From the NCBI GenBank assembly GCA_020912385.1, contig CP087210.1, forward strand, positions 1 to 64,000: a stretch of 64,000 nt of DNA, written 5' to 3'. Within the stretch, counting starts at the first letter, position 1, and each line of letters starts with the position of its first letter. This document shows positions 1 to 64,000 of the stretch, one piece after another. A program made the position numbers and the translations under genes. Under the pieces are notes generated by a model. That model did no database searches and had not been told where the DNA came from. It saw nothing but the letters and a program-made list of their open reading frames with translations. This DNA is from Neofusicoccum parvum. Its lineage: Eukaryota; Ascomycota; Dothideomycetes; Botryosphaeriales; Botryosphaeriaceae.

Positions 1-3
1 CTC

Positions 4-95
4 CCCTAACCCTAACCCTAACCCTAACCCTAACCCTAACCCTAACCCTAACCCTAACCCTAACCCTAACCCTAACCCTAACCCTAACCCTAACC

Positions 96-133
<38 letters not shown>
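4..133. repeat. Terminal telomere array (CCCTAA)n
   Basis: About 21 uninterrupted CCCTAA units on the + strand with one CCCTAAA variant near 110-120. The C-rich strand reads 5' to 3' away from base 1, so base 1 is at or very near a physical chromosome end. TTAGGG is the usual telomere repeat of filamentous ascomycetes. Confidence 0.98.
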
Positions 134-217
134 AAATTACTAACCCTCACCCTAATCTAAAATTACTAACCCTCACCCTAATCTAAAATTACTAACCCTC
201 ACCCTAGTCTAAAATTA
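134..217. repeat. Degenerate telomere-like minisatellite
   Basis: Roughly three units of about 26-27 bp built from AAAATTACTAACCCTCACC plus CTAATCT. Each keeps an ACTAACCCTCACCCTAA core that looks like mutated telomere repeats. Near-identical units recur at 23962-24052, and a variant family lies at 2168-2290. Confidence 0.85.
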
Positions 218-905
218 TCAACTCTTATTCTACTTTTACTACCTCTATTTCTATTATATCTTTTACTTTCTTTCTATTTAATTTCTTCTCTTTTATACTC
301 TTCTTCTTCTTCTTCTTCTACCTTCCTTTATTTAGTTCTAGTTCTTCTAGTTCTTCTAAAATTCTACTTCTATTTCTAGTTCTAACTTTTAATTCTAGTT
401 ACTTCTACTTCTTTCTAGTTCTTCTAGTTCTTCTAGTTCTTCTAATTTTATTTCTACTTCTACTTCTACTTCTACTTCTACTTCTACTTCTACTTCTACT
501 TCTGGTTTTAACTCTAGTTTTAACTCTAGTTTTAATTCTAGTTCTAGCTTTAATTCTAGTTCTAGTTCTAGTTCTAGTTCTAGTTTTTTTTTAAAATCCA
601 TCTTTTACCTCTTCTATATATATTACTTAATATTCGTATTTAATTCCACTCAATTCTATTTATATAGTAATACTTATCCAGCTATTATTATTTCTAAAAT
701 AAACTGGTACTTACTATTTATTTATTTGTTTATTTATTTATTCATTTATTCTTTTTAAATCCATCTTTCTTATTTATTTCTACCTACTCTTTTTCAACTA
801 TTACTTCTTTCTCTATTAGTTCTAAAATTTTACTAGCTCTCTCTACCTACTAGCTAGTCCTATCCATCTATTTCCATTAGCTCTATTACTTTCCTACCCC
901 TCTTC
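218..905. repeat. CT-rich microsatellite and AT-rich telomere-associated DNA
   Basis: Pyrimidine-rich + strand with TTCTTC, TTCTAG and CTTCTA tandem runs, then an AT-rich stretch with TTTA repeats near 717-760. No coding potential beyond low-complexity frames. The block is repeated almost verbatim at 24053-24753, also directly downstream of a TLH 3' end. Confidence 0.8.
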
Positions 906-1811
906 CTACTCCTCTATTAAGCTCTCCACCCTTCCTGTCAGCCATAAAAACTCTCGAGCCAAGTTATTGCTCTCAAGCTCGTCCTTCCTCCATGCCTGTC
1001 CAAGATATCCTAGTAGTCTATCTTTATCTTCATCTCCATCTCCATCTCCATCTCCATCTCCATCCTCTACCGCTGCCGCCACTGCCGCCGCTACCACTCC
1101 TCCTACTACTTCCTTCTCTCCTAGCCGTAACAACCACCTCTTCCACACCCTTTGATACCCGTGCTTGATCCCGTACAACGTACCAATCATCACCCCGAAG
1201 AACTGGCACTCGCTGCCCTGAACCTGCCGCCACCCCTGCCTACCATTACTCTCCCACCTGTTGCAGATTGCCTGTGGTACCCCGCAGCGAAAGCAGCCCG
1301 AGTACCTCTTAAACCTGATTCTTCCCTGCATCTCGCGCCTCTCCCCATCTGCCTGCCTACCCCGCTCTGTTGGACAGTGGCTAACACTGTGCTGGTCTTC
1401 CCTACCCGCTGCCTTGCACACTAAACACACCCTCTTCCACCTCTGCAGCTTTCTCTGAAGCAGTTCTGCATCTGTATACACCTATTATGTCTGCCTGGCC
1501 TGCCTTACCCTTATTCCTACCTGCTGCTGCTGCTGCTGCCTTCGAAACTCCTACCTGTCTAATTCTCTTTATTACGTACTCTGCTCTTCCTTCCAACTTC
1601 CCTGCCGACTTTCCTGCTGATTTTCCTGCTGTATTCTCTACTGCTCTTCTTACTACGTCCTCTGCTGCTCTCTTTACTACTGCTCCTACTACTACTGCTG
1701 CTTTCTTTACTGCTCTCTTTGCTGCTACTGCTCCTACTGCCACTACTGCTTTCTTTACTACTCCCTTTGCTGCGTCCTCTCCTGCTCTCTTTGCTGCTGC
1801 TGCTGCTCCCT

Positions 1812-1843
<32 letters not shown>

Positions 1844-2150
1844 AGTAGTGCTCCCTCTGCTGCTACTGCTACTGGTGCTCCCTCTACTGCTCCCTCTGCT
1901 ACTCCCTCTACTACGTCCTCTCCTACTCCCTTTCCTACTGTAGTTGCTGCTGCTCCCTCTGCTACATCCTCTCCTACTCCCTTTGCTATTACTGCTGCTA
2001 GTGCTTCCTCTACTACTAGTCCTGCTGCTATCCTAGCTGCTACTACTACCATCGTTGCCCTAAGCTGCTGCTAGTCCTACTACTATCCTGGCTACTACTA
2101 CTACTGCTGCTGCCGCTGCTGCCGCCACTGCTGCCACCGCCACTACCACC
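906..2150 (-). pseudogene. TLH-Z: orphan 3' end of a telomere-linked helicase gene
   Basis: From about 1481 to 906 the minus strand has an open 191-codon frame matching the C-terminus of TLH-A and TLH-C. It contains a CCHC-type knuckle (CLVC, then His, then HC) and a CFRCGVPQAIC cysteine cluster, then an Asp/Gly-rich acidic insert and an Arg/Trp-rich tail. Upstream, to about 2150, lie CAG/GCA runs equivalent to the Gln-rich linker. The helicase and recombinase parts are missing, and the fragment stops at degenerate telomere-like repeats. Without a start or catalytic part it is a truncated remnant, possibly left by recombination among chromosome ends. Confidence 0.8.
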
Positions 2151-2167
2151 ACTACCACTATATACAT

Positions 2168-2290
2168 CACCCTCACTCTACTCAAAATTACTAACCCTCA
2201 CCCTACTCAAAATTACTAACCCTTACCCTACTTAAAATTGCTAACCCTCATCCTACTCAAAATTACTATCCCTCACCCTACTCTTACTAA
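2168..2290. repeat. Degenerate telomere-like minisatellite, second block
   Basis: About five units of CTACTCAAAATTACTAACC followed by CTCACC, each with a telomere-like ACTAACCCT core. It separates the TLH-Z fragment from the next CT-rich tract, which suggests a second chromosome-end module buried behind the present one. Confidence 0.75.
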
Positions 2291-2329
2291 CTGTTAAAAA
2301 CTCCTATATTAAATTATTACTCTCTACTT

Positions 2330-3166
2330 TTAAATCTATTATTCTTCTTCTAGTTCTTTTAGTTCTAGTTTTAGTTCTACCTCTAGTTTTAACTCTAGTT
2401 CTAGTTCTAGTTCTAGTTCTAGTTCTAGTTCTAGTTCTAGTTCTAGTTCTAGTCTTAGTTTCTAATTCTAGTTTTAGTTCTAGTTCTTCTAATTCTAGTT
2501 CTACTTCTTCTAGTTCCTTCTAGTTTTTTTTTTTTTTTTTTTTTTTTTTCTTTTTTAATTCTTCTAGTTCTTCTAGTTCCTTTAGTTCTACCTCTAGTTC
2601 TAGTCTTAATTTCTAATTCTAGTTTTAGTTTTAGTCCTTCTAATTCTTTTTTAATTCTTTTAGTTCTTCTAGTTCTTTTAATTCTAGTTCTACTTCTTCT
2701 AGTCCTTCTAGTTTTTTTTATTTTTTTTTTTTTTGTTTTTTTTAATTCTTCTAGTTCTTCTAGTTCTTCTAGTTCTTCTAGTTCTTCTAGTTCTTCTAGT
2801 TCTTCTAGTTCTTCTAGTTCTTCTAGTTCTTCTAGTTCTTCTAGTTCTTCTAATTCTACTTCTACTTCTAGTTTTAATTCAAGTTTTAATTCTAGTTCTA
2901 CCTCTAGTTTCAACTCTAGTTTTAATTCTAGTCCTAGCTTTAATTCTAGTTCTAGTTCTTTTAAATCCATCTTTCACCTCTTTTATATATCACTTTATAT
3001 CTGTATTCAATTCCATTTAATTCTACTCATATAGTACATCCAGTTATTATTATTCCTAAAAATCTATCTTTCTTGTTTATTCCCACTCTTTTCAACTATT
3101 ACTCCTCTATTAGTTCCATCTTACTAGCTCTACCTACTAGCTAGCCCTATCTATCTATTAGCTTTA
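2330..3166. repeat. (TTCTAG)n and CT-rich tract downstream of TLH-A
   Basis: Long runs of TTCTAG and TTCTTCTAG hexamer and nonamer units, several poly-T runs (for example 2526-2549), then AT-rich DNA. It lies immediately 3' of TLH-A, as equivalent tracts do for TLH-Z and TLH-C. No gene is visible. Confidence 0.8.
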
Positions 3167-6100
3167 TTATCTCCCTACTCCTCTCTCCTCTATTAAGCTC
3201 TCCACCCTTCCTATCAGCCATAAAAACTCCCGAGCCAAGTTATTACTCTCGAGCTCGTCCTTCCTCCATACCTGTCTAAGATATCCTAGCAGTCTATCTT
3301 TATCTTCATCTCTATCCTCTACCGCCGCCGCCGCTACTCCCGCTCCTACTACTTCCTCTCCTAGCCGTAATAACCACCTCTTCCACACCGTCTTATACCC
3401 GTGCTTGATCCCGTATAATATACCAATTATCACCCCGAAGAACTGGTACTCGCTGCCCTGAACCTACCGCCACCCCTGCCTACCATTACTCTCCCATCTA
3501 TTGCAGATTGCCTGTGGTACCCCGCAGCGAAAGCAGCCCGAGTACCTCTCAAACCTGATTCTTCCCTGCATCTCGCGCCTCTCCCCATCCGCCTGCCTAC
3601 CCCGCTCTGTTGGACAGTGGCTGACGCTGTGCTGGTCTTCCCTACCTGCTGCCTTACATACTAAACATACCCCCTTCCACCTCTGCAGCTTTCTCTGAAG
3701 TAGTTCTGCATCTGCATACACCTGTTGTGTCTGCCTGGCCTGCCTTGCCCTTATTCCTACCTGCTGCTGCTGCTGCCTTTAAAACTCCTGCCTGTCTGAT
3801 TCTCTTTGTTGCGCATTCTGCTCTTCCTCCTGCTGTCTTTCCTGCTGACTTTCCTGCCGACTTTCCCGCTGATTTTCCTGCTGCTTCTCTCTTTGCTGCT
3901 GTCGTATCCTCTGCTGCTGCTCTCTTTGCTGCTGATTTTCCTGCTGCCGCATCCTCTACTGCTGCTCTCTTTGCTGCTGCTCCCTCCACTGCTGCCCCTG
4001 CTGCCGCTGCTGGTACTGGTCTACCCTCTGTTCTTCCTCTACCTCCCTGTCTACCTCTTCCACCTCATCTACCTCTTCCACCTCATCTACCTCCTCTACC
4101 TCCTCCTCCTCATTATTATCATTATTATCATCATCCGTGATCTCTCGCCTAGACTCCCTGCTCCTTCTACAAAAATCACACTTTTCTTCCCCCTCCTCCT
4201 GCCTGCATTCTATCCGCCTAAAACTACCATCTAAAAACTCGTCCATCACCGTTCTCCTACACAGTCCCCCATCTAGATACTGCCTTACCAGCCGGTCATC
4301 GCTCTTCTCCCCCCCCTGAACCATCACTGCTCTGCTGGCCAGTCCATCCCTTCCCGCCCTGCCGCTCTCCTGCGCGTAGTCCAGAAAATCCCGCGGCTCA
4401 TCCGTGTGGATGATGAGCCTGATGCCTGGAATGTCAATCCCCATGCCCAGCGCGCTGGTGGCCACCACTACACGCACCACTCCCGCCTTGAAGTCCTCTA
4501 GCACCTCCTTCTTCCTAGCTTCTGATATCTTGCTGTAAAATGCCTCGCACTGGAACAGCCCTGCGTCCACCAAGCTCTTCACCCTGGTCACTGTGTTGCA
4601 GTAGATGACCACCTTTCCTTCTACCGTTGCCTGTAGTTCCTCTTCCACCATCTCTTCTATTTTCCTATTCTGCGCCTCCTTCCCTCCTTGTCTTCCTCGC
4701 CATCCTCCCCCTCTCCCTCCTCCCCCTCCTCCCCCTCCTCTCCCTCCTCTCCCTCCTCTCCCTCCTCCATTCTCCACCTCCACCTCCAACTCCACCCCCA
4801 CCACCTGGTAGCTGATGTTTCTGCGGGTAGTAACCGCCCTGAACACCACCACCTCGGCCGCAGTCCAGCCCATCCTGCGCCACAGCTCAGCCTCTTTGCT
4901 GGGTGGTAGCGTTGCTGTGAGCAGAACCATCTGCGTTTCTGCCGCTATAAGCTTCCCCAGCTGCTGCAGCTGCTTACGGAAGTCCACCTGGTCGTTCAGC
5001 ACCACGTGGCACTCGTCGATGATGATCCTGTCCAGCTGCCTCATCGCCCTGAGCCGGTTTAAAAACGTCATGAACTCGTCGCTCAGTGCTGCCTCTGGCG
5101 TGACCAGCACGATGGACTCCGCGTCTGGTGGCCGCCTCGCCTCCTATTCTGCACAGCTAATGCCCAGCTTGCTGCAGCGCTCTTTCATGTCCGCTCGCAG
5201 CGCGATGAGTGGTACTACCACTACCGTCGTTCCTCCTGGCTCCGTCCAAGCTGGCAGCATGAACAAGATGCTTTTCCCAGCTCCGGTTGGCATCACTGCC
5301 ACCACCGGGCTCACTCCAGCCTAGATGGCGGTCACTGCCTCTTCCTAGACGCTGCGGAACTCGGCTTTCTTTCCCATCAACCTTTGCAGCTGCTCCTTCG
5401 CGTTGGCCCTCTTCAGCCTCGCCCAGCGGTCTAGCCGCTCCTCGTCCGCGTCGTCCTCAAACGGGCAGCGCTTTCTCTTCCTAGAAGCCGGTTCCTGGCT
5501 TTTAAATGCCGACTAGAAGCCTAAGAAGCGGTGCTAGTCGGTGCTGGAAGCGCGGAACAGCAGCCTCTTCTCCGCCACCACGCCCGCCTGCTCCATCATC
5601 CCACGCGCGTAGATCAAGCCCGCGGTGTGGGATGTGTGTCCTGCCTAGGCGTCTGCAATGGCTGCTGCTGCCCGGTCTTCTCCCTCCACCTCCATCTGCT
5701 GCTGCTGCTCCTGCTCATTCCCATTCTCTCCTCCCCCCTCCTCATCTACCCTGAACGCGCTGGAGCCGCGCATGAACCGCCTGCTGATGCCGATGGCGAC
5801 GTCCCTGTACGCTCTGACCGTCAGCTCCTGGCCTAAGCCGATCCTGCTCTCCTTCTTCATCGCCTCCCTCATGCGCTCCGTCGTCCACCTCTTCTCCCCC
5901 GCCTCCGCCGGCCACATGTGGGCCGAGATCTGCTGGCTCCCACCTCGCACCGCTGCCAGCATGCGCTGGTGGAATGGCAAGACTAGCCACAGATACCACA
6001 CCACCAGCTCCCCCACCTCCCTGGGCAGATACCTGTGGATCACCTTGACATCCCCGGACATGGCGTAGCCCTTGTGGTAGCGCGTGACGAACACGACTAG

Positions 6101-8522
6101 CCCGTCCTCTACGAAGATGTTGCGGTGCCCTCCCTTGGCCGTGTTGCTGTACCTGATGCTGAGAATCTCCGGCCCTCTCGCCGGCTGCCCACCGGTGATG
6201 TGCATCAGCAGCAGCAGCTTCTCCCTAAACTCGGCCACCTGCGCTGCATATGCATCTACCGCCTGCCTGCTGATGCCTGAGCTCGCGTTTTCCCTGGTGA
6301 ACCTCTTCCTCGCAGCAGTGATTCCCATGATCCTGTTGAACAACCAAGTGTTCCCGTCTGCTGGCAGCCTGGTGCGCTGGTCCTGCAGAAAGCTCCACCC
6401 TCTGCGCTCCTCAGCTGGGTTGTCCCTGATGGAATGCCACGGCACTGCTGGCACGTCCATTTCCCTATGCTCTTTCTTGTGGCTGCTGTAGCCGCCAAAC
6501 AGCAGCTCCTGGAGCAGCAGCTGGCGAGTGTCGTTCAGCAAGCCGTGCACCATGCCCCTGAACTTGGCCATGGTGAACTGGATGCCCTGGTACAGCAGCT
6601 GCTCCCGCCCATTCCATCCCACATGGCCCTTGGTGGTGGTGTTGTAGTGGATCTTCATCCCGTAAGTGCGCAGATCCAGTATCCACTGCATGGGACTGTG
6701 GCTGCCTCGGATCATGAAGCTGTCCATCATCTTGGTCACCAGCTCTAAGCAGCTCATCTTCATCTGGCTGCGCTGGCTGCGCTGGCTGCGCTGGCTGCGC
6801 TGGCTGCGCCCACTGCTGTCCCTGGCGCTGCCCTGGCCGCTGTTCCTGCTGCTGCCCTGGCCGCTGCTGGTCCTGCTGCTGGCGCTATCCTGGCCACTGC
6901 TGTCCTGGCCACTGCTGCTCTGGCCGGCGCTGCCCTGGCTGCTACTGCTCCTGCCGCCCTGGCTGCGCCCGCTGCGCCCACTGCTGTCCCTGGCGCTGCC
7001 CTGGCCGCTGTTCCTGCTGCTGTCCTGGCCACTGCTGCTCTGGCCGGCGCTGCCCTGGCCGGCGCTGCCCTGGCCGGCGCTGCTCCTGCCGCCCTGGCTG
7101 CTGCTGCTCCTGCCGCCCTGGCTGCTACTGCTGCTGCTACTGCTGCTGCCGCCAGCATCGCCTCCACCATAACCGCCAGCGCCGTCCTCCTCCTCCTCCT
7201 CCTCCTCCTCCTCCTCCTCCTCCTCCTCCTCCTTCTCAAAGTCCCATGCGCTGCCCCCACTGCTAAACTCCTCCCTACCATCCTCCTCCCCTTCTGCTGC
7301 TGCTGCTGCTGCTGCTGCTGGACCCGCCATCTCCAGCGCCTTCTGCACCACCATGAAGCGCCCCACCTTGATGATGGCCGACAGAATCGCCGTGTACAGA
7401 CCCGGCTCCCTCCAGCCGGTGGGCGTGACCCCCTGCACCGCCAGAGCGCAGACCAGAGCGCTGTCGTACTCGCGCTGCGTGATCCTCTGGTTCAGCAGTT
7501 CAATGCAAAAGTCCAAGCACGCCTTCTGGATCCCGGACAGCTTTGGTGGCAGCTGCTGCTGCTGCTGCTCTTCTAAACCAGCTCCTTCTTCTTCTTCATT
7601 ATCATCATCATCATCACCATCACTTCTTCCTCCCTCTTCTTCCTCGCTTTCTTCTTTATCTCTTCCTCCCCCTTTCCCTTCTTCTTGCTTCTTTACAGCT
7701 TGCTCTGCCTCCTCCATCAGCCTGGTGAATGCCCTGGACTGCCTGCGGGTGAACCTGTACTCTGGGCTTCTCCAGTCATGCTCCTGCTGCGTCCTGACGA
7801 AGAACATCAGCACCTGCTTCCACGCCCTCGACCTGTCCGCGACCGCGTTTTCCTCCATGTACGGCTGCAGCGGGTGGTACCGGTTCTGGTGCTTCTCCGT
7901 CCTCATCAGCTCCATGCGGATGAATATGCCGACCTGCTGGGTCACCGCCTGCTGGCCGATGCGCGCAACCTCGTCCATGGCTTTCCAGATGGCCGCTGCC
8001 GCCGGCTCCTCCTCCTCCTCTGACCTGTCCGGGTTGGCGTTGGGCTCCTCAACCGACGCTAGCAGATCGTCGCGGTCCAGCCGCGCCAGATACGGCAGCC
8101 ACTGCGTCCTGTCCAGCCACGGGCTGACCTCGTCCTTCTCTCCTTCCTCGATGGTGGCCCGGGCCCGCTTCTCCAGCTCCTCCCAGTTCTGGTTCGCCTT
8201 GTTCCACGCCTGCTGCCACAGCTGCTCCCCTCCTCCCTCCCCTCTCTCCCCTCCCTCCTGGGCGGGCTGCGCCTGGTCCTCCTGCTGCGCTTGCTCCTCT
8301 GGCTGGCACACTTCAAAGTACTGCGAGCCGTGGAAGGTGGGGAAGAAGCGCTGGCAGTAGACCTGCTTTACCGCCTCTTGGAACCTCTTATTCAACCCCT
8401 CTTCCACCATCCTGCTCTGCCGGCCTTTGCCTCCTCCAATCGACCATCCGTGCTCGGTGCGCCAGTGCTCTTTCATCATCCTTTCATTCCTGCAGACGTA
8501 CTGGCAGCTGCTACTATTACTG

Positions 8523-8568
<46 letters not shown>

Positions 8569-8839
8569 GGTCCTTCTGGCACAGCAGCCCGTCCTTGAAC
8601 AGTGGCAGCTCTGTGACGGGCCGTTGCACCCGGGCTGGCACTTCCAGCTCGCTCGAGAATGCAATCAAGCTATGCCAGCTTCTAACCTCACCACCGACCA
8701 GCTCCGCCTGCTTCCGGCCCATCCGGTGGTGTTTCCCCCGCAGATGGCCTTCCACCTGGTCCGGCCAGACGGCGTGCCGGCACTCCCTGCAGATCGCGAG
8801 CCGGTATTCCGCCTGGTGATAAAAGTACGCTGTCGCCAT
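3167..8839 (-). pseudogene. TLH-A: telomere-linked zinc-finger / tyrosine recombinase-like / RecQ helicase
   Basis: One reading frame of about 1,890 codons runs from the ATG at 8839 to 3167 without a frameshift. It is broken only by at least eight stops (first at 5645-5647), each explained by CAG to TAG or TGG to TAG when compared with TLH-C, as RIP would produce. Domain order: C2H2-type finger of the OrsD/DUF3505 kind (residues 13-38), a second C2H2 (about 111-130), long acidic, Ser- and Gln-rich linkers, a tyrosine recombinase-like domain (about 880-1080; R888, K923, R1009/R1012, H1068, Y1077), a RecQ-type helicase (MPTGAGKS near 1182, DECH near 1272, ESGRAGRDG near 1490, Cys cluster near 1555), a Gln-rich linker, and CCHC knuckles (about 1725-1780). 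The 3' end faces the telomere. A nuclear DNA-end function is inferred from the family. Confidence 0.92.
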
Positions 8840-9140
8840 TTGGTGCGCTAGCTAGTATTGTCTTGCTAATACTGAAAGTTGCTAGAGAGAATGATGCTGG
8901 TGTGAGAAAGCTCGTAAATGCTGCTGCTACTACTACTGCTACCGCCGCTGCTGCCGCCGCCGCCGCACGGATCACCCTTACCCCATCAAAAAACCTCAAC
9001 CCTAACCCTACTCTTACCCCAAGTGGCTGGTTTTCTCACGACGCAGCGGTCGGATTTTAAGGTGGCTCATATAAAAAGTGGTCGCAGAGCCACGCTTGGA
9101 AATCTGACCGAGTGTAGACTCGATCCGAGCACCTCGCTCC

Positions 9141-9168
9141 AAATCCAGTGCGGTAAATCCAGTGCGGT
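9141..9168 (+). repeat. Two direct repeats AAATCCAGTGCGGT
   Basis: Two perfect, adjacent 14-bp copies at 9141-9154 and 9155-9168. Their core is shared with the arms of the palindrome 40 bp further on. The same arrangement is at 12313-12340, and at 31125-31152 with a different core. Confidence 0.85.
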
Positions 9169-9208
9169 GCGCGTCCAGCCCACCCGACGATTCTTTCCCA
9201 CACAATCT

Positions 9209-9234
9209 AAATCCAGCGCGGTCGCGCTGGATTT
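9209..9234. repeat. 26-bp perfect palindrome at the TLH-A module edge
   Basis: Arms AAATCCAGCGCG (9209-9220) and CGCGCTGGATTT (9223-9234) around a GT spacer. It sits next to the CTTTCGGTTAG junction. The inverted 12-bp arms resemble recombinase half-sites, although a 2-bp spacer is shorter than the 6-8 bp usual for tyrosine recombinase core sites. Confidence 0.85.
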
Positions 9235-9249
9235 GCGTCTTTCGGTTAG

Positions 9250-11694
9250 ATGTTGCGGTGCCCTCCCTTGGCCGTATTGCTATGCCTGATGCTGAGAATC
9301 TCCGGCCCTCTTGCCGGCTGTCCACCGGTAATGTGCATCAGCAGTAGCAGCTTCTCCCTAAACTCGGCCACCTGCGCTGCATATGCATCTACCGCCTGCC
9401 TGCTGATGCCTGAGCTCGCGTTTTCCCTGGTGAACCTCTTCCTCGCAGCAGTGATTCCCATGATCCTGTTGAACAACCAAGTGTTCCCGTCTGCTGGCAG
9501 CCTGGTGCGCTGGTCCTGCAGAAAGCTCCACCCTCTGCGCTCCTCAGCTGGGTTGTCCCTGATGGAATGCCACGGCACTGCTGGCACGTCCATTTCCCTA
9601 TGCTCTTTCTTGTGGCTGCTGTAGCCGCCAAACAGCAGCTCCTGGAGCAGCAGCTGGCGAGTGTCGTTCAGCAAGCCGTGCACCATGCCCCTGAACTTGG
9701 CCATGGTGAACTGGATGCCCTGGTACAGCAGCTGCTCCCGCCCATTCCATCCCACATGGCCCTTGGTGGTGGTGTTGTAGTGGATCTTCATCCCGTAAGT
9801 GCGCAGATCCAGTATCCACTGCATGGGACTGTGGCTGCCTCGGATCATGAAGCTGTCCATCATCTTGGTCACCAGCTCTAAGCAGCTCATCTTCATCTGG
9901 CTGCGCTGGCTGCGCTGGCTGCGCTGGCTGCGCTGGCTGCGCTGGCTGCGCTGGCTGCGCTGGCTGCGCTGGCTGCGCCCACTGCTGTCCCTGGCGCTGC
10001 CCTGGCCGCTGTTCCTGCTGCTGCCCTGGCCGCTGCTGGTCCTGCTGCTGGCGCTATCCTGGCCACTGCTGTCCTGGCCACTGCTGCTCTGGCCGGCGCT
10101 GCCCTGGCTGCTACTGCTCCTGCCGCCCTGGCTGCGCCCGCTGCGCCCACTGCTGTCCCTGGCGCTGCCCTGGCCGCTGTTCCTGCTGCTGTCCTGGCCA
10201 CTGCTGCTCTGGCCGGCGCTGCCCTGGCCGGCGCTGCCCTGGCCGGCGCTGCTCCTGCCGCCCTGGCTGCTGCTGCTCCTGCCGCCCTGGCTGCTACTGC
10301 TGCTGCTACTGCTGCTGCCGCCAGCATCGCCTCCACCATAACCGCCAGCGCCGTCCTCCTCCTCCTCCTCCTCCTCCTCCTCCTCCTCCTCCTCCTCCTC
10401 CTCCTTCTCAAAGTCCCATGCGCTGCCCCCACTGCTAAACTCCTCCCTACCATCCTCCTCCCCTTCTGCTGCTGCTGCTGCTGCTGCTGCTGGACCCGCC
10501 ATCTCCAGCGCCTTCTGCACCACCATGAAGCGCCCCACCTTGATGATGGCCGACAGAATCGCCGTGTACAGACCCGGCTCCCTCCAGCCGGTGGGCGTGA
10601 CCCCCTGCACCGCCAGAGCGCAGACCAGAGCGCTGTCGTACTCGCGCTGCGTGATCCTCTGGTTCAGCAGTTCAATGCAAAAGTCCAAGCACGCCTTCTG
10701 GATCCCGGACAGCTTTGGTGGCAGCTGCTGCTGCTGCTGCTCTTCTAAACCAGCTCCTTCTTCTTCTTCATTATCATCATCATCATCACCATCACTTCTT
10801 CCTCCCTCTTCTTCCTCGCTTTCTTCTTTATCTCTTCCTCCCCCTTTCCCTTCTTCTTGCTTCTTTACAGCTTGCTCTGCCTCCTCCATCAGCCTGGTGA
10901 ATGCCCTGGACTGCCTGCGGGTGAACCTGTACTCTGGGCTTCTCCAGTCATGCTCCTGCTGCGTCCTGACGAAGAACATCAGCACCTGCTTCCACGCCCT
11001 CGACCTGTCCGCGACCGCGTTTTCCTCCATGTACGGCTGCAGCGGGTGGTACCGGTTCTGGTGCTTCTCCGTCCTCATCAGCTCCATGCGGATGAATATG
11101 CCGACCTGCTGGGTCACCGCCTGCTGGCCGATGCGCGCAACCTCGTCCATGGCTTTCCAGATGGCCGCTGCCGCCGGCTCCTCCTCCTCCTCTGGCCTGT
11201 CCGGGTTGGCGTTGGGCTCCTCAACCGACGCTAGCAGATCGTCGCGGTCCAGCCGCGCCAGATACGGCAGCCACTGCGTCCTGTCCAGCCACGGGCTGAC
11301 CTCGTCCTTCTCTCCTTCCTCGATGGTGGCCCGGGCCCGCTTCTCCAGCTCCTCCCAGTTCTGGTTCGCCTTGTTCCACGCCTGCTGCCACAGCTGCTCC
11401 CCTCCTCCCTCCCCTCTCTCCCCTCCCTCCTGGGCGGGCTGCGCCTGGTCCTCCTGCTGCGCTTGCTCCTCTGGCTGGCACACTTCAAAGTACTGCGAGC
11501 CGTGGAAGGTGGGGAAGAAGCGCTGGCAGTAGACCTGCTTTACCGCCTCTTGGAACCTCTTATTCAACCCCTCTTCCACCATCCTGCTCTGCCGGCCTTT
11601 GCCTCCTCCAATCGACCATCCGTGCTCGGTGCGCCAGTGCTCTTTCATCATCCTTTCATTCCTGCAGACGTACTGGCAGCTGCTACTATTACTG

Positions 11695-11740
<46 letters not shown>

Positions 11741-12011
11741 GGTCCTTCTGGCACAGCAGCCCGTCCTTGAACAGTGGCAGCTCTGTGACGGGCCGTTGCA
11801 CCCGGGCTGGCACTTCCAGCTCGCTCGAGAATGCAATCAAGCCATGCCAGCTTCTAACCTCACCACCGACCAGCTCCGCCTGCTTCCGGCCCATCCGGTG
11901 GTGTTTCCCCCGCAGATGGCCTTCCACCTGGTCCGGCCAGACGGCGTGCCGGCACTCCCTGCAGATCGCGAGCCGGTATTCCGCCTGGTGATAAAAGTAC
12001 GCTGTCGCCAT
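9250..12011 (-). pseudogene. TLH-B: tandem, 3'-truncated copy of TLH
   Basis: The open frame from the ATG at 12011 covers the OrsD-like fingers, acidic and Ser/Gln/Arg linkers and the first recombinase box (RGPE). It stops at 9250, where the gene joins TLH-A's upstream region within CTTTCGGTTAG. About 921 codons remain; Lys, RxYR and GH...Y boxes and the whole helicase are absent. It is almost identical to TLH-A: a few substitutions, one extra Glu codon and four extra Arg-Ser-Gln units. Unlike A and C it has no internal stop in the kept part, so it could be transcribed, but it would make only the N-terminal half. Confidence 0.9.
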
Positions 12012-12421
12012 TTGGTGCGCTAGCTAGTATTGTCTTGCTAATACTGAAAGTTGCTAGAGAGAATGATGCTGGTGTGAGAAAGCTCGTAAATGCTGCTGCT
12101 ACTACTACTGCTACCGCCGCTGCTGCCGCCGCCGCCGCACGGATCACCCTTACCCCATCAAAAAACCTCAACCCTAACCCTACTCTTACCCCAAGTGGCT
12201 GGTTTTCTCACGACGCAGCGGTCGGATTTTAAGGTGGCTCATATAAAAAGTGGTCGCAGAGCCACGCTTGGAAATCTGACCGAGTGTAGACTCGATCCGA
12301 GCACCTCGCTCCAAATCCAGTGCGGTAAATCCAGTGCGGTGCGCGTCCAGCCCACCCGACGATTCTTTCCCACACAATCTAAATCCAGCGCGGTCGCGCT
12401 GGATTTGCGTCTTTCGGTTAG
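12012..12421 (-). promoter_or_regulatory. TLH-B upstream region with the same repeat-palindrome set
   Basis: Copy of 8840-9249. Direct repeats lie at 12313-12340 and the palindrome at 12381-12406. The segment ends with CTTTCGGTTAGG at 12411-12422, where the first LINE begins. Confidence 0.6.
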
Positions 12422-13882
12422 GAAAAGGCGGTAAAGGAGAGGCGTAAGCTACCAGCAAGGCAGGGAAGTAAAAGAGCAAGGACAGAGGATACCATTGAGG
12501 TAGCTATTGGAGCGCCTACGGCCTTTTCAAGCAAGACAGGCGCCAACAAAGAAGACACGCAAATTTTGCGTCAGAAGGCAGAGCAGCTCCAGCGCCTAGT
12601 TAAGAGCCAGCTAGAAATGCTTCAGAGACAAGAGGACATGATCAGCGCTCAGGGTGAGCAGATCAAGGACCAACAGAAGGCTATGGCAACTCTCACAGCT
12701 GCAGTCAAGGAGCTATCCCAGGAGATAAAAGCAACGAAAAATGAACAAGCCCGCTTCTCTCGCGAAGCCGGGGAAATCAAGGCAAGGCTGGCTAAGCCTC
12801 CCAGCCAGATAAAGCCAACATATAGCGCGGTCCTTGGAGCAGCACCAGTAGCAGCAAGCCCTAAGCTGCCACTCCAGGGAGCAGCAAAAGCAAAAGCGAA
12901 TGAGGAACCCAGAACGGTGACAGTGGACATTACAAGAGCTAAAGGCGAGAGAAGCGACCTAAATAAGGTTAAAGCAGCTCTGGACGAGGGCCTGGATAGC
13001 TACGAGGTTACTAAGGAAGTTTCTATTGAATTCATCCGGCCTCATGGAGAGGGCGCCATTGACCTGGTCTTTAGCTCTGAGGCCGAGGCCCAGAAGGCGC
13101 GCCAACACCCCCGCTGGCTGCAGAGTACATTGCCAGGAGCTAGGACGAGAGGAGAGACCTGGTACCCAATCAAGTGTGATGGAGTGTCCAAACACATGGT
13201 TCTAAACTGGACCACCACTAGGGATAGATCCATCAAAGAGGAGGTTCTTAGCAACTTCCAAAAGGAGAATGGGGATGGTAAGGTTAACTGCGCAGCAAGG
13301 AAAGCTGCGTGGCTCAGTAAAACTGAGGTGGGAAAGGCAACTGGATCGCTGGTCATCTGGCTGGCAAAGAAGGAGGCGGCTCAGTACCTCCTCACCCAAG
13401 GCTCAGTACGGTTTGGGGCCTCTGCAGCCTACTGCACCATGTTCAAGGAGAGAGAGGACCAAAGGCCATGCTTCAGATGCAACAAATACGGCCACAAGCA
13501 AAGCAGATGCACTGGGAGCATCCGGTGTGGAATCTGTTCTAGTGGACACGACACACGCAACTGCAACAAGAGGGACAGTCCAAGGTGTCCAGCCTGCGGC
13601 GACGCACACACTATCTTTGATAGAGGGTGCCCACTTCACCCAAGGCACACAAGACCAGGCGTTAGAACAGCTGCAAGGCTAACAGGAAAGTCGGCAAACA
13701 CGCCAGCTGGGAAGCCGGTATCCGAGAAGCCGGCAACCAAGCCTGCAGGGAAGCCGGTACCCAAGCCTACAGAGAAGCTAGCAACCAAGCCCACAGAAAA
13801 GCCGGTAACCTCCCAGCCAGCAGGGACGCTGGCAACGGGTGATGTTGAAATGGGGGAAGCTAGCACCACTACCACATGTTAG
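12422..13882 (+). CDS. LINE-1 ORF1, gag-like nucleic acid-binding protein (5' partial)
   Basis: Open frame without an ATG from the junction to the TAG at 13880-13882; the N-terminus is missing. The first part is Lys/Glu/Gln-rich and probably coiled coil (codons from about 12566). The C-terminal third has three zinc knuckles: CFRCNKYGHKQSRC (CX2CX4HX4C), CGICSSGHDTRNC and CPACGDAHTIFDRGC. A repetitive Lys/Pro/Ala/Thr tail follows. LINE ORF1 proteins package element RNA in the RNP. The stop overlaps the ORF2 start by 7 nt (ATGTTAG). Confidence 0.85.
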   Translation, partial: EKAVKERRKLPARQGSKRARTEDTIEVAIGAPTAFSSKTGANKEDTQILRQKAEQLQRLVKSQLEMLQRQEDMISAQGEQIKDQQKAMATLTAAVKELSQEIKATKNEQARFSREAGEIKARLAKPPSQIKPTYSAVLGAAPVAASPKLPLQGAAKAKANEEPRTVTVDITRAKGERSDLNKVKAALDEGLDSYEVTKEVSIEFIRPHGEGAIDLVFSSEAEAQKARQHPRWLQSTLPGARTRGETWYPIKCDGVSKHMVLNWTTTRDRSIKEEVLSNFQKENGDGKVNCAARKAAWLSKTEVGKATGSLVIWLAKKEAAQYLLTQGSVRFGASAAYCTMFKEREDQRPCFRCNKYGHKQSRCTGSIRCGICSSGHDTRNCNKRDSPRCPACGDAHTIFDRGCPLHPRHTRPGVRTAARLTGKSANTPAGKPVSEKPATKPAGKPVPKPTEKLATKPTEKPVTSQPAGTLATGDVEMGEASTTTTC

Positions 13883-16800
13883 AGGGCCTCCGGATCCTCC
13901 AGCTAAACGTCGGAAAGAGAATGGAGGTTCAACAGAGCCTCCTCAACAACCTGGAAACGGCCCAGTTCGACGTGTTGGTAGTATCAGAGCCGTACTTGTA
14001 CAGAGGAGAAGACGACAAACCAAGGGTCAACTTCCACCACCAGTGGGAGGCCGTGACCCCAACAGCACACAGAGAAGGGCACATACGGCACAGATTCCGA
14101 GCAATGATCTGGGTAAATAACCGGATCAAAGCTCAGGTAGTACCAGTGGAATCGCCAGATATTGCAGCAGTCCTACTACAGGCAGGAGGAAAGCCAATAC
14201 TTTTGTTCTCAGCATATGTACCCAGGGAAGGTAGAGCGGTCTATAATGATGCTAGTACTCTTGCAGAGAGAGTTAGACTCATTGACCAGGCCATACAAGA
14301 AACGGAACAGCAGGAAGGAAAAGAGCTAGAGACTATCATTGCAGGAGACCTGAACCGACATGACCAGCTCTGGGGAGGAGATGCAGTTGCTCATGAGGCA
14401 CGCCAGGGAGAAGCAAGTGAGGTGATCAGGCTCATACAGAAGCGAGGGCTGCAGTCCTTGCTCCGGCCAGGCACAATCACCTGGGAGCATCAAAATGGAA
14501 GAGTAAGGTCCACCATCGACCTTATACTTGCATCCGAGTTCCTAGCAGAAAGGCAAGAGTTCTGCAGGACACACCAAACCGACCATGGCTCCGACCACCG
14601 CGCAATTGAGACCTGCTTTGACCTATCAGTCACACGGGCGGAAGAGAAGAAGGGACGGCTACTTTTTCGGAAAACCAACTGGGATCAGGTAAATAGAGAC
14701 CTCCTCTCTACCCTCCTTCCACCAGTAAGGATTAAAGACAAGGAGACCCTGGAGAAAGAAGCAGACCAACTTGTTCGGATAGTGCAGGAGGCAGTAGAGG
14801 CAAGAACACCACGGGCTAAACCATCACCATACGCAAAGCGTTGGTGGACCGATAAGCTTACAACGCTTCGCCAAAGCGTGTCTACGCTTCGAAACCACTA
14901 CACAGCACTAAGAAGGCAAAGAAATGAACAAGAAGTAGATCTCCGCCTAGTAGCAGAGAAGCTGGCGACCGCTAGGGCCCTCTACCTGCAGGAAATCAAA
15001 GCCCAGAAGCGAGCGCACTGGAGGGAGTTCCTCGATGATCCTACCAACGTGTGGAAGGCCAACAGCTTTACACGGGTGGAGTCCTCCACTGGAAAGATAC
15101 CCACGTTGGTAAAGGATGATAGAACTGCAACAACAGAGGAGGAAAAGGCAAGCCTATTACTAGACACCTTCTTTCCTAAGCAGCCAGAGCCGGAAGAACA
15201 AACGGATCCACAACGCCAGAAGCAGCTAAAAGTCCCGCCAATTGAGAAGCCTGAGGTAGAGAGGGCAATCATGCTGGCAAACCCGGACAAAGCACCAGGC
15301 ACAGACGAGCTCCCAGCCCGGGTATGGAAAGAAATCTGGCAGGTGGCAGGTGACCACATCACCAACCTCTACGAGGCATCGCTACGGCTAGGTCATCTGC
15401 CAGCTAAGTGGAGGACAGCCAAGATTATCCCACTACGGAAGCCGGGCAGGGACTACACAATGCCTAAAGCGTACAGGCCAATCTCACTGCTAGCAACAAT
15501 TAGCAAAGGGCTTGAGACAGTCGTGGCAAGGCGGGTGTCATACCTAGCAGAGGAGCACCAGCTACTCCCAAAGAATCACTTTGGTGCCCGGCGCAAACGA
15601 TCCTGTGAGCAAGCACTCAACATCCTTGTGGAAAAGATTTACGAGGCGTGGAGAGGACAACGCGTTCTTTCCCTAGTCACGTTTGATGTTCAAGGCGCCT
15701 ACAATGGTGTGAGTAAAGAGGTACTACTGCAGAGACTGCGGGAGAGGCGGCTACCTGAAAACATTGTCCGGTGGGTGGACAGCTTCTGTTCAGAGAGAAA
15801 AGGTTGTGTGATGGTAAATGGGCACTGTTCGCCTCTGCAGGACATTGAACACCCAGGAGTACCCCAAGGCTCACCACTATCACCAATCCTATACATCCTG
15901 TACAATGCAGGACTGGTGGAAGGGCCAATCAACAAGGAGCAAGGCACTCTAGGCTTTGTAGATGATTACACAGCCTGGGTAACTGGGCCCTGTGTAAGCA
16001 CCAACGTCAAGACTCTCCAGGAAAAGTTCATACCAAAGGTAGAGGGCTGGGCACGTAAAAGCGGGGTCACCTTTGAAGCGGAGAAAACCAAGCTGATCCA
16101 CTTCACGCGGAATCCAATAAAGGATGACGTCCCAACCCAGGCCCTTACCTTTCAAAGCCAGGAAATCCAGCCAAGCGATACTGTCAAGATCCTTGGTGTG
16201 CTACTAGACAAGAAGATGCAGATGAAGGACCATATGGCGAGAGCTACGACAAAGGCAATGAAGCAGTGTCTAGCAATAAAGCGGTTAAAAGGGGTACGGC
16301 CAAGGGCAATGAGACAACTCTTTATTACCACAGTTGTCCCTATAACTGACTACGCTGCTTCATGCTGGTACGGGCCAGGCCGGTTGGGAACAAGCAAACT
16401 GCTCGGTATGCTTGAAAGGATCCAGCGACTAGGAGCCCAGGTGATCACTAGAGCGTTTAAAACAGTGGCGCTACCAGTACTGGAAGCGGAAGCTGGTTTG
16501 TGCTCGGTAGAATCCAGACTGAAGAGGAAGGTGGGCAAGCACCTCGTTGGACTCCTCAGTCTCCCAGAGGCGAATCCAGCAGCCAGGTGTGTAAAGGCAC
16601 TCAGGTCACAAGGTGGAAGGTGGCAGAGTCCCTTGCAGCACACATGGAACGAATTTACAGAACTAGCCAGACCAGAGAAGGCCCCCCAGATGGAGATAAT
16701 CCTGCCTTGGAGCCGTCCCCCATGGGCAGCGCTGGCTGGAACGCGGATTCAGATTGAAGAGAAGGAACAGGCAAAGAGAAAAGTACAGCAATTACCGCAG

Positions 16801-17802
16801 TCAAGCACAGTCTATGTTGACGGCGCAGTAAGAGAAGGGATGTGCAGTATTGGGGTGGTCCGTATGGTAAATACACACCAGCCAGTGACAGTCCTTCAAG
16901 AAACAGTGGCAAGAGCGAAGTCCTTTTCAGTTCTTGCTACAGAGCTCCTTGCAATACTGGCAGGGCTGGAAAACCTGGTCACAGAGAGAAAAGGGAGAAG
17001 AAACGTTTTTCTGGTCACAGACAGCCAGAAGGCACTGAAGGCAATCCAGACTGACACTCAAACGGAGGGGCAGTACATCCTACAAGACATCTACAAGGTG
17101 TTGGATAAGATTGTAGCCCGAGGTGTTACCCCCTGGCTCATCTGGGTGCCAGCCCACTCAGGGGTGAAGGGGAATGAGGCAGCGGACAGAGCAGCAAAGA
17201 GGGCAGTTAAACCAGGCCAGAGACCGGACCGAGACTCCCAGGACCGTCGGAGGCTGGTCAAAACAGTCACGCAGGCAGTGCTTGTAAGGGTGCAAGAGGA
17301 AGAGAAGGAAAATGCGAAGCAGAGAAAGAGGTACGGAAGATATACGTGGGAGCTGGATGGTGCTGCACCAGGCAAACACACTATCAACCTCTATAACAGA
17401 CTGGACTCGGAGCAGGCAGCAGTCCTGATTCAGTGCCGCTCAAACCACTGCCGACTTAAGCCCTATCTTCACAGAATAGGTCGAGAGGAGTCAGATGAGT
17501 GCGAGTGTGGCATGAGCCAGGAGACAATTAAACATGTACTACTAGAGTGTCCGCAGTGGCGGGACCCTAGACGAGAGCTGGTGGTAGCAGCAGGGGAGAG
17601 ATGGGGGGATGTTTCCTTTTTATTAGGTGGATGGAGCGGATGGGAGGACCGGCACACTGGGAAACCAGTAGACGGTCCAAAGGAGAAGTGGAAGCCTAAC
17701 TATACAGTAGTCAAGGCAGCCATTCAGTTCCTACAAAGAACCGGGCGGTTCCGAGATGAACATGGGGAGGCTTACACATCGAACCCACCACAAGAGATGT
17801 AA
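13876..17802 (+). CDS. LINE-1 ORF2: endonuclease, reverse transcriptase, RNase H
   Basis: Intact 1,308-residue polyprotein. The N-terminus is an exonuclease-endonuclease-phosphatase (APE-type) domain with GDLNRHDQLWGG near 156 and SDHRAIE near 238. The reverse transcriptase spans about 480-750, with FDVQGAYNG near 602, PGVPQGSPLSP near 660 and the catalytic box FVDDY near 692 (Phe replaces the usual Tyr/Ala first position). RNase H runs about 975-1105 (VYVDGAV, TDSQKAL, HSGVKGNEAADRAA). A CCHC-like CECGMSQ...HVLLEC lies near 1207-1222. The start ATG overlaps the ORF1 stop, pointing to termination-coupled reinitiation. Confidence 0.93.
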   Translation: MLEGLRILQLNVGKRMEVQQSLLNNLETAQFDVLVVSEPYLYRGEDDKPRVNFHHQWEAVTPTAHREGHIRHRFRAMIWVNNRIKAQVVPVESPDIAAVLLQAGGKPILLFSAYVPREGRAVYNDASTLAERVRLIDQAIQETEQQEGKELETIIAGDLNRHDQLWGGDAVAHEARQGEASEVIRLIQKRGLQSLLRPGTITWEHQNGRVRSTIDLILASEFLAERQEFCRTHQTDHGSDHRAIETCFDLSVTRAEEKKGRLLFRKTNWDQVNRDLLSTLLPPVRIKDKETLEKEADQLVRIVQEAVEARTPRAKPSPYAKRWWTDKLTTLRQSVSTLRNHYTALRRQRNEQEVDLRLVAEKLATARALYLQEIKAQKRAHWREFLDDPTNVWKANSFTRVESSTGKIPTLVKDDRTATTEEEKASLLLDTFFPKQPEPEEQTDPQRQKQLKVPPIEKPEVERAIMLANPDKAPGTDELPARVWKEIWQVAGDHITNLYEASLRLGHLPAKWRTAKIIPLRKPGRDYTMPKAYRPISLLATISKGLETVVARRVSYLAEEHQLLPKNHFGARRKRSCEQALNILVEKIYEAWRGQRVLSLVTFDVQGAYNGVSKEVLLQRLRERRLPENIVRWVDSFCSERKGCVMVNGHCSPLQDIEHPGVPQGSPLSPILYILYNAGLVEGPINKEQGTLGFVDDYTAWVTGPCVSTNVKTLQEKFIPKVEGWARKSGVTFEAEKTKLIHFTRNPIKDDVPTQALTFQSQEIQPSDTVKILGVLLDKKMQMKDHMARATTKAMKQCLAIKRLKGVRPRAMRQLFITTVVPITDYAASCWYGPGRLGTSKLLGMLERIQRLGAQVITRAFKTVALPVLEAEAGLCSVESRLKRKVGKHLVGLLSLPEANPAARCVKALRSQGGRWQSPLQHTWNEFTELARPEKAPQMEIILPWSRPPWAALAGTRIQIEEKEQAKRKVQQLPQSSTVYVDGAVREGMCSIGVVRMVNTHQPVTVLQETVARAKSFSVLATELLAILAGLENLVTERKGRRNVFLVTDSQKALKAIQTDTQTEGQYILQDIYKVLDKIVARGVTPWLIWVPAHSGVKGNEAADRAAKRAVKPGQRPDRDSQDRRRLVKTVTQAVLVRVQEEEKENAKQRKRYGRYTWELDGAAPGKHTINLYNRLDSEQAAVLIQCRSNHCRLKPYLHRIGREESDECECGMSQETIKHVLLECPQWRDPRRELVVAAGERWGDVSFLLGGWSGWEDRHTGKPVDGPKEKWKPNYTVVKAAIQFLQRTGRFRDEHGEAYTSNPPQEM

Positions 17803-17949
17803 TGGCAGCGAAGGAAGTAAACAGATTGGACTAAGAAGTGAGAAGAGGCTAAAGAACAGGATAATGTAAGGCTAAAGAGAGGGACGGCTCTTATACTACC
17901 TAGAATGTATCGTAGCCTGACAGAATCAATCAATCAATCAATCAATCTT

Positions 17950-18077
17950 TCGAAAAACCACCACCAACGCCTCTTCCAGTGGAAGACCTCCAGGCCTCCC
18001 AGGAACAAGCCTCAGCACAAGACATTCACGCCTATCAACAGAAGATTGGATCAATCAACTTTGCGGCCAGGACCTCC
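17950..18077 (+). pseudogene. Copia-type pol fragment fused to the LINE-2 5' end
   Basis: In one frame this reads as the Ty1/copia segment between RT and RNase H: a Pro-rich lead, VEDLQASQEQAS, then IHAYQQKIGSINFAA and TS. This resembles the conserved YQ-x-x-(I/V)GS-hydrophobic-AA-x-TRPD block. The similarity ends exactly where LINE-2 sequence shared with the copy at 49358 begins (GAGAAAGGGATCTTAC). Template switching onto a copia RNA could explain it. Assigned from memory of the motif, not from a search. Confidence 0.55.
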
Positions 18078-18295
18078 CCCGAGAAAGGGATCTTACTAAC
18101 CAAGGCTCGGCCCGTGACCAAACCACTACCAAAAGAAAGCGCACAGCGGCCACACCACTTCAACTTAGTAGCAAAGCCTGCACCGCCAAAGCGCGGCCGC
18201 TAGGCTAGGCTATCGTACAGCGCCATCCACACTCACCAGACGCAAAATTCTCCCTCTACTGGTCAAAGCTCAGGCTCGGCACTCTACATGAAACC

Positions 18296-19564
18296 ATGTT
18301 TCCCAATCCAGGCCCCCTGCAACGCGGACGGCGCAAGTCAACTACTGCTCCACCCAACAGCCAAATCATTACTAGATCCAAGTCAGCCGCTCCTAGCGGA
18401 AAAATCAGAGAGAAACGACGTACCGCCAGTTATAGAAACAATCAAGACACAGAAGACGAAACCCACACGAGCTCCACAGAAGACGACCCCCCTAGTAGCC
18501 AGACCATACAATCCACGCAAGCAACCCTCCAAGTAGAGACAAACCCGAACACCGAAACACTAGCCCTACTAGTATCCCAGCAGCAAAAGACAATCCAACT
18601 CCTCCAAAAGGAAAGAGAGGAGGCCAAGAAAGAGCACCAGGAACTAACCAAGCTTATCAGCAACCTGGCTGAGCAAGTCCAGAAACTCGAGAGCAAGCTC
18701 CAACCAGCAGCCACCAGTCCCCCGCAAAGCCAAAGCTGGGCAACAGTTGCAGCCCGCGGAGCACTCCAAACGCCCCCAACCTACAACAGGCAATCCGGAA
18801 ACAACCCTACGACGATACTCATCGACGTTCCACCACCAGGCCCTGACCAGACACCAGCAAACGGCTTCACCCGGAACCTGCCTACCCCAACCGCAGTGAA
18901 CCTCGTATCCCGAGCACTTAAAAGCCAAGAGCCAACCAAACAAGCGGAAGTCCTAGGAGCAAAGGCAACAAAGCGAGGATACCTCATCCGCTTTAAGAAT
19001 AAAGAAGCCAAACAGCTTGCAATTCAGAATCAAGAATGGACCACGGTGCTAGGAAAAGACACGAAAATCAATCGCCCAAGATTTGGAGTGGTAGCCCACC
19101 GCACGCCAACAGGCGAAGTCCAGATAGAAGAAAAGGAAAACGCAATCCAGAAGATCACTCTTGAGAACAAGCTCTTAGAGACAGACACGCAGATTGAGGA
19201 TATAGCCTGGATGAAGAAGAAAGATAACCCCTTCGGCCAACACGCGTCCCTGGGGATATGGTTCAACACTGAAGAAGCAGCCCAAAATGCAGTTCAGAAT
19301 GGGCTTCTCTTTGGACAGGAAATTGTCAACCGTGTTGAATTCTACCGCATGGAAAGAAAGAGGTGTTATAGATGCCAGGGATTTGGACACCTCGCTAGTA
19401 ACTGTAGGGAAAAGGAAAGATGCGGAAACTGCAACGGAGGACACAACACGAGGAACTGCCCACCAGGCAGCTCTCCCCAGTGTGCAGACTGCCGCGGCAG
19501 CCACCCAACAGGAGACAGCCAGTGCAGAGCCCAGATCCTCCCCCATATTAGCTTCCAATGCTAG
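18296..19564 (+). CDS. LINE-2 ORF1, gag-like RNA-binding protein
   Basis: Intact 422-residue protein. The basic, Ser/Thr-rich N-terminus is followed by a strong coiled-coil segment (about 85-140, heptads of Leu/Ile within QQQKTIQLLQKEREEAKKEH). A central domain contains RGYLIRFKNKEAKQL, and three zinc knuckles close the protein: CYRCQGFGHLASNC, CGNCNGGHNTRNC and CADCRGSHPTGDSQC. The ATG at 18296 is used; an alternative upstream ATG at 18288 is out of frame. The stop overlaps ORF2 (ATGCTAG). Expected role: binding element RNA and chaperoning reverse transcription. Confidence 0.9.
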   Translation: MFPNPGPLQRGRRKSTTAPPNSQIITRSKSAAPSGKIREKRRTASYRNNQDTEDETHTSSTEDDPPSSQTIQSTQATLQVETNPNTETLALLVSQQQKTIQLLQKEREEAKKEHQELTKLISNLAEQVQKLESKLQPAATSPPQSQSWATVAARGALQTPPTYNRQSGNNPTTILIDVPPPGPDQTPANGFTRNLPTPTAVNLVSRALKSQEPTKQAEVLGAKATKRGYLIRFKNKEAKQLAIQNQEWTTVLGKDTKINRPRFGVVAHRTPTGEVQIEEKENAIQKITLENKLLETDTQIEDIAWMKKKDNPFGQHASLGIWFNTEEAAQNAVQNGLLFGQEIVNRVEFYRMERKRCYRCQGFGHLASNCREKERCGNCNGGHNTRNCPPGSSPQCADCRGSHPTGDSQCRAQILPHISFQC

Positions 19565-22500
19565 AGCCCCTACGAATTGTCCAATTGAACATCTGGAAAA
19601 CAAACGAATGCATGGAAGCCTTAATCAACGACCCAGACACGGAAAAACTCGACATCCTTCTTATTCAAGAACCACCAGTCTCTTTCTTTAAAAACCTACC
19701 ACAACACCGCTCATGGCACCTATACACCCCAACCTACACTGGAACTCAGAAAAAACGATCCGCCATCTACGTTAATAAACGAATCTCCTCCTCTGCACAG
19801 CAGCAAGTTCCATGCAATAGCCGAGACCTTACAGCTGTTCAAATTCAGACACCAAACCAGCCAATCCTCATCTTCTCAGTCTACATACCGCCAATGGGAG
19901 GAACCCAACAGTCGGCAGAGAACGAAATGCTTGCAGCTCTCCAAGCAATCCGCCAGTCCATAGCAAAGCAGACAACATGCAACACCCTAGGCCTGATCCT
20001 CGGAGGAGACTTCAACAGACAAGACCCGCTATGGGGCGGAGACAATATTAAACCATATCTGGTAGGAAGCGCAGCATCCTTAATCTCGTTTATGGAAGAA
20101 CATCACCTTCAGAGCCACCTCTATCGTGGCACACCAACCTGCTACGCCAGTAACAAAGCCGACAGTAGAACGACACTAGACCTTACTCTTAGCAACATTC
20201 CAAACCAGCTAGTTAAGTGTGAGCTTCTAGACCAAAACTACGGGTCCGACCACAGAGCCATCTTCTCTGAATGGAACATGGAGGTCGAACAGGCCAATAC
20301 ACGACCACCACGCAAGCTCTATGAGCGAACAGACTGGACAAAGACAGGACAGGCTATTCAGCGCGCCCTTGGGCAGGCAAGGCAGATTGCCACATGTGGA
20401 CAGCTCGACAAAGCAGTCGAGCAGCTTATTAGTACAACCACAGCTATAACAAATGAGTTTACGCCAACTGCCAAGCCATGTCCATACTCGAAGCAGTGGT
20501 TTAACCCAGAACTCAAAGATCACCAATCTAAATATAACAAGCACCGCCGGCTCTGGCAAACCTTTAGCGCAAGCCTTGGAAGAGACAACCCAGACACAGT
20601 GGACCAATACAGCGCAATGAAGATGGCCCGTAGAGAATGGGTAAAAGCAATAGCACATGCAAAGAGCAGCCACTGGAAGGACTTTCTAGATAATGCAGGG
20701 AAAGGCAACCAGCTATGGAAGGCAGCTAAATACGCTAGCCCAAGCGATAACTACAGCAACATTCCCCCACTCTCTACAGGCAACAACAAAGCCACAGAAA
20801 ATGCAGAGAAGGCACAACTTCTACTAGACACCTTCTTTCCAAAGCCAACCAGCCCACAACCACCAGCTCAATCTACTATGGCAACTCCTATAGGGTGGGA
20901 ACCGATCACAGAAGCCGAAATCCACCAGAGTCTAAGCTCTACCAAACCCAACTCTGCCCCTGGAGATGATGGCCTTCCTATGCTTGTCTGGCAGAAGCTT
21001 TGGCCCTACATTACTACATATATCCACCACATCTTCTCTGCATCTATCAACCTTGGCCACCATCCTAAAGCCTGGCGTACAGCAGCAATCATTGTCCTCC
21101 GGAAAGCTGGCAAGCCTGACTACACAATTCCCAAAGCATACCGCCCAATCTCACTACTCAACACACTCGGAAAGTTGCTAGAAGCAGTAATGGCAAAGAG
21201 GCTATCCTACTATGCTGAGAAGCACAATCTCTTGCCAGCCACCCAGTTTGGGGCAAGACCAGGTAGATCAACAGAGCAAGCTCTCCTTATCCTAGTTGAT
21301 GCTATATGGAAGGCTTGGAAAGAACACAAAGTGGTCACGCTTATGGCATTCGACCTGAAAGGTGCCTTTAATGCAGTTGGCAAGGAGGTACTAGACCACT
21401 GCCTGGCTAAGAGAGGGATTCCAACTGAAGCAAGGTGCTGGATCAAGAGCTTTATGGAGAACAGAACAGCTTCAATATCGTTTGATAACTACACCAAGCC
21501 AGCTGCAGCTCTCAACCACCCTGGTCTCCCTCAAGGCTCACCTCTCTCACCAATTCTCTTTGCCTTCTACAACGCCGACCTAGTTGACCAGCCAGTTGAC
21601 TTCACTGGAGGATCATCTGCCTACATTGATGATTACTGCCGGTGGCGAACAAGCCTATCTGCAAGCAAAAACCTTGCAGCTTTGCAAAGGGAGGACATAC
21701 CAAGAATGCAGCGCTGGGCAGAGCAAACTGGATCAAGCTTTGAAGCAGACAAGACAGAGCTCATACACTTTACAAGAAGTCCAGACCAGAACTGCTCAGG
21801 AGCAATAGTCATGGGCAACCATGTAATTGAGCCTAGGCAAGAAGTGAAGCTGTTAGGAGTTATCTTTGACCAGCAACTCCGGTGGAGAGCCCACGTTCAG
21901 AGAGCTGCCACACGAGCAACCAAGACCTGCCTGGCCATAGGTAGACTGAGGCACCTCCGACCAAAGCAGATGCGCCAGCTCTATCAAGCATGCGTGATTC
22001 CTCAACTGGACTACGCCTCAACCGTCTGGCACTCCCCAAAGAGATGCAAATGGCAAGTGGCAGTACTCTCCAGGATTCAGCGGCTGGCAACAACCAAGGC
22101 TATTTCAGCCTTCCAAACCGTTTCAACTGAAGCACTAGACTACGAGAACTTTCTCCTACCAACAAAGCTACGCCTACAGGCTAGGGCAGAGAGGGTCATT
22201 ACTAACCTCAAAACACTCCCCACCTCTCATCCATGCAAGACGCTTGTCAACAAAACAATATCAACACTCAATCTGGCAGTCAGCTTCCTGAGCCCACTGA
22301 ATGCAACCCTCAAATTACAAAGCCCAGGCCAGGCTGAGGAGACTGAAGTAATTGATACATGCCCCCTTCCACCATGGAAACCCCTGCTACTAGACAACAT
22401 CCAACGGCAGCTACCCAAATCTCAGACCCTAGAGGTTTTCAAGGAAGAGCTTAAACGAGACGGGGCTAAGAGGATCTTCACGGACGCATCTCAAGTAAAA

Positions 22501-23430
22501 GGACAACTTGGAGCAGCTGCAGTGATCCTCAACCAGGAGCAGAGAATCCATAGACAAGCCCAGAAAGGGGTTGGCTCCAGCAAGTTTTACAGCATCACGG
22601 CCGCTGAGCTTATCGCTATTAACACCGGCATGGAGCTAGCAGTGGAGCAGAACCTCGAAGAAGGCAACTCAAATCCAGTAATATATACAATCTACAGCGA
22701 CTCAAAGGCAGCCCTACAAGCACTAGCAGACCCACACAAGCGACGATCAGGTCAAGGCATAGTACGGTCAATTACAGAAACAGCCAAGCATATCAAGGAT
22801 AGCTATCAAATCAGCTTCTCTCTCCAATGGGTGCCAAGCCACAGTGGGATCAGAGGGAATGATGAAGCGGACAGGCTCGCTAAAGCTGCAACCACACGCC
22901 TTAGAGAACACAGCTTTGGACCACTAGCATCACTTCAGGCCCAGGCAGCCAAGGAAACAGCACACGCAACCTGGGCAGCACAATGGGAAATCTCAGACAA
23001 AGGCCAGCACCTCCGAGGCATCGACACAGCCCCACCAGGCCCTCACACCCGGCACCTATACGACAAGCTCCCACGGAGCCTGGCTGGTCTCCTTGCCCAG
23101 CTTCGGACAGGCCACTGCTGGCTTAACCAACACCGTAAGCGGATGGGCCGCATCAACAATGAGCAGTGTGAATGTGGAGAAGTTGAATCAGTGTCACATG
23201 TCCTTCTTGACTGTTACCTGCTTCAGCAAGGCCGTCAGAAGATGCTTCAAGAAAGTGGCTTACAAAAGAACAGCCTATCAGCCTTGCTAGGTGGAAAGCC
23301 ACCAAGTAACACAGTAGCCACGCAGAGCAAAGAAAATAAGTGGAGGATAACAACGTCACAGCTACAGGCTGTTCTCAGCTTTGCGCAAGACACACAGCGG
23401 TTCATAAACAGAGATGAACCTATAGCGTAA
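19558..23430 (+). CDS. LINE-2 ORF2: endonuclease, reverse transcriptase, RNase H
   Basis: Intact 1,290-residue polyprotein. APE-type endonuclease at the N-terminus (GGDFNRQDPLWGG near 148, SDHRAIF near 230). RT with FDLKGAFNAV near 597, PGLPQGSPLSPILF near 657 and catalytic YIDDY near 687. RNase H with FTDAS near 973, IYSDSKAAL near 1044 and HSGIRGNDEADRLA near 1095. Terminal CECGEVESVSHVLLDC near 1203. All catalytic carboxylates expected for the three activities are visible, so the enzyme set looks functional. The start overlaps the ORF1 stop by 7 nt. Confidence 0.94.
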   Translation: MLEPLRIVQLNIWKTNECMEALINDPDTEKLDILLIQEPPVSFFKNLPQHRSWHLYTPTYTGTQKKRSAIYVNKRISSSAQQQVPCNSRDLTAVQIQTPNQPILIFSVYIPPMGGTQQSAENEMLAALQAIRQSIAKQTTCNTLGLILGGDFNRQDPLWGGDNIKPYLVGSAASLISFMEEHHLQSHLYRGTPTCYASNKADSRTTLDLTLSNIPNQLVKCELLDQNYGSDHRAIFSEWNMEVEQANTRPPRKLYERTDWTKTGQAIQRALGQARQIATCGQLDKAVEQLISTTTAITNEFTPTAKPCPYSKQWFNPELKDHQSKYNKHRRLWQTFSASLGRDNPDTVDQYSAMKMARREWVKAIAHAKSSHWKDFLDNAGKGNQLWKAAKYASPSDNYSNIPPLSTGNNKATENAEKAQLLLDTFFPKPTSPQPPAQSTMATPIGWEPITEAEIHQSLSSTKPNSAPGDDGLPMLVWQKLWPYITTYIHHIFSASINLGHHPKAWRTAAIIVLRKAGKPDYTIPKAYRPISLLNTLGKLLEAVMAKRLSYYAEKHNLLPATQFGARPGRSTEQALLILVDAIWKAWKEHKVVTLMAFDLKGAFNAVGKEVLDHCLAKRGIPTEARCWIKSFMENRTASISFDNYTKPAAALNHPGLPQGSPLSPILFAFYNADLVDQPVDFTGGSSAYIDDYCRWRTSLSASKNLAALQREDIPRMQRWAEQTGSSFEADKTELIHFTRSPDQNCSGAIVMGNHVIEPRQEVKLLGVIFDQQLRWRAHVQRAATRATKTCLAIGRLRHLRPKQMRQLYQACVIPQLDYASTVWHSPKRCKWQVAVLSRIQRLATTKAISAFQTVSTEALDYENFLLPTKLRLQARAERVITNLKTLPTSHPCKTLVNKTISTLNLAVSFLSPLNATLKLQSPGQAEETEVIDTCPLPPWKPLLLDNIQRQLPKSQTLEVFKEELKRDGAKRIFTDASQVKGQLGAAAVILNQEQRIHRQAQKGVGSSKFYSITAAELIAINTGMELAVEQNLEEGNSNPVIYTIYSDSKAALQALADPHKRRSGQGIVRSITETAKHIKDSYQISFSLQWVPSHSGIRGNDEADRLAKAATTRLREHSFGPLASLQAQAAKETAHATWAAQWEISDKGQHLRGIDTAPPGPHTRHLYDKLPRSLAGLLAQLRTGHCWLNQHRKRMGRINNEQCECGEVESVSHVLLDCYLLQQGRQKMLQESGLQKNSLSALLGGKPPSNTVATQSKENKWRITTSQLQAVLSFAQDTQRFINRDEPIA

Positions 23431-23553
23431 AACACTCTTTACACCACACACCTAACACCTCACTCTCCGCCTCTCTTTACCTTCTCCTTCTCTCAAATTG
23501 ACACACAACATGTATACTAGCATTGAAATTCTTTGAATAGTCGTAGCCTGCAT

Positions 23554-23568
23554 ATCGCTCAGGGCGAT
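23554..23568 (+). other. LINE-2 3' UTR hairpin
   Basis: ATCGC and GCGAT arms around a 5-nt loop, just after TCGTAGCCTG and before GGGTCAGGG and the tandem tail. The arrangement is kept in the degraded copies near 33978, 39768 and 40083, so it may be the 3' recognition structure for the element's own RT. Confidence 0.5.
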
Positions 23569-23622
23569 GGGTCAGGGTAAATGAATTCAACTCAACTCAA
23601 CTCAATCAATCTTTCGGTTAGG

Positions 23623-23930
23623 AGTTTGTTAGTTCTAGTTATAATTCTACTTCTACTTCTACCATTACTTCTACTATTACTTCTAGTTCTACTTCTAGTT
23701 CTTAGTTCTAGTTCTACTTTTAATTCTACTTCTAGTTCTACTTTTAATTTTCTACTTCTAGTTCTACTTTTAATTTTCTATTTCTAGTTCTACTTCTAGT
23801 TTTTACTTCTACTTCTTCTTTTTCTAGCTTTACTTCTAGTTTCAACTCTTCTAATTCTAGTTCTAGTTCTAGTTCTAGTTCTAGTTCTAGTTCTAGTTCT
23901 AGTTCTAGTTCTATTTTTTCCTACTATTAC
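23623..23930. repeat. (TTCTAG)n / CTTCTA pyrimidine tract
   Basis: Starts right after the CTTTCGGTTAGG junction at the LINE-2 tail and consists of TTCTAG and CTTCTA units. It is the internal counterpart of the telomere-adjacent tracts at 218 and 2330. Confidence 0.8.
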
Positions 23931-23961
23931 TATTATATATATATATATTACACTCTTATCC

Positions 23962-24753
23962 TATTTAAAATTACTAACCCTCACCCTAATCTAAAATTAC
24001 TAACCCTCACCCTAATCTAAAATTACTAACCCTCACCCTAGTCTAAAATTATCAACTCTTATTCTACTTTTACTACCTCTATTTCTATTATATCTTTTAC
24101 TTTCTTTCTATTTAATTTCTTCTCTTTTATACTCTTCTTCTTCTTCTACCTTCCTTTATTTAGTTCTAGTTCTTCTAGTTCTTCTAAAATTCTAGTTACT
24201 TCTACTTCTTTCTAGTTCTTCTAGTTCCTCTAGTTCTTCTAGTCCTTCTAGTTCTTCTAATTTTACTTCTACTTCTACTTCTACTTCTACTTCTACTTCT
24301 ACTTCCACTTCTACTTCTACTTCTGGTTTTAACTCTAGTTTTAATTCTAGTTCTAGCTTTAATTCTAGTTCTAGTTCTAGTTCTAGTTCTAGTTCTAGTT
24401 CTTTTTTTTTTTTTAAAATCCACCTTTTACCTCTTCTATATATATTACTTAATATTCGTATTCAACTCCACCCAATTCTATATTTATATAGTAATACTTA
24501 TCCAGCTATTATTATTATTTCTAAAATAAACTGGTACTTACTATTTATTTATTTATTTATCTATTTATTTATTTATTCATTCTTTTTAAATCTAATCTTT
24601 CTTACTTGTTTCTACCTACTTCTTTTTCAACCATTACTTCTTTCTCTATTAGTTCTAAAATTTTACTAGCTCTCTCTACCTAAGTCTAGCTAGTCCTATC
24701 CATCTATTTCTATTAGCTCTATCTATTACTTTCCCCTACCCCTCTTCCTACTC
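23962..24753. repeat. Internal copy of the telomere-adjacent block
   Basis: Bases 23962-24052 repeat the degenerate telomere-like units of 134-217. The following CT-rich and AT-rich DNA repeats 218-905 almost verbatim, with shorter microsatellite runs. It lies just downstream of TLH-C, as the terminal block lies downstream of TLH-Z. This marks a former chromosome end or a copied end now 24 kb inside. Confidence 0.8.
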
Positions 24754-25730
24754 CTACTCCTCCTCTATTAAGCTCTCAACCCTTCCTATCAGCCATAAAA
24801 ACTCCTGAGCCAAGTTATTGCTCTCGAGCTCATCCTTCCTCCATACCTGTTCAAGATATCCTAGTAATCTATCTTTATCTTCATCTCCATCCTCTACCGC
24901 CGCCGCCGCCACTCCTACTACCTCCTCTCCTAGCCGTAATAACCACCTCTTCCACACCCTTTGATACCCGTACTTGATCCCATATAGTATACCAATCATC
25001 ACCCCGAAGAACTGGCACTCGCTGCCCTGAACCTGCCGCCACCCCTGCCTACCATTACTCTCCCATCTGTTGCAGATTGCCTGTGGTACCCCGCAGCGAA
25101 AGCAGCCCGAGTACCTCTTAAACCTGATTCTTCCCTGCATCTCGCGCCTCTCCCTATCCGCCTGCCTACCCCGCTCTGTTGGACAGTGGCTGACGCTGTG
25201 CTGGTCTTCCCTGCCTGCTGCCTTGCATACTAAACATACTCCCTTCCACCTCTGTAGCTTTCTCTGAAGTAGTTCTGCATCTGCATACACCTGTTGTGTC
25301 TGCCTGGCCTGCCTTGCCCTTATTCCTACTTGCTGCTGCTGCTGCCTTTGAAACTTCTGCCTGTCTGATTCTCTTTGTTGCGTACTTTGCTCTTCATCCT
25401 GCCGGCTTTCCTGCTGTCTTTCCTGCTGTCTTCCCTGCTGTCTTTCCTGCTGTCTTTCCTACTGTCTTTCCTGCTGTCTTTCCTGCTGATTTTCCTGCTG
25501 CTTCTCTCTTTGCTGCTGCATCCTCTGCTGCTTCTCTCTTTGCTACTGATTTTCCTGCTACTGCCTTCTCTGCTGCTCTCTTTGCTGCTGCTCCCTTTAC
25601 TGCTGTAACTGTTGCTGCTGGTGCTCTTGCTGCTGGTGCTTCCTCTGCTGCCACTGCTGCTCTTGCTGCTCTTGCTGCTCTTGCTGCTCTTGCTGCTCTT
25701 GTTGCTGCTGGTGCCACTGCTGCTGCCGTG

Positions 25731-25761
<31 letters not shown>

Positions 25762-25829
25762 TTTCCTTTGCTGCTGCTGCTGCTTCTTCTGCTGCTGCTG
25801 CTGCTCCCTCTACTGCTGCTCCTCCCTCC

Positions 25830-25866
<37 letters not shown>

Positions 25867-28800
25867 CCTCCACTGCTGCTGCTCCCTCTACTGCCACCAC
25901 TGCTCCTGCTGCTCTTCTTGCTGCTCCCTCTGCTGCTGCTGCTACTCCTTCCTCTGCTGCTGCTGCTGCTCCTCCTCCCTCTACTACTACTACTGCTGCT
26001 GCCCCTCCTCCCTCCTCCACTGCTGCTGCTGCTCCCCCCTCCACCACTGCTGCTGCCCCTGCTGCTGCCGCTGCTGCTGGTACTGGTCTATACTCTGTTC
26101 TTCCTCTACCTCCCTGTCTACCTCCTCCCCCTCCTCCTCCTCATCCACTATCTCAATCTCTTGCCCAGACTCCCCCCCTCCCCTTCCCCCCCTTCCCCTT
26201 CTACTTCTACAAAAATCGCACCTTTCTTCCCCCTCCTCCTCCTGCCGGCATTCCACCCGCCCAAATCTACCATCTAAAAACTCGTCCATCACTGTCCTCC
26301 TACACGGCCCCCCGTCCAGATACCGCCTTACCAGCCGGTCATCACTCTTCTCTCCCCCCTGAACCATCACTGCTCTACTGGCCAGCCCGTCCCTTCCCGC
26401 CCTGCCGCTCTCCTACGCGTAGTCCAGCAGATCCCGCGGCTTATCCGTGTGGATGATAAGCCTGATGCCTGGAATATCAATCCCCATGCCTAGCGCGCTG
26501 GTGGCTACCACCACGCGCACTACTCCCGCCTTGAAGTCCTCCAGCACCTCCTTCTTCCTAGCTTCTGACATCTTGCTGTAAAATACCTCGCACTGGAACA
26601 GCCCTGCGTCCACTAAGCTCTTCACCCTGGTCACTGTGTTACAGTAGATGACCACCTTTCCTTCTACCGTTGCCTACAGTTCCTCTTCTACCATCTCTTC
26701 TATTTTCCTATTCTGCGCCTCCTTCCCTCCTTGTCTTCCTTGCCATCCTCTCCCTCTCCCTCCTCCCCCTCCTCCCCCTCCTCTCCCTCCTCTCCCTCCT
26801 CTCCCTCCTCTCCCTCCTCTCCCTCCTCCATTCTCCACCTCCACCTCCAACTCCACCCCCACCACCTGGTAGCTGATGTTTCTGCGGGTGGTGACCGCCC
26901 TGAACACCACCACCTCGGCCGTAGTCCAGCCCATCCTGCGCCACAGCTCAGCCTCTTTGCTGGGTGGCAGCGTCGCTGTGAGCAGAACCATCTGCGTTTC
27001 TGCCGCCATGAGCTTCCCCAGCTGCTGCAGCTGCTTGCGGAAGTCTACCTGGTCGTTCAGCACCACGTGGCACTCGTCGATGATGATCCTGTCCAGCTGC
27101 CTCATCGCCCTAAGCCGGTTCAAAAACGTTATGAACTCGTCGCTCAGTGCTGCCTCTAGCGTGACCAGCACGATGGACTCCGCGTCTAGTGGCCGCCTCG
27201 CCTCCCATTCTGCACAGCTGATGCCCAGCTTACTGCAGCGCTCTTTCATGTCCGCTCGCAGCACGATAAGCGGTACCACCACCACCGTTGTTCCTCCTGG
27301 CTCCGTCCAAGCCGGCAGCATGAACAAGATGCTTTTCCCAGCCCCAGTCGGCATCACTGCCACCACCGGGCTCACTCCAGCCTGGATGGCGGTCACCGCC
27401 TCTTCCTGGATGCTGCGGAACTCGGCTTCCTTTCCCATCAATCTTTACAGCTGCTCCTTCACGTTGGCCCTCTTCAGCCTTACCCAGCGGTCCAGCCGCT
27501 CCTCGTCCGCGTCATCCTCAAACGGGCAGCGCTTCCTCTTCCTAGAAGCCGCCACCTCCCGCTCCTGGCTTTTAAAAGCCGACTGGAAGCCTAAGAAGCG
27601 GTGCCAGTCGGTGCTAGAAGTGCGGAATAGCAGCCTCTTCTCCGCCACCACACCCGCCTGCTCCATCATCCCACGCGCGTAGATCAAGCCTGCGGTGTGG
27701 GAAGTGTATCCTGCCTGGGCGTCTGCGATGGCTGCTACTGCCCGGTCTTCTCCCACCTCCATCTACTGCTACTCCTGCTCCTGCTTATTCCTATTCTCTC
27801 CTCCCCCCTCCTCATCTACCCTGAACGCGCTGGAGCCGCGCATGAAGCGCCTGCTGATGCCAATGGCGACGTCCCTGTACGCCCTAACCGTCAGCTCCTG
27901 GCCCAAGCCGATCCTGCTCTCCTTCTTCATCGCCTCCCTCATACGCTCTATGGTCCACCTCTTCTCCCCCGCCTCCGCCGGCCACATGTGGGCCGAGATC
28001 TGCTCGCTTCCACGCACCACTGCCAGCATGCGCTGGTGGAATGGCAAGACCAGCTATAGATACCACACTACCAGCTCCCCCACCTCCCTGGGCAGATACC
28101 TGTGGATCACCTTGACATCCCCGGACATAGCGTACCCCTTGTGGTAGCGCGTGACGAACACGACCAGCCCATCCTCTACGAAGATGTTGCGGTGCCCTCC
28201 CTTGGCCGTGTTACTGTGCCTGATGCTGAGAATCTCCGGCCCTCTTGCCGGCTGTCCACCAGTAATGTGTATCAGCAGCAGTAGCTTCTCCCTGAACTCG
28301 GCCACCTACGCTGCATATGCATCTACCGCCTGCCTACTGATGCCCGAGCTCGTGTTTTTCCTGGTGAACCTCTTCCTCGCAGCAGTGATTCCCATGATCC
28401 TGTTGAACAGCCAAGTGTTCCCGTCTGCTGGCAGCCTAGTACGCTGGTCCTGCAGAAAGCTCCACCCTCTGCGCTCCTCGGCTGGGTTGTCCCTAATTAA
28501 ATGCCACGGCACTGCTGGTACATCCATTTCCCCATGCTCTTTCTTGTGGCTGTGGCCGCTAAACAGCAGCTCCTGGAGCAGCAGCTGGCGACTGTCGTTT
28601 AGCAAGCCGTGCACCATGCCCCTGAACTTGGCCATGGTGAACTAGATGCCCTGGTATAGCAGCTGCTCCCGCCCATTCCATCCCACATGGCCCTTAGTGG
28701 TGGTGTTGTAGTGGATCTTCATCCCATAAGTGCGCAGATCCAGTATCCACTGCATGGGACTGTAGCTGCCTCGGATCATGAAGCTGTCCATCATCTTGGT

Positions 28801-30825
28801 CACTAGCTCCAAGCAGCTCATCTTCATCTGGCTGCGCTGGCTGCGCTGGCTGCGCTGGCTGCGCTTGCTGCGCCCACTGCTGTCCCTGGCGCTGCCCTGG
28901 CCGCTGTTCCTGCTGCTGCCCTGGCCGCTGCTGGTCCTGCTGCTGGCGCTGTCCTGGCCACTGCTGCTCTGGCCGGTGCTGCTCTGGCTGCTGCTGCTCC
29001 TGCCGCCCTGGCTGCGCCCGCTGCGCCCACTGCTGTCCCTGGCGCTGCCCTGGCCGCTGTTCCTGCTGCTGTCCTGGCCACTGCTGCTCTGGCCGGCGCT
29101 GCCCTGGCCGGCGCTGCCCTGGCCGGCGCTGCTCCTGCTGCCCTGGCTGCTGCTGCTGCTCCTGCCGCCCTAGCTGCGGCTGCTGCTACTGCTGCTGCCA
29201 GCATCGCCTCCACCATAACCGCCAGCACCATCCTCCTCCTCCTCCTCCTCCTCCTCCTCCTCCTCCTCCTCCTCCTCCTCCTCCTCCTCCTCAAAGTCCC
29301 ATGCGCTGCCCCCACTGCTGAACTCCTCCCCACTATCCTCCTCCCCTTCTGCTGCTGCTGCTGCTGCTGCTGGACCCACCATCTCCAGCGCCTTCTGCAC
29401 CACCATGAAGCGCCCCACCTTGATGATGGCCGACAGAATCGCTGTGTACAGACCCGGCTCCCTCCAGCCGGTGGGCGTGACCCCCTGCACCGCTAGAGCG
29501 CAGACCAGAGCGCTGTCGTACTCGCGCTGCGTGATCCTCTGGTTCAGCAGTTCAATATAAAAGTCCAAGCACGCCTTCTGGATCCCGGACAGCTTTGGTG
29601 GTAGCTGCTGCTGCTGCTGCTCTTCTAAACCAGCTCCTTCTTCTTCTTCATTATCATCATCATCATCACTATCACTTCTTCCTTCCTCTTCTTCCTCGCT
29701 TTCTTCTTCGTCTCTTCCTCCCCCTTTCCCTTCTTCTTGCTTCTTTACAGCTTGCTCTGCCTCCTCCATCAGCCTGGTGAATGCCCTGGACTGCCTGCGG
29801 GTGAACCTGTACTCTGGGCTTCTCCAGTCATGCTCCTGCTGTGTTCTGATAAAGAACATCAGCACCTGCTTCCACGCCCTCGACCTGTCCGCGACCGCGT
29901 TTTCCTCCATGTACGGCTGCAGCAGGTGGTACCGGTTCTGGTGCTTCTCCGTCCTCATCAGCTCCATGCGGATGAATATGCCGACCTGCTGGGTTACCGC
30001 CTGCTGGCCGATGCGCGCAACGTCGTCCATGGCTTTCCAGATGGCTGCCGCCGCCGCCTCCTCCTCCTCTGGCCTGTCCGGGTTGTTGGTGGTGTTGGGC
30101 TCCTCAACCGACGCTAGCAGATCGTCGCGGTCCAGCCGCGCCAGGTACGGCAGCCACTGCGTCCTGTCCAGCCACGGGCTGACCTCGTCCTTCTCCCCTT
30201 CCTCGATGGTCGCCCGCGCCCGCTTCTCCAGCTCCTCCCAGTTCTGGTTTGCCTTATTCCACGCCTGCTACCACAGCTGCTCTCCTCCCTCGGCGGGCTG
30301 CTGCGCCTGGTCCTCCTGCACTGCTTGCTCCGGCTCCGGCTGGCAGACTTCAAAGTACTGCGAGCCGTGGAAGGTGGGGAAGAAGCGCTGGCAGTGGACC
30401 TGCTTTACCGCCTCTTAGAACCTCCTCTTCAACCCCTCTTCTGCTATCCTACTCTGCCGGCCTTTGCCTCCTCCTCTGATTGACCATCTATGCTTCGTGT
30501 ACCAGTGCTCTTTCATCATCTTTTCGTTCCTACAGACGTACCGGCAGCTGCCGGGGTCCTTCTGGCATAGCAGCCCGTCCTTGAACAGTGGTAGCCCTGT
30601 AACGGGCCGTTGCACCCGGGCTGGCACTTCCAGCTCGCTCGAGAATGCAACCAAGCCATGCCAGCTTCTCACCTCACCACCGACCAGCTCCGCCTGCTTC
30701 CGGCCCATCCGGTGGTGTTTCCCCTGCAAGTGGCCTTCTACCTGGTCCGGCCATACCGCGTACCGGCACTCCCTGCAGATCGCGAGCCGGTATTCCGCCT
30801 AGTGATAAAAGTACGCTGTCGCCAT
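24754..30825 (-). pseudogene. TLH-C: full-length, RIP-interrupted telomere-linked helicase
   Basis: A single frame of about 2,023 codons runs from the ATG at 30825 to 24754, broken only by in-frame stops (for example TAG at codon 9, TAA after the linker near 27442, TAG in the QESGRAGRDG motif near 26415). Domains match TLH-A: OrsD-like C2H2, recombinase-like domain, RecQ helicase (MPTGAGKS, DECH, TATLPP, SALGMGIDIPG), Cys cluster, then a longer Gln-rich linker of CAG repeats (about 25400-26050) and terminal CCHC knuckles. The recombinase GH box reads GY here, a C to T change relative to TLH-A. Overall C differs more from A and B than those do from each other. Confidence 0.92.
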
Positions 30826-31234
30826 TTAGTACGCTAGCTAGTATTGGCTGGCTAATGCTGAAAGTTGCTAGAGAGAATGGTGCTGGTATGTGAGAAAAGC
30901 TGGTAAATGCTACTACTACTACTACTATCGCCGCCGCCGCTGCTACTGGCGCACGGATCACCCTTACCCCATCAAAATCTCCAACCCTAACCCTACTCTT
31001 ACCCCAAGTGGCTGGTTTCTCACGACGCAGCGGTCGGATTTTATGGTAGCTTATATAAAAAGTGGTCGCGGGGACGCGCTCTATAACTTGACCAAGTTTA
31101 GGCCCGATCCGAGCACCTCGCTTTAATAGCTGTGCGGTAATTGCTGTGCGGTGCGCGTACAGCCCACCCGACGATTTTTCCCCATACAATCCAGGTGCTG
31201 TGCGATCGCACAGCGCTTGGGCCTTTCGGTTAGG
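30826..31234 (-). promoter_or_regulatory. TLH-C upstream region with variant repeat-palindrome set
   Basis: Homologous to 8840-9249. Direct repeats AATAGCTGTGCGGT (31125-31138) and AATTGCTGTGCGGT (31139-31152), then an 18-bp palindrome GCTGTGCG-AT-CGCACAGC at 31197-31214, then CCTTTCGGTTAGG. The flanks align with TLH-A, whereas repeats and palindrome share a different core, changed together. Confidence 0.65.
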
Positions 31235-31352
31235 ATACCTTCAGGCCTTTAGGGTAGGATACCTTTAGGCCTTTAGGTTAGGATACCTTCAGGCCTTTGG
31301 GTTAGGATACCTTCAGGCCTTTAAGTTAGGATTTACACCTTTCGGTTAGGGG
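31224..31352 (+). repeat. 24-bp minisatellite with telomere-like core
   Basis: About five units of GGTTAGGATACCTTCAGG plus CCTTT; the variable core reads CGGTTAGG, AGGGTAGG, AGGTTAGG, GGGTTAGG and AAGTTAGG. The last unit is altered to GGATTTACACCTTTCGG. It contains the CCTTTCGGTTAGG string found at other module boundaries. Confidence 0.85.
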
Positions 31353-32226
31353 CAGTACATCCTATAAGACATCTACAAGGTAATAGATAAGATTGTAGCC
31401 CGAGGTGTTACCCCCTGGCTCATCTGGATACCAGCCCACTCAGGGGTGAAGGGGAATAAGGCAGCAGATAGAGCAGTAAAGAGAGTAGTTAAACCAGGCT
31501 AGAGACCGGACTGAGACTTCTAGAACCATTAGAGGCTAGTTAAAACAGTCATGTAGACAGTGCTTATAAGAGTATAAGAGGAAGAGAAGGAAAATATAAA
31601 ATAGAGAAAGAGATACGGAAGATATATATAGAAGCTAGATGGTACTATACTAGATAAACACACTATTAACCTCTATAACAGACTGGACTCGGAGTAGGTA
31701 GTAGTCCTAATTTAGTACCGCTTAAACTACTACCGACTTAAGCCCTATCTTCACAGAGTAGGTCGAGAGGAGTTAGATAAATACAAGTATAGCATGAGCT
31801 AGAAGATAGTTAAATATATACTACTAGAGTGTCCGTAATAGCGGGACCTCAGACGAGAGCTAGTAGTAGTAGTAGGGGAGAGATAGGGGGATGTTTCCTT
31901 TTTATTAGGTGGATAGAGCGGATGGGAGGACCGGTATACTAGAAAACTAGTAGACGGTCTAAAGGAGAAGTGGAAGTCTAACTATATAGTAGTTAAGGCA
32001 GCTATTCAGTTCCTATAAAGAACCGAGCGGTTCCAAGATAAATATAGAGAGGCTTACACATCGAACCCACTATAAGAGATATAAGGGTAGTAAAGGGAGT
32101 AAATAGATTAGACTAAGAAGTAAGAAGAGGCTAAAGAATAGGATAATATAAGGCTAAAGAGAGGAATAGCTCTTATACTACCTAGAATATATCGTAGCCT
32201 AATAGAATCAATCAATTAATCAATCA
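31351..32226 (+). pseudogene. RIP-degraded 3' fragment of the LINE-1 family
   Basis: Collinear with 17071-17946: the RNase H end of ORF2, the CECG-type knuckle, 3' UTR, TCGTAGCCT at 32192-32200 and AATC tail. Many CpA to TpA and TpG to TpA changes create stops. It is 5'-truncated at the minisatellite and ends in CCTTTCAG. Confidence 0.85.
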
Positions 32227-32228
32227 AC

Positions 32229-34037
32229 CTTTCAGACTAATAGAATTAATACAATCCGGCCACGAGTTTCGCACCCATAGAAAACGCCTAAATAAAAGAC
32301 CCGTGGGGCCAGGACCACCTTTAAAAGATAGTGCGTAACGAGGCTTCTATCTCAGTTAAAGAAGAGACCTTATAGTATCTCTAATAGGCCGCTAGCCGAA
32401 GGTCTCTTTCTACCTTATACCGGTCCCTCGCCAGTCGAGATTTTCACTCCTATGGCTATAGCGTAGTCTTAGCACTATACGTACAATAATAGCTCTAAAC
32501 GCGGTATCCTTAGCGTAAGAAGATCGGTAAACTAGAATCTAAGCTCCATTAGAAAACTAAAGAGTAACTAGATAGTAATCTACTATAAGACCCCAAGTAG
32601 AAAACATCAGCCAAGATATAATCCATGTCTAACTAGCACCGGAAGCCACTCCACCAAGAATACGACGAGTAGTATTTAATAAAACCCACCGCAGTAAAAT
32701 CTAGGATCATAAGGCTTAAATTAAATACCTATAAAGAAAGAAACAGTTTTTAAGTAAGAACTTCCTAAAGATCGAGGAAAAGTTCACACTACTAGCCGAG
32801 TAAAACCAGTAGCTAGAGGAAAGAGTCGTATAGCTAGCTGAGTAGAACTAAAAGCTTAAAGAGAAAGTTAAGTAACTTACTATATAAAACTAGAAGTTCG
32901 ACTAGGAGATTAAAAGACTATTCGAAAACGAAGAGCACTAAGAGAACCATAATAAAAGCCTAGAGAAGAGGATTAAAGAATCGACTATACAGGTCTATTA
33001 GACAGAGACTCTAACCAGACAAGTCTAACAGCTTACGGAAAGACTAGACACAATATCTTTAACTCCTTAGGTCAACAACTAATACTAGGCAGCAGTAGTA
33101 GCACGCCCGATACCTAATTTCCCCCCAACGTATAACACCCAATCTAGAAACAGCCCTACAACTCTATAGATTACCACCGCACTACCCTCTACCTAGAATA
33201 CCTTCTCGAGGTACATACCAATCAAGACTACAGTAGAGCACATCTCGCAGGCCCTTAAGAAGCACGATAGGACAAGAGACGTATTAGTTCTTAGTATAGA
33301 AATAATAAAGCTAGGATACCTTATCCGCTTCAAGGACGAGGAAGTAAAGAAACTTACGACAAGTAATACCGAATAGACTAAGACGCTTAGAAACGATATA
33401 GCGATCACCCAATCCCAGTTTAGTATTATAGTCCACTAGGCACCAATATTAGAAGTCAACATCGAGAAGAAAACCGACGCTACCCAAAAGATTCTCTAGA
33501 AGAACAGCCTTATAGACGTATAAATTAAGAATATAGCCTAGATGAAGAAAAGAGACTCGCCGCTAGAACAATATACCTCCCTAGGCATCTAGTTTAGCAC
33601 GCAAGAAGCAGCCTAAAACGCTATCTAGAACGGACTTATATTCAGCTAGAGCTATACTAACCGTATTAAGCCCTACCGAATAGAGAGAAAGAGGTACCAC
33701 CGGTACCTTTAGTTTAGACATCTAGCATAGAACTATAAAAAGAAGGAAAGGTATAGGTACTACTTAGTAGAGTACAATAAGAAGGACTATAGCTCAGATA
33801 CCCCCCTAAAGTACGTAGACTATAATCAAGACCACCTAATAGAAGTAGCCTAATATAAAGGAGTAATACCTTACCCTCTTCTAAGAAGAGGATAATTATA
33901 TATTACCTCCTACTTTCCTTTATTATCTCTTAGTATATACTACCTAGTAGTACATTTCCTTAAATAGTCTATAGCCTACATATCGCTTAGAGCGATGGGT
34001 CGGGGTAAATGATATCAACTCAACTCAACTTAATCAA
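32229..34037 (+). pseudogene. RIP-degraded LINE copy holding only ORF1 and a 3' UTR
   Basis: Gag-like remnants related to LINE-2 ORF1 can be followed (for example GYLIRFKDEE near 33316 and a decayed CCHC region near 33690-33800). They pass straight into a LINE-2-type 3' UTR (hairpin near 33980, CAACT tail at 34018) with no endonuclease, RT or RNase H between. It is either an internally deleted, possibly non-autonomous derivative or a recombinant. Frame is lost to numerous stops. Confidence 0.6.
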
Positions 34038-34289
34038 ACAACGATAAAGAAAACAATCCTATATAGGTCCACCTAGGGGCGAGCTATAGGAACGGAACTT
34101 ACTAACCTAGGCCCGACTAGGGCCTAAACTACTAGTAAAAGAAAGCGCACAGCGTTCTTAGTACCTCAGCTTCATAGTAGAGCCTGCATCGCCTAGGCGT
34201 AGCCGTAGGGCTAGGTTTTCTAAGACCATCCCCCTTACTTACCAAACGTAAATTCCTTCCTCAAGTGGTCAAAGCGCAGGCTTGGCAAC

Positions 34290-35570
34290 ATGACTAAACC
34301 CACAGACCCCAATACTAGACCACTACTCACACGTGGCCGGTGTAAATCAACAACAGCTCCGGCTACTAGCCCAGCTAATACTCGATCTAAATCAGCCGCC
34401 CTAAAGCAGTCGGTTGGAGAAAAAAGACGCAATACTAGCCAGAGAATTAATCAAGATATAGAGGATGAAATCCACATAATTCCCATATAAGACAACCTTC
34501 CTAGTAGCCTAACGCTATAATCTATACAAGCAACCCTTCCAACAGAGACAAACTAAAACACTAGAGTACTAGTCCAGCTAGTAGCCTAGTAGTAATAGAC
34601 CATCAATCTTCTCCTTAAGGAAAGGGAGGAGACTAAGAAGGAATACTAGGAACTAGCTAAGCTTATAAATCACTTAATAGACTAAGTTAAGAAACTTAAG
34701 AACAAGCTCTAGCCAGTAACCTCTACCCCGTAAGGTCCAAGCTAGGCAACGGTAGCATCCTATAGAGCAGTCTAGACACCCCTAACTTACAACAGGCAAT
34801 CCGGAAACAACCCTACGACGATACTCATCGACGTTCCACCACCTAGCCCTGATTAGACACCAGCAAACGGCTTCACCCAGAACCTACCCACCCTAACTAC
34901 AGTGAACCTCATATCCCGAACACTTAAAAGCCAAGAGCCAACCAAATAAGCGGAGGTTCTAGGAGTAAAAGTAATAAAGCGAGGATACCTCATCCAGTTT
35001 AAGAATAAAGAAGCCAAACAGCTTACAATTTAAAACTAAGAATGAACTACAGTACTAGGAAAAGACACGAAAATCAACCACCTAAGATTTAGAGTAGTAG
35101 CCTACCGCACGCTAACAGGCGAAGTCCAAATAGAAGAAAAGAAAAACGCAATCTAAAAGATCACTCTTAAGAATAAGCTCTTAGAGACAGACACGTAGAT
35201 TGAGAATATAGCTTAGATAAAGAAGAAAGATAACCCCTTTAGCCAATACGCGTCCCTAGGGATCTAGTTCAATACTAAAGAAGCAGCCTAAAATACAGTT
35301 TAGAATAGGCTTCTCTTTAGATAGGAGATCGTCAACCGTGTTGAATTCTACCGCATGGAAAGAAAGAGGTGCTATAGATACTAGAGATTTAGACACCTCG
35401 CTAGTAACTATAGGGAAAAGGAAAGATACGGAAACTATAATAGAGGATATAATATAAGGAACTACCTACTAGGCAGCTCTCCTCAATACGTAGACTACCG
35501 CGGCAACCACCCAATAGGAGACAGCTAATACAGGGCGCTAACTCTTCCCTAAATCAACTTCTAATACTAG
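34290..35570 (+). pseudogene. LINE-2 family ORF1, RIP-inactivated
   Basis: Begins MTKPTDPNTRP, the start also kept in the copy at 49562. Stops appear from about 34488 on, and the cysteine knuckles are eroded. The ORF1/ORF2 junction ATGCTAG has become ATACTAG. Confidence 0.8.
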
Positions 35571-38500
35571 AGCCCCTACGAGTTGTCCAATTAAACATCT
35601 AGAAATCAAAGAAATACATAGAAGCCCTAATCAACGACCTAGATATAGAGAGAATCGATATTCTCTTAATATAGGAACCACCTATCTCCTTCTTTAAAAC
35701 CCTACTATAACATCGCGCATAGCAGCTATATACCCCAACCTATAATAGACCCCAAAAGAAACGATCGGCCATCTACGTTAATAAACGAATCTCCTCCTCT
35801 ACATAATAGCAAGTTTAGTGCAATAGCCGAGACCTTATAGCTATATAAATTCAGACGCTAAACCAGCCAATTCTCATCTTCTCAGTCTACGTACCACTAA
35901 TAGGAGGTACCCAGCGGTCTACTAAGAACGAAATGCTTACTACCCTTCAAGCAGTCCGTCAGTCAATAAAAAAGCAAATAATAAATACAGCCCTAACCCT
36001 CGTCCTTGGAGGAGATTTCAATAGACAAGATCCACTATAGGGTGGAGATAATATTAAACCGTACTTAGTAGGAAGTGCGGCATCTTTAATCTCATTTATA
36101 GAGGAACACTAGCTCTAGAGCCACCTCCCCTATAGAACCCCAACCTACTACGCCAGTAATAAGGCTAATAGTAAAACAACGCTAGACCTCATCCTTAGCA
36201 ACGCCTCAAACTAGATTATCAAATGTGAACTTCTAGACCAAAACTACGGCTTAGACCACAGAGCCATCTACTCTAAATAGAGCATAGACGTTGAACTAGC
36301 TAACACACGGCCACCACGCAAGCTCTACGAACAGATAGACTGGCTAAGGGTAGGGCATACCATCCAGTATACTCTTAGACAAGTAGGCGAAATTACTACG
36401 CGGGAATAACTTAACGAGGCAGTTAAGTAGCTTATTAGTACTATAGCAACCATTATAAACAAGCTAACCCCAACTGCTAAGCCATACTCGTACTTAAAGT
36501 AATAGTTCAGCCCAGAGCTTAAAGAATACCAGGCTAAGTACAATAAGCACCGCCGGCTCTAGTAAACCTTTAGCGCAAGCCTTAGAAGAGACAACCTAGA
36601 CACAGTGGACTAATACAGCGTAATAAAGATGGCCCGTAGAGAATAGGTAAAGGCAATAGCACATACAAAGAGCAGCCACTAGAAGGACTTTTTAGATAAC
36701 GCAGGGAAAGGCAACCAGCTATAGAAAGCAGCCAAGTACGCCAGCCTAAACGACAACTACTATAATATTCCCCTACTCTCTACTAGTAGCAGTAAAGCCA
36801 TAGAAAATAGAGAGAAGATATAGCTTCTATTAGACACCTTCTTTCCAAAGCCAACCAGCCTACTACCACTAGTTCAATCTACTATAGCAACCCCTATAGG
36901 GTGGGAACCAATCATAGAAGCCGAAATCCACTAGAGTCTAGGCTCTTCTAAATCCAACTCTACCCCTAGAGATAATAGCCTTCCTATACTTGTCTAGCAG
37001 AAGCTTTAGCCCTATATTACTAAACATATCCACTACATCTTCTCTACATCTATCAACCTTGGCCACCATCCTAAAGCCTAGCGTATAGCAGTAATTATTA
37101 TCCTCTAGAAAGCTAGCAAGCCTGACTATATAATTCCTAAAGCATACCGCCCAATCTCACTGCTTAACACACTCAGAAAGTTACTAGAAGCAGTAATAGT
37201 AAAGAGGCTATCCTACTATACTAAGAAGTATAATCTCTTACCGGCCACCTAGTTTAGGGTAAGACTAGGTAGATTAATAGAGCAAGCTCTCCTTATCCTA
37301 GTTAATACTATATAGAAGGCTTGGAAAGAGTATAAAGTGGTCACGCTTATAGTATTCAACCTAAAAGGTGCCTTTAATACAGTTGGTAAAGAGGTACTAG
37401 ACTACTACCTAGCTAAGAGAGGGATTCCAACTGAAGTAAGATACTAGATCAAGAGCTTTATAGAGAATAGAACAGCTTTAATATCGCTTAATAACTATAC
37501 CAAGCCAGCTATAGCTCTTAACCACCCTAGTCTCCCTTAAGGCTCACCTCTCTCACTAATTCTATTTGCCTTCTACAATACCGACCTGGTGGACTAACCT
37601 ATAGACTTCACTGGAGGAGCATCCGCCTACATTAACGACTACTTCCGGTAGCGGACAAGCCTATCTATAAGTAAGAATCTTATAGTCTTATAAAGAGAGG
37701 ATATCTATCGAATAGCGCGAGAAAGAATAACACCGCTATCTTCTTTAATTACTACTATCGAGTGCTATATAAATATCTGATCGTAAAGGGGACGCGTACG
37801 TAAAAGAGACTATACTAGGTACTAAGAGTTAACGCGTACAGGGTGGTATGATGGTGGTGTAGTGATTAGAAGAGGAATACGAGACACGTGATTACAGGCA
37901 AATATAGTTGATAATATCCTAAGGATATAACGATAGGTAGAGTAAAGTGGGTCAAGCTTTAAGGCCGATAAGATAGAGCTTATACACTTTACAAGAAATC
38001 TAGACTAGAACTGCTCAATAGTAGTAGTAATAGGCAACTAGGTAGTTGAGCTAAAGTAAGAAGTAAAGCTCCTAGAAGTCATCTTTAACTAGCAGCTCCG
38101 CTAGAGAGCCCACGTTTAGAGAGCTACCATACAAGCAACTAAGACCTACCTAGCTATAGGTAGACTAAGGCACCTCCGACTAAAGTAGATACGCCAGCTC
38201 TATTAAGCATACGTAATTCCTTAACTAGACTACGCCTTAACCGTCTAGCACTCCCCAAAGAAATATAAATAGCAAGTAGTAGTACTCTCTAGGATTCAGC
38301 GGCTAGTAATAACCAAGGCTATTTCAGCCTTCTAAACCGTTTCAACTAAAGCACTAGACTACGAGAACTTTCTCCTACTAATAAAGCTACGCCTATAGGC
38401 TAGGGTAGAGAGGATTATTACTAACCTTAAAACACTCCCCACCTCTCATCCATGCAAGACGCTTATCAATAAAACAACGTTAATACTCAATCTAGTAGTT

Positions 38501-39646
38501 AGCTTCCTAAGCCCACTGAATACAACCCTTAAGTTACAAAGCCCAGGCCAGGCTGAGGAGACTAAAGTAATTAATATATACCCCCTTCCACTATAGAAAC
38601 CCCTACTACTAGATAATATCCAACTGTAGCTACCTAAATCTCAGACCCTAGAGGTTTTCAAGGAAGAACTTAAACGAGACGGGGCTAAGAGGATCTTCAC
38701 GGACGTATCTTAAGTAAAAGGACAACTTAGAGCAGCTATAGTAATCCTCAACTAGAAGTAGAGAATCTATAGACAAGCCTAGAAAGGGGTTAGCTCTAGT
38801 AAGTTTTATAGCATTACGGCCGCTGAGCTTATCGCTATTAACACCGGTATAGAGCTAGTAGTAGAGTAGAACCTTAAAGAAGACAACTTAAATCCAGTAA
38901 TATATATAATCTACAGCAACTCAAAGGCAGCCCTATAAGTACTAGCAGACCCATACAAGCGACGATCAGGTCAAGGTATAGTATAGTTAATTATAGAAAC
39001 AGTCAAGTATATTAAGAATAGCTATTAAATTAGCTTCTCTCTCTAATAGGTGCCAAGCCATAGTGGGATTAGAGGGAATAATAAAGTGGACAGGCTCACT
39101 AAAGCTATAACTACACGCCTTAGAGAATACAGCTTTAGACCACTAGTATTACTTTAGGCCTAGGCAGCTAAGGAAACAGCACACGTAACCTGGATAGTAT
39201 AATAGGAAATCTCAGACAAAGACCAGCACCTCTAAGGTATTAATACAGCCCTACCAGGCCCTCACACCCGGTACCTATACGATAAGCTCCTACGGAGCCT
39301 GGCTAGTCTCCTTACCCAGCTTCGGACAGGCCACTGCTGGCTTAACTAATACCGTAAGCGGATGGGCCGCATCAGTAATAAGCAGTATAAATGTAGAGAA
39401 GTTAAATTAGTATTATATATCCTTCTTAACTATTACCTACTTCAGCAAGGCCGTTAGAAGATACTTTAAGAAAGTAGCTTATAAAAGAACAGCCTATTAG
39501 CCTTACTAGGTAGAAAGCCACCAAGTAATACAGCAGCCACCTAAAGCAAAAATAAGTAGAGGATAATAGTATTACAGCTATAGGCTGTACTCATCTTTAC
39601 GTAAGACACACAGCGGTTTATAAATAGAGATGAACTAATAGCGTAG
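35564..39646 (+). pseudogene. LINE-2 family ORF2, RIP-inactivated and interrupted
   Basis: The start codon is mutated (ATG to ATA). Endonuclease, RT, RNase H and CECG regions can be aligned with LINE-2 but carry dozens of stops and missense changes, for example the RT active-site YIDDY now reading YINDY near 37630. An unrelated insertion lies near 37720-37930. Confidence 0.8.
37720..37930 (+). other. Short insertion inside the degraded LINE-2 RT region
   Basis: About 210 bp with no counterpart in LINE-2, placed between sequence aligning to AGCGC and GGGCAGAGC of the intact element. Its end (CACGTGATTACAGGC and following bases) resembles 52008-52040, so it may be a solo LTR or MITE-like repeat. 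Borders and target-site duplication could not be fixed by eye. Confidence 0.45.
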
Positions 39647-39830
39647 AATACTCTTTACACTATACACCTAACACCTTACTCTCCGTCTCCCTTTATCTTC
39701 TCCTTCTCTCAAATTAACACACAACATATATACTAGTATTGAAATTCTTTAAATAGTCGTAGCCTGCATATCGCTCAGAGCGATGGGTTAGGGTAAATGA
39801 ATTCAACTCAACTCAACTTAAACCTTTCAG

Positions 39831-40137
39831 TACCACCAAGCAACACAGCAGCCACCTAAAGTAAAAACAAGTAGAGGATAACAGTATTACAGCTATAGGC
39901 TGTACTCAGCTTTACGCAAGACACATAGCGGTTTATAAATAGAGATAAACCTATAGTATAGAACACTCTTTACACTATACACCTAATACCTTACTCTCCA
40001 CCTCCCTTTACCTTCTCCTTCTCTCAAATTGATATATAATATATATACTAGCATTGAAATTCTTTGAATAGTCGTAGCCTGCATATCGCTCAGGGCGATG
40101 GGTTAGGGTAAATAAATTCAATTCAACTCAACTTAAA
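39831..40137 (+). pseudogene. 3' terminal fragment of the LINE-2 family
   Basis: Collinear with about 23309-23605: the last ORF2 codons, 3' UTR, TCGTAGCCTG near 40072, hairpin and CAACT tail, then CCTTTCAGTTAGGG. It is a severely 5'-truncated insertion placed head-to-tail behind the longer copy. Confidence 0.85.
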
Positions 40138-40202
40138 CCTTTCAGTTAGGGTTGCCCGGCACGGTGAGGTCCCTCGGACCGCGTTATCCGTGTTGTAATT
40201 CT

Positions 40203-40299
40203 CTAGCCAGGTGTCATCGAGTAACCCCCACATTGGTTATAGAAGGCTAAAGAGTTAATGCCTGGCTAGACTTAGCCTCGCCCTTTAGGGCGGGGCTAA
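40203..40299. other. Two inverted-repeat structures
   Basis: CTAGCCAGG at 40203-40211 pairs with CCTGGCTAG at 40261-40269 around a 49-nt loop. Immediately after, 40272-40299 forms a 12-bp hairpin (TTAGCCTCGCCC and GGGCGGGGCTAA, TTTA loop, one G-T wobble). The DNA from 40152 to about 40480 shows nothing else recognisable. Confidence 0.6.
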
Positions 40300-40479
40300 A
40301 CTACTTATCTTTTTACCTACCGCTATCTCTCCTTACTACTTCTTTTCTTTTTCGTCTTCTATAATCGCTTAATTAGACCTATACGCCTCTATAAAGTAGA
40401 CACCAATGAAACCCGATTAGGAAAAAGAAAAATAATATAATCCTAAAAGAAAACAGTTTACCATCCTAAGTAGGCCCTC

Positions 40480-43118
40480 TTTAATGTTCCGTTTCCTAGA
40501 CTTTCATCTTCTATTAGCGGGCACTTTCGAACCCCAAGGTACACCTGAAACCTAAGAAAACTGTGCCACTCCCGACTAGTAGCCCGGTATTCTATTCTTC
40601 GTGCCTCTATATATCTAGGCGCCTCCTAGAGACCTCTCGCGTACACTGTGCCTGTAATCCAAGAGCCGTGAGTTACCTGCTCATCCGCCAGCTTCTTGTC
40701 CATTCCATAGTCCCGTTTAAAACCCCCATATTTTAGATGCTAGCGTGAGATTGCAATAGCAATATGCCTGTACGTTATGATATTAAGCGTCGTGCCTAGA
40801 TGCATACTTATTTCCCTTGCTAGAACAGCTCCTAGCCTACTACTATCCCAGCCGCCAGCTCCCTTCGGCCATAGAAAGGATGACGATTGTTCTAGCCGTT
40901 AAAAAGCCAAGGTCTCGAGTTTCTACCAGAATAGCAGGACTAGCTAGAGGTAATACACTAGCAACTCGCTAACCTCCCTCAGGAAATATCGGTGGATAAT
41001 CTTCGTTGAGCCGGTAACGTTATATCCCTTATAGTAGGACGTAACCGTGCCGACAAGGCCGTTCTCAATAAAAATACTCCGGTAGTGACCCTGCCGGGTG
41101 TTATAATGCTGTAGGCTCACCAGTTCAGTGCCACGTACGGGTTGTCCGGACGTTAAGTGGACCAGAAGCAGTAGGCGCTTAAGAAAGCGGTCGACCTTAG
41201 CGAGGTACTGGCTTACAGCCGGTTTCTTCTAACGCAGCTCCCTCTTTTTTCCAAGAGACACGAGCTCATCCTAGAGCTAATCATTGTCGAGTATACGGTT
41301 GATCAGCTAGTTTCCACTTCCACTAGGTAGTTTAAACTGGGCCGCATTTCTAGCGTCCTTGAGGAAACTCTAACAATTTTAACTATTACTGTAGTCGTCC
41401 TGTAGACGGTAAAGGACGAGAGTAGGTATAACCTCTTTATACTTCTCCTCTAGATGGATTAGAAGTAGATCTCGTAGCTCCTATTGGGCTAGACCTATCT
41501 CAAGGCTAATAAAGGACTTAAGCTGCTCCATGCTAACGGTCGCCTACTTGTAGGTCACTATGCTGATATCGTCTGACCAGATGATATAGCCAGTAACCGT
41601 AGTATTGCTCACCACCTTCTTTGCGTAGGCGTGGAGCCTGTATACCCAGTCGAAAGCTGAGCGAGACCCTCGGACTATAAAGCGCTATCTCATCTCGTCG
41701 AGTAAGTCGGAGGGGTATTCAATAGCCCCTTCATCGGTAGCAAGCACAGCCCGCTCAATTACAAGTATCTATGCGATCTTGATGAATTTAGACAGCTAGG
41801 GCGAGTATATAAGCGGCCTATAGAAGCCGTAATCTTTTTTCTCGTCAATACCGAGGACGGCAAGGAAGCTGAGCACAGGGCTTTCAAAGTGGCTGCCCCT
41901 AATGTTGTAGTCTAGGAGGGAGATACAGAGGAGGAGGTACGCCCTATCTAGAGCAGCCTCTACCTACTTCTGAGCGCTCGCTGCTTCGCCGGAAATACCG
42001 CTAATGCTACTGTCCGAGATAAGAGCCCGCAGGTCACTAGATAGTAATAGTACAGCCTTAATATAGGACAACTAAGAAGGAGTAAACCGGTGTGCAAGTT
42101 GAATTAGCTGGTCCACCCGGCTCGTCCGGTAGGCAAAGTAGAGAAGGCGCTTCCATAGATACTTATAGCTCCGGAAAGTGTTCTTCTATAGCTTGATTAT
42201 AAGTAGCCGCTCCGTACCTGAGGGCTCGCCAGCCATAAAGCTATTGATGCGGGCCTGGTCGAACACGCTGATCTTGTCCTCGCAGATAGACTGGTACGCC
42301 CGCTCAACAAGCCGGTCTAGGCTCTCGGAGAGTAGAGTAAGCAACGGCTCTTCGGTAAGATTAGCCGCGTAGGCGAGCGTGGAGACCTCGGAGACGTTAA
42401 GGCGGTTAAAAAAAGACGGCCAGCGGGTCATCTCTAGCTACGGCGAGACCTCGGTTTTGGTGGTTTCATCGTGGTAGATATGGCGTGCGTTAGAGAGCAT
42501 GTGATGGCGCTCCTAAAGGTCTCTCTTAATAAGCCTTCTAATAAGGTCGCCCTCTTAGTGGACGCCTAATACGCTGATATCTATCTCCTCCTCTTCTTCC
42601 TCATTACTATCATCTACCTGCTCGACTTGGAAGTACTGCGAGCCGTAGGTTTGGATGAAAAATCTCTAATAGTAGACTTCTTTTCTTATAGTTTGTAGAC
42701 GGGTTTGGATCTGCTTCTCCTTTTGTTTACCGGATCTACCCCTAGTGCTTAGAGACCATTGGTGGGCTTCGCGCTAATGGGTTTTAAGAACGTTCATCTT
42801 CCGGTAGATATAGTGACACTGCTAAGGCTCGAGCTGGTAAAGTAATCCGTCCTTGTATAGAGGTAGGTAGGCGATAGGCTGGATTACCTTAGCTGGAATA
42901 AAGACGTCGCGCGCGTTCTAAGCTTAATCTAGCCATCTACGCTGCATATCGGCTAAGACTGCGGCGGTTTCTTTTAGGGGCAACTCGTGGTACTTGCCCC
43001 GTAGATGGCTTTGAATTTAGTCTAGATAGACAGCGTACCCGCAGCTCTTACAGACCAGTAAGTGGTATTCGGAAAGATAGTGAAAATACTCGGTTGATTG
43101 CGATATAGTTGCTTTTAT
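40480..43118 (-). pseudogene. TLH-D: divergent OrsD finger plus tyrosine recombinase-like gene, no helicase
   Basis: Translating the minus strand from 43118 (probable ATG now ATA) gives many RIP-type stops but clear homology to the TLH N-terminal half. It has a C2H2 finger (VCKSCGYAVYLD...HLRGKYH), a second finger region, a GSQYF block, then a recombinase-like domain with LTSGQPVRGTE, YYKGY, IHRYF, ITYRHIAIAIS and HGSWITGTVYARG. Similarity continues to a REWHSFLRFQ segment near 40560, then ends; no RecQ motif follows. It is either a truncated TLH of another subfamily or the remains of a stand-alone finger-recombinase gene. Sequence is much further from A, B and C than those are from each other. 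Confidence 0.75.
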
Positions 43119-43500
43119 AGTGATAATTACGGCAAACTTGGCTGTTTTCTAACGATGGGAGAAGTACTAGATTAACGAGTAGAGGAAGCTAGCTTATTAG
43201 ACGCGTATACTATCTTTTTTTTTTTACGCCTGTATCGAAGCGCGATCCAAGCGCGTTCCAATTACGAGATACTAATCTATTCTAACTACTTAATCGTCCG
43301 AGATAAGCTGAGGCGAAAGATACTGGCAGAATTTTAATAAGGCGCGGAGGCGGTGAGGCGGCGGGTAGATAGAAGGAGTGATGGACGGTAGAAATTTAGT
43401 GAGGCGAAGAGGCGGTAAGGCTATAGGAGGACTTATACCAAAGCGGAAAGACCCCTGCGCAGTGGATTTAAAGAGCGCGGTGGATTTGAGCATATATCTT
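43119..43500 (-). promoter_or_regulatory. TLH-D upstream region with related direct repeats
   Basis: Contains TGCGCAGTGGATTT (43456-43469) and AGCGCGGTGGATTT (43474-43487), a pair resembling the TLH-A units in reverse orientation (AAATCCAC-C/T-GCGC). No long palindrome was recognised. A 12-base poly-T run lies near 43212. Confidence 0.5.
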
Positions 43501-43885
43501 AGGGTAGTAGGCCCGTAAAGATTTAGTAAGTAGCGTAGGGGAAAGGTGGGGAGACGTTTCATATATGCTTGGAGGGTGGAGTAGGAGGCAGGACTAGCGG
43601 ACTGGGCAACCGGTCGATGGGCTAAAGGAACGATGGAGGCCGGACATACGGGTAGTAAAGGCGGTGATTCAATTCCTAAAATCAACTGCACGGCTGTCTG
43701 GCCTAGATAGGACTAGCGGGGCGACGCAGCCGCCGCACGATCACTAAACGGAGTTGGGCTGAGAAGTGAGGCAAGGCAATAACGAATGAAAGGCGCGGTA
43801 ATATATATAGAATGGCTCTTATATCTCCATAGAAGACATCGTAGCCTGATTAGACCAATCCAATCCAATCCAATCCATATATCTT
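43500..43885 (+). pseudogene. 3' fragment of a third LINE subfamily
   Basis: Translates with stops to LGGWS...TGQPVDGLKERWRPD...VVKAVIQFLK, matching the C-terminus of LINE-1 ORF2. The 3' UTR has TCGTAGCCTG at 43839-43848 and a CAATC tail (43857-43876). Strong 5' truncation. Confidence 0.75.
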
Positions 43886-43887
43886 AG

Positions 43888-43909
43888 GATTTACACCTTT
43901 CGGTTAGGG
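43888..43909 (+). repeat. Telomere-like junction remnant
   Basis: GGATTTACACCTTTCGG followed by TTAGGG; identical to the last unit of the minisatellite at 31329-31350. It sits exactly between the LINE fragment and the truncated copia LTR. Confidence 0.75.
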
Positions 43910-44139
43910 CTACTGCACCTGGGTGGATTTTAGCTATAGAGCGAGTTGGTTTCCTAGAGAAGCAATCTAGTTGGGAAACCAAAGGTCCGAAAAAGACCAG
44001 ATTAGCGAGAGCCAATTGGGGTTTAGTATAGCACGTGACGCACACGTATATCTTCCGTATACGGCTAACAGGTAGAAGAATTAAACGACTCATCGTGGAC
44101 TATCTCTATACCACTGCTGTGAACCCTCATTGTTCAACA
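43906..44139 (+). repeat. 5' LTR of the copia element (truncated)
   Basis: 234 bp matching 49086-49319. It starts within the LTR at AGGGC and ends in TGTTCAACA. Confidence 0.9.
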
Positions 44140-44151
44140 GGTTATGAGCCC
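44140..44151 (+). other. Primer-binding site, half-tRNA type
   Basis: GGTTATGAGCCC directly follows the 5' LTR. Its complement GGGCTCATAACC is the anticodon stem-loop of initiator tRNA-Met, so priming probably uses an internal tRNA fragment, as known for copia elements. Confidence 0.75.
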
Positions 44152-44377
44152 GGGTTCGTGTACCTACTAGAGCAGTCTAAGCGTTCCCGCTGGGTGTTGG
44201 ATCCCGTAAACGTCTGCGTAAAGACGTGTTGCCTCTACAGTTAGTCTGTACGCAACCTGGTACCGGCAGCTAGATACGGTCTCCATTAAAGGAGAAACCA
44301 GCAGTGCAATCAGTTTACACACTCGAGGATAGCTATATCCTTAGGCCTAGGCTTGCGCCAGGAGAAACAGCAAAGCC

Positions 44378-44475
44378 AATCGTCTATTTATGCCTCGATA
44401 GGAGCAGACGATCCCATCAACAATACAATCATCTATTTATGCCTCGATAGGAGCAGACAATCCCATCAACAATAC
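44378..44475 (+). repeat. 49-bp direct duplication in the copia leader
   Basis: Two 49-bp units (44378-44426, 44427-44475), nearly identical. In the first, ATCGTCT and AGACGAT form a 7-bp stem around TTATGCCTCGATAGG. The leader from 44152 to 44656 is otherwise featureless. Confidence 0.75.
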
Positions 44476-44656
44476 AATAACGCTTAACTTAGTACAACGC
44501 TACCTGGTCCTCGGCCTCAACGTTTACTAAACCGTTAAGTACCGACGAGCATCTTGCTCATTCATTCATCCCACTTAGTTCTACACGTAGAACCCGATTG
44601 ACCGTAGTACACTCTTTTTACTACTTTTATTTCTACTCGTTTATTCTTCTTCCAAA

Positions 44657-47600
44657 ATGGACGCTACCGATTCTATCGCTAAACGCCGCCTAGTGCCCGT
44701 TCTTACAAGAGAAAACTATGAGTACTGGTTCCGTACAATAAAGCAGTGGCTTCTTTCATAAGACGCCTTCTCTGCTATTACCAGTCCCATCGGTCCTATG
44801 AACAGCAAAGCGGACGGCACAGCCCAATACTAGATAAGCACCTGCCTGGGCGAGTCTAACCAGGAAAGGATCACAGAGCTCACGACTGCCAAGGCTATCT
44901 GGGAGTCCCTCAAGGCCAAGTACGAGGTCAAACTTGTTGGCGTAGAAAGACAACACTTGGACAACTTCATCTCCTACCGTATAGAGCCAGGGACAACCAT
45001 CGAGGAAGCCTGGGTAAAGTTACAAGCCCTTATAAGGAAGGCAGTTGCTTTTAACCCGAGCGTTACCGGACTAACTACTAAGAAGGAGCGTTTTAGCCGC
45101 CTTCTTAGAGCTCTACTGGAGGAGTATAGCTCAGTCCGTATTAGCATTAACGCAAGCAAGCTCTCTGTTAAAACAGGACTTACTATGCTCTAAGAAGAGG
45201 AATTTCGCCTTTTTAAAGTTTCCTCTACTGCTCTGGCTGCAAGGCAGCAGCGTTCCGGTAAAGATTCCTCCAGGCCTCGCCGCTAAAGCCCGTCGAAAGA
45301 TGGGTACGATAAGTGCTATCTATGTAAAGGCTCTCATCACATCCTGCAATACAAATACCTCCCAGGAGCGAAAGCTTACGTTAGGAAAGAGCGCGCACGG
45401 AAGCGTAGCGACGCCAGGCTAACTGATCTAGCATCCCAGCTTCGAAAGGTGCTGGATCAGCTTACCTAGGGGAAGGCCCTCCAGGCTACTAAGGAAGAAC
45501 CCACCCACGACAACAACGCTGCTGATAGCTAAGCCTCTAGTAGCGAGGAGGACGTTGAGGAGATTGCTGTACTATTAAAATCCGTCACCAGTAAGCTTTC
45601 TAAAGACATCTAGATTGCGGACTCTACTGCATCTACGCACATAACTGACCAACGCCAACTCTTTAGTGGACCTCTGACCCGCATCATGAGGCGCACGATC
45701 AAGGTTGGTGGGGGAGTGCTTTACGCCGACTACGTCGGCTCAGTCATATTAGTAGACAGATATAGCAATTCCATTCCTTTATCCTCAGTACTCTATGTAC
45801 CCAGATTGGGTGTAAACCTCCTCTCAGGTCGACAAGCATGTAAGAATGGCTTGAAGGGTAGTTTTAATGATCAATCCCTCTATCTAAAGGATCAGATAGG
45901 CAAGACCATTCTCACCGCAAAGGAGAATAGGGGAGTCTACCTTGTGGATAAGGTTGAACCAATAAGTAAGCATTTTGCTCTGGCTGCACTCTCTAGCCAA
46001 CCAGTGGTTCAGCATGCTCTCAGCTCTCAAGTGGAGGAATCTAAGGGACCCATACCAGACGCTTTACCAATAGATAAGGCATCTAAGCTCTTTAAGCTCT
46101 AGTACCGCAGATTTGCCTACCTGGGGAAAAGAAAATTAGGGGAGCTTTACAAGGTCATAACTCTCTCCGAGCCGATTCCCACCACAGTGGAGGAAGACCA
46201 CGTTTGCGACGTATACGCCCTCACCAAAATTAAGAACAAGAAGGGACACTATATTAGTGATAGGAAGGCCGCGCTCCTGTTACTTGTTTCAATTGATATC
46301 TGCGGACCACTGCCTGAATCTTAGGCAGGATACTCCTACTTCCTTGAGATCGTTGACAACTACTCAAGGAAGGTCTGGATAATTACGCTCAAGAGAAGGG
46401 AAGATGCACCATATACTCTAAACGAATGGCGCGTGAAGGCAGAGCTTCAAGGGGGAGCAAAACTCATTACTATCCGCAGCGATAACGCCACTGAACTCAA
46501 GTTAATACTCAATCAGTGGTGCGCAACCCTTGGTATCACTCCTTAGTACACCATTCCCCATCGGTCAAGTCAGAATGGTGTAGCAGAACGAGCCATCCAA
46601 ACCACTGAGACCAATGTAAGAGCCATGCTGAAAGATGCAAGGCTTCCTATTGAATTCTAGGTGGAAGCAGCCGAAACTGATGCGTACCTACGGAATCGAA
46701 CTACAGTTGGACCTCTTATCGACGGTAAACCCTCGAGCCCTGAGGAAGCATTCACAGGTCAAAAGCCAAGTATCGACCATGTGCGTGTATGGGGTTGTAA
46801 GGTCTACTCATACGTCGACCCCAGATCACTCCCTGTTGGATCCAGACATGACAAGCTTATGGATCGAGGGAGAGTGGGAGTCTTCATAGGCTATATAGAT
46901 GAAACTAACAAGCAATATCGTCTATAGGCTCCTGACCTTAGAAGGGTAATCCGGACCCACAGTATCCGGTTTGTAGAGAATGAGAAGGGAGGCGACATTG
47001 ACTTAAACCTAAAAGTCAAGGCAAAATCAAACGTCGTCCCTGAGAGACGGCCAGTCGGCCGTCTACGAAAGATTCTCTTTGCACCGGAGCCTGCTAAGGA
47101 AGAGAGGGAGGACTCGCCGGTAGTAGAAGAAAAGGGAGGCAATGTTGACCTAGGTTAACATCCATCACATCAAGAAACGCCCCCTACTGCCGCAAATGAG
47201 GAGGATCAACCTAGAGGATAATAAGCTACTCCAAGTAGCGCCCTAGGAACTGGAAGGTTTAGGGGAGTGTTAATCCCTAAACGAAAGAGATCACTAGAGG
47301 AGGAACCTTCTGTAGAAGAGCCAGCACTAAAGGTGCCTCGGAGTCTTTTTACACTCATCAGCCAAACACCTATTGAGTGCTATAAGCCTCCGGAAGTGCA
47401 GGTGTTCTATGCTCTGTTAGCAACCCTCTAGGATGTCGTTGGACCCGAGATCCCAACTCTAAAGACCTACACAGAAGCAGTGGGAGACCCTCAATTTAGA
47501 GAGCTTTGGAAACAAGCTATCCAAACCGAACTCACTGAACTCGCTAGTAATGGAACTTGGGAGGAAGTTGTACCACCAAAGGGAACAAATATTGTAACAA

Positions 47601-49060
47601 GCAAGTGGGTATTTAAGCTAAAGCTAAACCCCGATGGCTCGCTTAAAAGAGCAAAGGCCCGCCTTATTACAAGAGGATTTACCTAGAGATTTAGACATGA
47701 CTTCTAGGACACCTTTGCCCTAACGGTCCGACACGAAACTCTTCAGATGTTCCTATCTATCGTGGCGCTCATGGATCTTGAGCTCTATTAGGTTGATGTT
47801 AATAATGCCTTCACGGAATCACGCCTCCGTGAGGAGATCTACATAGCCCTACTAGAAGGTGTTACCGTTATACTAGGACGCGTCTTTAAGCTTCTACGCA
47901 GTCTATATGGTCTTAAGCAAGCCGCGAGAGACTGGAATAGTAACTGTATAAAAGCACTAAAAGACCTTAGCTTCCGTCAGAGTGTAGCTGACCCCTGCCT
48001 ACTCATTCACCACGAAAGAAAAATCATCTTGCTAGTCTACGTTGATGATATCCCAATCGCCGCTCCAAAGATTGAGGACATTATCTGGTTCAAAAACGCC
48101 ATCAGCAAGGTCTTCAAGATCAAGGACCTGGGGGAGATGAAGAAGATCCTTGGTATTGAAGTCACTCGTGATAGAAAGAGTAGGATGCTACGTCTTAACC
48201 AGTCCTACTACTTATAAGAAACACTTCAAACCCTTTGCATGGAAAAAGACAAGTCGAGACCAGCAACGCTACTACTAAACGGATACGACGCTCTCCGTCC
48301 CTCTGGACCAAACGATAAGCGAATTGACCCAAAGGAGTATCAGCACGCCGTTAGAAAGCTGATGTACCTTGCGGTTCTCACGCGTCCAGATATCGCGTTC
48401 CCAATCGGCCGGCTAAGCCAGTATTTAAGTGACCCAGTAGAACATCATGGCCATGCACTTAAAGGCCTACTGCGGTACCTTAGATCAACAGCCAATCTTG
48501 GGATAGTCTACAAGGACAGTGGGAGCGCAGGGCTCATAGGGTATTCAGATTCAGACTATGCCATGGACAAAACGGACAGGAAGTCTATCCTCGGATATAT
48601 CTTCCTACTTGGTAACGGTCCCATTAGTTGGAGGAGCCAAAAGCAAAGATCAGTGGCCACCTCCACTATAGAAGCCGAATATATGGCAATGTCCGCCTGC
48701 GCCAAGGAGTCTCAGTGGCTTGTACAGCTACTTCGAGAGATGGGAGCAGGTGAATACCTCGGGCTATCCCCTTATTGCGCAGTGCTGTTTGAGAACGAGA
48801 AGTTTAACAGCACTATAAGTCTAAAGGGAGACAATCAGGCCGCGTTAGCCCTTGCAAAGGATCCTCATGTGCATGAACGGTCAAAGCATATTGACGTGCA
48901 TTATCACAACGTCCGGGACCTCGTTCAAAGGAACCGAGTGCATGTTGAGTATGTTTGCAGTGAGGACATGGTGGCAGACGGACTAACTAAACCTCTAGCA
49001 AGAGACCGCTTTGCCAGCTTTATCCAGCAACTAGGTTTGCAGCCAACGCTCCAAGGCTGA
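44657..49060 (+). pseudogene. Copia gag-pol polyprotein gene with RIP stops only
   Basis: From ATG 44657 to TGA 49058-49060 one frame of 1,467 codons is kept without any indel but carries about a dozen TAA/TAG stops that revert to CAA, CAG or TGG. Order: gag region (residues 1-200), zinc knuckle CYLCKGSHH near 220, protease-like DSTAS near 320, integrase with D544 (DICGP), D607 (DNATELK) and E640 (NGVAERA), RT with GTNIVTSKWVFKLK and LLVYVDD near 1127, then RNase H (YSDSDYA near 1296, EAEYMAM near 1339, HIDVHYH near 1412). As it stands it cannot make a full product. Confidence 0.92.
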
Positions 49061-49067
49061 GTGGGAG

Positions 49068-49319
49068 TGTTGAACAAACAGCCTAAGGGCTACTGCACCT
49101 GGGTGGATTTCAGCTGTAGAGCGAGTTGGTTTCCTAGAGAAGCAATCTGGTTGGGAAACCAAAGGTCCGAAAAGGACCAGATTGGCGAGAGCCAATTGGG
49201 GTTTAGTGTAGCACGTAACGCACACGTATATCTTCCGTGTACGGCTAACAGGTAGAAGAATTAAACGACTCATCGTGGACTGTCTCTATACCGCTACTGT
49301 GAACCCTCATTGTTCAACA
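49068..49319 (+). repeat. 3' LTR of the copia element (complete)
   Basis: 252 bp, TGTTGAACA to TGTTCAACA, preceded by a purine-rich tract (GAGTGGGAG at 49059-49067) that can prime plus-strand synthesis. Confidence 0.92.
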
Positions 49320-49561
49320 CAAACCTTCGAATCACTATCTAGGAGCGAAGAGACTGGCGAGAAAGGGATCTTACTAACCAAGGCTCGGCCCGTGACCAAA
49401 CCACTACCAAAAGAAAGCGCACAGCGGCCACACCACTTCAACTCAGCAGCAAAGCCTGCACCGCCAAAGCGCGGCCGCTAGGCTAGGCTATCGTACAGCG
49501 CCATCCACACTCACCAGACGCAAATTCCTTCCTCAAGTGGTCAAAGCGCAGGCTTAGCAAC

Positions 49562-50842
49562 ATGACTGAACCCACGGACCCCAACACTAGACCACCACTC
49601 ACACGTGGCTGGTGTAAATCAACAACAGCTCCGGCTACTAGCCCAGCCAACACTCGATCTAAATCAGCCGCCCCAAAGCAGTCGGTTGGAGAAAAAAGAC
49701 GCAATACCAGCTAGAGAATCAACCAAGACGTAGAGGATGAAATCCACGTGATTCCCACGTAAGACAACCTTCCCAGTAGCCTAACGCTACAATCCATGCA
49801 AGCAACCCTTCCAACAGAGACAAACCAAAACACCGGAGCACTAGTCCAGCTAGTAGCCCAGCAGCAACAGACCATCAATCTTCTCCTCAAGGAAAGGGAG
49901 GAGACTAAGAAGGAACACCAGGAACTAGCCAAGCTTGTAAATCACTTAATACACCAAGTCAAGAAACTTGAGAACAAGCTCCAGCCAGCAACCTCCACCC
50001 CGCAAGGTCCAAGCTGGGCAACGGTAGCATCCCACGGAGCAGTCCAGACACCCCCAACTTACAACAGGCAATCCGGAAACAACCCTACGACGATACTCAT
50101 CGACGTTCTACCACCTAGCCCTGATCAGACACCAGCAAACGGCTTCACCCGGAACCTGCCTACCCCAACTGCAGTGAACCTCGTATCCCGAGCACTTAAA
50201 AGCCAAGAGCCAACCAAATAAGCGGAGGTTCTAGGAGCAAAAGCAACAAAGCGAGGATACCTCATCCGGTTTAAGAATAAAGAAGCCAAACAGTTTGCAA
50301 TTCAGAACCAAGAATGGACCATGGTGCTAGGAAAAGATACGAAAATCAACCGCCTAAGATTTAGAGTGGTAGCCCACCGCACGCCAACAGGCGAAGTCCA
50401 AATAGAAGAGAAGAAAAACGTAATCTAAAAGATCACTCTTGAGAACAAGCTCTTAGAGACAGACACGCAGATTGAGGATATAGCTTAGATGAAGAAGAAA
50501 GATAACCCCTTCGGCCAATACGCGTCCCTAGGGATCTGGTTCAACACTGAAGAAGCAGCCCAAAATGCAGTTCAGAATAGGCTTCTCTTTAGACAGGAGA
50601 TCGTCAACCGTGTTGAATTCTACCGCATAGAAAGAAAGAGGTACTATAGATACCAGGGATTTGAACACCTCGCTAGTAACTGCAGGGAAAAGGAAAGATA
50701 CGGAAACTGCAATAGAGGACATAACACAAGGAACTGCCCACCAGGCAGCTCTCCTCAGTGCGCAGACTGCCGCGGCAACCACCCAATAGGAGACAGCTAA
50801 TACAGGGCGCTAACCCTTCCCCAAATCAGCTTCCAATGCTAG
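49562..50842 (+). pseudogene. LINE-2 family ORF1 with RIP stops
   Basis: Starts MTEPTDPNTRPPLTRG; stops appear near 49712, 49760 and 50219. The coiled coil (QQQTINLLLKEREETKKEH) is intact, while the first knuckle has CYRC changed to YYRY. The ATGCTAG ORF1/ORF2 overlap is preserved at 50836-50842. Confidence 0.85.
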
Positions 50843-50977
50843 AGCCCCTACGAGTTGTCCAATTGAACATCTGGAAATCAAAGGAATACATGGAAGCCCT
50901 AATCAACGACCCAGATACAGAGAGAATCGACATTCTCTTAATACAGGAACCACCTGTCTCCTTCTTTAAAACCCTAC
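50836..50977 (+). pseudogene. 5' stub of LINE-2 family ORF2
   Basis: Begins MLEPLRVVQLNIWKS and runs into the endonuclease (LLIQEPPVSFFKTL) before being cut by the LTR. Confidence 0.85.
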
Positions 50978-51158
50978 TGTTAGAGTCTGAAGCCTCAGGA
51001 GAAGCCTCAGAGGATCATCGGCAGTCACGTGATACCAAGCCCTCTTTGTATTTAAGTTCTCTTCTTTATTCTTCTTCTTCTTCTTCTCTTTAAGTCTTAG
51101 CTTAACGTACATAGCGCAATAAACCTTTCAGTGATCATCCTAAGGTTGAGCCCTGACA
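50978..51158 (+). repeat. Lone LTR (TGTTAG ... CTGACA)
   Basis: 181 bp bounded by TG and CA with a CACGTGA motif, TATTTAAG (promoter-like), pyrimidine tract and AATAAA. No internal region follows that I can recognise. Flanking pentamers (CCTAC and ATAAT) do not match, so it is not a clean solo LTR. Confidence 0.65.
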
Positions 51159-52060
51159 ATAATCTATTCTAGATCTATTTAATCTACTTTATGTAGTTAG
51201 GTAGGCTCTTCGGATCGGATAGATCATGGTAAGGTGATTCCTTTAATCTATCTCTAGATGCCTAAGGCTCGTCAGATTAGATAGATCGTGCTCTTAGTAT
51301 CACGTAAGCTACGTAATCCTTGTGGGTCTTTCTATGCCGTACGTATACACCCCTACTTAATCCTCTATTCTACTGTTTACTCGCTCTATGGAGGCTGCGC
51401 CGTAACATCTATACTCTACTAATAATAAAGAAAGAAGTCTATACGGCTATAGAATAGTTTCTAAAGCTAGAACTACTAGGCTAATTTAGTCTAGTAAAGG
51501 AAATAGACTAGGAAAACTAAAAGAACTAGAAGAATCTAATAGACTAAGAAGACTAGAATAGAATAAAAGAACTAGGAATTAATATCTAGAATAATTATAA
51601 GACTACTATAGTAGCTACTACTAGTAAGTAGAAAAATAGAAAAAGAAAAAATAATATATTTAATATAAAAAGAAAAGAAGTTTTCTATTTAAAAAAGATT
51701 TTCCCTCTTATATAAACTACTATAGATAGCCTACCCTATATAGACCCGTAAGGGAGCTAAATTAGAATAAAAATAAATTTATTTATTTATTTATTTATAT
51801 AATATATACTTCTAGGCTTATAACTATTAAACGGTATAAGAAAAAATATACTACTAGTTTTCTTATTATTACTATAGAATCTTACTATATAGATGTAATG
51901 ATCGGATTTATAGAAATATATATAACTAGGGTAAATGACTTGTATAGGGGTAGGTGTATGGTGTAGTAACAAGACAAGTAGTAAAACGCGTGTGGAACAA
52001 GGAGGTAAAACACGTGATTGCGGGCCAATGTGGTTAACAATTGGTGAATCTGCTCCCTTG
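51159..52060. other. AT-rich, RIP-degraded transposon debris
   Basis: Very AT-rich with CTAGAATAGACTA-like decay products and no usable frame. The last part (51894-52040) starts TGTAAT, ends GTTAACA and shares CACGTGATTGCGGGC with the insertion near 37.9 kb. Base composition changes to genic at about 52060. Confidence 0.6.
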
Positions 52061-52851
52061 CCCGTGGAGATGATGAAATCTGTCTTGCCTGCAAGAAATA
52101 CGGGAAATATTACACCTTTTCACCCTATTCCCCTCCAAATACTACTACTTCTACACGGACAACTCCATCGCGAGCAGCGTCACTGGGAGTGCGGGGAGTG
52201 GGGGAGCGGCAGGATGCCGGCGCCATTCGCGCCGTCAACGTTGCAGAAGCTTGTCGGGGCTTTGGTGATCATACATTCCTAGGCCGGGTCAGTTGCTGCG
52301 CGCTGCTTGCCTCTTCCTCTTCGCTGAAGCGCACTGGCTTGCCGTCGACAGTCGCCGTGAAGTAGCTAATCGCAATTGACTGGATGAATAGAATCAATAG
52401 CTTCCATATTCAAGTCCGGACGATAGCTTCGACTCCTCATGATACGAGCGAGAGACAACTTCAAGCTGGCCTTCTGCCATACCCCGCTGTATGGCCCTAT
52501 TAAAGCCAAGGCCTATGAAAACTGCTGAGAGTTGACCTTTGTTTTCAATTAGAGAATTCGAGACGGCCCCTACTGCAGAGCTCGTGATGCAGGGATCCTT
52601 TAGTGTGATGCACGCTACGGCTTGCGTCATCGCCATTGCCCCGCACCGCCATATCTTTCGCAGCCACATCTCCGCCTTGTCAGTCTTTCTCCAAATCAGC
52701 CGTGCCGGCTCGAGAGATGCTATGCCGAGAATGCGGTCGGCACCAATCTGCTTGCTAAAAGACGAAAAAGCCGCCCCTGTCCAGATTCTCCCCAGTACTG
52801 CCACCCTTCCTACCGTCATTCGCCAATTCCAATTGAACACAACGAGTCACC
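52061..52851. other. First non-RIP segment; no convincing gene
   Basis: Normal base composition. The minus strand is open over 52394-52840 (148 codons), and a separate minus frame ending at 52270 reads AISYFTATVDGKPVRFSEEEE, which looks protein-like. I could not join them by a well-supported intron or match either to a family. The plus strand should contain the promoter of the isomerase gene. Confidence 0.4.
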
Positions 52852-53496
52852 ATGACTAGCCGCCCAGTTATCGAATACTACTTCTCCTTCATCTCCCTCT
52901 GGTCTTACATTGGCAGCCGCCGCCTTCAAACCCTCGCGAAGGACCACAACGCCCTCATCCTCTACAAGCCCATCGACCTTCTCCACATCTTCTCCATCTC
53001 CGGCGGGCTCCCCGTCAAACAGCGTTCTCCCCAACGCCAGGCCTATCGCCTGCTTGAAATGGAGCGGTGGAGGCGGCTCCGCGCCATTCCCATCATGCGA
53101 GAGCCGAAATTCTATCCCGCGGACCCGTCGCTGGCGCACAGGGTGCTGCTTGCGGCCATTGGCGAGAACGGCTATGACAGTGCGGTGGTGCAGGAGTTTG
53201 CGCGGCGTGGCTTGGAGACGGTGTGGGCGGGGGAGGCGGACATCGCAGATGCGGAGACGATTATGGAGGTGGCGAATGCGAGTGGATTGGAGGGGAGGAG
53301 ATTGCTGGGCCGGGCGAGGGAGGAGAGGGGATTGATGGAGAGGGAGGAGGGGTTGACACGGGAGGCTGAGGAGAGGCTGTACTTTGGGGCGCCGGTGTAT
53401 GTGTACAGGGGTGAGCCGTTTTGGGGGCAGGATCGGTTGGAGATGTTGGATGAGGTGCTAAAGAGCGGGAGGGAGCCGATTTCTACTAAGTCTTGA
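52852..53496 (+). CDS. 2-hydroxychromene-2-carboxylate isomerase-like (kappa-class GST/DsbA fold) protein
   Basis: Intronless 214-residue protein of the DsbA/kappa-GST thioredoxin-like family. The N-terminus IEYYFSFISLWSYIGSRRL matches the beta-strand and active-site loop of HCCA isomerases (usually F-x-F-x-S-P-x-S-Y). The loop here is IS-LWS, so Pro is lost but Ser is kept. GLPVKQRSPQRQ follows, as in the glutathione-binding family block, and GAPVYVYRGEPFWGQDRLEML near 178-198 carries the cis-Pro loop and the FWGQDRL motif typical of the family. Members are glutathione-dependent isomerases in aromatic catabolism or general GSH-dependent enzymes. The ATG follows CCAACGAGTCACC. Actual substrate unknown. 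Confidence 0.88.
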   Translation: MTSRPVIEYYFSFISLWSYIGSRRLQTLAKDHNALILYKPIDLLHIFSISGGLPVKQRSPQRQAYRLLEMERWRRLRAIPIMREPKFYPADPSLAHRVLLAAIGENGYDSAVVQEFARRGLETVWAGEADIADAETIMEVANASGLEGRRLLGRAREERGLMEREEGLTREAEERLYFGAPVYVYRGEPFWGQDRLEMLDEVLKSGREPISTKS

Positions 53497-53983
53497 AGTA
53501 GTGGATAAAAACCATTAATCTTGGTAATCTGGACCCTTCCTAGACATACATGTGTTTAATTTACTTAAGAGGGCTATCGGAGCCCCAAACACTCTTTATT
53601 TGAGGAGCGTGCATAATAGAAACAGAGTGATTCTAATCCAGCGAACAAGTCGGTCTCTTCCCCACCGATACGGTATCATACTCTGCAAGAATATTTGCGA
53701 TGCCTCTCAAATCTTTCGCTGCGCTCTGAATCGTAATCTTTTAGCGGGAAATAGGCTGATGGTAGTAACCCACAGCTTGCACCTCAAATTTCCCGAAAGG
53801 ACTGAAGCTAAAATTCCTTGGAGCTGAACAACCGAGCCCATTATGCGTCAGTAGCTCATTGCTTGCTATGTCATTTCACACTACTCATACCCAATTACAA
53901 TCAAATCGAAACCATTTCCATCTCGAGCCGTTCATATAATATACAAAATATCGGAATCGATTTCGGAACCGCAGAGTTCCCGT
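53497..53983. other. Intergenic, convergent 3' ends
   Basis: Between the isomerase and permease stop codons. Only short frames without family resemblance; AATATACAAAATATC-like AT stretches near 53937 may belong to 3' UTRs. Confidence 0.5.
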
Positions 53984-55794
53984 CTAAGCGGCTTGGATGG
54001 CATCTTTTGTGCTGGTGTTCATTATCTCAATATCAGCACGGCTGGTTACCCCATCGCTTACTGCCATCTGTTCTTGTGCCAGACCGTCTAATTTCACAGC
54101 CGCCTGCGCTTGTGTTGGCCATACCAGACACAGACCAATATACACCAACGAAGATATAACAAAGGCCAGCATCCACCCAAGATAGCCTAGCTCTCGCGCA
54201 GACGTTGATACATGAGCCCCAAGATTTCCACAGAACCCTGGAAATCCGGGAGCCATCCCACAAAGGTATGCAATGAAGCCTTGAACATTCCAGCCACGAA
54301 CGAAGTGATAGTGTGAGTTTTCCCGCGAGCCATCATACAGGCTCTTCACGAATACGTTGCCACGTACGAGCATGTAGTCCGCGACCATGACTCCCGTGAT
54401 CCCACCCATGAAGAGTCCGTAGCCACTGAGGAACTTGGTGAAGACTGCAGCGGAGGAATAGATATACCATGGACAAACAACCCAGCTTAGGAGTAAGCCC
54501 ACCACCTGTCCCCGCGTCATGTTCATGTAGCGTGGTAACAGCATTGCCAAGTCGCTGCCAAGAGGTATCATGTTCGCGGCAATGTTGGTACCAAGTACAA
54601 GGATAGCCCAAGAAGCAGCGCAGAGGAAAACTGCGAATCGGACAGCAGACGTGGGATAGCGGTCAAGGATGGCGGTCAGCAGATCCCATTGGTTCCAGAG
54701 TTCCAAGCCCCAGGCGTTGTTGATGCTCGCAGTGGACAAGATGCCGAAGGTCGTTGCAATCGTCACCGAAACCGGCCAGAATATCAGCTGCGTCCAAATC
54801 GATGCCCAGCGCTTCGCACACCAGCGGGAGTAGTCTGGCTGGTTTGCGGTGAGCGTAGAATGAGCACCGAGAACTGAATTGATGGCATAGAGGTAGAGCC
54901 AAGCAGTGCTACTCACTGGAACGTTGGGCTCGATCACTCCATTCCCGAGATTGCCTTTGGTGTTGATCATGCTGAAAATGAACAATCCTGTCATAGCTAC
55001 TATCATTATGACCATTTTGACGGTGAATAACCATTTCAGCTGGTTGGGACGGAGGAAAACAAACGGGACGTGCAGGAGCCAGAACAGGAAAAAAGCCAGC
55101 ATTTGCTGGGTCGTAAATCCCAAAGTCTCAGGAAGGCGATTTGGAATTGAGGTGAAGGAGGAGCCGAAGACAGCGTGTAGCATGTTGACCACAAAAGCTG
55201 AGCCAACGTACACTGCCAGCTTGTCAGAACAGTTGGCGAAACGAAATGATATACGTACTTTTGAGAGAGTAGTAGACAGCGGCTAGTACAGCCCGAGCCG
55301 TAACGGCGTAGTAGGACCCGTACATGCCGAAGACACTTCGAGCCACGACCGGAAAGCCAATGTGGTAGACCTCCGCACAGCGCGAGTTCAAAGCGGCAAC
55401 TAATGATCGAAGGACCTCCCCGATGAAAATGGCGACTATAGCTTGCCACCATGCCAGCCCGACACCAATCATGGCTGATCCTAATGTCCAATTGTCCATA
55501 GCCAGACTACTATAGAAGAATATATAGTTCCGAGCGTGCCAGTTACGTCCTTCGGGTGGTGTGGGGAGAAGGTCATGGTGTTTGTCAGCTCTTCGCCGTG
55601 ACGGACAGGTATTAAGACGGCTCACCTTCGTTTTCCCAAGACCACCTACCATTACTATCACTATCACGAGTTTTCATAAAATTTTTAAAGTCTGTTTTGC
55701 TTCGAACGGCGATTTTGAGAGTGTTCAGTAGAGCGGCCATATTAGAGATGAATCGTCCCGGTTTATCGACAGCCATGTGAGGTATGTCGGTCAT
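53984..55794 (-). CDS. NCS1 family purine/pyrimidine-related permease
   Basis: Three exons predicted: 55794-55626, 55588-55259 and 55212-53984, totalling 576 codons in frame with the stop. The second intron (46 bp) has GTACGT, CTGAC branch site and CAG. The first (37 bp, GTGAGC to AG) is short but keeps DLLPTPPEGRNW in frame. Family motifs of nucleobase-cation-symport-1 proteins: N-terminal LKIAVRSKTDF, the PPEGRNW block before TM1, GLAWWQAI, YHIGFPVVARSVFG, ANQPDYSRW, MLVRGNVFVKSLYDG and the C-terminal GW-x-L-AF segment, consistent with 12 membrane helices in the plasma membrane. Fungal members import uracil, allantoin, uridine, thiamine or related compounds; the substrate cannot be set from sequence. 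Divergent from the decarboxylase gene. Confidence 0.9.
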
Positions 55795-56525
55795 GATTGG
55801 GAAGTCAAAGGATCGCTCCGAAGAGAAACAACAGACGGAACATATAAAGTACCAACATCGCTTATCCGTAAGTGGGGTGACCCCGCAAGTCTGCATACGA
55901 AGCGACACCTTTTTGTTTTATTGATAACGCAGCTCGGCAAAAGCGGACCAGAGTTTCATTGGAAGACGCATGGTAATCTCAGCTGTGCAACATTGACTAT
56001 ATCGCCATATACGGCCTGTTCGATCCGTAATTGTTTCTTGGTGAAGACGGATATTTCGCTTATGAATTATAAAGCGACGTATACATACATATATAACAAC
56101 AGGCAAGTAAGCAAGGTTTAAATAATACTTTTAATGGACACGCTCGAGTCCCATCGTAACCCGCGCAAAGATAAGTGATGTTTTATTATCCAATCTTATC
56201 ATTTGCATAGTACGCCGTGGACGCCGCGTAAAAGAAACCCATTTCAATAAAAGAAAAACTCTACGATCTACGCGATTGTTCAAGCCCATGTTTCATGATG
56301 GTCTACGGCGAGAGTAAATTTCGATCGTCCGTGGTACTTGTGCTACATTCAGTCAGCTATTGCGAGTGAAACAAGACTTATCGAGGACGGTTATTTGCAG
56401 TATCGGCCCCCCGCAATTTCCGATCATAAGCACGAACGACGCGATTGCGGGGTTCCCGTCAACATATAAACGGTGGGAGAAGCCCTTATATTCCCACTCA
56501 CGAACAACAGTAATAGCTATAAGCT
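55795..56525. promoter_or_regulatory. Shared divergent promoter of permease and decarboxylase
   Basis: 731 bp between two divergent start codons. A TATA-like CATATAAA at 56463-56470 lies about 56 bp before the decarboxylase ATG. TTTATATG on the minus strand near 55840-55848 lies about 50 bp before the permease ATG. No other gene is apparent. Co-regulation is inferred from the layout. Confidence 0.5.
56463..56470 (+). promoter_or_regulatory. TATA-like element
   Basis: CATATAAA 56 bp before the ATG at 56526. Position and sequence fit a core promoter; no functional proof. Confidence 0.3.
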
Positions 56526-57590
56526 ATGGTACTACTTCTAACGCCTCTTCTTGTTCTTCTTCAGTCCTCGATTGTAAAAAGCCGGGCCTTCCCACGCCAG
56601 AACGATGTCCCTTACTACACGCTTGAAGAGCACTGGGTATCGCCAGCTCTACAAACATTCTTGACGCAAAACTCGGTAATCGGTGCATTAGGCCTTGGAC
56701 AGAAAGTTGAACTACTGACTGAGGTCGGGCCTGAGCGTCTTGCATCAATGGACGCCAACAACATCCAAATCCAAATTATTTCACACGTCCCCGCCCCACC
56801 GGCATTGTATCTACCAAACTTGACATTGCTCGCAAACGACCAGCTTGCCTCTCGAGTGATCACATATCCGGACCGTTTCCGCGGCTTCTGTATCCTACCG
56901 ATGGGCCTGCCTTCCGAAGCAGCAGCGGAGCTCCAGCGATGTATCCAAACTCACGGCTTCGTCGGCGCCCTGGTTGACTCCCACCTTCCCAACGGACAAT
57001 TTTACGACAGCTCAGCCTATGATGAGCTATGGGCTGTGGCTGTAACTTTGAAGGCGCCAATATACCTCCACCCGACGACCCCGGACCCCAGCGAAGTGTT
57101 CTCAGCAGGCTCAGGGTTGTATGCGCCCGCAGAGGAAGGAGAATACTCGGACCACGATGCAGCATCTCTTGGAACGTCGGCATGGGGATGGCATGAGCGG
57201 ACGGGACTGAGCTTCATCAAACTATACCTTGGTGGCGTCTTTGACCGGTTTCCCGACTTGCAGATTGTCCTGGGACACATGGGCGAGATGGTTCCCTACT
57301 TCCTTGCTCGGACAGATCGCATCTTAAGTTCCAACCGAACAGTCACATTCAAGGAGGTCTATAATCGCAACGTCTACGTAACGACGAGCGGCATGTTCAG
57401 CCTCGATCCTATGACGACTCTGCTGCGGGTAACGGACAATAGGAGGATCATGTACAGTGTTGACTGGCCCCTTGAGTTGAATGAGAACGGCTCGGCGTTT
57501 ATGGCATCGCTTCGGTCTAGCGGGCTTGTGTCGGAAAATGAGTTCGAGAACGTTGCCTTCAGGAATGCTCAGCGGCTTTTGGGAATTTAG
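56526..57590 (+). CDS. Amidohydrolase-2 family decarboxylase, probably secreted or luminal
   Basis: Intronless, 354 residues. A hydrophobic leader (MVLLLTPLLVLLQSSIVKS) looks like a signal peptide. The mature part follows the ACMSD / gamma-resorcylate / 2,3-dihydroxybenzoate decarboxylase plan: YTLEEHW near 30-36 (Glu and His metal ligands on strand 1), IYLHPTTP near 179, IVLGHMGEMVPYFLARTD near 249 and YSVDWPLE near 316, where Asp completes the metal site. These Zn- or Mn-dependent TIM-barrel enzymes decarboxylate aromatic or pyrimidine carboxylates. A leader is unusual, since most relatives are cytosolic. The neighbouring NCS1 permease makes a pyrimidine carboxylate (isoorotate-like) or dihydroxybenzoate substrate conceivable, but that is inference. 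Confidence 0.88.
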   Translation: MVLLLTPLLVLLQSSIVKSRAFPRQNDVPYYTLEEHWVSPALQTFLTQNSVIGALGLGQKVELLTEVGPERLASMDANNIQIQIISHVPAPPALYLPNLTLLANDQLASRVITYPDRFRGFCILPMGLPSEAAAELQRCIQTHGFVGALVDSHLPNGQFYDSSAYDELWAVAVTLKAPIYLHPTTPDPSEVFSAGSGLYAPAEEGEYSDHDAASLGTSAWGWHERTGLSFIKLYLGGVFDRFPDLQIVLGHMGEMVPYFLARTDRILSSNRTVTFKEVYNRNVYVTTSGMFSLDPMTTLLRVTDNRRIMYSVDWPLELNENGSAFMASLRSSGLVSENEFENVAFRNAQRLLGI

Positions 57591-57824
57591 TCTTTACGTG
57601 TCTCTGAATTTTGAATCCTTCGTTAACTTCTTCATGTCTTCTCTTTCTTAATCATCCATTGCCCCATCGTCCGCCTTTCCGTAAAAGTAAGCCTCGCCAG
57701 TTAGTTGTATGTCACCACACTCAGCGAAAAGTGACTACCCCTCATCGATCAATACAAATACTCTAGCACGTAATAGGAGTTTGCTGTGCTGTTTGATCCG
57801 CGAAAAGTTATTTGGAAAGGATTC

Positions 57825-58466
57825 TCAAATGGCTTTATCGTTCTCTATCTCCTCATAGAGTAGCTCGACCTCTACGACTCGACGGTCTTCTTCAAACACG
57901 CCCCTCAGTCCATTATCTTCGCAGTCAAAATACAGTCCCCAAAGCCCTGGTTCTGAAGTTTCCACGGCCAGAAATCCTTCCCAGCCGCGCCATAAGATGT
58001 GCTTTTCCCCGTCCACCACCCTCGCTCCCCACGGCCCAGTGACTCCTTTTTCAGCTTCAACTCTTAATCCATGTCTGACCTGCTTCGTTGAAAGGTCCAC
58101 ATAGATCCAATTGAGTTGTGGTGGATCGTTTGAGATGGTGCTGACAATACCTTGGTACCCCGCTTCTGGATATGGCAAGTAGTATCCCGTGAACGGATGC
58201 AGCGATGTCTGAGGACGCTGTTGTACGGACTGCACATAGAGAATGCCGTTACGAAGGACAATGCAGCTCTGTTCGAAGATTGATTTTCGCTCTTCCGGTG
58301 TTCGCTTTGTAGGACGTGTCTTGACATGGGCTTTGTTTCGCATCCATGCTGACGTATTGTCTCCAGAATCCTGATCGGTGCGATTCTCTGCTTGATCTTG
58401 GAGAGAGAGCACAGCCGAGGCTGTGAGAGGTATGGTAGCTGCAAGCGAGACTAATCCGAGTACCAT
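57825..58466 (-). CDS. Hypothetical secreted protein
   Basis: 213 residues from the ATG at 58466. The frame is open further upstream to 58550, but only through a GTG codon. The start MVLGLVSLAATIPLTASAVLS fits a signal peptide ending near residue 19. The mature part has an NRT glycosylation sequon, a basic PTKRTPEERKS stretch, and a C-terminal half rich in aromatic residues with GPWGARVVDGEKHILWRGW, EGFLAVETSEPG and LWGLYFDCEDNGL, a pattern I associate with uncharacterised small fungal proteins. No catalytic motif was recognised. It is convergent with the decarboxylase gene (234 bp between stops). Confidence 0.65.
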   Translation of the reverse strand: MVLGLVSLAATIPLTASAVLSLQDQAENRTDQDSGDNTSAWMRNKAHVKTRPTKRTPEERKSIFEQSCIVLRNGILYVQSVQQRPQTSLHPFTGYYLPYPEAGYQGIVSTISNDPPQLNWIYVDLSTKQVRHGLRVEAEKGVTGPWGARVVDGEKHILWRGWEGFLAVETSEPGLWGLYFDCEDNGLRGVFEEDRRVVEVELLYEEIENDKAI

Positions 58467-58550
58467 GACAGAGGCGAGGCGTAGGGTAGGAAAACGTAAA
58501 AAGAGTGTGTGGCGTTTGCCAAAGTGATCATTGATCCTCCCTCCTGCCAC

Positions 58551-59692
58551 AGCGTCGACTTATAAATAACTACATGTCCCCCACGAAGCCCAGCAACCTA
58601 TAATAAGCAAGTGATCGTTATGAAAGTGGCTTCAAAAAATGCCGCTTACGATGATCTCTGCAGAAACAAAATAGATCGACGGATTGACAAGGTCAAAGGA
58701 AGCTGCCGTGTGTCAAGTTGTAGCAAGGCGTCCTCGTTCCCCCAGCGAATGAGGATTTTGTGGTGTATAACAAAGTTCGTGAATTGACCTGTGCTTCAGC
58801 GGGGCGAAACACATGAGATAATGATTTGCTTCGCGAATGCCAACGCATGCCGTGACAGACGTCAACGTGCTGGAGGCCGTAAACGTTGTATTTAGCAACA
58901 TTTCTGAATGCCACTTCTGTCATCATGCTCCGTGACCTTCTTCGGATCGGTTCGCATCAAGACAGTATTTATGCGAAGATGGCTGATGGTTGACCCCCGA
59001 GAATCCGACAGTTGGGACTACTATTTTCCTACAAACCGCCATTACAGCGTGCAAAGTTAATTAAATCACTCAATTGCAGTTCCTTGACTGGGTTCCAACA
59101 TCAGCTGAATTTTGTGATACGTGAAGAGCGGTTGCCCCTTCTTTGCACGGCCACCGAGCACAGACCAGAAGAAATACCCACTCGTTTACACGCACCCCGC
59201 CAACCATGCGCCACGAATGACGATGCATCGCCAGTAACTGCCATAATCCGCACCCACGCCGATCTTTGAGCTCAGAAAGTTTCAGCTTTGGTCCACACAA
59301 TTGAATGCCTAATCCAAAGATCGGCGATATAGGGTGTTCCGTGCGATTACCGCGCATCCCTTGTAGAACTGTTCGAATTCACTTATAAAGTAGCATCATG
59401 TACTTGCCAACATTGTTACAAAAGATACAAGAAACTGCAAAAGTTTGCTGGATACACATTTTCCAATAAGCAGCATATCGAAGCCGTTCGAGATCATTCA
59501 AACAGCTATCATCGATAGCCTCAAACTTCAAAACACAACCTTGTAATTCAACATGAACTCATGATCCAGAAGTCTAAATCTGACCAACACTGCAGGAACC
59601 AAAGCGTATCAAGGGGGTTTCGTTGGATTCGCAGTCAGCTGAACGCTTTATCGTCACGGTGGGACCGATCGCTCGCATTTGGATCTGACACC
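58551..59692. other. Intergenic, nothing recognised
   Basis: Short frames on both strands (longest about 95 codons at 59070-59357, minus) show no family features, signal peptides or biased composition. It probably contains promoters for the genes at 58466 (minus) and 59693 (plus). Confidence 0.5.
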
Positions 59693-60080
59693 ATGGCAGC
59701 CCAAGACGATAGGAAGGAGTACGCACAATTCCCAAAACCTGCACGATTCCGACATGTGCTGATTATGGTGGTGTTTCCATAGGAGTGTCTCAAGCGGCAA
59801 TGCGCCTGGAAACCGTAGCGGAGAAGCCAAACCAGCTGGAACGCAGGAGAGCCCGCAATCAGGGATTGGAAATACTGTCCATAACGGTATAGGCCCCATC
59901 GGATCAGGAGCAACCGGGAACAATACCAAAGATGGAGCAACAAGCGAGAAGAGTGAAGGTTTCGGGCTGCAGGGTGAGGATGTGAAGGGGAGTCTTAAAA
60001 TCCATCTGAAATTGGATTTAGAAGCAGATATCAGGGTAACCGCTAGGGTGCGCGGAGACATCGCAATCGGGTTACTTTAG
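59693..60080 (+). CDS. Small spliced protein with conserved-looking C-terminus
   Basis: Two exons (59693-59718 and 59783-60080) give 107 residues. The 64-bp intron has GTACGC, a CTGAT branch site and ATAG, and removing it bypasses the in-frame TAG at 59780. The middle is Gly/Asn/Ser-rich and probably disordered (IGNTVHNGIGPIGSGATGN). The last 33 residues form alternating hydrophobic/charged strands, GSLKIHLKLDLEADIRVTAR then VRGDIAIGLL, ending at the stop. I recall such C-termini in other small fungal hypotheticals, but cannot name a family. Without the intron the first exon would end after 30 codons. Confidence 0.6.
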
Positions 60081-60245
60081 GGGTGTTCGTTATATACAGT
60101 ACTTAACGGAGAGCTTACATTGCTAATATGAATCTATTTGAATAATCTGAATTGTTAAAATAGCAATTTTTATCGTCAAGACCTTGAGCTACCCTACGTG
60201 CGGTGACTACGAAGTGTCTATCAGTAACCTGAGTGAGACTTATTA

Positions 60246-61925
60246 TCACGACGCTTGGCTCGTAGAGAGCAGGCGACGGGCATCCCCTTCTCGCTCCCTT
60301 CCAGGCTTGATATCAATATGCTTCTCAGAACAGGCCAGGATGAAAGCGACCAGTGCAACAGCCATGGCAACAAACCAATTCACCCTCAAACTACTGACGT
60401 AGAGAGCAACGACTTCAACCCTTGTATCCGCAGTGAGTGACTTGATGAAATCCGCACTGGCCTTCCCATATGCGGCACCGTTCTTCAACGAGTTTCTGAC
60501 AGTGACATCACCGACGCTGGTGAGACCATTATCGATGCATGCATTGAAGATGACCGAAGGGATAGTCACACCCCAGACGCTGCCGAGACTGCGCATGAAG
60601 TTGAAAAGCGCAGTCGCCGCAGCAACATCGGACTGAGGGAGCTGTGCTTGCAGCGCAGGTAAGATAGTAGAGACAAGGATACCAGCACCGGCTGCCTGTG
60701 CGGCCTGAACGCCGACACGTGCGGCGAGACTGGTGGTGCTGTCGAAGAGCGCAAAAACGCCGAAGCCGACACTCATAACAGCGGCACCAGCCATGTGGAT
60801 CTCGCGCGCACGCTTGAAGACGGACATGAGAACGGCGCCGACCATGCCAAAGAAAAGCGGCGTGAGACTTGTCGGCAGCAGCAGGACGCTGGAGCGCCCC
60901 GGTGAGGCTTGCAGGACCGCTTGGAAGTATACGGGCAGAAAATAATTCGTCCAGGTGAGCAGCAGGAGAACGAGGCAGGCGAGCATGTTCAGCGCGATGG
61001 CGGTGCGATTGCTGACCAGCTTGGGGGGCATCACTGGGTGTGCTGCCTTGTCAGAGCTTTCATACCAGTGCAGGGCGATGAAACCGAGGCCGCCGAAAAT
61101 TATCGCCAGAATCACGTTGGCGGATTTCCAAGGGTGCACGTTGCCCCCGGTGATGAGTCCATAGAGGAGCGCCGTCGAGCTGCCGGCGAAGATGACGTTG
61201 CCGATCCAGTCCAATCTTCGGAGCTTCTCGGGCAGTGAGAGACGTGTTGCAGCCAAGCCTGGCGTTTGCGGTGTTACAACGAAGAATAGAAAGACAACCG
61301 TGAAGACGGAGAGCGGGAGGTTGATGTAGAAGATCCAGCGCCAGGTGGTGCCTGCGATGATGGCGCTGCCAATAGGCGGGCCCACAACACCTCCGACTGC
61401 TGAGACCATGGCCAAGATGCCTAGGAATTTGGGCCGGTCTTCCAGAGCGACCATGTCGGAGCATATGATCTCAGCCATGACAGGGGCGCCACCGCCTCCT
61501 ATTCCCTGGATGATACGCCCGCCTATCATCATGCCCATGGTCTGGGAGGCAGCGCAGACGGTGCTGCCGGTTCCGTAGAGCAAGACGCATGTCAAGATGA
61601 TTGGTTTGCGATCGAAGAAGTCGGCCAACTGGCCCACGACGACCAGAAATACGGCGCAGGAGAGGGAGTATGTGTTGACGATCCAGACGTATTGGTTAGA
61701 GTCCAGTGAGCGGGAGATCGTTGGCAGCGCGATGGTGATGACCGTGGAATCCAGAGCTGACAGGAAAGTGACAAAGCAGAGGGAGGCATAGACCATCGAG
61801 AAACGCCACCCAGTGCTTGTTTTCACTTCCCCACACGAATCGGCCTCCTCATATTCGAGTGGGACATATCCTGTTTGAGGGTCTCCGATCTTGGATTGGC
61901 GAAGTTGAGTAGATAGGCGTGACAT
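60246..61925 (-). CDS. DHA2-type MFS exporter (14 TM helices)
   Basis: Intronless, 559 residues from ATG 61925 (MSRLSTQLRQ). The frame stays open to an ATG at 62048, which would add 41 residues without membrane or domain features. TM1 starts at WRFSMVYASLCFVTFLSALD, with D-x-T-I-V-T-I-A-L-P-T-I-like LDSTVITIALPTI typical of drug:H+ antiporter-2 proteins. DFFDRKP is the loop 2-3 motif A, and VGGVVGPPIGSAI is antiporter motif C in TM5. About 14 hydrophobic segments follow. Such plasma membrane pumps export toxins, drugs or own metabolites; no biosynthetic gene in the window tells which. The C-terminal tail is short and basic. Confidence 0.9.
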   Translation of the reverse strand: MSRLSTQLRQSKIGDPQTGYVPLEYEEADSCGEVKTSTGWRFSMVYASLCFVTFLSALDSTVITIALPTISRSLDSNQYVWIVNTYSLSCAVFLVVVGQLADFFDRKPIILTCVLLYGTGSTVCAASQTMGMMIGGRIIQGIGGGGAPVMAEIICSDMVALEDRPKFLGILAMVSAVGGVVGPPIGSAIIAGTTWRWIFYINLPLSVFTVVFLFFVVTPQTPGLAATRLSLPEKLRRLDWIGNVIFAGSSTALLYGLITGGNVHPWKSANVILAIIFGGLGFIALHWYESSDKAAHPVMPPKLVSNRTAIALNMLACLVLLLLTWTNYFLPVYFQAVLQASPGRSSVLLLPTSLTPLFFGMVGAVLMSVFKRAREIHMAGAAVMSVGFGVFALFDSTTSLAARVGVQAAQAAGAGILVSTILPALQAQLPQSDVAAATALFNFMRSLGSVWGVTIPSVIFNACIDNGLTSVGDVTVRNSLKNGAAYGKASADFIKSLTADTRVEVVALYVSSLRVNWFVAMAVALVAFILACSEKHIDIKPGREREGDARRLLSTSQAS

Positions 61926-62048
61926 GACAGTGGTGTGAGAATACCTGGGCAGGAAACTCAGAACTGGCCCGGCTGCGGTGGCGTTTCCTACATACAAAAA
62001 CTTCGGCCCAGTATCCATTTTTAGCACTGAACGTCGAGCACAGCCCAT

Positions 62049-63705
62049 TTAGGCCATCTGCTGTCTATAGAATACGCGGTCGTATCTCAATATAGAGTTG
62101 CAACGTTCTCAAGAAGGTAGTTGAAACTGAAGATGTTGTCGGCACCTGAAATCGGGATAGAAATCCCCTCCGATGGACCCCCGAGGGCGTGCACAAATGA
62201 CAGTAGCGAGCGCAGTTAAGTTAGTAAGAAAGCCAGATTCGTTACTGACTCGTCTGCTATGAGAAATAGCAGTGTTTGTCCAGCAGTGTATTCCTTGCCA
62301 GAACTGGTAATTGTCCGTGTCGTTTTCTTCCGTATTGCGGGGAAAGAGCGGGACGGGCGGCGGGATCAACACATTACCGTGCCGGACCGACCCTGTAAGC
62401 CTCAACGACGCGTCACCTGCTGCCCCCAAGTTCGTTTAATGGTTGATCAACCACTCTCATTGGTCAGTCGATACGAGGGATGGTAGATTGTGGTCAAAAG
62501 GGGCTGTATGGCGAATTCACCGGTGGTGCCATACTGCAAGCAGACAGCTCACTTCTCCTTTCACTCTCCGTCCTCATCAGCAGTCTTTGGACAATGTTCT
62601 CTTCATCTTGAATTGTATGAAAGATAGTGCTACTCAGAAAAGGAAGCTACTCCCTCCCAAGGCGACATATGAGAGCCCTGCCCTTGAGTCTTGACGGGTA
62701 TGTGCAGAACTCTCAGTGTGTCGCTGCTACAGCTCCCGTTCCTCCACCTCCTGCAGCTGGGACCGCGCTACCACCTTCTTCTGATGCAGTTGCTACTGCT
62801 TCCTCTTGTCCAGCTGCTTAGGTTAGGGTTACTCGCTAGCGAAATGGTTATTCAAGCTTTACAACGACAAGGTACGAGGCGACTTTAATTATCTAATATT
62901 CAATGCACTAGTACGATCTATTGATTTTCTGGTGGCTGTCTCTATTCATATTAGAGTTCTTCAGATCGTATCGGTGATGTCCGGTAGTCCCAGATGGAGA
63001 TGACCAGAACCGGCCCGCCGGGAGACGGCGAAATAACGGCCCTCATTGGTTGTATCCGCCAACCTACTCAAGACAATCGCGTCGGACCATTTGCGTAGAT
63101 CTTGCGCATCATGATGTATCTAATAGATGCATACCGCTACGTCAGGACCAGGTTGGTTTGGAACCACTACCCCCAAGCCTATCTCGTTCAGCAACGCTCA
63201 GCTTTATGTGTGCAATGAAGCGCATGCTCGCAGCGCATTGTCAATTATGGTACTCTAGATTAACATGAGGATCAACAGGTAGGTCAATGTGAGCAATCAC
63301 ATCTTCTGTTCAACTCACGAGTCTTATCGGCTGGGCGATCTCAGTCGGCTAGATTTCCTCTCCTGGCCATGCCGTTTCTTTTCGCAACTCACAGAGCCGG
63401 CAAAGACTAAGCTAAGTCACCCCATGTTCCACTTATCCGGGGAAACAAGCCTTATCTCCAGATATATTCGTAATCAGATGTCGTTGACTCTTGCTCAGTG
63501 CTCATTCTGAAGGGCGCGTGAAGGATGTCTTACTTAGAACAATTTAGCGCACAGTCGCCCCCGCATAGGCGCTTAATAATGTTTGAATTCCTAAGCAGCA
63601 ACTTGTGCGATATTCGACCGACAATCAAGATAAATTAATGATTGAAAAAGAAGCCCTCTCACTTCTTCCATCCAAGCAAGGACGTGATCTCGTTGGCTAC
63701 GCAAA
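62049..63705. other. Long intergenic stretch with a short internal telomere-like motif
   Basis: No convincing gene. A Pro/Ala/Ser-rich frame near 62691-62821 looks low-complexity. TTAGGTTAGGGTTA at 62818-62831 equals about two telomere units. Several frames of about 70-106 codons lack start context or family features. Confidence 0.5.
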
Positions 63706-64000
63706 ATGGTCAATGTTGCTGTGGCCGGTGGGCTAGGAAATGTCGGCAAGACCATCGTTGAAGTCTTGCATAACGACAAGAGACACAATGTAGTCGCCTT
63801 TTCCCGAAAGGTATGCAGATATGTCCCTTTCGTCGAATGCATCACTGAATTTCTGCATCAGGTCCCCGAGATATCGGAGTACACCGTCTTGGCTGTTGAC
63901 TACGGAAACGTGGAATCTTTGACTGAGACACTGATGGCCCATCGAATCCATACAGTTATCTCTGCCTTGACTATCATGGATGATTCTGCAGGTCAAGCAC
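63706..64000 (+). CDS. NmrA-like / isoflavone reductase-like NAD(P)-binding protein (5' part)
   Basis: Exon 1 is 63706-63810; the intron 63811-63861 (51 bp) has GTATGC, CTGA and CAG; exon 2 runs off the window. The protein begins MVNVAVAGGLGNVGKTIVEV, a Rossmann strand-turn-helix with a GGxGxxG dinucleotide loop, then VVAFSRK, and after splicing VPEISEYTVLAVDYGNVESL with the Asp/Tyr typical of the second and third strands of NmrA-like proteins, then HTVISALTIMD. Fungal members include redox sensors and tailoring reductases. About 80 of an expected 300 residues are visible, so the activity cannot be set. Confidence 0.82.
   Translation, partial: MVNVAVAGGLGNVGKTIVEVLHNDKRHNVVAFSRKVCRYVPFVECITEFLHQVPEISEYTVLAVDYGNVESLTETLMAHRIHTVISALTIMDDSAGQA

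Follow-up and report, generated by a model that had tools for sequence, protein, structure and literature searches.

Telomere-linked helicase units of Neofusicoccum parvum carry a predicted tyrosine-recombinase-like domain and end at an exact centromere-side border

Telomere-linked helicases (TLHs) are described, in the available text of published accounts, as helicases and sometimes as Helitron-like repeats with DUF3505 (PMC8381367, PMC5576322, PMC12857005). The portions consulted report such repeats in all 24 subtelomeres of Colletotrichum higginsianum with a shared orientation (PMC5576322) and TLH regions adjoining FoTeR LINEs in Fusarium (PMC12857005). The units analysed here resemble these fungal TLHs in carrying OrsD (DUF3505) and a RecQ helicase at chromosome ends in a single orientation. 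Our data indicate that they also carry a putative tyrosine recombinase domain and end at one exact border. Neither a recombinase domain nor a precise border joined to AG^G sites is mentioned in the parts of the TLH literature examined (PMC4522978, PMC8381367, PMC5576322, PMC12857005), and searches of a literature from which subscription papers and preprints were mostly absent returned nothing that paired 'telomere-linked helicase' or 'OrsD' with 'tyrosine recombinase'.

The accessible part of one source describes two further fungal groups, Starships, which carry a tyrosine recombinase gene near one end that reads inward, and Cryptons, tyrosine recombinase DNA transposons that were first found in fungi (PMC12134995). 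As in a Starship, the TLH recombinase gene lies at one end of the element and reads inward, starting approximately 400 bp inside the border. Unlike Starships, whose captain is a DUF3435 protein, TLH units measure approximately 9 kb, have the telomere as their second end and carry a fused helicase; 34 TLH members matched neither DUF3435 nor PF00589 nor any other integrase profile in Pfam at E values up to 10, while the genome itself contains DUF3435 genes. The lack of a Pfam integrase match, the single fixed end and the subtelomeric position likewise separate TLH units from Cryptons. Their single-orientation stacks at chromosome ends recall MoTeR, FoTeR and HeT-A, the Drosophila telomeric retrotransposon, but these elements work by reverse transcription, and TLH units carry no reverse transcriptase.

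The window, that is, the whole stretch analysed, corresponds to positions 1-64,000 of C5, one of 18 contigs in a genome of 43,992,428 bases. Telomere repeats, (CCCTAA)n, were read directly at the contig end (1-135, plus strand), in contrast to the hairpin ends of telomere resolvase (protelomerase) systems. A RecQ-like helicase gene near telomeres, as the TLH label denotes, was found within 12 kb of 34 of the 36 contig ends, the right ends of C16 and C17 being those without. The 3' end of the gene faces the telomere in 40 of 42 copies of at least 89% identity, a count that leaves out 27 partial or more distant matches. Reading inward from the telomere of the window, TLH-A joins the interior of TLH-B at 9249, and TLH-B (9250-12421, minus strand), whose telomere side is cut off past box I, joins a LINE at 12421. 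Two tandem LINE copies with endonuclease, reverse transcriptase and RNase H (12422-23610, plus strand), flanked by two copies of CTTTCGGTTAGG, lead to TLH-C at 23621; this older damaged copy (23623-31233, minus strand) meets a minisatellite at 31233, a LINE piece follows at 31349, and TLH-D lies innermost with LINE pieces at 43502-43907. All six CTTTCGGTTAG borders in the window point in one direction.

Every TLH copy in the window, A to D, is damaged. The TLH-A gene body (3150-8851, minus strand; Pfam OrsD, a weak DEAD and Helicase_C) comprises an OrsD zinc finger, a recombinase-like domain and a RecQ helicase, with its 3' end on the telomere side; its left limit is approximate and was set by alignment to an intact copy (L039:3129-8831), to which it is 97.6% identical. 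Relative to this copy, CpA is the context of 16 of its 18 C>T changes and TpG that of 22 of its 36 G>A changes, so that, judged by its base changes, the damage in TLH-A, the one copy examined for this pattern, is RIP-like. Five copies elsewhere in the genome retain open frames of 1,900-1,901 amino acids. In L039, the one of these five that was read throughout, a single frame runs from OrsD through the recombinase-like domain and the RecQ helicase to a C-terminal part containing Cys and His.

The sequence-only reading had placed four boxes of a tyrosine recombinase in order in one minus-strand frame of TLH-A, and we recovered all of them: RGPE from 6178, YHKGY from 6079, RAYRD from 5815 and, in the same frame, GHTSHTAGLIYARG, whose Y (5611) stands nine residues after its H (5638). 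Within a domain with approximate limits of 5530-6763 (minus strand), the putative catalytic codons are those of the box I Arg (6178-6176), the Lys (6073-6071), the box II Arg (5806-5804), the His (5638-5636) and the Tyr (5611-5609). An in-frame TAG (5647-5645, minus strand) between box II and the H/Y box stops the open frame at 1068 amino acids, ahead of H and Y. Box II had been read as R1009xxR1012, of which the second Arg is conserved but the first is not: at the first position of RAYRD one class of proteins mostly has A or Q, the other L, P, T, S or Q, and the His of an HxxR box is absent from both. Tyrosine recombinases usually have a box II His, yet it is replaced in some members.

The same layout had been claimed for TLH-C and TLH-D. 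A recombinase-like region is present in both (matches at 27823-28827 in TLH-C; 40731-41708 in TLH-D); TLH-C has several stops and, where box III should have its H, a Y (GYTSHTAGLIYARG), and TLH-D has many stops. TLH-D (40148-43502, minus strand; H at 40670, Y at 40643) belongs to a second class, in which OrsD is followed by the recombinase-like domain, and no helicase was found in it. We refer to the helicase-bearing class as T and to the second class, of approximately 870 amino acids, as D; none of the best 120 of 433 matches to this class contained a helicase domain. T and D of this genome are approximately 40% identical over the recombinase-like domain. As far as the sequences tell, what the two classes have in common is OrsD and the recombinase-like domain, not the helicase.

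Among 240 relatives whose rows were not selected for motifs, conservation at each of the five catalytic positions reaches 99-100%, and therefore the motif set is not a chance arrangement. These relatives, the best 120 of 707 matches to the domain and the best 120 of 433 for the second class, represent nearer relatives rather than the whole family. The box I Arg is present in 240/240, the Lys in 239/240, the box II Arg in 236/237, the His in 229/231 and the Tyr in 229/232, the three relatives without the Tyr being gapped or broken off at that site. Across 71 full-length proteins plus an intact copy from this genome, R891, E894, K926 and R1014 (L039 numbering) are found in all 72 and H1067 and Y1076 in 71, with one gap. 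Unselected alignments were used for these counts, since the rows of another alignment, A2, were picked beforehand for motifs and its invariant columns are biased. The domain thus has the conserved Arg I, Lys, Arg II, His III and Tyr of a tyrosine recombinase in that order. Sources among the listed matches include Pyrenophora, Alternaria, Plenodomus, Lasiodiplodia, Aspergillus, Penicillium, Histoplasma and Icmadophila; a Neofusicoccum parvum protein, 96% identical across the recombinase-like region, is the closest named one among the best 120 of 707. Conservation of the Arg and Tyr therefore holds in intact genes of several lineages, short of the many fungi that had been envisaged.

Structure prediction gave the same assignment. 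Two models, one for each of the approximately 40% identical classes, yield a fold predicted to be that of the tyrosine recombinase/type IB topoisomerase catalytic domain, and all top structure matches of both belong to this fold, with no match from either model at a Foldseek E value of 0.001 or below. Confidence is locally low, with pLDDT below 50 at H378 and Y387 of the first model and at H329 of the second. Neither sequence nor profile searches of the PDB matched a known recombinase, and a whole-protein profile of A2 returned helicases and no link to recombinases among the best 60 of 310 matches. The predicted catalytic-domain fold resembles those of Xer, Cre and integron recombinases, from which the TLH domain differs by its 9-16% identity over the aligned part, its lack of a box II His and its attachment to OrsD and RecQ. 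Together, the two predicted folds and the conservation of R, K, R, H and Y support the homology to tyrosine recombinases that had been proposed; on the models, the domain very probably has a true tyrosine-recombinase fold, and judged by these residues and the models it is probably an active enzyme. An enzyme resembling type IB topoisomerases, whose task at chromosome ends would be relaxation without recombination, would share the fold, and we consider it highly improbable: Xer and Cre rank above type IB topoisomerases in both models, with partly overlapping margins, and relaxation has no need of exact borders.

Recombinase folds can be tamed for DNA binding, as in Ndc10 at yeast centromeres. 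A TLH of this kind would only bind DNA at chromosome ends and would be a host gene for end maintenance. The presence of TLHs at nearly every end and, to go by the source names of the listed matches, their long conservation across several groups of fungi are in keeping with such a role, which we nevertheless regard as improbable, as mere binding requires none of the catalytic residues, and no residue of the domain is better conserved than these, the Tyr included. Moreover, the copies are many, hit by RIP and diverse at their junctions, as those of a mobile element are.

We next consider the ends of the units. On the centromere side, approximately 400 bp upstream of the gene, CTTTCGGTTAG closes each of the T copies compared. 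The border loci read were 36 short loci, the window and two longer loci. At 34 termini of the main type, T1, all at this motif (one with a G>A change within it), the next 15 bases form 29 distinct strings, of which 28 start with G; 29 overstates the number of independent events, as L048 and L076 represent one target. A 24-bp minisatellite accounts, in variant form, for three of the strings, and LINE1 interior for six (L047, L052, L054, L058, L061 and L071). Genome-wide there are 84 sites of the 12-mer CTTTCGGTTAGG and 7 of its reversed control; 81 of the 84 are found in the outer 100 kb of a contig, 78 in one direction and 3 in the opposite one, and the other 3 lie farther in. No fixed border was found on the telomere side in the ends compared. 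In the window, the border of TLH-A (9239-9249, plus strand) is exact and joins TLH-B interior at AAG^ATG, and those of TLH-B and TLH-C lie at 12411-12421 and 31223-31233. The unit border is thus precise on the centromere side.

A palindrome lies just inside the border. In T1 its arms are 12 bp, as in the 26-bp palindrome of TLH-A (9209-9234, 2 bp between arms) and that of TLH-B (12381-12406); older T2 copies have 15-bp arms at 87%, T3 (L077) has 14-bp arms of different sequence, and the palindrome of TLH-C (31191-31220) also differs from that of TLH-A. As a control, 4 of 5,000 random 60-base pieces of the window, which may include the palindromes themselves, reached 12. Class D was initially considered to share the T border, and this was dropped since D has its own: four copies (the window, L042, L043 and L044) end at GATTTGAGCATATATCTTAG with four differing next bases, the border of TLH-D ends in CATATATCTTAG at 43491-43502, and CATATATCTTAG occurs 30 times in the genome against 0 for its reversed control. 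Empty sites for two class D flanks sit in LINE-like sequence. An exact border joined to many flanks suggests that the TLH unit, precise at one of its ends, is likely a mobile element or one that caps chromosome ends. The border thus gives independent support to the earlier proposal of a mobile or end-remodelling element, and the recombinase as the remodeller is a role that we infer.

The LINE copies of the window end at the same CTTTCGGTTAGG motif in a HeT-A-like orientation, and neighbouring LINEs could have built the units by reverse transcription, with the border as the RNA 3' end and AG^G as primer pairing. The 3' ends of 20 other LINEs make this very unlikely, as 17 run from (TCAAC)n into other DNA and 3 into a motif resembling CTTTTGGTTAGG; internal LINEs also occur in both orientations. 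Our own initial reading of the CTTTCGGTTAG shared by LINE ends, that LINEs move TLHs, was dropped as the 20 ends point to a LINE target. Because the border motif is present on both sides, the LINE joints of the window may be insertions into border sequence, as may the six LINE flank strings. The border motif looks like a LINE target rather than a LINE tail, and junctions were accordingly recounted without LINE flanks.

Uninterrupted targets (at least 85% identity over at least 30 bases, dropping places that resemble another TLH border) were found for 17 of the 29 strings, the other 12 having none in the DNA compared. AG directly precedes the junction in 14 of 17 empty targets (exceptions L047, L049 and L080) and in 10 of 12 after LINE flanks were dropped and the sister type T3 added. 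With a background probability of 0.082 for AG before G in the DNA compared, a simple binomial that treats targets as unrelated gives 3e-13 and 7e-10, respectively. In one AG case, at 9249, the next base is A, not G. The clearest target reads GCCGTGTAGGG^TTTACC in dispersed repeat copies and CTTTCGGTTAGGG^TTTACC at the left end of C3. Target and border have AG or AGG in common, and of the two element ends the inner one alone is fixed. Five of the six LINE flanks likewise have AG ahead of the junction, so that the dinucleotide may stem from joining at microhomology and not from a preference of the recombinase; the 3 of 17 targets without AG, and the lack of a fixed telomere-side border, are evidence against joins made by a recombinase.

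Broken or eroded ends might instead be healed by the host through microhomology-mediated break-induced copying from TLH-bearing ends, the palindrome being a hot spot for breaks or copy starts and the recombinase fold idle in the joins. Junctions do share 2-5 bases with the element end, and the available text on Magnaporthe describes telomere failure mended by capture of subterminal sequence near TLH, in part microhomology-mediated (PMC8381367). We consider this route unlikely, if worth keeping in view: 34 joins at one nucleotide are hard to obtain from copying that could start anywhere in the unit, and the second class has another exact border. Ordinary repair accounts for the microhomology, not for the single-nucleotide precision.

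A recombinase that joins the border to a three-base site would account for the precision of the end, the diversity of flanks, the AG in common and the palindrome, and also for the same habit in the helicase-less class. One end of such a unit would be the exact centromere-side sequence and the other the telomere itself. The enzyme would recognise the border, probably through the palindrome and CTTTCGGTTAGG, cut it and a short AG^G site elsewhere, and exchange strands, while the helicase domain would open the DNA; the parts given to palindrome and helicase are likewise suppositions. The target chromosome would gain the whole unit and its telomere, and the tip beyond the target would be lost or traded away; exchange with a site on another chromosome would yield a swapped arm tip bearing element and telomere. 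Repeated events would leave stacks of truncated older units in one direction, like that of the window. That the enzyme encoded by TLH makes the border joins is a proposal poised just below even, and we place the reading of TLH as a chromosome-end mobile element with its own tyrosine-recombinase-type enzyme making the joins at the same level. The fuller picture is somewhat more tentative still: a telomere-capping transposon, in which a recombinase-RecQ fusion joins the border to AG^G and replaces the arm tip, subtelomeres would be stacked moves, and the helicase-less OrsD-recombinase class would represent an earlier or less elaborate version.

TLHs have so far been helicases without an assigned use at fungal ends, and a conserved putative recombinase active site, together with the exact border, reframes why a RecQ gene sits at every end and how it spreads, turning this into a question for the bench, namely whether the TLH protein cuts and joins its own border. 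If so, TLHs would represent DNA-based capping or swapping of chromosome ends, beside telomerase and telomeric retrotransposons, and would put a named enzyme to much of the rearrangement in fungal subtelomeres. Speaking against this, copies with the TAG ahead of the H/Y box also sit at many ends with differing flanks, so that either they were mobilised in trans or ordinary recombination distributed them.

We found that the stop lying before the H/Y box (the His and Tyr of the recombinase-like domain) is common to a group of class T copies of the telomere-linked helicase gene (TLH), namely those that carry the helicase, comprising loci L028-L036 and the window copy, TLH-A. These copies occupy many ends and their flanks differ, a pattern as if they had moved in trans or spread via recombination.

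LINE copies seem to favor telomere-like targets, since several are located directly before CTTTYGGTTAGG and five of the 20 LINE ends read fall exactly at GGTAAACCC of a dispersed repeat (window 12422-23622, L104, L105-L108, L109, L112, and L116). At the left end of contig C3, TLH uses the GGG^TTTACC point (^, junction) of a dispersed repeat, and two other sequences, L088 and L089, join that repeat at the identical point. The border of class D (the class in which no helicase was found), CATATATCTTAG, is present on either side of a LINE-like fragment whose tail is (CCAAT)n (window 43491-43887). A 24-bp minisatellite lies immediately outside several TLH borders (window 31234-31340, L064, L065, L068, L070, and L074), and its unit, GATACCTTCAGGCCTTTNGGTTAG, is similar to the TLH border.

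Genes or pieces of DUF3435 (Starship captain type) gave 16 matches in the whole genome, on C12, C17, C18, C9, and C2, with two of these places approximately 21 kb from a contig end. Among relatives from the domain search, P0052, recorded as a protein of the plant Tanacetum cinerariifolium, shares 61% identity with fungal TLH over the recombinase-like domain; this record probably reflects fungal contamination.
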